Positions 1 through 52,257 of a stretch of 52,257 bases of DNA are shown here, piece by piece (position 1 is the stretch's first letter; the number at the start of each line of letters is the position of its first letter). The notes under the pieces are model-generated. The model saw only the letters and a program-made list of their open reading frames with translations, had not been told where the DNA came from and made no database searches. Source of the stretch: Eubacterium sp. GTDB lineage: Bacteria; Bacillota; Clostridia; Lachnospirales; Lachnospiraceae. A program made the translations under genes and the position numbers. The stretch is taken from the NCBI GenBank assembly GCA_017614395.1, contig JAGABX010000149.1:1-52257 (forward strand), written 5' to 3'.

Positions 1-96
1 ACAAACATACCTTTGAGCCTCATTTCCGGCATATCCCATCATATCCCATAACTTCTCAGCAGCCGAAGCATCTTTCGAACCTTTTTTCTGTCTCAT
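1..96 (-). CDS. Possible partial coding sequence cut by the left edge
   Basis: On the minus strand a frame is open from the edge back to a TGA at about 211-213. The first ATG lies at 94-96 and gives 32 residues before the window ends, including SKDASAAEKLWDMMGYAG. The composition looks protein-like, but no convincing ribosome site precedes this ATG and the family is not recognised. The upstream part of the frame crosses the palindrome at 162-189, so it is unlikely to be coding. This could be the start of a real gene to the left, or chance. Confidence 0.3.
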   Translation of the reverse strand, partial: MRQKKGSKDASAAEKLWDMMGYAGNEAQRYVC

Positions 97-130
97 CTCA
101 ATAGGATTCTGCAATTCACGAACCCATCGA

Positions 131-165
131 ATATAGTACAGAAATCTATCAAAAGTTGAAAAAAA
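131..165. repeat. Direct repeat, copy 1 of 2
   Basis: A 35-base segment matches 368-402 at 32 of 35 positions (mismatches at 137, 138 and 148). The shared core includes tcaaaagttgaaaaaaa. The two copies are 237 bases apart in an otherwise gene-poor edge region. They could be duplicated regulatory sequences, since each lies just upstream of a minus-strand stretch, or remnants of a small mobile insertion. Confidence 0.6.
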
Positions 166-189
166 AATGTTCCAATTGGAACATTTTTT
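162..189. terminator. Perfect 28-base palindrome, possible bidirectional terminator
   Basis: Six A residues, then tgttccaattggaaca, then six T residues form a perfect palindrome. On the minus strand it is followed by a run of nine T in total. The GC stem is short, so termination would be modest. It could equally be a binding site for a dimeric regulator. It lies between the two direct repeats. Confidence 0.4.
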
Positions 190-367
190 ACAAACATTTG
201 GTATTCCATTGTGTCATTTAGGACGCTTGTTTGATCTCGTTATACTCCCGTACCAATGTCCTGAATATGTCGGAGCTTCCGCTTTCATCATGTTTTGCTT
301 CATTTGTTTTCCGGTATTTTGTCTCTATGCACTCTTCATTTTTCTTCGCTTTTTGCCTTACACTTAT

Positions 368-402
368 ATATAGAGCAGAAATCTTTCAAAAGTTGAAAAA
401 AA
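368..402. repeat. Direct repeat, copy 2 of 2
   Basis: Partner of the repeat at 131-165, with 32 of 35 identical bases. It lies just downstream of the stop of the response regulator gene on the minus strand. The rest of the 1-425 stretch holds nothing I can assign with confidence: a weak A/T-rich inverted sequence at 400-420 could be a poor terminator for the response regulator. Confidence 0.6.
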
Positions 403-425
403 TAAAAATTTTTTTCATTTTGAGA

Positions 426-1232
426 TTATTCAAGTGCCGCAATTACAGCCGCATGCGTGTACTCTCCCCAGCTGTACTGCGTCATGTATTCGCCTCCGGC
501 GAGGCGGGCGGCGGTTTTGTCGCCTGCGAGAAAATCGTAGTAGTCACATGATATGTTGGACTTGTCGATCCCGATCATGCCTCGACGGCGCAGGAGGATG
601 TCCTCACAGTTTTTGTCACGCAGAACACGTGTCAGATCTGATACCAGATTACGGAGATACGAGCCGTGACCGGATCCGCCGGTTTCGTTCTCATCCTCCT
701 CCCACAGTATGGACATAAGCGTACCGGTAGTTACCATTGCTCCGTTTCTGTCGATGAGATAAGCAAACATTTCCTTTGTTTTGGCATAGGCAAATTCCAC
801 CGGAGCATCATCAATAAACACTTCAAATTCACCGAATGTCTGTATACGAACTCTTTTTTTCTCATCCTCCGCCGGAATCGGAAATCTGAGATGTTCGAAT
901 TCGGCGTTGATTTTCTGCGGCGTGACAGGCTTCACAATATAGCCGCTGACATGGATCCCAAATGCGTCCTCCATGTATTCGCGATAGCCCGTTGTAAATA
1001 TGATGTTGATCTGCGGATTGATTTCCTGCAGCTCACGCGCGAGCTGCAGTCCGTCCATTGTGCGCATATGGATGTCTAACAGCGCCACATCCGCCGACTC
1101 ATTTCGAACAGAGTCCACCGCCTCTGACGGATCCTGAAAACCACGTACACTCGCATCGGGGACTACTTTTTTTACACCGCCCATCGTTCCCTCGAGGGCT
1201 AAATACTCGTCATCAACAACTATTATTCTCAT
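426..1232 (-). CDS. Response regulator with SARP-like winged-helix output domain
   Basis: This 268-residue protein is predicted to be a cytoplasmic transcription regulator. Residues 1-115 form a receiver: IIVVDDE carries the acidic pocket, D53 in LLDIHM is the phospho-acceptor, and K near 102 in YIVKP is the conserved lysine. From about 128 to 235 there is a winged-helix domain (TFGEFEVFIDDAPVEF, then LRNLVSDLTRVLRDK) resembling the DNA-binding part of SARP/BTAD regulators. The start at 1232 is chosen over an upstream ATG because GGGAGGAG precedes it at a proper distance. It lies 137 bases after a LytS-type kinase gene, its probable partner. That pairing is unusual because LytS kinases normally partner LytTR regulators. 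The target genes are unknown. Confidence 0.85.
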   Translation of the reverse strand: MRIIVVDDEYLALEGTMGGVKKVVPDASVRGFQDPSEAVDSVRNESADVALLDIHMRTMDGLQLARELQEINPQINIIFTTGYREYMEDAFGIHVSGYIVKPVTPQKINAEFEHLRFPIPAEDEKKRVRIQTFGEFEVFIDDAPVEFAYAKTKEMFAYLIDRNGAMVTTGTLMSILWEEDENETGGSGHGSYLRNLVSDLTRVLRDKNCEDILLRRRGMIGIDKSNISCDYYDFLAGDKTAARLAGGEYMTQYSWGEYTHAAVIAALE

Positions 1233-1369
1233 TACTCTCCTCCCACCCGTTACCGGAGTCATTAGTATTAACCCCGGTTTTTGATATGTCACCTGACACT
1301 ATCTATTACACAGTTTATTTCAGCTCGAAAATATATTGTCACCAACAAGCTACGTCACAATGTTCATCC

Positions 1370-2755
1370 TCACCCAAACATGGTATTGTTTTTCTTCGGT
1401 ATCCGCAGTGTCACGATCGTCCCGGTGCCCGGCACGGAATCAACAATCATTTTTGCATCTGACATGAGTTCTATCCGCTCGCGTACATTTTTCAGACCTA
1501 TCGACCGGTGCTTTTTATCCTCCGGCTCACGCATCCAGTCACCCCGGGTCCGGAGCATCGCCTCCGGCTCATCGCCGGCCGGATTCACTGCATCCGTCAA
1601 AATCGAAGTGTCAAATCCCACTCCGTCATCGCTGATCGTAACAATAAAATCCTCCTCATCCTGCTCAGAACGGATTGTGACCGTGCCGCCACCCTTTTTA
1701 CGTCCTATTCCGTGATTTACGGCATTCTCGACAATCGGCTGGACAGTCAGCGCCGGTATGACAAAATTCATTTCCTCCAAATGTTTCTCTATGTTTAAAT
1801 CTCCGCGAAATCTCATTTTTTCCAGACTCAGGTAATGTTCCACATGCTCCATCTCCCGGGCAAACGGAATTCGCGCATCATTTTCAAGCACATCTAAATT
1901 TGCGCGCAAAAATTCGGAGAAATCACTGACTGCCTGCTGCGCCTGCACAGGATCCTTTTCACACAGCACATAGATGGCATTCAGTGTATTAAATAAAAAG
2001 TGAGGGCCGATCTGTGACCGCAGAACCCTGATCCTCGCCCTCGTCAGCTCGATCTCCTGCATTCGGACAATATCGTCACTCTCCCGAAACAATGATACAT
2101 GAATGATTATCATTGAAATCGCCATGGCTATCTGAACGAGTGCGGCAATATCCCATACTGAGCTTATAACCGAAAACAGCAACGGCAAAACAACGAACGA
2201 GCTGATAACAAACACATTATGTGACGATAACGCGCTTCTGTGATACCACATCATACTCGCTAAAATCAATACATACGCTATCGTGCTCACCGTCCCGACC
2301 ACATCCGCAAACCTGTGGATCGAGCTGTCAATCGGAGCTGATGAGTATAATCCGACAGCGATCACAATGAATCGAAATATTGTATTCACAACACATATGC
2401 CCAAAACTATCCTGTTGAACAGTTTGTTTACGCGCTGTTTGGTTTCAATAAACACCTGTACAATACAAACAAAAAAATACAATGAAGCATAATAAAAAAC
2501 AAATTTAAGAGCTCCTAACATCTGCTCATAAAAAGGCCGGATTCCGGTCGGATTACGAAGTGGATTCTGCAATGGGCTCTGCATCGCCACATATACAATA
2601 TTCACGATCAGCATGCATATTATAGCGCCCTCCAGCAGTATAATAAAACGGGATATCCGGTGGCTCAGCAAATACTGCCGGATATCCTCTATCATAGGGA
2701 TCAGTAATACTATTACAGCAAATATCTCAACCCACATCATCACCTGTGAAGTCAT
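1370..2755 (-). CDS. LytS/YehU-type sensor histidine kinase
   Basis: A 461-residue membrane sensor kinase. Residues 1-220 contain about six hydrophobic segments with no recognisable extracellular domain. A short coiled region follows, then the His_kinase motif IGPHFLFNTLNAI with the probable phospho-histidine H252. The ATPase domain shows PIVENAVNHG (N box), SDDGVG (G1) and SIGLKNVRERIEL. The ATG overlaps the stop of the preceding permease-kinase gene as ATGA, so the two are translationally coupled and probably made in fixed proportion. It is expected to phosphorylate the regulator encoded just downstream. The ligand is not evident from sequence; input from the permease-kinase is an inference from the coupling. 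Confidence 0.88.
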   Translation of the reverse strand: MTSQVMMWVEIFAVIVLLIPMIEDIRQYLLSHRISRFIILLEGAIICMLIVNIVYVAMQSPLQNPLRNPTGIRPFYEQMLGALKFVFYYASLYFFVCIVQVFIETKQRVNKLFNRIVLGICVVNTIFRFIVIAVGLYSSAPIDSSIHRFADVVGTVSTIAYVLILASMMWYHRSALSSHNVFVISSFVVLPLLFSVISSVWDIAALVQIAMAISMIIIHVSLFRESDDIVRMQEIELTRARIRVLRSQIGPHFLFNTLNAIYVLCEKDPVQAQQAVSDFSEFLRANLDVLENDARIPFAREMEHVEHYLSLEKMRFRGDLNIEKHLEEMNFVIPALTVQPIVENAVNHGIGRKKGGGTVTIRSEQDEEDFIVTISDDGVGFDTSILTDAVNPAGDEPEAMLRTRGDWMREPEDKKHRSIGLKNVRERIELMSDAKMIVDSVPGTGTIVTLRIPKKNNTMFG

Positions 2756-5643
2756 TTATTTGCTACCTCCTGTACCTCAGCCTCCATCCCGAACACCTCC
2801 GCCAAAGTTTTCATCAGTTCGGGGATGTCGATCGGTTTGGCAACATGAGCATCCATTCCGGCGTCATGAGCCCGCTTCACGTCCTCCTCAAATGCGTTGG
2901 CAGTCATGGCGATAATGGGTATCCGTGACTTGACCGCGTTGTCCATGCTGCGTATCGCGCGTGTCGCGTCGTGCCCGTTCATTCGTGGCATCTGAATATC
3001 CATCAGCACCACATCAAAATAATCATCCGCTGCATTCTCAACCGCTGCCACAGCCTCGTCACCGTCAGTCGCTTCATCGACGCTGAAACCGAATCTGTCT
3101 AAAATCGCCTTGGCTATCTCACGGTTTATCATGTTATCATCAACTAAAAGGGCTCGTTTGCCCGTAAAATCCCACTTTTTCTCATCAGGCGTGGTATCAA
3201 CCGCCTCGATATGCCGTGAGTCAATTGCCGTCCCATCCTCGTCTGTTGCCGCCATGGATTTACGCCGGAACGGGATATGGATTATGAACTCGGTGCCCTG
3301 TCCCGGACGGGTAACGAGATCGATCATTCCATGCATCAGCTCAACGAGGTTTTTCGTAATTGCCATGCCGAGTCCCGTTCCCTGGACACCGCTGACCGTT
3401 GATGTTCTCTCACGCTCAAACGGTTCAAACACGTGGCGGGCGAATTCCTCATCCATTCCGATGCCGTTGTCACGGACACGTATTTCATAATTTGCGTGGA
3501 GTTCATCGATGTCCTCAAACTCCTCAACTGAAACATGTATCTCCCCGCCCTCCGGAGTAAACTTGATCGAGTTTCCGATCAGGTTCAGGAATATCTGATT
3601 AAGCCTCAGACGATCGCAAAAAATGATATTATGACGGATATTTTTGGTCTCGAAGGTCAGACTGATATTCTTTTCCTCAGCCTGTCCCCGTATCATGCTG
3701 TCCAAATGATCCATTATAGCGCGAACATCATAAAAATCCTCGTCTAAATCGATCCGCCCGCTCTCAATACGGCTCATCTCCAGAACGTCGTTTATGAGTT
3801 CAAGCAAATGCCTGCCGGAAAAATAGATTTTATTCAGATATTCACGGGTTTTCTCGACATCACCCAGACTCTCGCGCGCGAGATCGGTATAACCGATGAT
3901 CGCGTTCATAGGCGTGCGTATATCATGCGACATATTTGAAAGGAATTCCGTTTTGAGCCGGTTGCCTTCCTCTGCGCGCATCTTCTCCTCTTCGAGGCCT
4001 TCATTCTGTTTATGTATCCGGTAATATATGGCGAACATTACTATGATCGTGATTCCGACCAATACCGAATAAATTATTATCCTTGAAACCACGGTCCCGT
4101 GTATCGCACGCCGTATTTCCTCTGCAGAAATTCCCTGTATCCCGGTAACCTCAACAACCTTTCTGTGTATGGTCTGGAGCATCCAAACAGTCGTTGAAAA
4201 CAGGATCACTATGAGCAAAACCGCACCCAGCAGCAGTACATGCTTCCTCTTTGCCCTGACATCATTACGGCGCAGCATCACCCAATACAAAATGAAGCCC
4301 AGTGTCCCCCAAATTCCGAGCAGGAGATAGGATTCCGGCTCCAGCACCGCGTCCTCCATAGAATACGGTACCAGCAGCAGTAACCCGAAGCCTACTGAAA
4401 GGAGCGCGCCAATCATTCCTGTAACCTGTGCGCGCCTGCTTCCCTCCTCACGCGCGACGCGGAAGGCAGCAAGTGATGTGTATCCGAAACCGATCGCTGC
4501 ACCGAGCGATGAGATATCAACGAGCCAGCCTAGTCCGTTGCGTCCGAAAAAGGGACCTGTCACGGAAACAATCGCGATAAAAACGATTACATGGAGAGAA
4601 CCGCTTTCCTCTGTGCGCCTGAACCAGCGCGGCAGAAGATCCTTGCCAGCCATCGTTGTGAGCAATCTCGTTGATGCGACATAGAATCCTATCAATCCCG
4701 TGAATACGGCAGAAAAAGCAGCCGCTACCAGTATCCAGACTCCCAGGTCACCCATCACATTATGAGCCGACTGGAACAGCGGAATCTGGCGCAATCCGGA
4801 AATATTTCCGGTATCTGCGAGATAGGTCAGCCACGAATCATAACCCGCAGGCACGGAAGAAGCAGTTATCACGGTTGTGATAATATAGACTCCGCCTCCC
4901 ATGAGTATGGCAATAATCATCATACATAGCGATTTTTTTACAGGGAATCTAAATCGTTCCACAGAGAGTGAGATGGTATCAAAGCCTACAAATGCCCATG
5001 GCATGACTGCCAGCACTGATATAATCTCGAGAATTTTTGATCTGTCCGCCCCGGAAAACGAGGGTGTCATATTGGCTATGGTGGCATTGTCGCTCACAAT
5101 TGCCGCGATACCTATTGTGACAACTCCCGCGAACAGTATTACAGCTAAAACAGTCTGAACAATCCCGACCAGGCGGCGTCCGAAATAACAGAGAACACCT
5201 ACCGCGGCAATCAGGCCGGTTGACACCGCTATCTCTCCGAAATAGATCTCATATCCCGCGAAATCATAGAGATGCCATACCTGAAACGTATCACCGAGCA
5301 GCATCCGGCAGATCAGTGTAACAGCAGTAGCGTTTTGGGGAATCAGACAGATATATGCCAGTCCAAGGAACCATGCGCAGAAAAAACCGTGCTCATAACC
5401 AAAGGTTCTCGCTGTATAAACTAACGGCCCGCCGTTTTTCGGATGACGGTTCATCATGTACTGGAAATTATATGCGATCAGGATCATTATCCCCGCAGCA
5501 ATAATTACGGCAATTGTTGTGCCCAACGGACCTGCCGAGGGTAAAAAAGAAGACGCCGGCATTACAAAAGCGCCCCACCCGATGATGGAGCCGAAAGCCA
5601 GCGCCCACACATATATTTTTGATAAAGACTTTTTTTCTTCCAT
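2752..5643 (-). CDS. APC-family amino acid permease fused to a hybrid histidine kinase
   Basis: A 963-residue fusion. Residues 1-460 look like an APC-superfamily permease: the first helix carries FGSIIGWGAFVMPA, followed by about eleven more hydrophobic segments. Two further membrane segments (about 468-490 and 520-541) flank a short extracytoplasmic loop. A linker leads to HisKA with NMSHDIRTPMN (H573). The ATPase domain has NLIGNSIKFTPEGG, DNGIGM and GTGLGMAI. A receiver at about 828-950 has LLVDDN, D882 in LMDIQMP and K936. There is no HPt domain, so phosphate would have to pass elsewhere, possibly to the LytS/regulator pair. The permease part may import a substrate and report it, or serve only as a sensor, as in the SLC5-type domain of CbrA. 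The ribosome site (AGGTGGCGG) is moderate. The gene follows an inverted repeat. Confidence 0.88.
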   Translation of the reverse strand: MEEKKSLSKIYVWALAFGSIIGWGAFVMPASSFLPSAGPLGTTIAVIIAAGIMILIAYNFQYMMNRHPKNGGPLVYTARTFGYEHGFFCAWFLGLAYICLIPQNATAVTLICRMLLGDTFQVWHLYDFAGYEIYFGEIAVSTGLIAAVGVLCYFGRRLVGIVQTVLAVILFAGVVTIGIAAIVSDNATIANMTPSFSGADRSKILEIISVLAVMPWAFVGFDTISLSVERFRFPVKKSLCMMIIAILMGGGVYIITTVITASSVPAGYDSWLTYLADTGNISGLRQIPLFQSAHNVMGDLGVWILVAAAFSAVFTGLIGFYVASTRLLTTMAGKDLLPRWFRRTEESGSLHVIVFIAIVSVTGPFFGRNGLGWLVDISSLGAAIGFGYTSLAAFRVAREEGSRRAQVTGMIGALLSVGFGLLLLVPYSMEDAVLEPESYLLLGIWGTLGFILYWVMLRRNDVRAKRKHVLLLGAVLLIVILFSTTVWMLQTIHRKVVEVTGIQGISAEEIRRAIHGTVVSRIIIYSVLVGITIIVMFAIYYRIHKQNEGLEEEKMRAEEGNRLKTEFLSNMSHDIRTPMNAIIGYTDLARESLGDVEKTREYLNKIYFSGRHLLELINDVLEMSRIESGRIDLDEDFYDVRAIMDHLDSMIRGQAEEKNISLTFETKNIRHNIIFCDRLRLNQIFLNLIGNSIKFTPEGGEIHVSVEEFEDIDELHANYEIRVRDNGIGMDEEFARHVFEPFERERTSTVSGVQGTGLGMAITKNLVELMHGMIDLVTRPGQGTEFIIHIPFRRKSMAATDEDGTAIDSRHIEAVDTTPDEKKWDFTGKRALLVDDNMINREIAKAILDRFGFSVDEATDGDEAVAAVENAADDYFDVVLMDIQMPRMNGHDATRAIRSMDNAVKSRIPIIAMTANAFEEDVKRAHDAGMDAHVAKPIDIPELMKTLAEVFGMEAEVQEVANK

Positions 5644-5678
5644 TTTGATTTACCGCCACCTACGCAGCATCACCAACG

Positions 5679-5757
5679 CTATCGCGCCGGCGGCAGGAGT
5701 TTGCTCACAGCGAGCTTGCGAGTCGTGAGCAAAGCTCCGATCGCGTCCGGCGCTATG
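5679..5757. repeat. REP-like imperfect inverted repeat
   Basis: The outer arms ctatcgcgccgg and ccggcgctatg pair. Inside them ggagtttgctcac faces gtgagcaaagctcc, around the cgagcttgcgagtcg centre. The element sits between the cheX-like stop and the permease-kinase start. On the minus strand no T-run follows, so it is not a standard terminator. Its layout resembles intergenic palindromic repeats that occur in multiple copies in Lachnospiraceae genomes, but only one copy is in this window. Confidence 0.55.
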
Positions 5758-5762
5758 ATTTG

Positions 5763-6230
5763 TTATGCCTGCTGTAGCGCAAGGTAAAGGTCCATTCCCC
5801 CGCCGTCAAACGTCAACGGAACGCAAAGCGACTTGCCGCCCTTTGATGCAAAACTCACATTTCCATTTGATAATGTCGGCGGTGTGATGTCGATGCCGAT
5901 ACCCGAACTGGAAAAAACAGTCGCCACATTTCCCATGATCATGTTACCGAGCTCCGAAACCGCGCTGCTGGCAAAATCATCCATCTCCTTAATGTCCATC
6001 ATAGCCATCTTGGATGCTATTCCGCAAGCCTGCCGTTCGGTCATAGCCAACAGAACATGACCATGAAGTTCACCGGTTACCCCGACTATGATTACCCAGT
6101 GACTCTTGTCAAAGGATGTTTCCTTCAGCATGGGTTTATGGATATTCACTTCAACAAAACAGACCTCTGACAGGATCTTTTTTGCTGTTGCCAAAAACGG
6201 ATTGATCAATTCTACGCTTAATGTTGCCAT
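5763..6230 (-). CDS. cheX: CheX-like chemotaxis phosphatase
   Basis: A 155-residue protein of the CheC/CheX/FliY phosphatase family, close to the usual CheX length. The catalytic helix is seen as SELGNMIMGN, with E93 and N96 in the positions that attack phospho-aspartate in CheY. By family, it would remove phosphate from CheY or another receiver in the cytoplasm. The start is supported by GAGAGG seven bases upstream. It begins four bases after the HD-domain gene stop, so it belongs to the rpoC-HD-cheX transcript. No other chemotaxis gene is nearby, so it may act on a non-chemotaxis receiver. The next genes on the same strand encode receivers. Confidence 0.8.
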   Translation of the reverse strand: MATLSVELINPFLATAKKILSEVCFVEVNIHKPMLKETSFDKSHWVIIVGVTGELHGHVLLAMTERQACGIASKMAMMDIKEMDDFASSAVSELGNMIMGNVATVFSSSGIGIDITPPTLSNGNVSFASKGGKSLCVPLTFDGGGMDLYLALQQA

Positions 6231-6233
6231 ATT

Positions 6234-6698
6234 CTATCCTCTCATCCACAACGTCTCAGCCATCGATGTTAACTTATCAGCGTAACATAATATGTATGCT
6301 TCCTTGCTCTTCGGAATGCTGAAAAAGGTCAAAGGCCACATATGAGTTCGTATAGCAGCCTGCACCCTGTCATTGACCCCGAATATTCTGACCGCATTTT
6401 TAACTGCGCGCGCCGGATGTCTGTATCCATGAAGATCACCGGTGGGTCTGTCATGCCAGTCATACAGATAAAAATCATGAAGCAAAGCAGCCGTCAGCAA
6501 TACCTCCAAATCGGCATTGAGATGAAATTTCTCATTTAACAGATAGGCCATTTTGACAACATTCACAGAGTGCCTGTACGTCGTCACGTTCCCGTGCTGG
6601 ATATAATTTTTCATCCTGCGGACATACGGACTGTCCAAATATTCACCTATAACACCCCTGATGACCTTTTTCTGATCCGTCGTCAAATTACACCTCAC
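6234..6698 (-). CDS. HD-domain phosphohydrolase-like protein
   Basis: A 154-residue protein with a compact HD fold: H43 in [10 protein letters not shown], the paired H74-D75 in [11 protein letters not shown]119 in IRTHMWPL, and D141 in CYADKLTS. These are the metal ligands of HD hydrolases. By family it could cleave a phosphoester of a nucleotide or similar molecule, but the substrate cannot be read from sequence. The start is GTG, overlapping the rpoC stop (GTGA), so translation is coupled to RNA polymerase beta-prime. The cheX-like gene follows three bases after the stop. An internal ATG at codon 29 is a less likely start because it would remove part of the N-terminal helix. Confidence 0.82.
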
Positions 6699-9600
6699 TC
6701 TTCGCCATCAGATCCTAAAATCTCATCATCCATTTCATCGCTGTCATAGCCCTCGCCACCGATCTCGACTTCGTCGTCTAATTCCTCATCGTCCTCCGGA
6801 TCATCAGCATTCATATCAATCTTGAAATCATCATTATCTCCGGCACCACCATGCATGCCTACGCCATAACGGGCGTTGAGCTTTGTGAGATCAAGTTCCG
6901 GCTCAGCCTGTTCCTCCGGCTCAAGGTTCTCTCGCAGATCGGAATATATCTCAATGTTACGGTAACGTTTCATGCCGGTTCCTGCCGGAATCAGCTTACC
7001 GATAATAACGTTCTCCTTGAGACCTACCAGCGGATCCACCTTGCCCTTGATTGCGGCTTCGGTGAGGACCTTGGTCGTCTCCTGGAACGATGCGGCTGAC
7101 AGGAATGAATTCGTTGCCAGCGAAGCCTTGGTAATACCGAGTATGATCTGTGTACCCTGTGGCGGCTCTAATCCCTCACGCTCGAGACGTTTTACCTCAT
7201 CCTCAAAGTCAAGGACATCTACACGATCTCCCGGAAGATATTTCGAATCTCCATTCTCATCAATGCTGATCTTTTTCAGCATCTGACGTACAATGACCTC
7301 AATGTGCTTGTCATTGATTTCAACGGACTGAGCGCGGTATACTCGCTGCACCTCACGAATCAGATAATCCTGTACTGCGCGAACACCCTTGATCTTTAAT
7401 ATATCATGCGGGTTTACCGAACCCTCCGTCAGCTCATCACCGGCCTCGATTTCCTCTCCGTCAGTTACCTTGAGTCTCGAATTATACGGGATCAGATAAG
7501 CCTTGCTCCTGCCCTCTTCATTTGTGACAACGACTTCCTTTTTCTTGGCTGTACGAACCTCAACGGTTCCACCGAACTCAGCGATTATGGCAAGTCCTTT
7601 CGGTTTACGTGCCTCAAAAAGCTCCTCGACACGCGGGAGACCTTGTGTGATATCGCTGCCTGCCACACCACCGGTATGGAAGGTACGCATCGTCAGCTGT
7701 GTACCCGGCTCACCGATTGACTGCGCCGCGATGATGCCGACAGCCTCACCGACCTGAACAGGCTCCTTGGTAGCCATATTGGCTCCATAGCATTTCGCGC
7801 AAATGCCGACTTTTGATTTACATGTAATAGCCGTACGTATACGGATTCTCTTTTTATGAATCTCGGATATCTTTTTATCAATCTCCTTTAACTCGCCCTC
7901 TAAACGCTTAATTTCATCCTCATTCGATTCCGTTCCGAGCAATTCGTCTATTTGATCTTTAATCTGCTTTTGCTCATCCTCCAGCTCCTTCGGAACATGA
8001 TAGCCCTCCTTGGCTACGATTCTCTCAGCGCGTTTCGGAGTGATCATATGGTTTGCCTTGACTATAACCTCTCCGTTGTCATCAAGAATCGTCTCGCAGG
8101 AATAACGTCCGGTTATGCGCTCCTTGAGTGACTCGATTACCTTCTCGTAGCCTTCGTTGAACTCATAGACATCCATTCCCGGTATCTCCTCATCCGGACG
8201 ATTGTCATGACAGTCTGTCTCACGAATGATCAGTTCCTGTGACACATCAACCAGACGACGCGTCAGATATCCGGAATCGGCAGTTCTCAGAGCCGTATCC
8301 GACAGACCCTTACGGGCGCCGTGAGCAGAAATAAAGTACTCCAATACATCCAGACCCTCGCGGAAATTTGACTTGATAGGGAGCTCGATGGTACGTCCTG
8401 TTGTATCTGCCATCAGACCGCGCATTCCGGCCAGCTGTTTAATCTGTTTATCAGAACCACGGGCTCCGGAATCAGCCATCATATGGATGTTATTGTAAAT
8501 GGAAAGACCGCTCATCAGGGCTTTGGAAACATCGTCATCGGCATTTTTCCACATACCTACGACATTTTTGTAGCGCTCCTCCTCAGTCAGGAGACCACGC
8601 TGATATTTCATGTTGATATGCTCAACCTTCTCCTCAGCATCAGCAAGGATATCCTTTTTCTTGGCAGGAACAACCATATCAGATATGGATACCGTCATTG
8701 CAGCCTTGGTAGAGTAGCTGTAACCGAGCGCCTTGATCGCATCAAGTGTCTCTGCCGTACGTGTCGCACCCTCATTGTTGATGCATTTCTCGAGAATTTC
8801 CTTGAGCTGTTTACGGCCAACCTGGAAATCTACCTCAAGTTTGAGGAAATTGTCCGGATCGGATCTGTCAACAAATCCGAGATCCTGAGAGATAACCTCG
8901 TTAAATATAAAGCGTCCCAATGTGGACTCTATAATACGTGAATCCTCCTCGCCCTCAGCGTTGATGCCAAAACGACGGATCTTGATCCGCGCATGAAGCG
9001 TGATCTCATGGTTCTCATACGCGAGAATCGCCTCATTCATGTCTTTGAAAAATTTGCCTTCACCGAGCTGCGGAACTCCGTCACCCTTGATAGCCGAGCC
9101 GCGCTCCTGAGTAAGATAATAAATACCCAACACCATATCCTGCGACGGCACGGCAACAGCACCACCGTCGGATGGCTTGAGAAGGTTATTCGGTGACAGC
9201 AGTAAAAAGCGACACTCGGACTGTGCCTCAACTGACAGCGGCAAATGAACCGCCATCTGGTCTCCGTCAAAGTCCGCGTTGAACGCAGTACAAACGAGCG
9301 GATGAAGCTTGATTGCCTTACCCTCGACGAGAGTCGGCTCGAATGCCTGGATCCCCAAACGGTGCAGGGTAGGCGCACGGTTCAGCATTACAGGATGCTC
9401 ACGAATAACTTTTTCCAAAACATCCCATACATCATCCTCGAGTTTCTCTACTTTTTTCTTGGCATTTTTTATATTCGTCGCTGAGCCGTTCTCCACAAGT
9501 TCCTTCATAACAAACGGTTTAAAAAGCTCGATAGCCATTTCCTTCGGCAGGCCACACTGATAAATCTTGAGCTCCGGTCCTACCACGATAACGGAACGTC

Positions 9601-10660
9601 CGGAATAGTCCACACGCTTTCCGAGAAGATTCTGGCGGAAACGTCCCTGTTTTCCTTTGAGCATCTCAGACAGTGATTTCAGCGGACGATTACCCGGTCC
9701 CGTAACAGGACGGCCGCGACGCCCATTATCTATCAAAGCATCAACCGCCTCCTGCAGCATACGTTTCTCGTTGCGCACGATAATATCAGGCGCACCGAGC
9801 TCAAGCATCTTTTTCAGACGGTTATTGCGGTTGATTATACGACGATACAGATCATTCATGTCTGAAGTCGCGAAACGACCGCCGTCAAGCTGAACCATAG
9901 GACGCAAATCAGGTGGGATAACGGGGATCACAGTCAGGATCATCCATTCAGGACGGTTTCCGGACTCCAAAAATGCCTCGACTGCCTCTAATCGTTTGAT
10001 CACACGTGTACGTTTCTGGCCGGTAAGAGAAGCCAATTCGTCCTTGAGAGCTTCCGCCTCACGATCGAGATCTATTCTCTCCAACAGCTCCTGTATTGCC
10101 TGCGCTCCCATTCCTGCTCTGAACGCATCACCGTATTTTTCGCGTGCTTCCTGATATTCACCCTCATTCAATACAGACTTGACCGGCAGATCCGGTACAT
10201 CTGAATCAAGCACGATATATGCAGCAAAATAGAGTACCTTCTCAAGTACTTTCGGTGAAAGATCCAGCATCAGTCCCATACGTGACGGAATTCCCTTGAA
10301 ATACCAGATATGCGATACCGGAGCTGCCAACTCAATACAGCCCATGCGCTCGCGGCGGACGCTGGATTTGGTTACCTCAACGCCGCATTTGTCGCAGACC
10401 TTGCCCTTGAAACGGATCTTTTTGTATTTACCGCAATGGCACTCCCAATCCTTGCTGGGACCGAAAATCCTCTCACAGAAAAGACCGTCGGTCTCGGGTT
10501 TGAGCGTACGGTAGTTGATGGTTTCAGGTTTCGTTACCTCTCCTATAATGCGTTCCCCATTGATGTATCTGGTAGCCCACTCACGTATTTTTTCGGGAGA
10601 AGCCAGCATAATTTTGATTTTATCGTAGGTAATCATATTGTTCTCACTAACCTGAGGCAT
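6695..10660 (-). CDS. rpoC: RNA polymerase beta-prime subunit
   Basis: The 1321-residue catalytic subunit of RNA polymerase. The N-terminal zinc site is complete (C74, C76, C89, C92), and the active-site loop NADFDGDQM at 461-469 holds the three magnesium-binding aspartates. The trigger-loop region and the second zinc site ([11 protein letters not shown]) are present. The C terminus carries a long acidic tail ([18 protein letters not shown] and onward). Two starts are possible: the upstream ATG at 10672 has GAAAGG directly against it with no spacing, whereas the ATG at 10660 has AAAGGATGG eight bases away and gives the conserved MPQVSENNM start, so I chose 10660. It lies 38 bases after rpoB. 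Its stop overlaps the start of an HD-domain gene. Confidence 0.97.
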
Positions 10661-10698
10661 ATTGTTAACCATCCTTTCACTTAATAGAATAAATGTGA

Positions 10699-13600
10699 TT
10701 AATCGGAAATCATGATGTTGTTGTCATTGAGTTCAGCAACGTCGTCAACCTCTCTGTATCCGCCGACAGATGAGAATGAATCTCCTTTGCCTGTATAGTT
10801 ACTGTCCTCATTCATGAACTCGCGCGCACCCATGTCCGTAACCTCTGTATCCTCGGTCATAACAACCTCTTTGCCATTCTCGTCGAGCACCGTTACATCG
10901 AGAGCAAGTGACTGGAGCTCCTTGAGCAGTACCTTGAACGATTCCGGAATTCCAGGATCGGATATGTTCGAGCCTTTTATAATGGCCTCATAAGTTTTTA
11001 CACGACCTACGACATCGTCCGACTTCACTGTCAAGATTTCCTGCAGAGTATATGCCGCGCCGTAAGCCTCCAGAGCCCAAACCTCCATCTCTCCGAAACG
11101 CTGTCCGCCGAACTGAGCTTTACCTCCTAACGGCTGCTGGGTTACGAGAGAGTATGGTCCGGTTGAACGTGCATGGATCTTGTCATCTACAAGGTGGTGG
11201 AGTTTCAGGTAATGCATGAATCCGATGGTTACTTCACCATCGAAAAACTCTCCGGTTCGTCCGTCTCGCAGTTGAACTTTTCCGTCCTCCTTGATCGGAA
11301 CGCCCTCCCACTCCTTGCGGTAATCCTGATTCTCTATCAGATAATCCATAACCTCCGGTGCAAGGATGTCCTTATACTTTTTCTTGAAATCCTCAATCGG
11401 CGTGTTGACGTAGTCATTTGCCAGTTTCAATGTATCCATGATATCAATTTCGTTCGCGCCGTCAAACACAGGTGTTGAAACATCAAAGCCCAAAGCTTTG
11501 GCAGCGAGCGACAGGTGTATCTCCAATACCTGACCTATATTCATACGTGACGGCACACCCAACGGGTTCAGCACGATGTCAAGCGGTCTTCCGTTTGGCA
11601 GGTACGGCATATCCTCGATCGGAAGCACGCGGGAAACCACACCCTTGTTTCCGTGACGTCCGGCCATTTTGTCACCGACCTGGATTTTTCTCTTCTGAGC
11701 TATATAGACACGCACACTCCGGATAACCTGCGGAGGAAGATCTCCGTTGTTCTCCCTTGTGAACACCTTTGTATCTACGACAATACCGAACTCACCATGA
11801 GGTACCTTGAGGGAGGTGTCACGCACTTCTCTTGCTTTTTCTCCGAAAATAGCGCGCAGAAGGCGTTCCTCTGCAGTCAGCTCGGTTTCACCCTTTGGAG
11901 TTACCTTGCCGACCAGGATATCTCCGGCGCGAACCTCAGCTCCGACACGGATGATACCGTTTTCATCGAGATCCTTGAGAGCATCCTCACCTACCGTCGA
12001 AATATCACGCGTAATCTCCTCAGGTCCGAGTTTGGTCTCACGGGCCTCAATCTCATACTCACTGATATGAACGGAGGTGTAAACATCCTCCTGTACCAGC
12101 CGCTCTGACAGGAGAACCGCATCCTCGTAGTTATAGCCCTCCCATGTCATAAAACCAATCAACGGGTTTTTGCCGAGCGCGATCTCACCACCCGACGTGG
12201 AAGGTCCGTCCGCTATAACCTGTCCGGCATGAACCTCCTCGCCGACATCGACAATCGGACGCTGATTCATACAGGTTCCCTGGTTGGAACGAACAAATTT
12301 CTGTAATTTGTATTCATCGAGCTCCCCGTCCTCCTTGCGGACTATGATCCGCGATGACTCCGAGCGCTCAACCTTTCCGTCATTCTCTGCCACGACACAG
12401 TTACCCGAGTCAACGGCAGCCTTCATCTCTATACCAGTACCTACAACAGGTTCCTCAGTGACCAGCAACGGCACAGCCTGACGCTGCATGTTTGAACCCA
12501 TCAGCGCGCGGTTTGCATCATCGTTCTCAAGGAACGGAATCATGGCCGTAGCAATTGAGAATACCATTTTCGGCGACACATCCATATAATCGATCAAACG
12601 GCGCGGAAACTCGGATGTCTCCTCGCGGTAACGACCTGAAATGTTCTTTCTGACGAAATATCCGTTCTCATCGAGAAGGGAGTTGGCCTGTGCCACATGG
12701 TAACGATCCTCCTCGTCCGCGGTCATATATACAACCTCGTCGGTAACACGCGGGTTTTCAGGATCAGACTTGTCAACCTTGCGATAAGGAGCCTCAACAA
12801 AACCATACTGGTTTATCTTGGCATATGACGCGAGAGAGTTGATCAATCCGATATTCGGTCCCTCAGGAGTCTCTATCGGGCACATGCGGCCGTAATGTGA
12901 ATAATGCACGTCACGCACCTCAAATCCGGCACGATCCCTGGACAATCCGCCGGGGCCCAGCGCCGAGAGACGACGTTTATGAGTAAGCTCTGACAACGGG
13001 TTATTCTGGTCCATAAACTGTGACAGCTGTGAACTTCCGAAAAACTCCTTTATCGCAGCCTGTATCGGTCTGATATTGATGAGTGTCTGTATCGATATGC
13101 CCTCTATATCTAATGTAGACATGCGGTCACGCGCCATACGCTCCATACGTGACAACCCGATACGGAACTGATTCTGCAACAGTTCTCCCACCGCGCGGAT
13201 GCGACGGTTTCCGAGGTGATCGATATCATCATCGTTTCCGATACCATACTCAAGATGGATATTATAATTGATGGAGGCAAATATATCCTCCCTGGTAATA
13301 TGCTTGGGAATAAGATCTGCAACGTGACGCTTGATCTCCTCATAGCGATCTGCTGCTTTTTTAAGATCCTTGTTTTCGAGGATCTCCTTGAGAGCAGGAT
13401 AATAAACCTCCTCAGTAATGCCAAGCTCCTCCTTGTCTGCTTTCGGTAAAAAGCTGTTCAGATCAACCATCAGGTTTGAGAGAACCTTGACCTCATGACC
13501 CTCCTCTGTCTGCACGAAAACAAAAGGAATTGCCGCGTACTGAATCTTGTCAGCGAGTTCCTCTGTAACCAGGGTACCCGCCTCTGCGATTACCTCTCCT

Positions 13601-14508
13601 GTCTCATCGCTGACTGCATCCTGAGAAAGCGTAAAGCCTGCGATACGATTGCGCAGCGCTAACTTTTTATTGAATTTATAACGTCCGACCTTTGCAAGAT
13701 CATATCTTCTGACATCAAAAAACATTGCGTTAAACATGTTAAACGCATTATCCGGAGACAAAAGCTCACCCGGACGAAGACGCTTGAACAGCTCGATAAT
13801 GCCCTCTTCTTTATTAGTCGCAATATCCTTCTCCAAGCTTGCCATTATCTTGGGTTCTTCGCCGAATATTTCAATTATCTCTTCATTTGTAGATACACCA
13901 AGAGAACGGAGAAGCACAGTGATGGGAACCTTGCGGTTGCGGTCTACCTTGACGTAGAACACATCCTGTGAATCCGTTTCATACTCAAGCCATGCACCTC
14001 TGTTCGGAATAACCGTGGATGAAAACAGGGGTTTGCCGGTCTTGTCATGGTCAATACCATAATAAATACCCGGTGAACGAACAAGCTGGCTGACGATAAC
14101 ACGCTCCGCACCGTTGATCACAAAGGTTCCGGTACGCGTCATCAACGGCAGATCGCCCATGAATATCTCATGCTCCGATATTTCCTCGGTTTCCTGGTTA
14201 ATCAGACGAACCGTAACATATAACTGTGCCGAATAGGTTGCGTCCCTCTCCTTGCATTCCTCGATCGTGTATTTAACCTCGTCTTTATGCAAATCAAAAC
14301 TAACGAATTCGAGGCTCAGTGAACCGTTAAAATCATTAATCGGAGAAATGTCACGAAACGCCTCCTGCAGTCCCTCTTCAAGAAACCATTGGTAGGAATC
14401 CGACTGAACCTTGATCAGGTTCGGCATTTCCAGAACTTCGCGTTGCTTTGAGTAACTCATTCTTACTCGTTTGCCCACGTGTACAGGGCGAATCCTGTTT
14501 TTTTCCAT
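10699..14508 (-). CDS. rpoB: RNA polymerase beta subunit
   Basis: The 1269-residue beta subunit of RNA polymerase. The rifampicin-binding stretch [19 protein letters not shown] followed by SALGPGGL carries the usual residues of sensitive enzymes. Other landmarks are the [16 protein letters not shown] segment, the [10 protein letters not shown] motif and the C-terminal clamp region [17 protein letters not shown]. The start [12 protein letters not shown] at 14508 is preceded by AAGGAG ten bases upstream; a longer reading frame to 14580 would run through the promoter and is rejected. Transcription starts from its own TTGACG-17-TAAGAT promoter below the rplL terminator. rpoC follows after 38 bases. 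Confidence 0.97.
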
Positions 14509-14570
14509 CGATGATACGCTCCTTAAAAAGAATAAGAGATTGATTAAATCGGCACAAAAGTGCAACGTAT

Positions 14571-14599
14571 ATCTTAACACAAATATCGGGAGACGTCAA
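14571..14599 (-). promoter_or_regulatory. Promoter for rpoB-rpoC
   Basis: On the minus strand TTGACG is followed by 17 bases and TAAGAT, ending about 62 bases before the rpoB ATG. It lies downstream of the rplL terminator, so rpoBC can be expressed separately from the L10-L7/L12 genes. Confidence 0.8.
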
Positions 14600-14683
14600 G
14601 AGAAATTTTAAAAAAACTGCCAAGAAATGACGAAAATACCTGGAAACCGACGATTTCCCGTTATCGTAGCACTCATCACACAC

Positions 14684-14724
14684 AAAAAAATCACTCCGTT
14701 TGTAAATCGTTCCAAACGGAGTGA
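14684..14724 (-). terminator. Intrinsic terminator after rplL
   Basis: On the minus strand TCACTCCGTTTG pairs with CAAACGGAGTGA in a perfect 12-base stem, followed by seven T residues. It separates rplJ-rplL from the rpoB promoter, although some readthrough into rpoBC would be usual. Confidence 0.88.
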
Positions 14725-14758
14725 CCTTTTTATATACGTTTCGTTGCTTACGCGCACA

Positions 14759-15130
14759 TTACTTGAGAGTAACCTTTGCGCCTTCTGCCTCGACCTTCTC
14801 TTTGATCTGCTCTGCTTCCTCTTTGGTTGCGCCCTCTTTGATGATCTTCGGTGCGCCGTCTACGAGATCCTTTGCCTCCTTGAGACCAAGACCGGTAATC
14901 TCGCGTACAACCTTGATAACCTTTACCTTTGCTCCGCCAACCTCTGTCAGCTCTACATCGAAGGAGTCTTTCTCCTCTCCGCCTGCTGCTGCACCGTCAC
15001 CGCCTGCTGCTGCTACAACAACACCTGCTGCTGCAGATACGCCGAATTCCTCTTCGCATGCTTTTACCAAATCGTTCAAATCAGTAACGCTCATCTCTTT
15101 GATAGCGTCGATAAATTCCTGTGTAGTCAT
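14759..15130 (-). CDS. rplL: Ribosomal protein bL12 (L7/L12)
   Basis: A 123-residue stalk protein of the large ribosomal subunit that recruits translation GTPases. The N-terminal dimer and L10-binding helices ([20 protein letters not shown]) are joined by the Ala/Gly-rich hinge (about 34-53) to the globular domain with [20 protein letters not shown]. Length and all segments are normal. GGAGG precedes the ATG. It lies 33 bases after rplJ and ends at a strong terminator. Confidence 0.97.
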
Positions 15131-15163
15131 GATTTTTTTCCTCCATTCAATTTTGATTAACTG

Positions 15164-15835
15164 TTATTCTGCATCTTCTGCTGTTTCTTCTGTAGCAGGA
15201 GCTGCTTCCTCTGCTTTCTCCCCGGCAGCATCCTCTGCAGGTGCTTCAGCCGCTGCCTCCTCTGCAGGTGCTTCTGCTGCTGCCTCCTCTGCAGGTGCTT
15301 CAGCCGCTTCCTCAGTCTTCTCTTCTGCTTTTTCCTCAGCAGCTGCCTCTGACGGATCCTTCTCCGCAATCTGTTTCAATACGCGGGCAAGGTTAGTGAT
15401 AGGCGACTGCAGGCTTCCGAGAAGTTTGGAGATAAGCTCGTCTCTCGACGGGATAGTTGCCAGTTCCTTGATACCGTTTACATCATAGTAGGTACCGCCG
15501 ACAACGGCTCCCTTGAACTCCAAAGCCTCTGCTTCCTTAGCAAAGTTGTTCAGGATACGCGCCGGTGCGGTTTCATCCTCGATACCGAACGCAATAGCCG
15601 TAGGACCTTCCAAATGCTGATCGAGCTGATCGTATTCAGTTCCCTCAAAAGCCAAATGCAACATGGTGTTTTTGTAAACCTTGTATACAACACCTGCCTC
15701 ACGCAGTTGACGACGCAAACGTGTGTCCTGCTCAACCGTTAACCCACGGTAATCAACAAGCACAACACCCTTGGCATCTGCTGCATAGCCCTTGATCTCC
15801 TCAACGATCGGCTGTTTCTTCTCAACTTGTGCCAT
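15164..15835 (-). CDS. rplJ: Ribosomal protein uL10 with extended Ala/Glu tail
   Basis: This protein anchors the L7/L12 stalk to 23S rRNA. Residues 1-158 are a standard L10 (KGVVLVDYRGLTVEQDTRLR, then YKNTMLHLAF). The helix that binds L12 dimers is at about 135-158 (ELISKLLGSLQSPITNLARV). A 64-residue tail follows, made almost only of Ala, Glu, Pro and Thr, with three near-copies of AEAPAEEAA. Bacterial L10 is usually about 165-175 residues, so the tail is an addition. The ribosome site AAGGAGG is strong. Expression is controlled by the L10 leader and attenuator upstream. Confidence 0.96.
   Translation of the reverse strand: MAQVEKKQPIVEEIKGYAADAKGVVLVDYRGLTVEQDTRLRRQLREAGVVYKVYKNTMLHLAFEGTEYDQLDQHLEGPTAIAFGIEDETAPARILNNFAKEAEALEFKGAVVGGTYYDVNGIKELATIPSRDELISKLLGSLQSPITNLARVLKQIAEKDPSEAAAEEKAEEKTEEAAEAPAEEAAAEAPAEEAAAEAPAEDAAGEKAEEAAPATEETAEDAE
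15220..15305 (-). repeat. 27-base tandem repeat encoding the L10 tail
   Basis: About three copies of a unit encoding AEAPAEEAA lie inside rplJ. The copies are close at the DNA level, which suggests recent unit duplication and a tail whose length may differ between strains. Confidence 0.7.
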
Positions 15836-15865
15836 GAGATCTTTTCCTCCTTTTTTATTTAGTTG

Positions 15866-15900
15866 AAAAACAAAAACCGCCTGCTTATCTACGCAGACGG
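15866..15900 (-). terminator. Attenuator terminator of the L10 leader
   Basis: On the minus strand CCGTCTGC and GCAGGCGG form an eight-base stem with one G-T pair, followed by TTTTTGTTTTT. It stands just before the rplJ ribosome site, the usual position for the regulated terminator of an L10 leader. Confidence 0.85.
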
Positions 15901-16036
15901 AGTAACATACTTAGAAATCCCTTATCCTATCCGAAATCGGACTCGACCGGAATTACATATTATAAACTCTCCCTCGGCAGGACTTACGCCAAACGGCACC
16001 TGCTGTCTACGGCAGACAAGCCTTCGCTTTCCACGA
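15901..16036 (-). ncRNA. L10 ribosomal protein leader
   Basis: The transcript upstream of rplJ contains the hallmarks of the Firmicutes L10 leader (Rfam family L10_leader): GCCGTAGACAGCAGGTGCC, then GTCCTGCCGAGG, with further pairing before the attenuator. By family, free L10-L12 complex binds this RNA and favours the attenuator, shutting off rplJ-rplL when ribosomal protein is in excess. The start is inferred from the promoter at 16042-16070. Confidence 0.85.
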
Positions 16037-16041
16037 CGACC

Positions 16042-16070
16042 ACTCTAACACATCTCAGCGCCCATGTCAA
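16042..16070 (-). promoter_or_regulatory. Promoter for rplJ-rplL
   Basis: TTGACA, 17 bases and TAGAGT on the minus strand place the transcript start near 16035, at the 5' end of the L10 leader. The promoter makes rplJ-rplL a unit separate from rplK-rplA. Confidence 0.85.
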
Positions 16071-16119
16071 GTAAAATTTAAAAAAACATTCATAAACTGC
16101 TACGACATACAAATAAGCA

Positions 16120-16192
16120 GGAGACCGGTGATTCATGTTTCAGCGAGGAGGCTTTGATCAGGCTCCGAGCGAAACATGAATCTCCGGTCTCC
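16120..16192. repeat. Long inverted repeat between rplA and the L10 leader
   Basis: Arms of about 22 bases match except at one position (GGAGACCGG, then one mismatch, then GATTCATGTTTC). Weaker inner pairing continues around GGAGGC and GCTCC. No T-run follows on the minus strand, so it is not a classic terminator. It could be an RNase III processing site or a small non-coding mobile repeat. The rest of the 15836-16223 gap is filled by the L10 leader and its promoter. Confidence 0.65.
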
Positions 16193-16223
16193 GGAAATTC
16201 ACATAATTAAAATGTCATGGTGT

Positions 16224-16916
16224 TTATGCGTACTTAACCGGACTCACTTTGATACCCGGTCCCATCGTGCTTGCAATAGTAACCGATCTAAAGTACTGTC
16301 CCTTTGCGCTGGCCGGCTTTGCCTTCAACAGCGCATCCATCAGTGTGTCAAGGTTTTCGGTCAGCTGCTCCTCCGTAAAGGATGAACGACCGATTGGGCA
16401 GTGGATTATATTGGTCTTGTCCAAACGATATTCGATCTTACCTGCTTTGATATCTTCGACAGCCTTGCCTACATCCATTGTGACCGTTCCGGCCTTGGGG
16501 TTGGGCATGAGCCCCTTCGGACCAAGCACACGACCCAGACGTCCTACAACACCCATCATGTCCGGTGTTGCTACGACTACGTCAAATTCGAACCAACCTT
16601 CATTCTGGATTTTCGGAATGAGTTCCTCGCCGCCTACATGATCTGCGCCTGCGGCCTCTGCCTCAGAGAGCTTGTCACCCTTGGCGAATACGAGCACACG
16701 AACCTTTTTACCTGTACCATGCGGCAAAACAACCGCGCCGCGAACCTGCTGGTCGGCATGCTTTCCGTCAACGCCCAAACGAACATGAGCCTCAATGGTC
16801 TCATCGAATTTGGCAACTGATGTTTTCTTTACCAAAGCAACTGCGTCAGCTACCTCATACTGAGTCATACGATCAACTAATTTGGCAGCCTCTGCATATT
16901 TCTTTCCATGTTTCAT
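16224..16916 (-). CDS. rplA: Ribosomal protein uL1
   Basis: A 230-residue protein of the L1 stalk of the large subunit, which moves deacylated tRNA out of the E site. It shows the canonical opening [15 protein letters not shown], the VVLPHGTGK segment, and the [15 protein letters not shown] signature. Length is normal. AGGAGG lies at a good distance before the ATG. It follows rplK after 136 bases. In many bacteria L1 represses its own operon by binding mRNA. A hairpin in the rplK-rplA gap could be relevant, but this is inference. Confidence 0.97.
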
Positions 16917-17021
16917 TCTGAATACCTCCTAGTGGTGTTGGCGGCAGTGTTCATCACTGTCTCCCACAACGTCCTTTTTATCAGTTCAGGTCTTTTTATT
17001 CTTCTCTAAACTCAGTCTTCG

Positions 17022-17043
17022 CTTAACGCTCGGCTTCGTTAAG
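17022..17043 (-). other. Hairpin in the rplK-rplA intercistronic gap
   Basis: CTTAACG and CGTTAAG pair around an eight-base loop just after the rplK stop. No T-run follows directly. It may protect mRNA ends or contribute to autogenous control; no known L1-binding motif was recognised with confidence. Confidence 0.35.
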
Positions 17044-17052
17044 AGAATCATG

Positions 17053-17478
17053 TCAATCGACAACTTCGATTCCCATGCTGCGAGCGGTACCGGCAATCAT
17101 GCTCATTGCCGACTCGATGCTGCCTGCATTCAGGTCCGGCATCTTGGTCTCAGCGATCTGTCTGATATCCGCCTGTGTCACCTTCGCAACCTTTTTCTTG
17201 TTCGGCTCTCCCGATCCCGACTGGATCTTTGCTGCCTTTTTCAATAATACTGCAGCCGGGGGAGTCTTTGTAATAAAACTGAAACTTCTGTCCGCATACA
17301 CTGTGATGACAACCGGAATGATCATTCCTTCCTGTCCCTGTGTCTGCGCATTAAACTGTTTGGTAAACTCTGCGATATTGATACCGTGCTGACCCAGAGC
17401 CGGACCGACCGGCGGTGCCGGTGTGGCCTTGCCGGCAGGGATCTGCAGTTTCACATATCCTTCGACTTTCTTAGCCAT
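17053..17478 (-). CDS. rplK: Ribosomal protein uL11
   Basis: A 141-residue protein of the GTPase-associated centre, binding 23S rRNA beside L10. The N-terminal domain contains [20 protein letters not shown] and the C-terminal RNA-binding domain contains [17 protein letters not shown] followed by [12 protein letters not shown]. These are the normal family signatures. AGGAGG precedes the ATG. It lies 28 bases after nusG in the rpmG-secE-nusG-rplK-rplA unit. Confidence 0.97.
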
Positions 17479-17506
17479 TATAATCCTCCTACTATATAAC
17501 TGTTAC

Positions 17507-18025
17507 TCATACCTTCTCCAATTCCGTCAGATTGAAATCAACCGGCGTGTCACGCCCGAACATCTCTATCATAACGACTGCGGTTCCTTCGGCAGGGTGA
17601 ATCTCGGAAATAACACCTACCTTGTCCTGCCACATCGCATCACTGATAACGACATGGTCTCCAACCGAGAATGGCGATTCCTTGACCTCGGCGATCTTGC
17701 CGAGCGACTCCACCTCTTCCTCCGTCAGGGGCACGGGCTTTGAACCCGGACCGACGAAACCGGTAACACCTCTCGTATTCCTCACAACATACCAGGTCCG
17801 TTCGTTCATGATCATTTTAACCAAAACGTAAGCGGGAAACATCTTTTTCTCAGACTGTTTCTCCTCACCGTTTTTTGTTTCCGTAACCTTCTGAGTGGGA
17901 ATCATAACATCAAGGATCTGATCCTCCATGTTAAGGTGATTGATCATTTTCAGGATGTCGTCCCTAACCTTATTTTCATATCCTGAATAAGTGTGAACGA
18001 CATACCAGCGTGCTTCTTCAGCCAT
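17507..18025 (-). CDS. nusG: Transcription termination/antitermination factor NusG
   Basis: A 172-residue NusG that binds the RNA polymerase clamp and links transcription to Rho and the ribosome. The NGN domain (WYVVHTYSGYENKVRDDI, later RNTRGVTGFVGPGSKP) is followed by a KOW domain (VGDHVVISDAMWQDKVGVI). Length and domain order are standard. AAGGAGG is seven bases before the ATG. It lies 43 bases after secE, the common secE-nusG pairing. Confidence 0.96.
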   Translation of the reverse strand: MAEEARWYVVHTYSGYENKVRDDILKMINHLNMEDQILDVMIPTQKVTETKNGEEKQSEKKMFPAYVLVKMIMNERTWYVVRNTRGVTGFVGPGSKPVPLTEEEVESLGKIAEVKESPFSVGDHVVISDAMWQDKVGVISEIHPAEGTAVVMIEMFGRDTPVDFNLTELEKV

Positions 18026-18068
18026 TCAAGCCTCCTTACGTCCTTACGTTTACAATACACGGCAACAT

Positions 18069-18278
18069 CTATACGATATTCATCGCCGTCAGTCCCAAAC
18101 GTATCAACCAGTCAAATCCGGCGATCAACACACCCAGCAGTACCGACACCAGAATAACCAGCGCGGACTGTTTGGCCAGTTCTTCCTTCTTCGGCCAAGT
18201 GCATTTTTTGAATTCAGCTTTCAGATTCTTGAAAAAGCCCGGTTTGGAAGTTCTCTCTTCGCTCAACTTTTCACACAT
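18069..18278 (-). CDS. secE: Preprotein translocase subunit SecE
   Basis: A 69-residue single-span SecE of the short Gram-positive type. The amphipathic stretch FKNLKAEFKKCTWPKKEEL holds the conserved TWP motif and is followed by one membrane segment (about 40-62). With SecY and SecG it forms the protein export channel. The ATG at 18278 has GAAAGG directly against it without spacing, the same arrangement seen at rpoC. A TTG four codons later (18266) would be better spaced and may be the true start. It lies between rpmG and nusG. Confidence 0.92.
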   Translation of the reverse strand: MCEKLSEERTSKPGFFKNLKAEFKKCTWPKKEELAKQSALVILVSVLLGVLIAGFDWLIRLGLTAMNIV

Positions 18279-18296
18279 CCTTTCTGATACTGCAGA

Positions 18297-18446
18297 TTAT
18301 TTCGTCTCCTTGTGAAGCGTATGCTTCCTGCAGAATCGACAATACTTTTTCGTCTCCATTCTGTCCGGATGGTTTCTCTTCTCTTTGGTCGTATCGTAAT
18401 TACGCTGTTTGCACTCGGTACATTCCAAAGTGATCTTTGTACGCAT
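18297..18446 (-). CDS. rpmG: Ribosomal protein bL33
   Basis: A 49-residue L33 of the zinc-binding type, with two CxxC pairs: CTEC near the start and CRFC near the end. It begins with MRTKITLEC, and GGAGG lies about seven bases upstream. A longer frame to 18524 would overlap the promoter and is rejected. It is the first gene of the rpmG-secE-nusG-rplK-rplA unit. No tRNA-Trp lies between rpmG and secE, as it does in some Clostridia. Confidence 0.95.
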
Positions 18447-18505
18447 TTCAACACCTCCGTTCATTTTTGTGCATAAAAAAAAGACCTGAAACTCTTTGCC
18501 CCGAT

Positions 18506-18534
18506 AGTATAGCATACGAGTCACATTAAGTCAA
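18506..18534 (-). promoter_or_regulatory. Promoter for rpmG-secE-nusG-rplK-rplA
   Basis: On the minus strand TTGACT, 17 bases and TATACT lie just downstream of the terminator of the preceding gene. The start would fall near 18499, about 53 bases before the rpmG ATG. Confidence 0.88.
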
Positions 18535-18540
18535 GCAAAA

Positions 18541-18580
18541 AATAAAAATCCCGGCAAATAACCATTTGCCGGGATTTTTC
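18541..18580. terminator. Intrinsic terminator, T-rich on both sides
   Basis: CCCGGCAAAT and ATTTGCCGGG form a ten-base stem with a four-base loop, with A/T runs on both flanks. It ends the 220-residue gene on the minus strand just before the rpmG promoter. Confidence 0.88.
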
Positions 18581-18589
18581 ACGCCCGTA

Positions 18590-19222
18590 TCAGCAATAGG
18601 AATTGAATAACATCCCACTGTACAACGAATTCTCATACGCAGGTCCGACATCCTTTCCAGCCAGGTGCCCGTAACTGTACACCTTCTGTTCCACGTACTC
18701 CATCGGATTCATGCTCATCTCTTCGCTCTTCGCTGCCAGTTCTGATACGAAGCCCAACGGTGGAAACAGTCCTTCGCCATCCTCCGCCGTCGGTGCGGTC
18801 AGAAAGCCCTCATCGTCTACTGAGAAACCGGCACGGGTCAACTCATCAGTGTGCCTGCGGATCATATTCCGCAATTCCCCTCCGGGACGGGATGGTTTCC
18901 CGTTTGCCTTCCCGAAATCATCGCTCTTCTTCAGCAGGTCGTTGAAAGTCTCCGCCATTTTGCCCATGCTCTCCGAGAGCCTTTCCTGATCGCCGGATAA
19001 CACGGACTCCGTCGCCTCGCCAAGCTCCATGGACAATTCCTTCACATTCAACACATACGCCTGTGTCTTGTTGGAAATGCGAACCACCGTCTGCGGATTG
19101 GAATTGTTCATGCTTACGATGTTTTTGTATTTAGTTTTTAGCTCTTGCCTGTTGTGGACACTGCGCTGCGGATCGAGCCGCGGCAGGTACCCGCCCAGGT
19201 ACAAATTGTAAGCTGCTACCAT
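18590..19222 (-). CDS. Unrecognised 210-residue protein
   Basis: I do not recognise this family with confidence. The N terminus is MVAAYNLYLGGYLPRLDP, and a polar region then contains SMNNSNPQTVVRISNKTQAYV. The middle is helical (LSESMGKMAETFNDLLKK). The segment AGFSVDDEGFLTA faintly recalls FliD-like flagellar cap proteins, and the C terminus ends in SGMLFNSYC with a terminal cysteine. There is no signal peptide or membrane segment. The ATG at 19222 has AAGGAAGG ten bases upstream and is preferred; an ATG at 19252 would add ten residues. The gene stands alone between its own promoter with a structured leader and a strong terminator, so it is probably independently regulated. Confidence 0.75.
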   Translation of the reverse strand: MVAAYNLYLGGYLPRLDPQRSVHNRQELKTKYKNIVSMNNSNPQTVVRISNKTQAYVLNVKELSMELGEATESVLSGDQERLSESMGKMAETFNDLLKKSDDFGKANGKPSRPGGELRNMIRRHTDELTRAGFSVDDEGFLTAPTAEDGEGLFPPLGFVSELAAKSEEMSMNPMEYVEQKVYSYGHLAGKDVGPAYENSLYSGMLFNSYC

Positions 19223-19252
19223 AACAATCACGCCTTCCTTGGCTGCTCCCAT

Positions 19253-19345
19253 GATGCATCCCTGCTATTGGGGAGGTGCTGGTCATGTAGCCGAAATCGA
19301 TGTATTATCTTCGATTCGCCGACTCCTGCCGGCAAAGGCTACTAC
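19253..19345 (-). ncRNA. Candidate structured leader RNA with a three-way junction
   Basis: On the minus strand GTAGCC (19337-19342) pairs with GGCTAC (19287-19292). They enclose a GCCG/CGGC hairpin and an AATCGA/TCGATT hairpin, making a compact three-way junction that begins at the expected transcript start. A pyrimidine stretch (CACCTCCCC) and a small CCC/GGG hairpin follow before the gene. CACCTCCCC resembles an anti-Shine-Dalgarno sequence. It does not match any riboswitch I know by sequence. Confidence 0.5.
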
Positions 19346-19354
19346 TGCATTTAT

Positions 19355-19383
19355 AATATACCACAAAATCAGGGGAAATGCAA
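19355..19383 (-). promoter_or_regulatory. Promoter for the 210-residue gene
   Basis: TTGCAT, 17 bases and TATATT on the minus strand. Transcription would begin at about 19348, so that the structured leader forms the 5' end of the message. Confidence 0.7.
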
Positions 19384-19413
19384 TACTTTTTTTCAAAAAT
19401 CCCTGCTTTTTTT

Positions 19414-19452
19414 CATGAAAAAGGCACCGCAGATTAAAATCCGCAGTGCCTG
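19414..19452 (-). terminator. Intrinsic terminator after glgP
   Basis: On the minus strand AGGCACTGCGGAT pairs with ATCTGCGGTGCCT, followed by a five-T run. It ends the glgP transcript before the next promoter. Confidence 0.85.
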
Positions 19453-19489
19453 ATTTTTTTCTTATTAAAAAGATATTTAGAAAGATATA

Positions 19490-21961
19490 TTACAGAGTGA
19501 CCTTGTCGAGATGCCAGATATCATCGACATACTCCTGTATGGTACGGTCTGAAGAGAATTTTCCGACCTTAGCCACCTGGATCATAGCCATCTTTGCCCA
19601 GCGTTTTTCATCGCGATAGGCTTTTTCCACTTCCTTCTGCGCTGCCTCGTAAGAACGGAAATCCTTGAGTATGAAATACTGGTCAGCCGGCGTTCCTCCG
19701 TCTTTTTCCAGAAGAGAATTGTACAGCTCGCGGAACAGCTCGGGCTCCTGGCGGGAGTAGGTTCCGTCGATCAGCTGAGTCAGCACGGCGCGTATATCCA
19801 TGTCCATGTTGTAGATATCCTTGGGATCGTACTGGCCGTTGTGCTCAAAATCAATAACCTCCTGTGAGGAAAGCCCGAAAATAAACGCATTTTCCTCGCC
19901 GACCTCCTCAACGATCTCAACATTCGCGCCGTCCATGGTTCCGATAGTCGGCGCCCCGTTCAGCATGAATTTCATGTTTCCTGTACCTGACGCCTCCTTG
20001 GAAGCGGTTGAGATCTGCTCGGATACATCCGCTGCCGCAAAGATCAGCTCCGCATTGGACACACGATAGTTTTCAATGAACACAACCTTGATCTTGCCTT
20101 TGATCGACTCGTCATTGTTCACCACGTCACCGACGCTGTTTATCAGTTTGATAATGGCTTTTGCCCGACGATAACCTGCGGAAGCCTTCGCTCCGAAAAT
20201 GAATGTCCTGGGATAGAAATCCATATTCGGGTTTTTCTTCAGCTGGTTATACAGATGCATTATGTGAAGGATATTCAGCAACTGACGTTTATACTCATGG
20301 AGTCGTTTAACCTGCACATCAAAGATCGACCTCGGATCCACCTCAACACCGTTGTGGATTTTAATGTACTCTGCAAGCCGTACCTTGTTCTGGTATTTGA
20401 TATTCATGAATTCCTGACGGCATTTTTCGTCATCGATATATACCGACAGTTTATCCATGCGTGAAAGATCCGTGATCCATTCACTGCCGATTTTGTCAGT
20501 TACCCACTCAGCAAGCTTCGGATTACCATGCAGCAGGAAACGGCGTTGCGTGATACCGTTTGTTTTGTTGTTGAATTTCTCCGGCATCATCTGATAGAAA
20601 TCACGCAATTCCTGATTCTTCAGAATCTCAGTATGGAGTCTCGCAACACCGTTTACCGAGAATCCGGCAACTATTGCGAGATGCGCCATTTTAACCTGAC
20701 CGTCGTAGATAATGGCCATTTTGCGAACTTTTTCCATATCACCCGGATATTTCGCCTGGATCTGCAGGATAAAGCGGCGGTTGATCTCCTCAGTGATCTG
20801 GTAAATACGCGGCAGAAGCCTTGAAAAAAGCTCAAGCGGCCATTTTTCCAGAGCCTCCGACATGATAGTATGGTTAGTGTAGGCGCAGGTCTTGGATGTA
20901 ACAGCCCATGCGTCCTCCCACTCGAGATTATAATCATCAAGAAGAATACGCATCAGCTCGGGAACAGTCACGGTCGGATGCGTGTCGTTCAACTGGAAGC
21001 ATACTTTTTCATGGAGTTTGCGAATGTCGTCGTGTTTCTCCATGTATTTGGAAATAGCGCGCTGCACACTGGCGGACACGAAAAAGTACTGCTGTTTCAG
21101 GCGGAGTTCCTTGCCGGCGTAATGATTGTCGTTCGGATAGAGCACCTCACAGATGGTTCGCGCGAGATTCTGCTGCTCAACCGCCTGCTGATAGTCGCCC
21201 TTGTCAAAATGCTCAAGGTTGAACGTGTCTATCGCCTCAGCATCCCAGATGCGCAGTGTGTTTACGATATGGTTGCCATATCCGACAACAGGCAGGTCAT
21301 AAGGCACCGCCATAACCGACTGATAACCCTCCTGGAAGAATTTATCGCGTCCGGTAGTTTCATCCTTGCGAACGGCAACGTAGCCTCCGAAGCGAACCTC
21401 TACGGAGTACTCGGGACGTTTAATCTCAAACGGGTTACGATCCTTCAGCCAGTCATCCGGTGTTTCAATCTGAAATCCGTCGCGGATCTCCTGTTTAAAC
21501 ATGCCATATTTGTAACGAATGCCACATCCGTACGCCGGATAACCGAGTGTTGAAAGTGAATCCAAAAAGCATGCCGCCAGACGACCGAGACCGCCGTTAC
21601 CTAACGCTGCATCCGGCTCCTCATCCTCGATAGCGTCGAGATCAAAGCCCAGATCCTCGAGCACATCACGAACAATCTTGTCCTCCTTGAGGTTAATGAT
21701 GATATTGCCGAGCGCGCGCCCCATCAAAAACTCCATGGACAGATAATAAACAGTTTTCACATCGTCCTGATCATACTTTTTATGAGTCTTCATCCAATCA
21801 TCGACAACGTCATCCTTCATGGCAAAGGCAACAGCCTGGAACATCTGCGCCGTCGTTGCCTCAGCGATCGTTTTGCGAAAGAGCATTTTCATATAGTACT
21901 CAATCTCACCAATCAGCTTCTCCTTTTTTTCCTCATCAGTCATTACTTTTTTGCTCGCCAT
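19490..21961 (-). CDS. glgP: Glycogen/starch (alpha-glucan) phosphorylase
   Basis: An 823-residue glycogen phosphorylase of normal length. It releases glucose-1-phosphate from alpha-1,4-glucan by phosphorolysis in the cytoplasm. The pyridoxal-phosphate lysine is K664 in EASGTGNMKFMLNGA. The N-terminal half has VYYLSMEFLMGRAL and PDAALGNGGLGRLAACF, and FDVQVKRLHEYKRQLLN is also present. AAGGAAGAGG precedes the ATG. It starts 73 bases after ileS on the same strand without a clear promoter of its own, so readthrough from ileS is possible. Confidence 0.96.
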   Translation of the reverse strand: MASKKVMTDEEKKEKLIGEIEYYMKMLFRKTIAEATTAQMFQAVAFAMKDDVVDDWMKTHKKYDQDDVKTVYYLSMEFLMGRALGNIIINLKEDKIVRDVLEDLGFDLDAIEDEEPDAALGNGGLGRLAACFLDSLSTLGYPAYGCGIRYKYGMFKQEIRDGFQIETPDDWLKDRNPFEIKRPEYSVEVRFGGYVAVRKDETTGRDKFFQEGYQSVMAVPYDLPVVGYGNHIVNTLRIWDAEAIDTFNLEHFDKGDYQQAVEQQNLARTICEVLYPNDNHYAGKELRLKQQYFFVSASVQRAISKYMEKHDDIRKLHEKVCFQLNDTHPTVTVPELMRILLDDYNLEWEDAWAVTSKTCAYTNHTIMSEALEKWPLELFSRLLPRIYQITEEINRRFILQIQAKYPGDMEKVRKMAIIYDGQVKMAHLAIVAGFSVNGVARLHTEILKNQELRDFYQMMPEKFNNKTNGITQRRFLLHGNPKLAEWVTDKIGSEWITDLSRMDKLSVYIDDEKCRQEFMNIKYQNKVRLAEYIKIHNGVEVDPRSIFDVQVKRLHEYKRQLLNILHIMHLYNQLKKNPNMDFYPRTFIFGAKASAGYRRAKAIIKLINSVGDVVNNDESIKGKIKVVFIENYRVSNAELIFAAADVSEQISTASKEASGTGNMKFMLNGAPTIGTMDGANVEIVEEVGEENAFIFGLSSQEVIDFEHNGQYDPKDIYNMDMDIRAVLTQLIDGTYSRQEPELFRELYNSLLEKDGGTPADQYFILKDFRSYEAAQKEVEKAYRDEKRWAKMAMIQVAKVGKFSSDRTIQEYVDDIWHLDKVTL

Positions 21962-22034
21962 AATCCTCTTCCTTTCTGTTAGTTTCTATGTTTACGGTTT
22001 CCGATGCAAATCCGTGCGCATCCTGCCGGAGGCA

Positions 22035-25000
22035 TTACAGTTTCTGAGTTCCCAGTGTAACGGTTTCACCGTTGATATTCCATTCCCTGGTCGTGCCGCC
22101 GGTCGAATCATATGATATCTCCTGCGCCAGAACATCGTGCATTATCGACTCTTCATTGCGCTTGAAAATATCTCTGATTCGATCATTTCCGTTTACGAGA
22201 ACGCGGATGTGATCCATAACCTCATAATCAGCCTCCTTGCGCATGGTCTGGATCTTGGAGATGAGCTCACGCACAAAGCCCTCCTCGATCAGCTCATCGG
22301 TCAGGTTAGTATCGATAACTACGGTGATTCCCCGATCCGTCTCGCTGACAAAGGTATCCATCTGTTTTGACTCGATCACGAGATCCTCTCTGGAGATATA
22401 TTCATCGAGTCCCTCCAGAGTTATTTTTAATTCATTTTTTTCATTTATTTCAGCCATCGCCTCGTTGCCGTTTAAGGAAGCCAGGATGTCCTTGACTGCA
22501 TTTATTTTTCCGCCGAAACGTTTGCCCAAAGTCTTGAAATTTGGCTTGATGCTATAGTCGGTAAACTCAGAAACATCATCAGTAAAAAGCACTTCCTTTA
22601 CATTCAATTCATCGGCAATTATAGTTGTAAAATAATCGGACAATTCTGCATCTGCCTTGACAAATATGCGACTGATTGGCTGACGGTTTTTGATGTTCGC
22701 GGTATTGCGGGCTGCTCGACCGAGCGCAACTATCTGCAGGAGCTCGTCCATCTTTTTCTCAAGCTCAGTATCTATCTGCTCCTCATGTACCACAGGGAAA
22801 TCGCAGAGGTGGATAGATTCCGGCGCAGACTTGTCAGACTCACAGACGAGATTCTGATAAATGCTCTCACTCATGAACGGAATCATCGGAGCCGCTGCCT
22901 TCGCAATGGTTACGAGCGCCGTGTGCAGAGTCATATATGCATTGATCTTGTCCTGCTCCATTCCCTTGGCCCAAAAACGGTCACGGCAACGGCGGACATA
23001 CCAATTGCTCATATCCTCCACAAACGACTGCAATGCTTTGGCAGTTTCGGGTATGCGGTAATTCCCGAGATTGTCATCAACCTCCCTCACCGTTGTATTT
23101 AATTTGGAAAGAAGCCATTTATCCATGACAGCGAGCCTGTCGTACTCGAGTTTGTAATCCCGAGCGTCAAATTCATCGATATTTGCGTAAAGGACAAAGA
23201 AAGCATAGGTGTTCCACAGGGTTCCCATGAATTTACGCTGTCCTTCTACAACCGCCTTGTCATGGAAACGGTTGGGGAGCCACGGTGCTGAATTTATGTA
23301 GAAATACCAGCGGATCGCATCCGCGCCGAACGTTCCCAGTGCCTCCATCGGATCAACCGCATTCCCCTTGCTCTTTGACATCTTCTGACCATTCTCATCC
23401 TGCACATGACCGAGCACAATGACATTTTCATACGGCGCTTTGTTAAAAAGCAGGGTTGACTCGGCAAGCAGCGAATAGAACCAGCCGCGTGTCTGGTCAA
23501 CAGCCTCGGAAATAAACTGAGCCGGGAACTGCGCCTCAAACAGTTCTTTGTTCTCGAACGGATAATGATGCTGGGCAAACGGCATTGCGCCGGAATCAAA
23601 CCAGCAGTCGATAACCTCCGGCACACGTCTCATTGTTTTGCCGCATTTCGGACAGGTACAGGTGACCTCGTCGATATACGGGCGGTGAAGCTCAGTGTTT
23701 TTTGCCTCCGGATTACCGGATTTTTCAGCAAGCTCCTCGCGTGAACCGATTGCTATCTGCTCGCCGCACTCCTCGCATTCCCAGATATTGAGCGGCGTTC
23801 CCCAATAACGGTTACGTGATACCGCCCAATCCTGAATGTTCTCCAGCCAGTCTCCGAAACGTCCGGTCCCGATGGACTCCGGAATCCAGTTTATTGTTTT
23901 GTTATTCGAAATCAGGTCGTCACGAACCTTGGTCATCTCTATATACCATGACTCTCTTGCATAATAAATCAGCGGAGTGTCACATCGCCAGCAGAACGGA
24001 TAATCGTGCTCGAACTGCGGCGCCGAGAAGAGGAGTTTACGCGCGGACAGATCCTTCAGAACCATAGGATCGGCATCCTTGACAAATGTTCCGACATACG
24101 GTGTCTCCTCTGTCATATTTCCCTTGTCGTCAACAAACTGTACAAACGGCAGGTCATAATTACGGCCGACCTTGGCATCGTCCTCACCGAACGCAGGCGC
24201 AATATGTACGATACCCGTACCGTCTGTCATTGTAACATAGCTGTCACAGGTGATGTAGTGCCCCTTCTTTTTCTGTTTCTCGCAGGTCGGTTTCACGAAA
24301 TCAAAGAGTGGCTCATATTCCTTCCTCTCGAGGTCGGTACCCTTGAAGGTCTCAAGAACCTCATAAGCCTTACCATCCGGTGTGGGGTCATTTTTCTCAA
24401 GAAGGTCATTAAGCACCGTGTCAAGCAGCGCCTCAGCCATATAGTAGGTGTAGCCGTCAACAGCCTTTACCTTGCAATAGGTCTCGTCAGGATTCACGCA
24501 GAGCGCGACGTTACTCGGCAGCGTCCACGGCGTCGTTGTCCATGCGAGGAAATATGCGTCCTCCCCCACTACCTTGAAACGGACAACCGCAGAGCGTTCC
24601 TTGACATTTTTATACCCCTGCGCAACCTCATGCGATGAGAGTGGAGTGCCGCAACGCGGACAATACGGAACTATTTTGAAGCCTTTGTAGAGGAGTCCGC
24701 GATCCCAGATCTCCTTCAAAGCCCACCACTCGGATTCGATAAAATCGTCATCGTAGGTAACATACGGATTATCCATGTCTGCCCAGAATCCTACAGCGTC
24801 GGAGAACTCCTCCCACATGCCCTTGTATTTCCAGACAGATTCCTTGCATTTATTGATAAACGGATCAAGACCGTATTCCTCAATCTGCTCCTTGCCGTCG
24901 AGACCGAGAGCCCTCTCCACCTCTAGCTCAACCGGCAGACCATGTGTGTCCCAGCCGGCCTTGCGCGGAACCTGATATCCCTTCATGGTGCGGTAACGCG

Positions 25001-25205
25001 GGATCATATCCTTGATGACACGCGTGAGCACATGCCCGATGTGGGGCTGGCCGTTCGCGGTAGGCGGACCGTCATAGAACATATAAGTCGGCGCTCCGGC
25101 TCGCAGTTCTATACTTTTCTTGAATATATCGTTTTCGCGCCAGAAATCCAAAACCTTCCGCTCGCGATCGACGAAATTCATATCTGTAGTGACTTTTTTG
25201 TACAT
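22035..25205 (-). CDS. ileS: Isoleucyl-tRNA synthetase, long eukaryote-like type
   Basis: A 1056-residue class I synthetase charging tRNA-Ile. The HIGH motif is HIGH at 55-58, in the setting DGPPTANGQPHIGHVLTR, and KMSKS is in GQKMSKSKGN. The WTTTPWTLPSN editing motif is present. The PTANGQPHIGH form and the length above 1000 residues match the IleRS2 group found in eukaryotes, archaea and some bacteria, which is typically mupirocin-insensitive, rather than the E. coli-like type. AAGGAGG precedes the ATG. It has its own promoter and a leader of only about 50 bases, too short for a T-box. Confidence 0.96.
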   Translation of the reverse strand: MYKKVTTDMNFVDRERKVLDFWRENDIFKKSIELRAGAPTYMFYDGPPTANGQPHIGHVLTRVIKDMIPRYRTMKGYQVPRKAGWDTHGLPVELEVERALGLDGKEQIEEYGLDPFINKCKESVWKYKGMWEEFSDAVGFWADMDNPYVTYDDDFIESEWWALKEIWDRGLLYKGFKIVPYCPRCGTPLSSHEVAQGYKNVKERSAVVRFKVVGEDAYFLAWTTTPWTLPSNVALCVNPDETYCKVKAVDGYTYYMAEALLDTVLNDLLEKNDPTPDGKAYEVLETFKGTDLERKEYEPLFDFVKPTCEKQKKKGHYITCDSYVTMTDGTGIVHIAPAFGEDDAKVGRNYDLPFVQFVDDKGNMTEETPYVGTFVKDADPMVLKDLSARKLLFSAPQFEHDYPFCWRCDTPLIYYARESWYIEMTKVRDDLISNNKTINWIPESIGTGRFGDWLENIQDWAVSRNRYWGTPLNIWECEECGEQIAIGSREELAEKSGNPEAKNTELHRPYIDEVTCTCPKCGKTMRRVPEVIDCWFDSGAMPFAQHHYPFENKELFEAQFPAQFISEAVDQTRGWFYSLLAESTLLFNKAPYENVIVLGHVQDENGQKMSKSKGNAVDPMEALGTFGADAIRWYFYINSAPWLPNRFHDKAVVEGQRKFMGTLWNTYAFFVLYANIDEFDARDYKLEYDRLAVMDKWLLSKLNTTVREVDDNLGNYRIPETAKALQSFVEDMSNWYVRRCRDRFWAKGMEQDKINAYMTLHTALVTIAKAAAPMIPFMSESIYQNLVCESDKSAPESIHLCDFPVVHEEQIDTELEKKMDELLQIVALGRAARNTANIKNRQPISRIFVKADAELSDYFTTIIADELNVKEVLFTDDVSEFTDYSIKPNFKTLGKRFGGKINAVKDILASLNGNEAMAEINEKNELKITLEGLDEYISREDLVIESKQMDTFVSETDRGITVVIDTNLTDELIEEGFVRELISKIQTMRKEADYEVMDHIRVLVNGNDRIRDIFKRNEESIMHDVLAQEISYDSTGGTTREWNINGETVTLGTQKL

Positions 25206-25259
25206 GATAATGCCTCCTTGAGGGTGGTTCTCATGCTTTTTATAAACATAAGTAGTTTT

Positions 25260-25288
25260 ATTTTATGTGATTTTCGTGAAGATGTCAA
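25260..25288 (-). promoter_or_regulatory. Promoter for ileS
   Basis: TTGACA, 17 bases and TAAAAT on the minus strand, about 55 bases upstream of the ileS ATG. There is no room for a T-box between promoter and gene. Confidence 0.85.
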
Positions 25289-25321
25289 GAGAAAAACATA
25301 ACGTTTTGGGGCAGCACATCC

Positions 25322-28087
25322 TCAGACAACTATTTTGACGCTGCTTCCGCCGGATTTTTCCTTCGTAACAACAATCTGTTTGTCGATGCGATCCTTCAGC
25401 CCGGCAACATGTGAGATGATGCCGACGAGTCTGTTCCCCTGCGCTATTCCCGTAAGCGCCCTGAATGCACTGTCGAGTTTTTCCGAAGACAGTGTTCCGA
25501 AACCCTCATCTATGAACATCGTATCAATCTGAATTCCGCCCGCGCTGGCCTGTATCTCGTCGGACAGTCCTAATGCCAGTGAAAGGGAGGCCATAAAGGT
25601 TTCACCGCCGGAGAGCGATTTTACAGCTCTTCTGGTGCCGTTGTAATGATCAATCACCTCAAGCTCCAGACCGAATTGTTTCTTTACACCGCTTGCTTCC
25701 TTCTGCCTGACTAACTCATATTGATTTGATGACATGGTGAGAAGCCTGAGATTTGCCTTGCTGATAATCCTGTCAAAATAAGCCATCTGATAGAATACCT
25801 CAAGCTTGATTTTGGTTTTGCCGGTTAATTCTCCGTTCATGGTATCCGAAAGCGTTGAAACAGACTTGTACTTTTCTTCCAGGTCGGCGATATCCTTCGC
25901 GTTCGATTTCAGGCTGGTCTGTATATCGGAATTAATCTTCAGACGGGAGCTTATATCCCCGATCCGATCTGTAATATCGGAATTCCTTTTATCCAGCTCT
26001 TCTTTTTTTGTTTCTTCTGCGTTCAGGTCAATCTGACTTGAGGTTTCGATTGTTTTTTCAAGACCTGCGATTTCGCCTTTTAATTTCTCGACAGCAGTTT
26101 TCTGGTTGTGATACTTCTCCTGCGCGTTATCAATCGTTTCCTGAATAGTATTTGCGTCTTTTTTCAGTTTCTCAATTTTCTTCTCGGTTTCTTCCAGACT
26201 GTCATAGGTGAGCTTTTTGTTCGTTTTTTCAAGATTGCTCTCCTTCTCCTGTTTTGTGGCCTCTGCGGATTTCAGTTCAGCCTGCAGGTTTCCGACTTGT
26301 TTTTCCGCATCCCTGATCTGTTCATCCTTGGCAGGAATCAGTTTCTCCAGTTCCTCCAGTCTTCCTGCTCTTTTTTCCTCCTCCCTGATTGCGTTTTCTA
26401 TCTCGGAAATTTTGCCCACGCACCGGTTGATTTCCTCGTCAAGATTATCCTGTAATCCGGAAATGTCATCTACCCCGAAAATCTCTTTACTTTTTTTCAC
26501 TAATTCGGACTTCAGGCCATCGGCAACCGCGCGTTTTTCTCCCGCAATCCCAGAGCTTTCTTCACGTTTTTGTCTTGCCGCCTCGGAAGCTGTTTTGAGT
26601 TTGTCCAGTTCCTCCTCGGAGAGTGCCTCCGCCGAACGATGCGCCAGTCTGGGATGCTCCGTGGAACCACAGACAGGGCATGGGGTTCCCGGTTGAATTT
26701 TCTCCGCCAGCACACCTGCCTGGTTATCAAAAAAAGCCTGCGATTTGTGTTCAAATTCCGACTTCAAGCGGTTGTATTCGGCGTCGTCATTGCTGTATTT
26801 TTCCTGTGCTTTCCCCAGCTCCGCGGATGCTTGGATGTAGTTATTATTCTTCTCTGAGATTTCATTTAATTCCTTAACCCTGCCATCCAGCTTTACTTTT
26901 TCACTGTTTAAGTCACCGTTGTTTTTATCTGTATTTTTCAGTGTGTTTTTTTCGTTCTCCAGGGTGGCTTTTTCATCATTATATTGTTTGATTATTTCGT
27001 TGCACGATTGGATTTTATTTCTTGTCTGTTCGCATTTCGTTTCTATTTCTGTTATTTCTTTTTTAATCGACTGAATTGTCTCATATTCACCACGCTCCAG
27101 TTCGAGCTGTGTAGCTTCTTTTTCAAAATCATTTTTCTTCGGAATTTCAGCCTGGGCTTCTTCCAAATCATCTTTGAGGCTGCCTGCTTTCGGTTCCTCT
27201 GTTTCCAGCTGTTTTCTTTTTTCTTCGAGATCTTCCGTCGCTTTTTTTACGGATTTGGCTGCGCCGATATTCTGATTAACCGTACTTAATTCTGCCTGTA
27301 CCGACTCGACTTCCTGCAGCATTTTTTCGACCGATTCCTGATCTGAATTTATCATCCGGGTTAACAGATCAACAACTTCAATTGTATCCATCTCGTCGTT
27401 CTTTGCTTTATCTACGAGCAGGGAATTCGGATCATCCTTGTCAACCTTTATTCCGTTGATGTACTGTTTGATGCTTTTTCTCCTGTCGGTGACTTCTCTT
27501 TCAAGGCCATTTGCTTTTGCCTTGATTGCATCCTGGAGTTTTTCATAATTCTTTGTCTTAAAAAGCTTCTGAAAAATCTCCGTTCTTCCGGCTGTATCAG
27601 AATAAAGGATGTCCATGAAATCCCCCTGTGCTATCATTGCTATCTGGGAGAACTGTTCTTTGTCTATTCCGAGAATGGAGACAATTTCATCTGTAACAGC
27701 TGTTACTCCGGTCACAACGTTTCCGTCCGGTTTATGTAATTCAGCAGCAGCGTTTTCAGTAGTATCGCCGCCACCTCTTTTACTTGCCCTTCTGTATGTC
27801 GGATTTCTGTTAATTGTATACTCTTTGCCACCGTGAGAAAACAACAGTTCAACAAATGTCGGCGTATCAAGCGAAGCATATTTTGACCGGAGCATTGATG
27901 CTTCTCTGGCCTCCCCGCTCGCTTCACCGAAAAGAGCATATGATATCGCGTCAAATATGGTTGTTTTACCTGCGCCCGTATCACCGGTTATCAGGTAAAG
28001 CCCCTGTGTCCCCAACTGTTCAAGATCCAATTCTGTTTTCTTCGCATATGGTCCGAATCCGCAAATTGTCAGTTTTAACGGTCTCAT
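25322..28087 (-). CDS. sbcC: Exonuclease subunit SbcC (SMC/Rad50-like ATPase)
   Basis: A 921-residue ATPase subunit of the SbcCD nuclease, which opens and trims DNA ends, hairpins and protein-blocked ends. The N terminus has FGPYAKKTELDLE and the Walker A GDTGAGKTT. Long coiled coils follow, with a zinc-hook CPVC in the centre (PGTPCPVCGSTEHPRLAHR). The C-terminal head has the signature SGGETFMASLSLALGLS and the Walker B region IDTMFIDEGFGTL. The start is preceded by GGAGG. It follows sbcD after 59 bases. Confidence 0.95.
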   Translation of the reverse strand: MRPLKLTICGFGPYAKKTELDLEQLGTQGLYLITGDTGAGKTTIFDAISYALFGEASGEAREASMLRSKYASLDTPTFVELLFSHGGKEYTINRNPTYRRASKRGGGDTTENAAAELHKPDGNVVTGVTAVTDEIVSILGIDKEQFSQIAMIAQGDFMDILYSDTAGRTEIFQKLFKTKNYEKLQDAIKAKANGLEREVTDRRKSIKQYINGIKVDKDDPNSLLVDKAKNDEMDTIEVVDLLTRMINSDQESVEKMLQEVESVQAELSTVNQNIGAAKSVKKATEDLEEKRKQLETEEPKAGSLKDDLEEAQAEIPKKNDFEKEATQLELERGEYETIQSIKKEITEIETKCEQTRNKIQSCNEIIKQYNDEKATLENEKNTLKNTDKNNGDLNSEKVKLDGRVKELNEISEKNNNYIQASAELGKAQEKYSNDDAEYNRLKSEFEHKSQAFFDNQAGVLAEKIQPGTPCPVCGSTEHPRLAHRSAEALSEEELDKLKTASEAARQKREESSGIAGEKRAVADGLKSELVKKSKEIFGVDDISGLQDNLDEEINRCVGKISEIENAIREEEKRAGRLEELEKLIPAKDEQIRDAEKQVGNLQAELKSAEATKQEKESNLEKTNKKLTYDSLEETEKKIEKLKKDANTIQETIDNAQEKYHNQKTAVEKLKGEIAGLEKTIETSSQIDLNAEETKKEELDKRNSDITDRIGDISSRLKINSDIQTSLKSNAKDIADLEEKYKSVSTLSDTMNGELTGKTKIKLEVFYQMAYFDRIISKANLRLLTMSSNQYELVRQKEASGVKKQFGLELEVIDHYNGTRRAVKSLSGGETFMASLSLALGLSDEIQASAGGIQIDTMFIDEGFGTLSSEKLDSAFRALTGIAQGNRLVGIISHVAGLKDRIDKQIVVTKEKSGGSSVKIVV

Positions 28088-28146
28088 AATCCGTACCTCC
28101 TGTTTCTGTTATCTGTATCAATAACGATTTTTTAATTGTTTTATTG

Positions 28147-29280
28147 TTATTCCATCCAGATGGTTTCGATACACTCATTCAGGATTTCCTTCTGCTCATC
28201 ACTCATTGGCTGGTTGTTCTGCAGCTTAAATAATTCGCCTGCTATATCTATAGGCGATTTTTTTTCGATTTCCTCCAGCCTGGTAATCTCCTGCTGAGTC
28301 TGAGTACGCTTGTTATCATAACTGAGTTTCATTATGTTTGGATAGATTAACCGAAGTTTTCCGATGGCGTCCAAAATGTCATCCTCATCGGTCAGGATCA
28401 CATGCAAATAATCATCTGTCGCAGTGCCCTCATAAAATGATTTTGCCGTAACCTCCTCATAAGTACCCCTGATCTCTCTGAGATCGTGCAGAGGCTTCAG
28501 TTCCCGGGTAGATATTTTTATTTCAGTATCCTTGTCGGCGATTTCGATTACAGTCACTGACTTTTTATGATTTTTCTCTGAAAAAGAATACTTCAGCGGA
28601 GTCCCGGAATAACGGATCGTATCTCTTCCGATTCGTTGAGGGCCATGGAGATGTCCGAGAGCAACATAATCAAAACTGTCAAAAACATCAACACTTACCG
28701 CGTCGAGACCGCCTATGTTGATTTCCTCCGACTCACAGGTTGCAGCGCCTGCCACAAACTGGTGCGCTACGAGGATATTCCTCTCCGAGGTGTCTACGTT
28801 CATTTTTTCTATGGCAAGACGACACGCATCCGTATAATCCCTGATCTCCTCATCCGGGAAAAACGGTTTTATCATGGGCGGTTTAATAAACGGAAGCAAA
28901 TAGATGTTTACTCTGCCGTATTCATCATCGATTTCGTATTTCTTTGCATTCCCGTCATATTCGGGGGACAGATGGATTCCTGCCGTTTCCACGAGATCTG
29001 CATGATCCGACAGCCTGGTCGGCGAATCATGATTGCCGCTGATGGCGTACACCGGAATCTTTTTTTCAGCCAGGGACACTAAAAAGCCGTCCCACAGCTT
29101 CATGGCTTCCTCAGATGGAATCGATCTGTCGTAAACATCCCCTGCGATCAAAATTCCGTCGGGTGATTCGTCCCTTATAATCTCCAATATTTCCTTTAAA
29201 ATGTACTCCTGGTCATCCTTCATGGGAAATTCATTGACTCTTTTCCCCAAATGGAGATCGGAAATGTGGATTAGTTTCAT
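28147..29280 (-). CDS. sbcD: Exonuclease subunit SbcD (Mre11-like nuclease)
   Basis: A 377-residue metallophosphoesterase, the nuclease partner of SbcC. Phosphoesterase motifs are clear: ISDLHLGKR at the start, IAGDVYDRS, SGNHDSPTRLS, and ALGHLHGPQRI. These supply the two-metal site. The ATG at 29280 has GGAGG eight bases upstream; a TTG two codons earlier is less likely. A TATAAT-like -10 without a clear -35 lies in the gap to the divergent hybrid kinase gene. Confidence 0.95.
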   Translation of the reverse strand: MKLIHISDLHLGKRVNEFPMKDDQEYILKEILEIIRDESPDGILIAGDVYDRSIPSEEAMKLWDGFLVSLAEKKIPVYAISGNHDSPTRLSDHADLVETAGIHLSPEYDGNAKKYEIDDEYGRVNIYLLPFIKPPMIKPFFPDEEIRDYTDACRLAIEKMNVDTSERNILVAHQFVAGAATCESEEINIGGLDAVSVDVFDSFDYVALGHLHGPQRIGRDTIRYSGTPLKYSFSEKNHKKSVTVIEIADKDTEIKISTRELKPLHDLREIRGTYEEVTAKSFYEGTATDDYLHVILTDEDDILDAIGKLRLIYPNIMKLSYDNKRTQTQQEITRLEEIEKKSPIDIAGELFKLQNNQPMSDEQKEILNECIETIWME

Positions 29281-29424
29281 GATCAATACCTCCTTCTGTT
29301 GATATTAAAAACAATTATACAACAATAATAAATCCGGAATGGAAAATGTTTTCGTGAAGAGCCTGCGCACGGTTTCGCCACATCTTTGATTTTAACACGA
29401 CAACGTATTAATAGCAACTTTTTC

Positions 29425-29453
29425 TTGTAAACAGGCAAAATGTATGATATAAT
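29425..29453 (+). promoter_or_regulatory. Promoter for the hybrid kinase-thyX unit
   Basis: TTGTAA, 17 bases and a perfect TATAAT on the plus strand, 32 bases before the kinase ATG. The stretch 29287-29424 between the divergent genes holds no other feature I can support. Confidence 0.75.
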
Positions 29454-29485
29454 GACTTTGTGTGTTTTGTTTTGGGAGGGAAGAT

Positions 29486-32284
29486 ATGAGTGCATCAAAG
29501 AATCAAACTCCGGCTGAGAGTCAGAGCAGGAGCGGCAGCGTTCTCGACGAATATTCAAACAAGGTATTTAAATTAGTCGTTCTGATCGTTCCGTTTTTCT
29601 TTATATGCGGCAATACTGCAATGACTGTACTGCATTACATGGGTTTATATCCCGCGGTACAAGACGTGGCCATGTGGTGTTCAAACGCAATAGATATTAT
29701 CTATGTCATCATAGCTGTCAGGCTTGTAAAAACCAGCTATGGGCCGGATGGGCGTTTAATCCCCAAAAAACTCATGACCGCAAAATATGTGCTTTTAGTC
29801 ATGGTTGTGCTTCAGTGGAATCTGAACAGCTATATCTGTCCGTTTTCGGATTTCTGGGCTTATGCTCCTCTGTTTGTCATCGTACAGTCCTTTTTCTTTG
29901 ACGTTAAAATGGTGCGGCTGTCAACGATTCTGATCGTTGTGTCAATGCTGATTTCGTGGTTCATCAACGGCGAAAATCTGTTACCTCCGGACAATGACTT
30001 TTTCTATCTCAACCTCGCGTTCCGCGGAATAGGGCTCACGTTTACTCTCCTATCCATAAACATTGTTACATGGTTTGGAAAAGTGTTCATAATCGAGGTT
30101 GTTCTGTCCCGTGAAAAAGAACGCGAGATGCGGGAAAAAAGCTACGAATATGAACGAGAGGCCCGTGTTAAATCGGATTTCCTGGCAAACATGTCACATG
30201 AGATCCGTACTCCCATGAATGCTGTTATAGGTATGGCTGAAATAGCCATGCGTGATGAACTGCCACCCAGTGCCATGGACTGTCTGGCACAAATCCAAAA
30301 ATCCGGCAGAAATCTCCTGAATATCATAAATGACATTCTTGACTACTCGAAAATAGAATCGGGAAAGATGGAGATAATTCAGGAAAGATATGAGCCATTC
30401 CGTGAACTGAAAGACATATCAAACATATTGGCTACGAGAGTCGGTGACAAAAACATCCTGCTCTATTTTGTCATTGATACAAAAACTCCGCGCTTATTGC
30501 TCGGTGATGCCATGCGAATCAGACAGATTCTCATAAATCTTGCAAATAACGCTATTAAATTTACGCAAAAAGGAAGTGTATGTGTAACTGTTGACTGCGA
30601 GTATGCAGATGAGGATACGGTAAATCTGACTTACCATATCAAGGATACCGGAATAGGAATCAAAAAAGATGATATGGACAAGCTTTTTGTCAGCTTCCAG
30701 CAGGTTGATTCAAGGAGAAACCGTTCGGTTGAGGGTACCGGACTCGGTCTCGCGATCTCCCAGCGTCTGGTTGAGGCTATGGGAGGTTCTATAGGGGTTG
30801 ATTCCGTATATGGACAGGGTTCTGATTTCTATTTCACAATCCCCCAGACTGTTTTGGACTCATCTGTCGAATTGGTTGTTAATGATGCAGATCGCAAGCG
30901 CGCCATTATTATGGATAAATCTCAGAAAAGAATCGATTTCTTTACAAAGGAGACTGAGAGGCTCGGTGTAAAAAGCGATGTGATAGACGATCTGAGCGAA
31001 TATCGGATGATCCCCGATTGTTCCGATTATATATTCTTCAATTACAGTAATTACGACAGCAATGTTTTGGAATTCCTCGAAAGAAATCCGGAAATTACCG
31101 GCGTTGTCATCATCGATTTTAATTATGATTACACGTCGGATCTGGGTAATCTCTATATACTGAGACGACCGGTTTCCACACGTAAAATTGTAAAAGTATT
31201 AAACGACGAGATGGACGATGTCGAAATGAAGAGCGATAATGAGGCCTATATCATTAACTTCACTGCACCGACCGCAAATATCCTGATTGTCGACGACAAC
31301 GCTATCAACATTACCATTGCAAAGGGTCTCCTCGCGCCGATCAAAATGAATATAGATTCTGCTGTCAGCGGTCCTGAGGCAATAAATAAAATTCGTAAAA
31401 AGAGCTATGATATCGTGCTGATGGATCATATGATGCCCGGAATGGATGGCGTGGATGCTACGAAGATCATTCGTGAAACCATACCGGGCACGGACGATTT
31501 GGTTATAATTGCCCTGTCAGCCAATGCCATAGAGGAGGCCAGAAATATGTTCCTCAAATCAGGAATGAACGACTTTGTGGCAAAACCGATTGAAATCAGG
31601 GAACTGGTAGAAAAGATCAAAATATGGCTCCCTGATGAAAAAATAGAATATGCGGACACATCTGATATCCCGGTTCAGGAGGAACTCCCCGATACCTTGG
31701 ACGAATTTGATATGGTGGATGCGGATCGCGCCGCCGAGGCATTGGGCTCGCCGGAACTGTTCCGGATGATAGCGGAGGAATATTTCAAATCAGGTCAGGA
31801 AACCTATGACAGTATCATGGAATCATATACAAATGAGGACTACAAAAACTATACGATAAGGGTACATGCATTAAAAAGCAGTTCCCGTCAGATAGGTGCT
31901 TTCGATCTCGGTGACATGGCGGAGGCTCTCGAGTTGGCAGGTAAAAGCAACGATACTGATTACATTAAATCCAATACCGATGACCTGCTCAGCAAGTTTA
32001 GGAGATTGTTGGATGATCTGGCACCGATATTCCCGGGCTCAGAAACAGGTACTGAGTCAGATGATCTCCCCTTGCTCTCTGATGACAGTTTGCATGAAAT
32101 ACTGAATATACTGAGAGCCGCCTGCGATGATATGGATATAGACAGTATGGAGGAGGTTGGAAAAGAACTGAAAAACTACGCATGGTCTCCGGAGGTCAGC
32201 GACTCCCTCACAAAACTGTGCGAGGCGATTGACAGGATGGAGATCATAACATGCGAAGAAATACTGGATGAAATCACAGAATAG
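29486..32284 (+). CDS. Hybrid histidine kinase with receiver, HPt and a C-terminal helical extension
   Basis: A 932-residue membrane kinase. Residues 25-205 hold about six membrane segments with no known sensor fold. HisKA has [16 protein letters not shown] (H238), and the ATPase domain has NLANNAIKFTQKG, DTGIGI and GTGLGLAI. A receiver-like but degenerate domain at about 465-575 precedes a true receiver (ILIVDDN, D647 in LMDHMMPGMDG, K700). An HPt domain carries H794 in RVHALKSSSRQIG. The last 75 residues form a helical region that resembles the end of the kinase at 38823-43820. GGGAGGG precedes the ATG at 29486. thyX starts 12 bases after the stop, so the two are co-transcribed. Confidence 0.9.
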   Translation: MSASKNQTPAESQSRSGSVLDEYSNKVFKLVVLIVPFFFICGNTAMTVLHYMGLYPAVQDVAMWCSNAIDIIYVIIAVRLVKTSYGPDGRLIPKKLMTAKYVLLVMVVLQWNLNSYICPFSDFWAYAPLFVIVQSFFFDVKMVRLSTILIVVSMLISWFINGENLLPPDNDFFYLNLAFRGIGLTFTLLSINIVTWFGKVFIIEVVLSREKEREMREKSYEYEREARVKSDFLANMSHEIRTPMNAVIGMAEIAMRDELPPSAMDCLAQIQKSGRNLLNIINDILDYSKIESGKMEIIQERYEPFRELKDISNILATRVGDKNILLYFVIDTKTPRLLLGDAMRIRQILINLANNAIKFTQKGSVCVTVDCEYADEDTVNLTYHIKDTGIGIKKDDMDKLFVSFQQVDSRRNRSVEGTGLGLAISQRLVEAMGGSIGVDSVYGQGSDFYFTIPQTVLDSSVELVVNDADRKRAIIMDKSQKRIDFFTKETERLGVKSDVIDDLSEYRMIPDCSDYIFFNYSNYDSNVLEFLERNPEITGVVIIDFNYDYTSDLGNLYILRRPVSTRKIVKVLNDEMDDVEMKSDNEAYIINFTAPTANILIVDDNAINITIAKGLLAPIKMNIDSAVSGPEAINKIRKKSYDIVLMDHMMPGMDGVDATKIIRETIPGTDDLVIIALSANAIEEARNMFLKSGMNDFVAKPIEIRELVEKIKIWLPDEKIEYADTSDIPVQEELPDTLDEFDMVDADRAAEALGSPELFRMIAEEYFKSGQETYDSIMESYTNEDYKNYTIRVHALKSSSRQIGAFDLGDMAEALELAGKSNDTDYIKSNTDDLLSKFRRLLDDLAPIFPGSETGTESDDLPLLSDDSLHEILNILRAACDDMDIDSMEEVGKELKNYAWSPEVSDSLTKLCEAIDRMEIITCEEILDEITE

Positions 32285-32296
32285 GAGGATACATAA

Positions 32297-32944
32297 ATGA
32301 ATATCATCAAACCATCTGTTGAGATAATCGACATGGAGGATTATGACAAGATCATAAAAAAAATCGAAAGGATCGGTCGTGTCTGTTATAAATCCGAAAG
32401 TAATATCTCTGACGATTCTGCGGAACGGTTTATCGGGAATATACTCCGACGCGGGCATGAGTCCGTAATTGAGCACGAGGCCGTTACTGTCAGATTTGTC
32501 TGTGACCGTGGCGTGACACACGAGATAGTCCGTCATCGTATAGCCAGCTACTCTCAGGAAAGTACGAGATACTGTAATTATACCAGCGACAAATTCGGCA
32601 ACGCTATCACGGTGATCGATATAGCAGGCGGGTTCTCCTACGACCTTAACAGTCCCGAGGATCGGAAAAAATACGATATCTGGAAACGATCGATGGAGGA
32701 GTCGGAAAAAGCATATTTCGAGATGCTTGAGGCCGGCGCCACGCCGCAGGAAGCCCGTTCGGTCCTTCCGAATTCGCTTAAAACAGAGATCGTCATAACA
32801 ATGAATCTGCGCGCATGGAGAAACTTTTTCCGGTTACGCGTTGACAAGGCTGCCCATCCTCAGATGCGTGAGGTTGCCGGGATAGCCCTGAAGGAATTCA
32901 AGGAAAAACTCCCGTTGTTCTTTGAAGATATTTCCTTATCGTAA
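32297..32944 (+). CDS. thyX: Flavin-dependent thymidylate synthase ThyX
   Basis: A 215-residue ThyX, which methylates dUMP to dTMP using methylene-tetrahydrofolate and FAD. The ThyX motif RHRxxSxxxxSxR is seen as RHRIASYSQESTR (79-91). Also present are IEHEAVTVRFVCDRG and a C-terminal NLRAWRNFFRLRVD. Length is normal for the family. AGGAGG precedes the ATG. It lies 12 bases after a hybrid kinase gene with no promoter between, an odd operon partner for a nucleotide synthesis enzyme. A strong terminator follows. Confidence 0.96.
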   Translation: MNIIKPSVEIIDMEDYDKIIKKIERIGRVCYKSESNISDDSAERFIGNILRRGHESVIEHEAVTVRFVCDRGVTHEIVRHRIASYSQESTRYCNYTSDKFGNAITVIDIAGGFSYDLNSPEDRKKYDIWKRSMEESEKAYFEMLEAGATPQEARSVLPNSLKTEIVITMNLRAWRNFFRLRVDKAAHPQMREVAGIALKEFKEKLPLFFEDISLS

Positions 32945-32971
32945 TATCCCGTAACTACCCTCCTAACAGTG

Positions 32972-33012
32972 AAATAACCGGCGCCAAAACCATATCGGCG
33001 CCGGTTATTTTT
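32972..33012. terminator. Bidirectional intrinsic terminator
   Basis: AAATAACCGGCGCC and GGCGCCGGTTATTT form a perfect 14-base stem around an 11-base loop. It lies between the convergent thyX and the secreted-protein gene, with A/T flanks, and can serve both. Confidence 0.88.
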
Positions 33013-33026
33013 CATTTCATCTTAAC

Positions 33027-36000
33027 TTATCTGATCTTAACTCCTTTCGGAAGGCCGCTTGCCCTCACAAGCTTCGCAATTCTTTTGAACTGTTCCGTCG
33101 TTCCGGATATCCAGATAGTTGCTTTTTTTGAAATACCGTTGAAAGCGCCCTTTCCTATGGAAACCAGATTTGTTGACTTAATCGCTATATAGGTCAGTTT
33201 TGAATCGCCCTTAAATGCGTTGCTTCCGATTGACTGAACACCCTTGCCCATAGTCACGCTTGTCAGGTTTTTGTTCTTTTGAAAAGCACCCTTTCCGATG
33301 GTTTTAACACTGTTGCCTATACTTGCCTTTTTCAATTGAGGCATGGCTTTAAAAGCCATTTTTGCTATCGAGGTCACGGTGTAAACATCAGCGCCTGATT
33401 GTATTGTTTCCGGCAACTTCAGTGTTTGCCCCGACTTGCCTGTAATCGCAGACGCAGTAACCTCAACTTCATTACCTGTTATTACGGTATAGATTCTGGT
33501 AAAGATCGTCGATGTGAGTTTATCCTCTGTCGTTATCGTAGTCGCGCCCTCGACCGGTGTTATCCGCGTCACGCTGCTGTAATCACCATTTGATTCCGTT
33601 TTTGTTTCAGTCAGAACGCTCGCGCCGTCTGATCTCGTAGCCGTGATGGTTTCGGTAGATGATCCGTTAGCGTATTCCGTTTTTACGCTCACGCTGTTGG
33701 AGCCGTCATCCCCTATTGTCGTTGTAGTAGTTGTTGTCGACAGGACATTTCCGCCATCATCCCTCGTCTCCTCTGTCCTGACATCCGTGGTCGGAACCGG
33801 CTTGGCCGGAGTGTCACCTGTCGGTACAGGAGATATAACCGGGATCGGATCTGCAGTCGGAGCCGGAGCAGTTGTCGGCGCGGGAGCTAATGTCGGTATT
33901 GGTGATGATGTTGGCATGGCGCTCGGTTTCGGAGAACCACTTGGATCAGCCGGTTCTGAAGAACCCCCGCCGCCTGACGAACCGCCTCCGCCTGACGAGC
34001 CCCCGCCGCCTGAGGAACCACCTCCGCCTGAGGAGCCACCTCCGGATGAACCGCCTCCGCCTGATGAGGTAGGCTGAGGAGGTTGCGTCGGCGTACTCGT
34101 ATTTTCTGTCGTGAACGAGCCTTTTTTCAGTACGCTCTCATTTCCGGCTTTATCCACTGAAATTATTCCGTAATAGTAGGTTGTGTCTGCTGCAAGAGAG
34201 TTAAGAGTGAATACAGAGCCGGTCATAGCAGTTCCGTTTGTTTCAACATTATCCGCAGTTATCCGGGATTCATTTGTCGAATACCAGAGTTTTGTGCTCT
34301 CTACTCCGCTTCCGTTTTCGGTGATCGCAGAAATATTAACCTTTGCGGAAGAAGTCGTTTTATCCGTAATTGTAACATTGCCTATGACCGGTTTAGTTTT
34401 ATCGATTTTTATTGACAGAGTTTTGTTGGAACCCTTTGTAGTGCTTTCAGTGTCACCGGATGTTACAAGGCAGATGTTTCCGTTACCGTCTTTGATATAA
34501 AAAGTCTGTGATGTCTCACCCTCGGTTGCCACGGTAATTCCGTTCAACAATTCTGTTCCGGTGCTGCTGTACATCATATAACCGCTTGCCGCCGCGATCA
34601 CTACATCGTTTTTCTGCCATTTGGTCGGGTCAGCGTTAGCTCCGCCGGATTTAACGGTATACATTGTCGGCAGGAGGGGTTTTTGTTTTACCGTGAAGGC
34701 GACACCCGATTTTGTTCCCGTGAAATTCCCTGTTCCGGTTATCGTGATCGCCCCGTTCTCACCGACGCCTCCGCCGGAAGGCTGCGTGTAAGCGAGTGTA
34801 TAATCAGTATCCCCTGCCAATACATGGTTATTGTATGTCAGTGTTAATTGCGGGTAAGCAGGGGTTCCGGTATAATAGGATACCGGTACAGTACCGACAG
34901 TTACCCCATCAATATTTGCCTTCTCTATAGAAAAAGTTTTGCTCACGCTGCCGCGGTAATTCCCATTCGGCGAAGCCATCACAATGACCTTAGCCGTGTT
35001 TGTTCCGGCATTAGTATTGTTCTCATAATTAACCGTATATTGGCTCGAATCGATCGTGATGTCACTCAAAACAACCGATGTTACACCGGGTTTTATCTCA
35101 TCACCGCTGTAAACAAGTGATGTCGTGGAATCCAACGTAATAACAGCACCTGAAATACTCTGTTTATCCGTTGTTACCGTCAGACCATCACTTGAACCAG
35201 AGGCATCGGTGTTACCTGTTGATTTGAAGCGCTGATAAAAAACATAAACAGTATTTGGGGATAATCCCGTGAATGTCGGTGTCGAAACCCAGTTTGCCTG
35301 CAATGAACCATCCTGCTGTTTATAGTTATATTCGCAATCCCCAACCGCATTCAGGGTAACACTTGTTTCGGTTTTTGACGCCAATGTCGGTGCGGCAGGT
35401 GGATCTGAATTCGCTTTCTTTGTTATCACACCGGTATTGATCGACAAGGTTTGATCTGCAGCTATTCTGTAATTTCCGGTAGTTATTGCACCCGGCGTAA
35501 ATGTAATAGTCTTGTCTGTCCCGACATTTGCATTATCGTATACTGCTGTACCCGGTATTTCAACCTGCGTTGGCAAAACACCTGCCTGTGTACGTACAAC
35601 CGCATTAACGGCAGTTGTTCCGTCATAAACCTTTGAATATGAGCTTTCAGTGAACTCAAGATCAGACGAAACGAGTGTTTTAGGTTCAATAATAACCGAA
35701 ATAACATCTGAATCCACAGTAAAGGTCTCACCACCGGAGCGGGCCGTGAGAGTTACACTGTACCTGTATGTACCTGCAGGGAGGTCAGAACCCGGATCAT
35801 ATGTTGCCGATGTCGCATTGCTGATAGGAGTTTTATCTCCTGAGGCGCTTACCGAATACCACTGATATGAGAGCTCCGCCGTCTTTCCGTCCTTCAAAGA
35901 GGCAGTAGCGGTTAACTGCGATCCGCCTCCGTGGTAAGTTATTGTACCGTACATCGCAGAAGCGCTGAATCTGTCAACAGGACTTTCACCTGAACTGACA

Positions 36001-37907
36001 GTTACATTTAATTTGAGGGTTTTTCCGAATACATATCGAGGCACATATCCGGAATTCATATAATTTACATATGCATCAACCTCCAGTGTATATGAGCCCG
36101 GAGCAGATGGTCTGCCATCAAGCAGCGTGCTTCCGTTATACCATTTACACTCTATTCTGACATTACCCGGATCAACAGTCGTTGTTCCCTGCTTAAATGT
36201 AAAATTGCTTACCGTGGGATCTGTAACATTCCCTGATAAAAATGTTGTCGGATAATCATTATTAATTATCTCCGTTATCGGTCTCCTGAAAAAACTGATC
36301 GCATCCATTCCCGAAAGATTTGTTCCGATTGAGCTGAAGCTATTTTTTTGTTTAAAAGCTCCGTAAAAATACGACCTGTATTCAGAACATCCGGTTCCGG
36401 TGTGTGAATCATCGAGACCGAAAAGCACCTGAACAAATTCATTATCCGGACAATTCCTGATCACATCATTCATTTTTATCATAGCATTTTCCCACCCCGG
36501 ATCCGAAGCCGAGTCCGGTACATATGCAGAATACTTTTTATAATATGACTTGTCGGAATCCGAACCGATAGCAGAATTGCCAATGCTACTCGGAAGTGAA
36601 TATATCCACCCAAGGTTCCGTGTCAATATAGTATAAGATGTACCGGAATTAACCCCGGCGAAATGTTTTTTGCAGAAATCATTTTTCGGAATCAGATACC
36701 AGGAATACTCTGTATCTCCACGTGATGATTTATTGTTATTATTGTCATCCCACGTAGAGTCCAGATAATAATATGTCGATCCGTTGTCTAATGAAACAAG
36801 ATTCCATGCATGACCTCCTCCGTAATTCCCCTGTCCGTCAGTTGTTGAAAAACCCGTAACATAGACACTGGGGATATTGTAGTAATCTGTCAGAAACTCA
36901 AACGCTTTTGAATATCCTTCGCAGACAACCTTATTGTTTCCGTTGAATACGCCTATTATACTGTGCGCCTCTGTGGAGTCATCCGGTGTCGTTCCGTCCG
37001 GCAGGTATGCATAATCTACCTTTTTAATGATAGAATCGTGGATAGCCCGGACTTTTTCATAGGTATCATTACCGGCCGCCTCAACTGCCGGCGCAAAATA
37101 ATTCTCAATACCATTCACAATGGCCTGATCAATTGTATCTCTTGCAGCATCGGTAGCACAACCCGGATCACAGAACATGGAAACATCAGTCCAGCTGTTG
37201 TCATTATCCCGTAAATGAAAATAAGAAATGCCACTGGTCAGCCAATAGAACTGTGGGTTGTCCATGCGAAATGATGTAACCGCCTCGCAAGCATCAACCG
37301 CCGGTAGAAATGCCTTTGGATTTGTCTTATCCACCGGCGCAAAGCATATGATATTATTAGCAGCGCTAACATATGGGAACTCATCTGAACTTAACTGATC
37401 CAAATCCTTATTGCTCTTTGCAAATTTTTCCGCAAGCTCATACATATTATTGTATAATGAGCGTTGTTCGTCGGTTCTGAGCCGGTCATATCCGTAATGG
37501 GTTTTACCCTTTTCCAGGTACACATCATAAATGGTTGTTCCGCCTGATTTTTTTCGCGATCCGGTTTTTTTATCTTTTTGTATTTTTGCGTTTCGCTGAT
37601 CAGTTTTAGGTTTTACACCTGCAGACACTATATCCCCTGTTTCCTCCATGTCTCCTACAGGATAATCAACCCCTCCTATGGTCAGGGTATATCCGTCCTC
37701 GGAGAGTCCGTCCATTGAGAAATCAGTTTCCATGCCGGATCCTGAAATTTCCGAAACAGAAGTTTCCGGATCATTTGGTTCCGTTTTTGATTCCGACACT
37801 GCCCGGCTGATATTTGTTCCATGCGCAAAAGAAACTACCGGCGCATCTGCCAGTGTCAGACCGAATGCGATAACTATGGCGATTATTCTTCCAATTGTTT
37901 TTCTCAT
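33027..37907 (-). CDS. Secreted multidomain protein: transglutaminase-like, Ig/FN3-like, Gly-Ser linker, BspA-type LRR
   Basis: A 1626-residue exported protein. Residues 1-29 are a signal peptide (IIAIVIAFGLTLADA core). Residues 270-400 form a transglutaminase/protease-like core with a full triad: C329 in VVCEGYSKA, H366 in GGGHAWNL and D383 in YYLDSTWDD. Ig-like and YDG/FN3-like modules (about 540-1270) follow. A SSGGGG-type repeat linker then runs into a Pro/Ala/Thr-rich stretch. The C terminus (about 1510-1610) has BspA-type leucine-rich repeats (LKKASIGNSVKTIGKGAF, LTSVTMGKGVQSIGSNAF). No sortase signal or membrane anchor is seen. AAGGAGGG precedes the ATG. It follows the double-receiver gene by 45 bases. 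It could crosslink or cleave surface or host proteins; no target is known. Confidence 0.85.
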   Translation of the reverse strand: MRKTIGRIIAIVIAFGLTLADAPVVSFAHGTNISRAVSESKTEPNDPETSVSEISGSGMETDFSMDGLSEDGYTLTIGGVDYPVGDMEETGDIVSAGVKPKTDQRNAKIQKDKKTGSRKKSGGTTIYDVYLEKGKTHYGYDRLRTDEQRSLYNNMYELAEKFAKSNKDLDQLSSDEFPYVSAANNIICFAPVDKTNPKAFLPAVDACEAVTSFRMDNPQFYWLTSGISYFHLRDNDNSWTDVSMFCDPGCATDAARDTIDQAIVNGIENYFAPAVEAAGNDTYEKVRAIHDSIIKKVDYAYLPDGTTPDDSTEAHSIIGVFNGNNKVVCEGYSKAFEFLTDYYNIPSVYVTGFSTTDGQGNYGGGHAWNLVSLDNGSTYYYLDSTWDDNNNNKSSRGDTEYSWYLIPKNDFCKKHFAGVNSGTSYTILTRNLGWIYSLPSSIGNSAIGSDSDKSYYKKYSAYVPDSASDPGWENAMIKMNDVIRNCPDNEFVQVLFGLDDSHTGTGCSEYRSYFYGAFKQKNSFSSIGTNLSGMDAISFFRRPITEIINNDYPTTFLSGNVTDPTVSNFTFKQGTTTVDPGNVRIECKWYNGSTLLDGRPSAPGSYTLEVDAYVNYMNSGYVPRYVFGKTLKLNVTVSSGESPVDRFSASAMYGTITYHGGGSQLTATASLKDGKTAELSYQWYSVSASGDKTPISNATSATYDPGSDLPAGTYRYSVTLTARSGGETFTVDSDVISVIIEPKTLVSSDLEFTESSYSKVYDGTTAVNAVVRTQAGVLPTQVEIPGTAVYDNANVGTDKTITFTPGAITTGNYRIAADQTLSINTGVITKKANSDPPAAPTLASKTETSVTLNAVGDCEYNYKQQDGSLQANWVSTPTFTGLSPNTVYVFYQRFKSTGNTDASGSSDGLTVTTDKQSISGAVITLDSTTSLVYSGDEIKPGVTSVVLSDITIDSSQYTVNYENNTNAGTNTAKVIVMASPNGNYRGSVSKTFSIEKANIDGVTVGTVPVSYYTGTPAYPQLTLTYNNHVLAGDTDYTLAYTQPSGGGVGENGAITITGTGNFTGTKSGVAFTVKQKPLLPTMYTVKSGGANADPTKWQKNDVVIAAASGYMMYSSTGTELLNGITVATEGETSQTFYIKDGNGNICLVTSGDTESTTKGSNKTLSIKIDKTKPVIGNVTITDKTTSSAKVNISAITENGSGVESTKLWYSTNESRITADNVETNGTAMTGSVFTLNSLAADTTYYYGIISVDKAGNESVLKKGSFTTENTSTPTQPPQPTSSGGGGSSGGGSSGGGGSSGGGGSSGGGGSSGGGGSSEPADPSGSPKPSAMPTSSPIPTLAPAPTTAPAPTADPIPVISPVPTGDTPAKPVPTTDVRTEETRDDGGNVLSTTTTTTTIGDDGSNSVSVKTEYANGSSTETITATRSDGASVLTETKTESNGDYSSVTRITPVEGATTITTEDKLTSTIFTRIYTVITGNEVEVTASAITGKSGQTLKLPETIQSGADVYTVTSIAKMAFKAMPQLKKASIGNSVKTIGKGAFQKNKNLTSVTMGKGVQSIGSNAFKGDSKLTYIAIKSTNLVSIGKGAFNGISKKATIWISGTTEQFKRIAKLVRASGLPKGVKIR
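33955..34076 (-). repeat. Repeat encoding the Gly-Ser linker
   Basis: About seven units of 15-18 bases encode SSGGGG or SSGGG inside the secreted-protein gene. Such runs change length easily by slippage and give a flexible linker between the Ig-like part and the Pro-rich region. Confidence 0.7.
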
Positions 37908-37952
37908 GGGAGCCCTCCTTACTGTAGCGTTTCCTAATCACATAAATGTTAA

Positions 37953-38711
37953 TTAATTTTTGTCAAAATACTCTCTCAGCTTCGAATGCAGTTCATTGTT
38001 TGTTATGGATTTCAGCAAATAACCTGTCGGTTTGAGGGATAATACCTGCATGATACTGTCGCGGTCGCTCTTTCCGGTGAGAAACATGACCGGTATATCC
38101 CTGGTGGTAGCCTCACTGCGAAGCATTTCCAGTACCTGCGGCCCACTCGTCACGGGCATTTCGTAATCAAGCAGTATCAGGTCGACATTGTTTTTCGCAA
38201 GCCATGTGATCGCCTGTATTCCCGAATTTACCATAGATACCTTGTAACTGTCTTTGAGCCACTCCCTGATCATATGCATGTAATCGAGATCATCATCAAC
38301 TATCAGGATATTTCTTTTCATTGTGTCGATGGAAAACGATGTCATGAACTTTTTTATCTCCTCCAAAAACTCGTCCATGTTCAGCGGTCGTTCAAACCAC
38401 TTCCAGACATAGTCCTTGTTGATCAGTCGCAATGCCGAGTCATATTCGCTCTTGGAACCAATCATGCAGAGAACCTTTTCCTTGCCGCTGCATAATGATG
38501 CGAGATATGTCAGCAGATCACTGTCCGATATGATATTATCATCGAGATATACTATAAAAAGATCGGCTTTCTCCTCATATTTCGCAAGCTCGCCTATAGA
38601 CTTGCCGCCGAAGGTGGATTTTACATCAACGGTTCCGAGTTTCATCTCAAGACCGCGAACTATGAACGATTCCGCCTCAGCTACTATGACCACATGTCGT
38701 TTTACCCCCAT
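37953..38711 (-). CDS. Double-receiver response regulator without output domain
   Basis: A 252-residue protein of two receiver-like domains. The first (about 5-125) is degenerate: its acidic pocket is reduced to AEAES, though D57 in FIVYLDD could still be modified. The second (131-252) is complete: ILIVDDD, D182 in LILLDYEMP, T near 207 in MFLTGK, K near 227 in YLLKS. There is no DNA-binding or enzymatic domain, so it should act as a phosphate relay or by protein contact. The start at 38711 is chosen over a codon at 38765 because AGGAGGG precedes it. It lies 111 bases after the ECF-propeller kinase gene, whose HPt domain is a likely phosphate source. Confidence 0.85.
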   Translation of the reverse strand: MGVKRHVVIVAEAESFIVRGLEMKLGTVDVKSTFGGKSIGELAKYEEKADLFIVYLDDNIISDSDLLTYLASLCSGKEKVLCMIGSKSEYDSALRLINKDYVWKWFERPLNMDEFLEEIKKFMTSFSIDTMKRNILIVDDDLDYMHMIREWLKDSYKVSMVNSGIQAITWLAKNNVDLILLDYEMPVTSGPQVLEMLRSEATTRDIPVMFLTGKSDRDSIMQVLSLKPTGYLLKSITNNELHSKLREYFDKN

Positions 38712-38822
38712 ATTTATCCCTCCTGAACATGAATGTTTATCTGATTTAAACCATCCATTTTCCAAAACATTCGTACCAAAAACCGTAGTCTCTCCTACAT
38801 TATCTATATTTTACACTAAAAC

Positions 38823-41800
38823 CTACTTATTTTCAAGCAATTCCTGTATTTCGTCCCACTGCAGGGCATACAGTTTCTTGCCGATTTCCTGTATAACCTC
38901 GTCATCCTCCGGCGGTAGTTTAAACTCCTTCAATGAATTCAATACCATCTCCGCGAGATCATAATCCTCAGCAGCAGCAAATTCCTTTAATGAAGCATAT
39001 GCATCGGCTAACATCGCCGGATCAACCTCCTCGCGGGTGTCCTCCGTTTCTGACTCTCCGTCCCCGACCGCGTTCGGATTCAGAGGAGATAACGATTCCA
39101 TGAACGACTCATACATCTGTAAAAAGCCCTCAGTTTCGTTTTTGATCGTATCGATATCCTCCGCATGCCCGGCATCCTCGAGGTGTTGTGCCAGTGCATT
39201 TAACTCCATCGCTCCGATTATCCGGGCCGAACTTTTTAACGCATGAACCTTGATGGTGTAGTTTTTCCAATCCTCTTCTTCATAAAATCCGCGGATTTCA
39301 TCGGATTTTTCACGGATCGATTTGAAAAAGATTCCGAGCATTGACATATACATCTCTTCATCAGCATTGTTTTTCAAGCCCTCAGATGTATCTATCGACG
39401 GAAGGTCTGCGAGCCAATCCGGAAGGGTTGACTGAGACTTATTATCTCCATCAGAAACGGTTCCGTCTGATCCGGTATTTTCACTTTCCGCTATTCCGTT
39501 GCTGCCATTTCCTGCCGCCTTTTTCTCTGACGAATCCGTGCCTCCGTCCTTCGGTTTTTTCTCAGCCTTTTTCATCTTGGCTGGATTGATGTATTCGCGC
39601 ATCTTTTTCTCGAGTTTCAACCCATCAATCGGTTTTGCAAGATAGTCGTTGAAGCCCTCATTCAAATACATCTCCTTCATGCCGGATACCGCGTTTGCTG
39701 TCAGGGCAATTACCGGTGTCGTAACTCCGCGTTCGCGAAGCTCATGAAGTGTTTCTATTCCATCCATCTCCGGCATCATGTGATCGAGGAATATGACATC
39801 GAATTCTTTTTCTGCGGTAAGATTCAGGCATTCCCTGCCGCCTCCTGCTGTCGTTACCTGAACGCGGGATCGTTTCAGAAGTCCTGACGCAACTGCAAGA
39901 TTCATTTCGTTGTCATCTACAACAAGAATGTGAGCATCAGGGGCAATAAACAACGGCATTGACGGGTCTCCACCGCCAAGTTCGCCGCGTTTCGCTGCCA
40001 TTTTCCAGTCGACGCCAATCGGTTTCCCCGAAATGATATTTTGAGGGATCGTGAAATAGAATTCCGAGCCCTGGCCGTAAACACTCTCACAATGCAATTC
40101 GCCACCCATCATCTCTATCATCTGTCTGGCTATGTCGAGTCCCAAACCGGTTCCCTGAATATTGCGGTTCTTTTTCTCGTCCAAACGCTCGAAAGGTTTG
40201 AACAGCTTTTCCATATCCTCTTCCCTGATGCCTATGCCGGTATCCTTGACTCTAAACTCGAGCATTACCTGGCTGTCTCCGGTATTCGGTCTCTCGTTTT
40301 CATCAGATTCAGGTATTTCCTCTATCCCGGGCAATCCGATCGTTCCGGCCGGGAGCGCGGTTATTTCCTGTTTATTCATTCTGAAGCTGACTTCACCGTG
40401 TGGCGTATATTTCACTGCATTGGATAAAAGATTCAAAAGTATCTGCCGTAACCGCACGTCATCACCATACAGCACCGATGGAATCATATCGTCAACATAT
40501 GTATGGAATACAAGATGTTTCTCGTCACATCGAACCTTAACCATAGCAGTGAGCGATGCCAAGAATTCACCCATATCGTATTTTTCAGCAACTAAATTCA
40601 TCTTGCCGGATTCGATCTTGGACAGATCGAGAATATCATTCACAATTGAAAGCAGGCTGTTTGATGCCACCCGAATATCGAGAGCCCTGTCACGAACCTC
40701 GTCAGATACATCGTCGCGCAGAATCAATTCGTCCATTCCCATGATTGCATTGATAGGAGTACGAATCTCATGGGACATGTTCGCGAGAAACCTTGATTTT
40801 GCCTGGTTGGCGTTTTCAGCCTCCTCCTTGGCACGGGCAATTTCGACATACTGGTCATTAATGATGGCCATACTTTTGAACCGCGTCAAAAGCCAAACAA
40901 TGAATACTACAAAAAGGCTGCCCACGCACGCCAAATATATCTTGAAATACGGTCTTTCATAGAGCTGTGAATTTTTTTCAACGGAGAACGATGCCTCCTT
41001 GAGCACCGTGTCGTTGACACCGTCAAAGACCTGAACCCTCAACTTGTATTTCCCGTATGGGAGATTTGTAAACGTTAACGGTACCATCTCATCCTGATGA
41101 CAGACAAGAGCGCCAGTATCCGAGCCTTCAAGCCAGATTTTTACCAGCGGATTAGACAGTGAATAGTTTAAGAAAGCCACGTTGATGGCTATTTTTTTCG
41201 CAGCCTTCGGAATAACAAACGATCCGTCTGAATACGCGTAAATCTTTTCATCGTCCGCTGTTATATCGTTGATTCGAATAGCATAGTCATTATCATTTTT
41301 ATCATAAGTTTTTGTTGACACACGTCGGACGCCGTCAATACAGCACAGATACAGATCGTCATCCATGACCGCGTTCCACGCGTTAGCGGTCAATGAAGTG
41401 TAGAACCCCCGTGTTCGGTTCAACAGGGCATAATTATATCCTTCTGTATCCGCGAGCAAATCCTTTGTATTTACTATAAAGATTCCGGCGCTCGAGCTGA
41501 TCCAGGCAGTTCCGTCATCCGAAAGGTAAACATCATAGTTATTTGTATAAGGAAAGTTTTTCAGTCGATGAATCCGTTTTCCGTTATCATGGTATATGGC
41601 ATTACTGGTTATGTATAAAAAGCCGTCCTCGCAGGGAATTATCCTAAGTACAACGAGCGAAGCAAGCCCCTGGTGAATTCCGATATGACGGGATATCCGG
41701 CTGCCGCTTATCTCATATATTCCGGCACCGTCTGTAGCTACCATTATCGTGCCGTCTACCTTTTCATACATGGCCAGGACCTGTGGCGTGGCAAATCCAT

Positions 41801-43820
41801 CCTTCTCACCAATCGTTGCAACAACATGGCCATGACGTATCATGGACAGCCCCATGTTCGATGCGGCAAATATTGTTCCGTCCTGCTTTCTTTCAATAGC
41901 GAGGCGGAAACGGCCTCCGAGTGTACCATTCGTTTCATTGAAGGTTTTAATCGAACCATCCGGAAAAACACAAACCAACCCATCTGTACCATAGGTTGAC
42001 AGCCAAATCTTGCCGGTGGAATCCTGCATGATATGACGTACACGAACCCCCCTAAGTCTTTCCACATACCGGTAGTTTCGCTTTTTATAGTCTCTCCTGT
42101 CCAATACTGCCAGTCCGTCATCCATCCCGATCAGTATTTCCTTGTCCGTCACGAGTTGGGCGTTTACCACGCTCTCCTCCAGACCGGAATTGACAAACAC
42201 ATCCTCAAACGGAGTTCTGGCATATTTCATTATCCCCTGCTTGTTTGAAGCGAACCAGATATTATCCTGATAATCTGTTGTTACATCACTGATCGAGTTC
42301 TCAAATTCTGATTCCGGAATAGTGATTCGTCCACGGTCATCTATGAATCCCAATCCATTCTCTCCACAAAAGTATACTCGTTTTTCGGTCTTATCAAAAA
42401 GCAGTTTGTTAAAATACGCCACATCCTTCGTAGTGTATGTTTTGATGCACTCTATAGCGTTATTTTCGTATTTTACGCAATCTATACGATTCTGACCCGT
42501 TCCGATCATGTATTCCCTGTCTGTCTGTCCGCGTCCGATTGCTGTGTAGTAAAGTCCTTCCTCATTTGCAGCTAAAAAAACCGCCTTGACCTTTTTATCC
42601 TTGACAAAAAAGACCATGCCGTCATTTGATACAGCACCGATGATGCCGTCGGTACCCATGACCATGGAACGTACATATCCGGTCACGCGGGAATCATGTA
42701 TCGTCGTTATTTTCCCTCTCCTGTCAATAACGGCTAAATCCACCGTAGTTCCGACATACACATTGCCACGTTCATCCTCACATATGGAGCGGATTGAATC
42801 AGCGCCGAGCCCGTCATGGGAAGTATAGAACTTGATTTCTCGTGTTTTGGTATCGTAGCAGGCAATTCCACTCTCATTTGTCCCGATCCAGAGCTTCCCC
42901 CTCGAATCAACAAATAACTGCATGACTGTATTGATTTTCTCATCCGGATAAACACGTACGAATTTCGTCCCCTCGTATCGATAGAGTCCGGAGTAGGAAC
43001 CCGCCCAGAGATAACCGTCAGGCGTTTGGGCTATTGCGTTAATTTCCGAGGTTTCCAGTCCGGCCTCCACCCCGTACAGTATCGCTTCGTACTCAGACGT
43101 AATTCCTGTAGCGTATGATGTTTTACTATACAGCAAGCTAACCGATGTTGCGGTTATGAGTGTAAAGAATAAAACAGGAAGCCAAACCTCCCGCTCATGT
43201 TTCTTTTTCTTTGGTTTTGTTTCTATGGATTCGTCGTCCTCCTGATCATCTCTTTTCAAATGAATTTTTGAAAACAGCCTTCGGGTTCCTTCAACCGAAA
43301 GAGCCGCAATGAGCAGGCTGAATACTTTGTCAGGCATCTCAACAAAAAACTCGGAAAGCACGGTGTTAAGAATGGGTACATCAATATTTTGTGAAAGCAT
43401 GTCAAACAGGGCGTCACCCCAGGCATTCCCTGTGTATCCGTCCTTCAACACGATATTAACCGGTGAAGTGGCGGCAACTGCCACAAGACCGGTGAGTGCA
43501 GCAGCAGTCAGAATATGGAACGCATCCTTTTTTTCTCTCTCTCGTGGATAGACATGGCCTATAGTCAGACCTATTGCTATGCTGATAAGCATATACCAAG
43601 CGGAAAAAATGCCAAACAGGCCCCGGATCAAACTGCATACGGCACCCGTGCATGCACCCGTCACCGGACCGATAACGATCGCAACTATGAATGTTCCTAT
43701 TGAATCCAACCAAACAGGCGCAGACAGGCGTGTTGCAATCATGCCACCTATAAGGTTTATTACTATACACAGCAGGATAACGCCTGTCTGATGTATTCGT
43801 ATTCTCACTTTTGATTGCAT
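38823..43820 (-). CDS. Hybrid histidine kinase with ECF S-component-like membrane domain and Reg_prop beta-propeller
   Basis: A 1665-residue sensor. Residues 8-180 resemble the membrane S component of ECF vitamin transporters ([20 protein letters not shown], then [17 protein letters not shown]). A membrane segment at 213-234 is followed by repeats of a two-component regulator propeller (about 245-845; for example [31 protein letters not shown]), then a Y_Y_Y domain (about 870-948). A membrane segment at 959-981 leads to HisKA (H1017), ATPase (GTGLGLDI), a receiver (D1346) and HPt (H1526), with a helical C-terminal extension. Ends and topology imply the propeller lies outside the cell. The ATG at 43820 has GAGAGGG upstream. 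It follows the repeat-protein gene by 66 bases. Confidence 0.87.
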
Positions 43821-43843
43821 TTTTTCCCTCTCATTATTATTTA

Positions 43844-43872
43844 GGGGCAACAGGGCAATGCCCCGTTACCCC
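43844..43872 (-). other. Strong intercistronic hairpin
   Basis: GGGGTAACGGGGC and GCCCTGTTGCCCC form a 13-base stem with two G-T pairs and a three-base loop, just after the repeat-protein stop and before the kinase start. No T-run follows. It could stabilise the upstream message or partly reduce downstream expression, changing the ratio of the two products. Confidence 0.6.
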
Positions 43873-43886
43873 ACCATATCTGCTTT

Positions 43887-46800
43887 TTAAACGGGCTGAT
43901 CCAGGAAATACATCAACTTGTCCGTATCAAGCGAAACCTCTGCGGAATCGCACTCATTATACGCTTCCATATCTGCCGTGCCGGCGTAATAATTCTCCGG
44001 ATGGCCTGTGTTCACAGCCTCATTATATGCCACATCATCCTGATCTGACATCATCGACAGATATGTCGTATTTTCCTTGAGTGTACCCTGAGTGTCCACA
44101 TAACTGTAGGTAATCTGCATCCTGTAACTCATGGACATCCCCGTGTCGTCCTTGACCGCTACTGAAATAACTTTGAAATTGGCGCTGTCCGGCAGCAGCG
44201 TGCGGATATTACTGATTGCCCGCAATGCTGTTACTTCCATTTCGTTCATAGTTTTGAACTCTTCCAATCGAGCACCGTCAACAAATTGTCTCTCCTGCAT
44301 GGTCAACCGGTCATATTCCTGTTCGATAGCGAGAACGTCCGCGAATGATGAATCCTCAGTCAGTGAATCGATTCGTGTCGCGATATCACGAACCGTTTTC
44401 AGATCAACATCCTTGTACTTTTCGAGAAGTTCGGCATTTTCAACCTCGTTCTGCTTGTCATACGGTACAGCGTTGTAGTCCTGAAGCGCTTTGTTAAAAT
44501 CCTCCTGAGTAGGTATGCCCGATTCCTCGAGTTTGCTGATTGAACTGTTCGCTGTTTCTATAACTCCGGCCGTTTCAGAATAACCAATTATCTCTTTGAT
44601 TGTAAAAACTCCTACAACCGCTATTGCTATCGCTACAATCACAATAGCGATAATCAGTACTGTCCGCGAGCCGGTTTTACTCTTGACTTTTTCATCAGCA
44701 ACCGGTGTCACTTCTTCCGCGTCATTTTCCCGTGACGCCTCGGTCAGCTCAGGTTGGGGCTTGGCTGCCTCCTGAGTTATTTGTCCTGACGGCGTTTCCT
44801 CCGCCGCCCCAGGGTTCCGAAAGGGCCGCGCCTTATCTTTATTATCAGGGTTCGGATTCATGGTCAATTCCGTCTGAGGACCCTCCGGGAACTCGACAGG
44901 CGGCACATCCTTGTACGGATTTTCAACCGGATCCGGCATTGGAGATTCCGGAATAGTTGCATCAGGGAAATCCCAATCGTCCAAATCATTGATCAGAGCA
45001 TCCGCAGACGGTTCATCCGGAAATACTATCTGAGGAATGTCACCGTCATAAACCACGGCAGGAGACTCTCCTTCATCCGGCAGACCATCATCATAGACGG
45101 ATTCAGCGTCGTTTTCATCGTCATCGGTTCCGATGTCTATCCGGTTTTGCTGTTCCTCATCGCCGTCATCGGTTCCGACGTCTATCCGGTTCTGTTGTTC
45201 CTCTTCATCGTCATCGGTTCCGACGTCTATCCGGTTCTGTTGTTCCTCATCGTCGTCATCGGTTCCGACGTCTATCCGGTTCTGTTGTTCCTCATCGTCG
45301 TCATCGGTTCCGATGTCTATCCGGTTCTGTTGTTCCTCATCGTCGTCATCGGTTCCGATGTCTATCCGGTTCTGTTGTTCCTCATCGTCGTATGTGGGCT
45401 CACCACCTATTCGGTTCTCCCGACTTTCCTCATCATTTTCAGCGAGCACCGTCGAAACCTTGTTTTCCTCGAGAGCTTTTTCCTCTTTACCTTCGGTGTC
45501 AACCTTTGCGTCAGCGAAAGCCCTGCTCTCAGTTTCGACTACGCCGAGACTCTCGTCCTCCCCAATCTCAGCCTCTATTTTATTTTCATCCGCAATGTCG
45601 GGCGGTTTTTCCTCTGAAGCAACAATATCTTCCTTATTGTAGAGGTGTTTTTCCACCATCTCCTCAGGCAGTACCTCCTCTGTGGCAGATACGGGTGGAA
45701 TTTCAGAGGCAACCCATGCATCTTCCGGCTCTTCAACCGTGGGTTCATCTGTTTCATCGGCCTCAGGCTCTGTCAGTTCGGAAATTGTTTCAGTCACTGA
45801 TCCCTCTGTTTCATCTGTCTCATCGGCCTCAGGCTCTGTCAGTTCGGAAATTGTTTCAGTCACTGATCCCTCTGTTTCATCTGTTTCATCTGTCTCATCG
45901 GCCTCAAGTTCTGCCGCTGCCTCCTGATATTTTTCCAACAGATCAGACGGCAACTCTACGTCCGGCATTTCATCAACTGTTTCATTTGGGATTTCATCCG
46001 GTTGTTCATCCAAAATTACTTTCGGTTCAGTATCCTCATCCAATGGTTTTATAGGCTTTTGCAATGGAATATTCGCTGATTTTCCATCCTCATCGGGATC
46101 AATCAGGTGAAACTCCTCAATCGGACGTTTACCCTCCTGGGCTTTCTTTTTTTTCTTTCCGAAAAGACCTCCCAGCAGACCTTTTTTCTCCTTACCCTTT
46201 TCCTGTTTGCCTTTTCCCTCTTTTTCCTCTGTTGGAATGTCGAGGAACTCAACGGTCGACTCATTCGGTAACGCATCTAATGTCTGTGGCTCACCAAATC
46301 CGGGCATTTCCAATGCGTCTTCTAATTTGATGACCTGTCCGTCATCCTCGTCCTCCGATTGCTCCTCCTCTGACTCGGGCTCAGAAAGATCGGATGTAAG
46401 ATCATCCATCTCAATCTGTGCAAAATCATCACTGGAAATCTCCGACTCAGTCTCAAAATCTGACGAAGGGCGGTCAAACGAAAGCCCTAAGTCTGCTATT
46501 ACGTTTGATTCCTCTTCTTCTCCTGAGGAAATACCGATTACGACATTCGTTTCATCTTCCGGTTCATCAGGAATATTGATTGCAACAGCAGACTCATCTT
46601 CCGGCTCATCAGGAATATTGATTGCAACAGCAGACTCTTCTTCCGGTTCCTCCGGAATGCTGATTGCTGCTTCAGGCTCTTCTTCCGGTTCATCAGGAAT
46701 GCTGATTGCTGCTTCAGGCTCTTCTTCCGGCTCATCAGGAATGCTGATTGCTGCTTTAGGCTCTTCTTCCGGCTCATCAGGAATGCTGATTGCTGCTTCA

Positions 46801-47846
46801 GGCTCTTCTTCCGGTTCATCAGAAATCACTGTCTCTGCATATTGTCCCGCTGTTATATCAACTATAGGTTCAGATATATCTGATACATAATCTGTCGAAT
46901 AACCATCTGAGTATGTTTCAGTTCCTGAAGCACCGCTCCTGTATGATGCGGCATCCCATGTCCCGACTAATCTGGTTCCGGAGGTTTCAGATTTATCTTC
47001 AGTCTGCAAAGACCAATCCTCCGGTACGTCCTCTCGCGTCGGAACAATCAACCTGTCTGACATCATCGGTTCATTCTGCGGTTGCTCCTGAGCCACCGGG
47101 TCACCTGACAAAATACTGTCAGATACCTGTTCTTCTAACACGGCGGAGGCTTCTTCCGGCGTTTCTGTTACCGTCGTTTCCTCTATTGGTTCCTCAATAT
47201 GGGTTTCTTCTTCCTCGGCTGCCTTGCGGACTGCTTCCTCCTCAGCCGCCTTGCGCGCTACTTCCTCCTCGGCTGCCTTGCGGGCCGCTTCCTCCTCAGC
47301 CGCCTTGCGCGCTACTTCCTCCTCGGCTGCCTTGCGGGCCGCTTCTTCCTCAGCCGCCTTTCGGGCCGCTTCTTCCTCGGCTGCCTTGCGGGCTGCTTCC
47401 TCCTCAGCCGCCTTGCGGGCTGCTTCTTCCTCGGCTGCCTTGCGGGCTGCTTCTTCCTCGGCTGCCTTGCGGGCTGCTTCCTCCTCGGCTGCCTTGCGGG
47501 CTGCTTCTTCCTCAGCCGCCTTGCGAGCCGCTTCTTCCTCGGCTGCCTTGCGGGCTGCTTCCTCCTCGGCTGCCTTGCGGGCCTCCTCCGGATGCTCTTT
47601 GTCATATAGCCCCTGCAGATAATCCTTCCACATTATACGCGAAAGATCTGCGATGCTGGCGCCACAAACCCGGCAGTGCATCTGTGAAATCAGATTCATG
47701 ACACCGCAAGAACACCACCACTTTGCCTTATCAGTGGCCGGCATATATAACATGTCGGCATCCCTGTCAGTCAGTCTGCGGTATTCCCTGCGATAAATCT
47801 CCGCCAGATCCTTGCCCAGCGCCTCTTCGGCCGTTTTCAATTCCAT
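43887..47846 (-). CDS. Large zinc-ribbon, repeat-rich, single-span membrane protein of unknown function
   Basis: A 1319-residue protein I cannot assign to a family. Residues 1-85 hold a small zinc ribbon (C45, C47, C58, C61: WWCSCGV and CRVCG). About 14 copies of a RKAAEEEAA-type unit (90-215) predict a highly charged long helix. Acidic repeats follow: [14 protein letters not shown] (about seven), a basic patch ([20 protein letters not shown]), a 22-residue unit twice, and [15 protein letters not shown] (six). One membrane segment (about 1064-1088, [19 protein letters not shown]) precedes a 230-residue C-terminal domain, presumably outside. There is no signal peptide, so the N terminus should be cytoplasmic. 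The start at 47846 has GGGAG twelve bases upstream. It lies between xseB and the ECF-propeller kinase. Confidence 0.82.
45121..45390 (-). repeat. Six 45-base tandem repeats
   Basis: Six nearly identical 45-base units encode EEQQNRID(I/V)GTDDDD. Unit-to-unit changes are mostly single bases, which indicates recent expansion or gene conversion. Confidence 0.9.
45754..45885 (-). repeat. Two 66-base tandem repeats
   Basis: Two 66-base units encode the Thr/Glu-rich 22-residue segment [20 protein letters not shown] plus two residues. They are virtually identical, and a third partial copy follows. Confidence 0.85.
46556..46822 (-). repeat. About seven 42-base tandem repeats
   Basis: Units of 42 bases encode [14 protein letters not shown] and variants ([14 protein letters not shown]). 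The copies grade from near-identical to diverged along the array. Confidence 0.85.
47214..47594 (-). repeat. About fourteen 27-base tandem repeats
   Basis: Units of 27 bases encode RKAAEEEAA. Two alternating DNA versions (with Ala codons read on the plus strand as gccgcc or gctgcc) suggest that pairs of units were duplicated together. The coding pattern and absence of spacers rule out CRISPR. Confidence 0.9.
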
Positions 47847-47927
47847 GTTTTTTTCAATCTCCCTGCTATTGATTTCTAACACTCCTGCAGTTAAAAATCT
47901 GTCACTGCATCCCTATGCTCTTCGGCA

Positions 47928-48161
47928 TCAGTTTTCCTCTCTGACAATCTGCAGCTCCTTTTCAACACCCTCCAGATGTTCCTTCGCCTTCGCTGCTAAT
48001 TCCACGCCCTCTTTATACAGAACTATCGAATCAGACAACGGCATGTTTCCTGCCGCTAAACGGGTATTTATTTCCTCTAATCTTTTGAGCGCAGATTCAA
48101 CATCAAACCGTTCATCTTCGTTATCCGTTGTCTCCGTCTCTTTAGTTTCCATGTCTTCCAT
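47928..48161 (-). CDS. xseB: Exodeoxyribonuclease VII small subunit
   Basis: A 77-residue XseB. The conserved core FDVESALKRLEEINTRLAAGNMPLSDSIVLYKEGVELA forms two helices that bind the XseA C-terminal region. A polar, acidic N-terminal extension of about 18 residues is slightly longer than in many relatives. GAGGAGGG precedes the ATG. It lies 33 bases after xseA, the usual order, and 81 bases before the repeat-protein gene. Confidence 0.95.
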   Translation of the reverse strand: MEDMETKETETTDNEDERFDVESALKRLEEINTRLAAGNMPLSDSIVLYKEGVELAAKAKEHLEGVEKELQIVREEN

Positions 48162-48194
48162 TTCTTTCCCTCCTCATTTCCGCTCCTGTGTTGC

Positions 48195-49586
48195 CTATTC
48201 TTCTGTATCACTTTTCGAACGGATTATTTCCTCGACTGTTGCCGAAATGTCTCCGTCATGAATTCGTACCATCATCTTCTGTCCGGGTTTAATATCATCA
48301 ACCGTCATTATCGGTTTATCATCATGTGTAACATATCCGAATCCGTTCAATAGCTTCGCAGTTGGCGAAAGGCCATGAAGTGTTGTTACCAAAAGCTCAT
48401 AGCGATGCTTTTTCATATCAAAAAGTCTGCGAATGTTCGTTTCCAGATTCTGCTCCGCGCGTTCCAGCCTGACCTTGTTTCTCTCCAGGACAGCCGCCGG
48501 ATTATATCGTTCCAGTGTTTCCCTGCAAATTCTGAGCTGTTGCTTTTTTGAAATAATAATATTGTTCATGCCGGTGCGAATCGAGCCTTCCAAAGACCTG
48601 AGTTGAAGAATATCCGACATGACATCCGGCAACACGCCCTGCGCGGCATAGGTCGGTGTTGAAAATCTCTTGTCAGCGACGAGATCTATAAGCGTCACAT
48701 CGCGCTCATGACCGACGCCGGTAACTATCGGCGTATTGGCATGATATACCGCGCGAACAACGTCCTCATCATCAAAAGGACTCAAATCCTCTCTGGAACC
48801 ACCGCCTCGACTGACAACGATAACATCATACCCTCCGGCATCCATGTATTTGATTCCACGTATGATTGACGCCGCAGCAGTATCTCCCTGTACAGTAACA
48901 GGATAAAGCACTAACTGCACAAATGGATTCCTGTCATGCGCAATACGAAGAATGTCGCGTAACGCATCCGCATGTTCCGAAGTAATAATACCGACTCTTC
49001 GCGGATACTTTGGGATTGGTTTTTTGTGTTCTTCTGAAAAAAGTCCCTCAGCCTGAAGCTTATCCTTGAGGAGGTTGAGTTTTGCCTGATAGTCCCCCTC
49101 ACCCATGTCTCGGATTCTCGCAACACGCAGGCTGGCTTTCCCTTGTTTGCCGTAGTATTGCAGATTACCGACTATGCCAACCTCCTGGCCGTTTTCCAAA
49201 TCAAAATCCAGAATAGCCTCTGCGGTATTCGGCCATATCGTACACGAAATAACCGCCTTGTCGTCCTTTATTTCAAAAAACCAATAACCCTTCCACGGAC
49301 TGAGATTCAGGATTTCTCCTCTGACACGAACCATACGAAATCTGTCATCATTGTCAAAGCACTCCTCAATCATATTACTGATTTCGCTGACAGTCATGTA
49401 TGAAGGATCCTGTGTTTCTGATGGTTCCGAACCTCCAACAGAAGGATTCAAAGCCGGGGAATACCATTTTGCAAAAAGATCCAACTGATCATCCTCGCAA
49501 TACCAGAATTTCCCTGTCGGATTCCATCTGGCACCGAGTTCCTTCGCCTCATCCTTCTCAAGAAACGGAACATTTAAACGAATCAT
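48195..49586 (-). CDS. xseA: Exodeoxyribonuclease VII large subunit with N-terminal DUF5710-like domain
   Basis: A 463-residue XseA, the catalytic subunit of a nuclease that degrades single-stranded DNA from both ends. Residues 1-44 (LNVPFLEKDEAKELGARWNP, then GKFWYCEDD) match the DUF5710 pattern, a short domain otherwise common in primase and mobilisation proteins. The normal enzyme follows: OB-fold domain (about 62-165; EILNLSPWKGYWFFEIKD), catalytic domain (RVGIITSEHADALRDI, VVSRGGGSREDLSPF, TGVGHERDVTLIDLVAD) and C-terminal coiled region ending in LNGFGYVTHDDKPI. The ATG has GGAGGGG upstream and an upstream promoter, so the extra domain is really part of the gene. Confidence 0.94.
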   Translation of the reverse strand: MIRLNVPFLEKDEAKELGARWNPTGKFWYCEDDQLDLFAKWYSPALNPSVGGSEPSETQDPSYMTVSEISNMIEECFDNDDRFRMVRVRGEILNLSPWKGYWFFEIKDDKAVISCTIWPNTAEAILDFDLENGQEVGIVGNLQYYGKQGKASLRVARIRDMGEGDYQAKLNLLKDKLQAEGLFSEEHKKPIPKYPRRVGIITSEHADALRDILRIAHDRNPFVQLVLYPVTVQGDTAAASIIRGIKYMDAGGYDVIVVSRGGGSREDLSPFDDEDVVRAVYHANTPIVTGVGHERDVTLIDLVADKRFSTPTYAAQGVLPDVMSDILQLRSLEGSIRTGMNNIIISKKQQLRICRETLERYNPAAVLERNKVRLERAEQNLETNIRRLFDMKKHRYELLVTTLHGLSPTAKLLNGFGYVTHDDKPIMTVDDIKPGQKMMVRIHDGDISATVEEIIRSKSDTEE

Positions 49587-49708
49587 CTGCCCCTCCGCTT
49601 AAATATAATGTGCAGCAAACAAAAAATACACACCAAGAACCATTCATAAATACTGCATAACTGTGCAAGTCACGTCCGAGTTTTTTCACCAAAACATCAT
49701 AATGCTAT

Positions 49709-49737
49709 ATTATACCTCATTTCTGTACAAAATGCAA
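49709..49737 (-). promoter_or_regulatory. Promoter for the xseA run of genes
   Basis: TTGCAT, 17 bases and a perfect TATAAT on the minus strand, giving a leader of about 115 bases before xseA. No known leader motif was recognised in it. Confidence 0.82.
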
Positions 49738-49742
49738 GCAAT

Positions 49743-49778
49743 AAAAAGCAGTGACAGAAAGATTTTTTCTGTCACTGC
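49743..49778 (-). terminator. Intrinsic terminator after metY
   Basis: On the minus strand GCAGTGACAGAAA and TTTCTGTCACTGC form a 13-base stem with a short loop, followed by a five-T run. It separates metY from the xseA promoter. Confidence 0.88.
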
Positions 49779-49818
49779 ACATGTTTTATATGATTTACTA
49801 CTCAGTCACTTTTTCTGA

Positions 49819-51108
49819 TCAATCAAGCAGAGCCTGCTCTATATCGCTGATCAAATCAGCGCTATCCTCCAAACCTAATGATACCCTGATCAGACCCGCA
49901 GGAATTCCGGCTGCATCTAACTGCTCATCTGTCATCTGTCTATGCGTAGATGTTGCAGGATTCAGGCAACATGACCTCGCATCAGCCACATGAGTCTCAA
50001 TTGCTATCAGTTTCAGTTTCTTCATAAACTTCTCAGCAGCAGGACGACCGCCATCAACCTCAAAAGAAACAACTCCACATGTTCCGTTCGGCATATACTT
50101 TTTAGCCAACTCGTAATACCGGTCTCCTGGCAGGCCCGGATACGTAACAGATGTAACTTTTGGATGTTTACTGAGAAATTCCGCCACTGCGCATGCATTC
50201 TCAACATGTTTTGGCATGCGTACGTGCAGAGACTCAAGCCCCAAATTCAGCAAAAAGGCATTCTGAGGTGACTGGATTGATCCGAAATCGCGCATGAGCT
50301 GAGCCGTGCATTTGGTGATAAACGCACCCTCCTGACCGAATTTTTCCGCATATGTTATACCATGATACGACTCGTCAGGAGTACACAATCCCGGAAATTT
50401 TTCTGCGTTTTTCATCCAATTGAATTTTCCGCTGTCAACAATAGCGCCACCGACACCTGCTCCGTGACCATCCATATATTTTGTCGTGCTATGCGTAACG
50501 ATGTCCGCACCCCATTCTATCGGTCTGCAATTAACAGGCGTAGGGAAAGTATTGTCAACTATCAGCGGAACGCCGTGTGAGTGCGCTGCCTTTGCAAATC
50601 TCTCTATATCAAACACCGTCAGTGCGGGGTTCGCTACAGTCTCTCCGAATACTGCCTTTGTGTTTTCCCTGAACGCGGCCTCCAATTCCTCATCACTGCA
50701 ATCCGGAGAAACAAACGTGGTTTCTATGCCCATTTTCGACATCGTGACAGCAATCAGATTAAACGTCCCACCGTAAATTGACGAAGAAGCAATCAAATGA
50801 TCTCCGCACTCGCAAATATTGAATAACGAGAAAAAGTTCGCCGCCTGTCCGGATGATGTCAGCATTCCTGCAACGCCGCCCTCCAGCTCGGCGATTTTTG
50901 CCGCTACATAATCATTAGTGGGATTCTGGAGTCGTGTGTAAAAATAACCGGACGCCTCGAGGTCGAATAGTTTACCCATATCCTCACTGGTATTATACTT
51001 GAAAGTTGTCGATTGAACTATCGGTACCTGACGCGGCTCTCCGTTTCCCGGCCTGTACCCCGCCTGTACGCACTGCGTGCCCTTTCCGTAATTTGATGTC
51101 TCGCTCAT
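49819..51108 (-). CDS. metY: O-acetylhomoserine sulfhydrylase (aminocarboxypropyltransferase)
   Basis: A 429-residue pyridoxal-phosphate enzyme of the Cys/Met metabolism family, of the long MetY type. It is expected to make homocysteine from O-acetylhomoserine and sulfide in the cytoplasm. The cofactor lysine is K210 in THSTTKYMDGHG. PIVQSTTFKYNTSEDM, YFYTRLQNPTND and MLTSSGQAANFFSLFNI are family features, and FVSPDCSDEELEAAFREN and ARSCCLNPATSTHRQM are consistent with MetY rather than cystathionine synthase. AAAGGAG precedes the ATG. It stands alone between its promoter and terminator. Confidence 0.92.
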   Translation of the reverse strand: MSETSNYGKGTQCVQAGYRPGNGEPRQVPIVQSTTFKYNTSEDMGKLFDLEASGYFYTRLQNPTNDYVAAKIAELEGGVAGMLTSSGQAANFFSLFNICECGDHLIASSSIYGGTFNLIAVTMSKMGIETTFVSPDCSDEELEAAFRENTKAVFGETVANPALTVFDIERFAKAAHSHGVPLIVDNTFPTPVNCRPIEWGADIVTHSTTKYMDGHGAGVGGAIVDSGKFNWMKNAEKFPGLCTPDESYHGITYAEKFGQEGAFITKCTAQLMRDFGSIQSPQNAFLLNLGLESLHVRMPKHVENACAVAEFLSKHPKVTSVTYPGLPGDRYYELAKKYMPNGTCGVVSFEVDGGRPAAEKFMKKLKLIAIETHVADARSCCLNPATSTHRQMTDEQLDAAGIPAGLIRVSLGLEDSADLISDIEQALLD

Positions 51109-51154
51109 TTATTCGTTTCTCCTTTCTCTGAATATGTACTATAACGCAAGGGAA

Positions 51155-51176
51155 GGCCGGAGATTTCTCTCCGGCC
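51155..51176 (-). other. Leader hairpin upstream of metY
   Basis: GGCCGGAGA and TCTCCGGCC form a perfect nine-base stem with a GAAA tetraloop in the metY leader, 47 bases before the ATG. TTCCCTT follows instead of a T-run, so it is at best a weak terminator. It may stabilise the message or take part in attenuation. Confidence 0.6.
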
Positions 51177-51215
51177 ACTAAAGGGATATATGATCAAAAT
51201 AAACTAACCAGCAAT

Positions 51216-51246
51216 ATAAGTGTTTCTCAAATCTGCACTTATACTA
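51216..51246 (-). promoter_or_regulatory. Interrupted palindrome overlapping the metY -10 region
   Basis: ATAAGTG and CACTTAT face each other across 13 bases at 51216-51242. The array overlaps the last bases of the -10 box (51241-51246) and covers the expected start. This placement suits a repressor operator; no specific regulator can be named. Confidence 0.45.
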
Positions 51247-51269
51247 CCACCATCAATCCTTTTCGTCAA
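51241..51269 (-). promoter_or_regulatory. Promoter for metY
   Basis: TTGACG, 17 bases and TAGTAT on the minus strand, leaving a leader of about 125 bases. No SAM-I (S-box) motif is visible in the leader. Confidence 0.78.
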
Positions 51270-51346
51270 TCGTAAACCTATACAAAGTTCACGATAAAAA
51301 CCGGAATTCTTTGTGAAAAATGCACAAAAAAGTTCTCTGTTCTATT

Positions 51347-51646
51347 TTATTTCGGCACATGCAGATGAAATTCAAAATCATAGTCCTCCAAATGTATATT
51401 GGAAGGCCTGTTATTGTCATCAACAATACGCATCATCCCATTTGCAATGTCACCGACTCCATCGTAAGCCTTCCCCTTGGTGAATTGTTCCGAATCAATC
51501 AGTGACACAGCGTAATTTCGGAGTTCATTCGCATACAACGTTCCTGTCGACGAATCAAACCTGGCATCCTTGCTTTCCCTTTTCACACCCAGCTCAGCAC
51601 CGAGCTGCTGAACAAGCTGTTTTTTCAATTCATCATTCATTGCCAT
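51347..51646 (-). CDS. Small protein of unknown function
   Basis: A 99-residue soluble protein I do not recognise. The N-terminal helix (MAMNDELKKQLVQQLGAELG) is followed by a charged middle (KRESKDARFDSSTGTLYANE) and a C terminus rich in Asp, Glu and His (HLEDYDFEFHLHVPK). There is no signal peptide, membrane segment or cysteine. A GGGGG stretch ten bases before the first ATG is an acceptable ribosome site, and an in-frame ATG two codons later is the alternative. It lies 106 bases after atpC and 238 bases before metY, with no clear promoter or terminator of its own. Confidence 0.65.
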   Translation of the reverse strand: MAMNDELKKQLVQQLGAELGVKRESKDARFDSSTGTLYANELRNYAVSLIDSEQFTKGKAYDGVGDIANGMMRIVDDNNRPSNIHLEDYDFEFHLHVPK

Positions 51647-51752
51647 ATTCTACATTCCCCCACATTCTGGTTCGAGTATTGTAATCAACTGCCACATTTC
51701 CTGCCTATACATCCCATATTCTGCACCCATTCAGTTGCCATAGCCCAGATAA

Positions 51753-52166
51753 TCATTTCGACAGATATTTATCCCGTCCGGACAATCTGGCCATCGCTCG
51801 CGCCAATGAAGCTGCTGTAATATGATAATCAACCAAACTCTGATGCTGCTGCATTTTCTCTCTGGCGCGCTCCGCTGCCGCCTCAGCACGAAACTCGTCT
51901 ATTTCCTCAGGTCTCTCCGCTGAATAAACGATCATATCCGCGCGGTTTTTTTTCACGGTCAGAATTCCATCAGAAACTATCGCCACGTGTTCCACATCAT
52001 CCGGCGTCCGAAACCGGATAGTTCCTATTGCAGTAGTAGTCACCATCTGCTCGTGGTGAGCCTGGATCGCCATTTCACCATCCTCCAGCGGAAAAACCAG
52101 AATCGTGGCCGGCCCGTCATAAAAGACACGGTCGCAGGCGACAATTTTTAAATCGAATGTGTTCAT
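51753..52166 (-). CDS. atpC: ATP synthase epsilon subunit
   Basis: A 137-residue F1 epsilon subunit that links rotation to catalysis and can inhibit ATP hydrolysis. The N-terminal beta sandwich (FDLKIVACDRVFYDGPATIL, then FPLEDGEMAIQAHHEQMVT) and the C-terminal helix pair (about 85-137, AAAERAREKMQQHQSLVDYH) are complete. AAGGA lies nine bases before the ATG. By position it should be the last gene of an atp operon continuing beyond the right edge. The remaining 91 bases to the edge show no recognisable atpD sequence. Confidence 0.92.
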   Translation of the reverse strand: MNTFDLKIVACDRVFYDGPATILVFPLEDGEMAIQAHHEQMVTTTAIGTIRFRTPDDVEHVAIVSDGILTVKKNRADMIVYSAERPEEIDEFRAEAAAERAREKMQQHQSLVDYHITAASLARAMARLSGRDKYLSK

Positions 52167-52257
52167 ACGGATTATCCTTTTCCAATATCATAGACTCTTC
52201 GACTCCGAAATGTCACTTCCGGCACAATCATAATGAAACAACGATCATACAACCGAC

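What the first reader, a model, noticed from the sequence alone, without database searches (positions are those of the whole stretch)
38823..43820. ECF S-component-like domain fused to a propeller-type hybrid kinase
The first 180 residues look like a vitamin-transporter S component, followed by a large Reg_prop propeller, Y_Y_Y domain, kinase core, receiver and HPt. Propeller hybrid sensors are best known from Bacteroidota glycan sensing. Adding an ECF-like membrane module to one in a Clostridia-type genome is unusual and suggests sensing of a small ligand in the membrane together with an extracellular ligand.
Basis: partly seen in the sequence, partly recalled or inferred. Interest (0 to 1): 0.75.

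Follow-up and report, generated by a model that had tools for sequence, protein, structure and literature searches.

The report
Transporter-like receptor fused to propeller kinase
A gut-type bacterium carries a sensor protein whose membrane part is a close cousin of a nutrient-importer subunit, apparently changed at its motor-docking helix while keeping its presumed binding motif, which makes it a good test case for how transporters turn into receptors.

Summary
ORF 38823-43820(-) encodes 1665 aa: S-component-like membrane domain (about 12-180), TM7, Reg_prop propeller, Y_Y_Y, TM8, HisKA, HATPase, receiver, HPt, with the phospho-residues in place. The N-terminal domain groups with one ECF S-component family (NCBIfam ECF_S_CD3073, 1.1e-20, below its equivalog cut-off), not with MASE or 5TMR-LYT domains. 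It is no oddity: 74 of 80 named relatives put the same S-propeller-Y_Y_Y input on histidine kinase (47), GGDEF (18) or HD-GYP (9) outputs. Close stand-alone relatives lie in ECF operons (23 of 23), 12 of 23 beside a uridine-phosphorylase-like gene, against 0 of 88 fused loci. Fused copies keep N22, D39, T43, N122, TGNxWGD and D164/K165, but the transporters' P16xxxG20 pair, aligned with the AxxxA docking motif of known S components, survives as a small pair in only 8 of 89. Best reading: a transporter subunit turned into a small-molecule, perhaps nucleoside, receptor. Ligand, signalling and loss of transport are inferred. That receptors share the S-component fold was published in 2024; this propeller-coupled case I did not find in nine literature searches.

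The parts
38823..43820 (-). S-component/propeller hybrid histidine kinase, 1665 aa
   Evidence: open frame, Pfam
43281..43787 (-). S-component-like membrane domain, about residues 12-180
   Evidence: NCBIfam ECF_S_CD3073 at residues 17-178; alignment with stand-alone S components; profile-profile comparison
43125..43190 (-). TM7, residues 211-232, behind a lysine-rich linker
   Evidence: hydropathy
41181..43103 (-). Reg_prop propeller, about residues 240-880 (bounds set by me)
   Evidence: Pfam Reg_prop; homologous over its length in relatives
40980..41153 (-). Y_Y_Y domain, residues 890-947
   Evidence: Pfam, below cut-off
40857..40952 (-). TM8, within residues 957-988
   Evidence: hydropathy
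40605..40802 (-). HisKA, residues 1007-1072, H1017
   Evidence: Pfam, motif position
40041..40466 (-). HATPase_c, residues 1119-1260
   Evidence: Pfam
39603..39929 (-). receiver domain, residues 1298-1406, D1346
   Evidence: Pfam, motif position
39135..39341 (-). HPt domain, residues 1494-1562, H1526
   Evidence: Pfam, motif position
37953..38765 (-). two-receiver protein (first half degenerate by eye, second half a Pfam receiver); likely phosphorelay partner
   Evidence: Pfam; homologue within 800 bp downstream in 20 of 37 kinase-type relatives

Best explanation
The N-terminal domain is an ECF-transporter S component turned into a receptor module. It would bind a small molecule from outside in the pocket that it shares with stand-alone CD3073-type S components, most likely a nucleoside such as uridine or something related. 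It would no longer dock productively on EcfT and so would not import. Binding would be passed through helix 6, the lysine-rich linker and TM7 to the extracellular propeller and Y_Y_Y and through TM8 to the kinase, and the phosphate would go from the receiver and HPt to the neighbouring two-receiver protein. Shown by sequence: domain order, kinship to S components of ECF operons, the changed helix-1 pair, the retained shared motif, intact phospho-residues, the conserved neighbour. Inferred: topology, ligand, lack of transport, signal path, partner transfer, and any ligand of the propeller.
For: ECF_S_CD3073 hit, in 81 of 81 members. Profile-profile 100%, E=9.5e-60, with 23 stand-alone relatives; EcfT control 0.2%. 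23 of 23 close stand-alone loci have EcfT and EcfA beside S, 12 of 23 a uridine-phosphorylase-like gene; of 88 fused loci 0 have the phosphorylase and 1 an EcfT. 23 positions are shared at 85% or more by 23 transporter and 89 fused rows, among them N22, D39, T43, N122, T130, N132, W134, D136, D164, K165. Positions 16 and 20, which align with both alanines of AxxxA in FolT and in 4hzu_S (alignments), are P and G in 23 of 23 transporters; both are small (A, G, S, P or C) in 8 of 89 fused rows, and L and V in the window. The S-HD-GYP receptors keep only part of the motif set. The own genome (94.7% complete) shows no stand-alone member.
Against: No ligand, structure or phenotype is known. Position 16 of the transporters is proline, so their pair is PxxxG and not AxxxA; without proline and cysteine (A, G or S alone) position 16 is small in 0 of 23 transporters and 12 of 89 fused rows. 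A second pair, G25xxxA29, is kept in both groups (G25 22 of 23 and 82 of 89; A29 23 of 23, and A or S in 81 of 89), and position 24 is G, A or S in 41 of 89 fused rows and 0 of 23 transporters, so loss of docking is not certain. Eight fused rows keep a small pair at 16/20. 11 of 23 transporter loci lack the phosphorylase and no fused locus lies by a nucleoside gene that I tested, so the ligand rests on the transporters' context alone. The 92% match to FolT rests on 5 rows, and the transporters themselves give only 7% with FolT and 31% with PF07155. One S-less kinase (L186) lies inside the S-bearing group, so the domain can be lost.
Confidence: 0.5

Rival explanations
1. The propeller is the only sensor (of a glycan or other extracellular ligand, as in Bacteroidota hybrid systems) and the S-like domain is a membrane anchor or dimerisation module without a ligand of its own.
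For: Of 84 propeller rows in 200 same-family genomes 52 have no S domain in the same frame; L186 lost it.
Against: The polar set with TGNxWGD is as strictly kept in fused rows as in transporters, which an anchor would not need. I recognised no polysaccharide-utilisation genes beside the window gene, though not every neighbour was scanned.
Confidence: 0.25
2. The fused domain still works as an S component: it shares the cell's general EcfT-EcfA module and reports on uptake, as a transporter that also signals.
For: The own genome has one EcfT next to ATPase-like genes in its ribosomal-protein cluster. G25xxxA29 is kept in both groups and 8 of 89 fused rows keep a small pair at 16/20.
Against: The 16/20 pair is lost in 81 of 89 rows, the window included, and positions conserved in transporters such as Y23, K26, N62, T69, D70, W126 and S153 are not conserved in fused rows. 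87 of 88 fused loci have no EcfT beside them, though a shared module need not be adjacent.
Confidence: 0.15
3. The domain is simply a 5TMR-LYT receptor domain of the LytS/YpdA kind.
For: PF07694 hits weakly, passes its cut-off in one translated search (28.9 bits), and is hit by 32 of 81 members at 0.01.
Against: Only 7% profile-profile probability with 16 clear 5TMR domains. The three 5TMR members printed have N-x-R where this family has W-x-D, and the window gene starts about 11 residues before helix 1 (21 with the TTG start), too short for the extra helix H0.
Confidence: 0.05

Closest known systems
CD3073 family putative ECF transporter S component (NCBIfam NF045596)
   Same: Whole-domain sequence similarity; shared motif set including TGNxWGD and DK
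   Different: Below the equivalog cut-off; fused to a propeller kinase; helix-1 pair changed; no EcfT-EcfA operon; known members are small proteins without outputs
5TMR-LYT sensor kinases (LytS, YpdA, BtsS) with the S-component fold, PMC11109136
   Same: S-component-like membrane domain used as receptor; large residues at the presumed docking positions of helix 1
   Different: No helix H0, W-x-D in place of N-x-R, an extracellular propeller follows, and direct sequence kinship to a transporter family
Bacteroidota propeller hybrid two-component systems
   Same: Reg_prop propeller, Y_Y_Y, TM, HisKA, HATPase, receiver
   Different: Extra S domain and TM7 in front, HPt at the end, no DNA-binding domain found
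CbrA-type transporter-kinase fusions (recalled, and mentioned in PMC11109136)
   Same: A transporter-type membrane domain in front of a histidine kinase
   Different: A complete secondary transporter there; here a subunit that cannot pump alone

Membership tests
ECF S component (CD3073 type) | sequence match over the whole domain | tested here: met
   1.1e-20 over residues 17-178, but 74 bits is under the equivalog cut-off of 180; the stand-alone L046 and L048 proteins also stay under it (95.6 and 89.8)
ECF S component (CD3073 type) | six-helix S-component fold | not testable with these tools
ECF S component (CD3073 type) | helix-1 small-xxx-small motif for EcfT | tested here: not met
   window has L16 and V20; 8 of 89 fused rows and 23 of 23 transporters (PxxxG) have a small pair; G25xxxA29 is kept in both
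ECF S component (CD3073 type) | EcfT and EcfA in the operon | tested here: not met
   none recognised beside the window gene; 1 of 88 fused loci has EcfT
5TMR-LYT receptor | N-x-R motif before the second helix | tested here: not met
   W37-x-D39 at that place, judged by eye against L159, L160, L161
5TMR-LYT receptor | extra N-terminal helix H0 | tested here: not met
   start codon about 11 residues before helix 1, 21 with the TTG start
5TMR-LYT receptor | profile similarity | tested here: inconclusive
   below the PF07694 cut-off in hmmscan, above it in a translated search, 7% by hhalign
Bacteroidota-type propeller hybrid system | propeller, Y_Y_Y, HisKA, HATPase, receiver in one chain | tested here: met
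   with Y_Y_Y below cut-off
Bacteroidota-type propeller hybrid system | C-terminal DNA-binding domain (recalled) | tested here: not met
   receiver is followed by HPt; no DNA-binding family hit at E 0.1
Bacteroidota-type propeller hybrid system | polysaccharide-utilisation locus around it (recalled) | tested here: inconclusive
   none recognised among the neighbours scanned or looked at; not all were scanned

The most novel reading that the evidence does not exclude
A transporter-to-receptor conversion caught at sequence level: one fusion turned the S component of a nucleoside ECF importer into a nucleoside receptor joined to an extracellular propeller, and this input module was then passed among histidine kinase, GGDEF and HD-GYP outputs, giving rumen Lachnospiraceae a large family of extracellular nucleoside sensors that feed c-di-GMP and phosphorelay signalling.
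Probability: 0.3. Interest if true: 0.8.

Novelty: new variant of a known kind. Interest (0 to 1): 0.6.

Why it matters
[quoted passage not shown] Here receptor and transporter copies of one S-component family are still about a third identical (27 to 44% to the window over the 20-row alignment), the presumed docking pair differs sharply and the motif set is kept, so the step from transporter to receptor can be tested by swapping domains and residues. It also suggests a ligand class for an unassigned S-component family and for a large set of orphan rumen sensors.

Tried and rejected
MASE-type or another unrelated sensor domain: no such hit on the window's N-terminal part (a few members of the family hit holin or 7TM models weakly). 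5TMR-LYT: set aside. Glycan sensing by context: I recognised no polysaccharide-utilisation genes among the near neighbours, but not all were scanned; by eye a glycogen-phosphorylase-like frame lies 17 kb away at 19490-21961.

Literature (nine searches, open PMC papers only): S component + ECF transporter + histidine kinase + fused, 3 papers; CD3073, 0; S-component fold/transceptor/5TMR, 1; Reg_prop + Lachnospiraceae + histidine kinase, 0; ECF transporter + uridine + S component, 1; two component regulator propeller + Clostridia, 0; energy-coupling factor, nucleoside, S-component, uridine phosphorylase (three of four), 4; Reg_prop + Firmicutes, 1; energy-coupling factor + histidine kinase + beta-propeller, 1. 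I read PMC11109136 in part: outline and abstract, parts 1 to 3 of 8 and a word search (no 'propeller', 'Reg_prop' or 'Lachnospir' in its main text). All other papers were seen as search listing only.

Weak points of the counts. The 88 fused loci (89 rows with the window) hold at least six places fetched twice from two collections (L035/L133, L036/L065, L037/L085, L038/L095, L039/L106, L040/L111, judged by equal contig lengths), and two cut frames (L083, L087). Of 27 stand-alone loci tested, four more distant ones were left out of the 23: L147 (EcfT, EcfA and phosphorylase hits), L148 (EcfT, EcfA), L149 (EcfA), L054 (none). One search has 37 S rows with frames under 320 aa; only part of them was fetched. 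The phosphorylase hit in L140 covers about 42 residues; L130 and L139 have short upstream flanks. In one search I left out a second fragment of one frame (G052:C10). The 80 named loci are the best 80 of 491, so they lean towards the window's own type. In one search at most 8 candidates per genome were scored. The trees are quick searches, the S tree on 54 of 89 fused rows, with a weak root. Fisher values ignore relatedness.

Full report
WHAT IS THERE. The frame 38823-43820(-) encodes 1665 aa. Pfam finds Reg_prop repeats, Y_Y_Y (below cut-off), HisKA, HATPase_c, Response_reg and Hpt in that order. Hydropathy shows a hydrophobic N-terminal block (5-90 and 99-125), TM7 at 211-232 after a lysine-rich linker, and TM8 within 957-988; the phospho-residues are H1017, D1346 and H1526. 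The likely topology, inferred, is a six-helix domain with both ends inside, TM7 outwards, propeller and Y_Y_Y outside, TM8 inwards, kinase inside.

THE N-TERMINAL DOMAIN. Pfam is undecided between ECF_trnsprt, ECF-ribofla_trS and 5TM-5TMR_LYT, all below cut-off; in one translated search the window passes the 5TMR cut-off with 28.9 bits. NCBIfam is clearer: ECF_S_CD3073, residues 17-178, 1.1e-20, 74 bits with a cut-off of 180; 81 of 81 aligned members hit it at 1e-3, while 67 of 81 hit ECF_trnsprt, 34 ECF-ribofla_trS and 32 5TM-5TMR_LYT at 0.01. A profile of the 81 touches five PDB sequences, all weakly: four S components (5d3m 0.044, 5d0y 0.18, 4hzu_S 0.35, 3p5n 0.49) and one enzyme (0.46). 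Profile-profile comparison of the 89 fused rows gives 100% (E=9.5e-60) with 23 stand-alone CD3073-type proteins, 92% with FolT (5 rows), 48% with PF07155 S components (15 rows), 7% with 5TMR-LYT (16 rows) and 0.2% with EcfT (8 rows) as a membrane-protein control. Against this, the stand-alone proteins alone give only 7% with FolT and 31% with PF07155. Three 5TMR domains have N-x-R where this family has W-x-D, and the window gene has no room for the extra helix H0 of 5TMR receptors (feature from PMC11109136). No structure was obtained.

HOW COMMON. Of 200 same-family genomes (own included) 67 have an N-terminal match at 1e-3. The propeller finds 84 rows in 53 of the 200; 32 rows in 31 genomes carry the S domain in the same frame, 52 do not, two of these probably because a frame is broken or cut. 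A scan of named genomes found 491 encoded relatives and kept the best 80, by their titles mostly rumen Lachnospiraceae, Butyrivibrio and Eubacterium, with some Oscillospiraceae and Clostridiales. Of the 80, 47 are S-propeller-kinase (28 of them with receiver and HPt detected), 18 end in GGDEF, 9 in HD-GYP, 1 is cut before its output, 5 have no propeller (4 stand-alone, 1 cut). On the S-domain tree the outputs need at least 5 changes (52 labelled rows, 2 unlabelled). In 398 genomes drawn from the phylum, 38 with a match at 1e-10, the three frames over 1000 aa are all in the window's family, while frames of about 200 aa occur in many families.

THE TRANSPORTER SIDE. In 23 of 23 close stand-alone loci S lies next to EcfT and EcfA, and in 12 of 23 a uridine-phosphorylase-like gene lies beside them; among 88 fused loci none has the phosphorylase and one (L146) has an EcfT, in a ribosomal-protein cluster. 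The L046 phosphorylase scores 191 bits on TIGR01718, below the cut-off of 280. These loci come from several family codes and from Neobacillus. A dedicated nucleoside importer is therefore the best guess for the transporters; it is context evidence only, and 11 of 23 loci lack the gene. L043 lies next to what look like riboflavin-synthesis genes (by eye).

WHAT WAS KEPT AND LOST. On 23 transporter and 89 fused rows N22, G25, P35, D39, G42, T43, G51, P52, G55, G59, G88, P120, N122, G128, T130, G131, N132, W134, G135, D136, P163, D164 and K165 are shared at 85% or more in both. Conserved only in transporters are, among others, P16, G20, Y23, K26, N62, T69, D70, W126, S153, L179 and P180; the transporters' C-terminal tail has no counterpart in fused rows. 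Positions 16 and 20 align with both alanines of AxxxA in FolT and in 4hzu_S (alignments). PMC11109136 says that AXXXA in helix 1 binds EcfT and that 5TMR receptors have large residues there. Counting A, G, S, P and C as small, the pair is small in 23 of 23 transporters and 8 of 89 fused rows, the window having L and V. But the transporters have PxxxG and not AxxxA, a second pair G25xxxA29 is kept in both groups, and position 24 is small in 41 of 89 fused rows and in no transporter. Loss of docking is thus likely, not shown.

A SECOND S-DOMAIN RECEPTOR. A ~715-aa class with an S-like N-terminus and HD-GYP forms its own clade (SH-aLRT 99, 11 rows). Pfam sees only the HD domain in the two proteins scanned; the S assignment rests and on N22, D39, G42, T43, D164 and K165 in 11 of 11, whereas N122 and TGNxWGD are not kept, so another ligand is likely. 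In 10 genomes the S hit of such a frame lies 1.7 to 2.0 kb before an S-less propeller kinase of ~1400 aa; in 9 of the 10 fetched loci both genes are seen as neighbours, in L182 my ORF filter hid the first. S domain and propeller kinase thus occur together also when not fused.

PARTNERS. Of kinase-type fused relatives with a complete frame and at least 1 kb downstream, 20 of 37 have a homologue of the window's 37953-38765 protein within 800 bp, 10 of 37 an HD-GYP within 2.7 kb, 25 of 37 either; for GGDEF (16) and HD-GYP (9) fusions it is none. This fits transfer from HPt to the two-receiver protein in the kinase type, and c-di-GMP as the output of the others.

HISTORY. On the S tree fused rows are one side of a branch (98), transporters another (81), and the two together are set off from S-HD-GYP and other S rows (98); the root is weak. 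On a propeller tree of 67 rows the S-less proteins need two changes: one group of 11 (support 100) and L186 inside S-bearing rows, best read as one loss. The direction from transporter to receptor is suggested by the wider spread of the transporters, not proven.

VERDICT. New here are the sequence-level link to one ECF operon family, the changed helix-1 pair with the motif set kept, the guess of a nucleoside-like ligand, and the S-propeller input on three kinds of outputs. I did not find these in the nine searches listed under Tried and rejected, but that receptors share the S-component fold is published.

Noticed in passing
window 2752-5643 (-): A second transporter-kinase fusion in the same window: amino acid permease domain (PF13520, 1.1e-22) in front of HisKA, HATPase_c and receiver, 963 aa.
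   Followed up: partly
window 29462-32284 (+): Another hybrid kinase, 940 aa, with HisKA, HATPase_c, receiver and a weak HPt hit.
   Followed up: no
window 43887-47882 (-): Upstream neighbour, 1331 aa, rich in repeats ([13 protein letters not shown] and [14 protein letters not shown]); by eye similar low-complexity or C-terminal sequences lie upstream of the same-genus copies L191 and L192.
   Followed up: no
window 33027-37907 (-): 1626-aa surface-type protein with transglutaminase core, YDG and BspA-type leucine-rich repeats.
   Followed up: no
window 48195-49586 (-): Exonuclease VII large subunit with a DUF5710 domain fused at its N-terminus.
   Followed up: no
L059, L060, L061, L064: About 2000-aa relatives with an additional kinase core in front of the S domain, so two kinase cores on one chain (Pfam for L059).
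   Followed up: partly
L157 1-2186 (own genome C33) and L150 2115-4250 (own genome C52): Own-genome paralogues: an S-less propeller protein cut by the contig end beside gyrase-like genes, and an S-HD-GYP protein; the two are on different contigs.
   Followed up: partly
L054 4961-5524, L149 4941-5513, L148 4918-5526, L052 5630-6220: More distant stand-alone S components, each near a small protein containing a V-C-H-C/S-H-C-like 'SHCILN' start (by eye); substrate unknown.
   Followed up: no
L186 1981-6234: S-less propeller protein, 1417 aa, nested among S-bearing ones, beside a divergent gene that looks like a sodium symporter (by eye).
   Followed up: no
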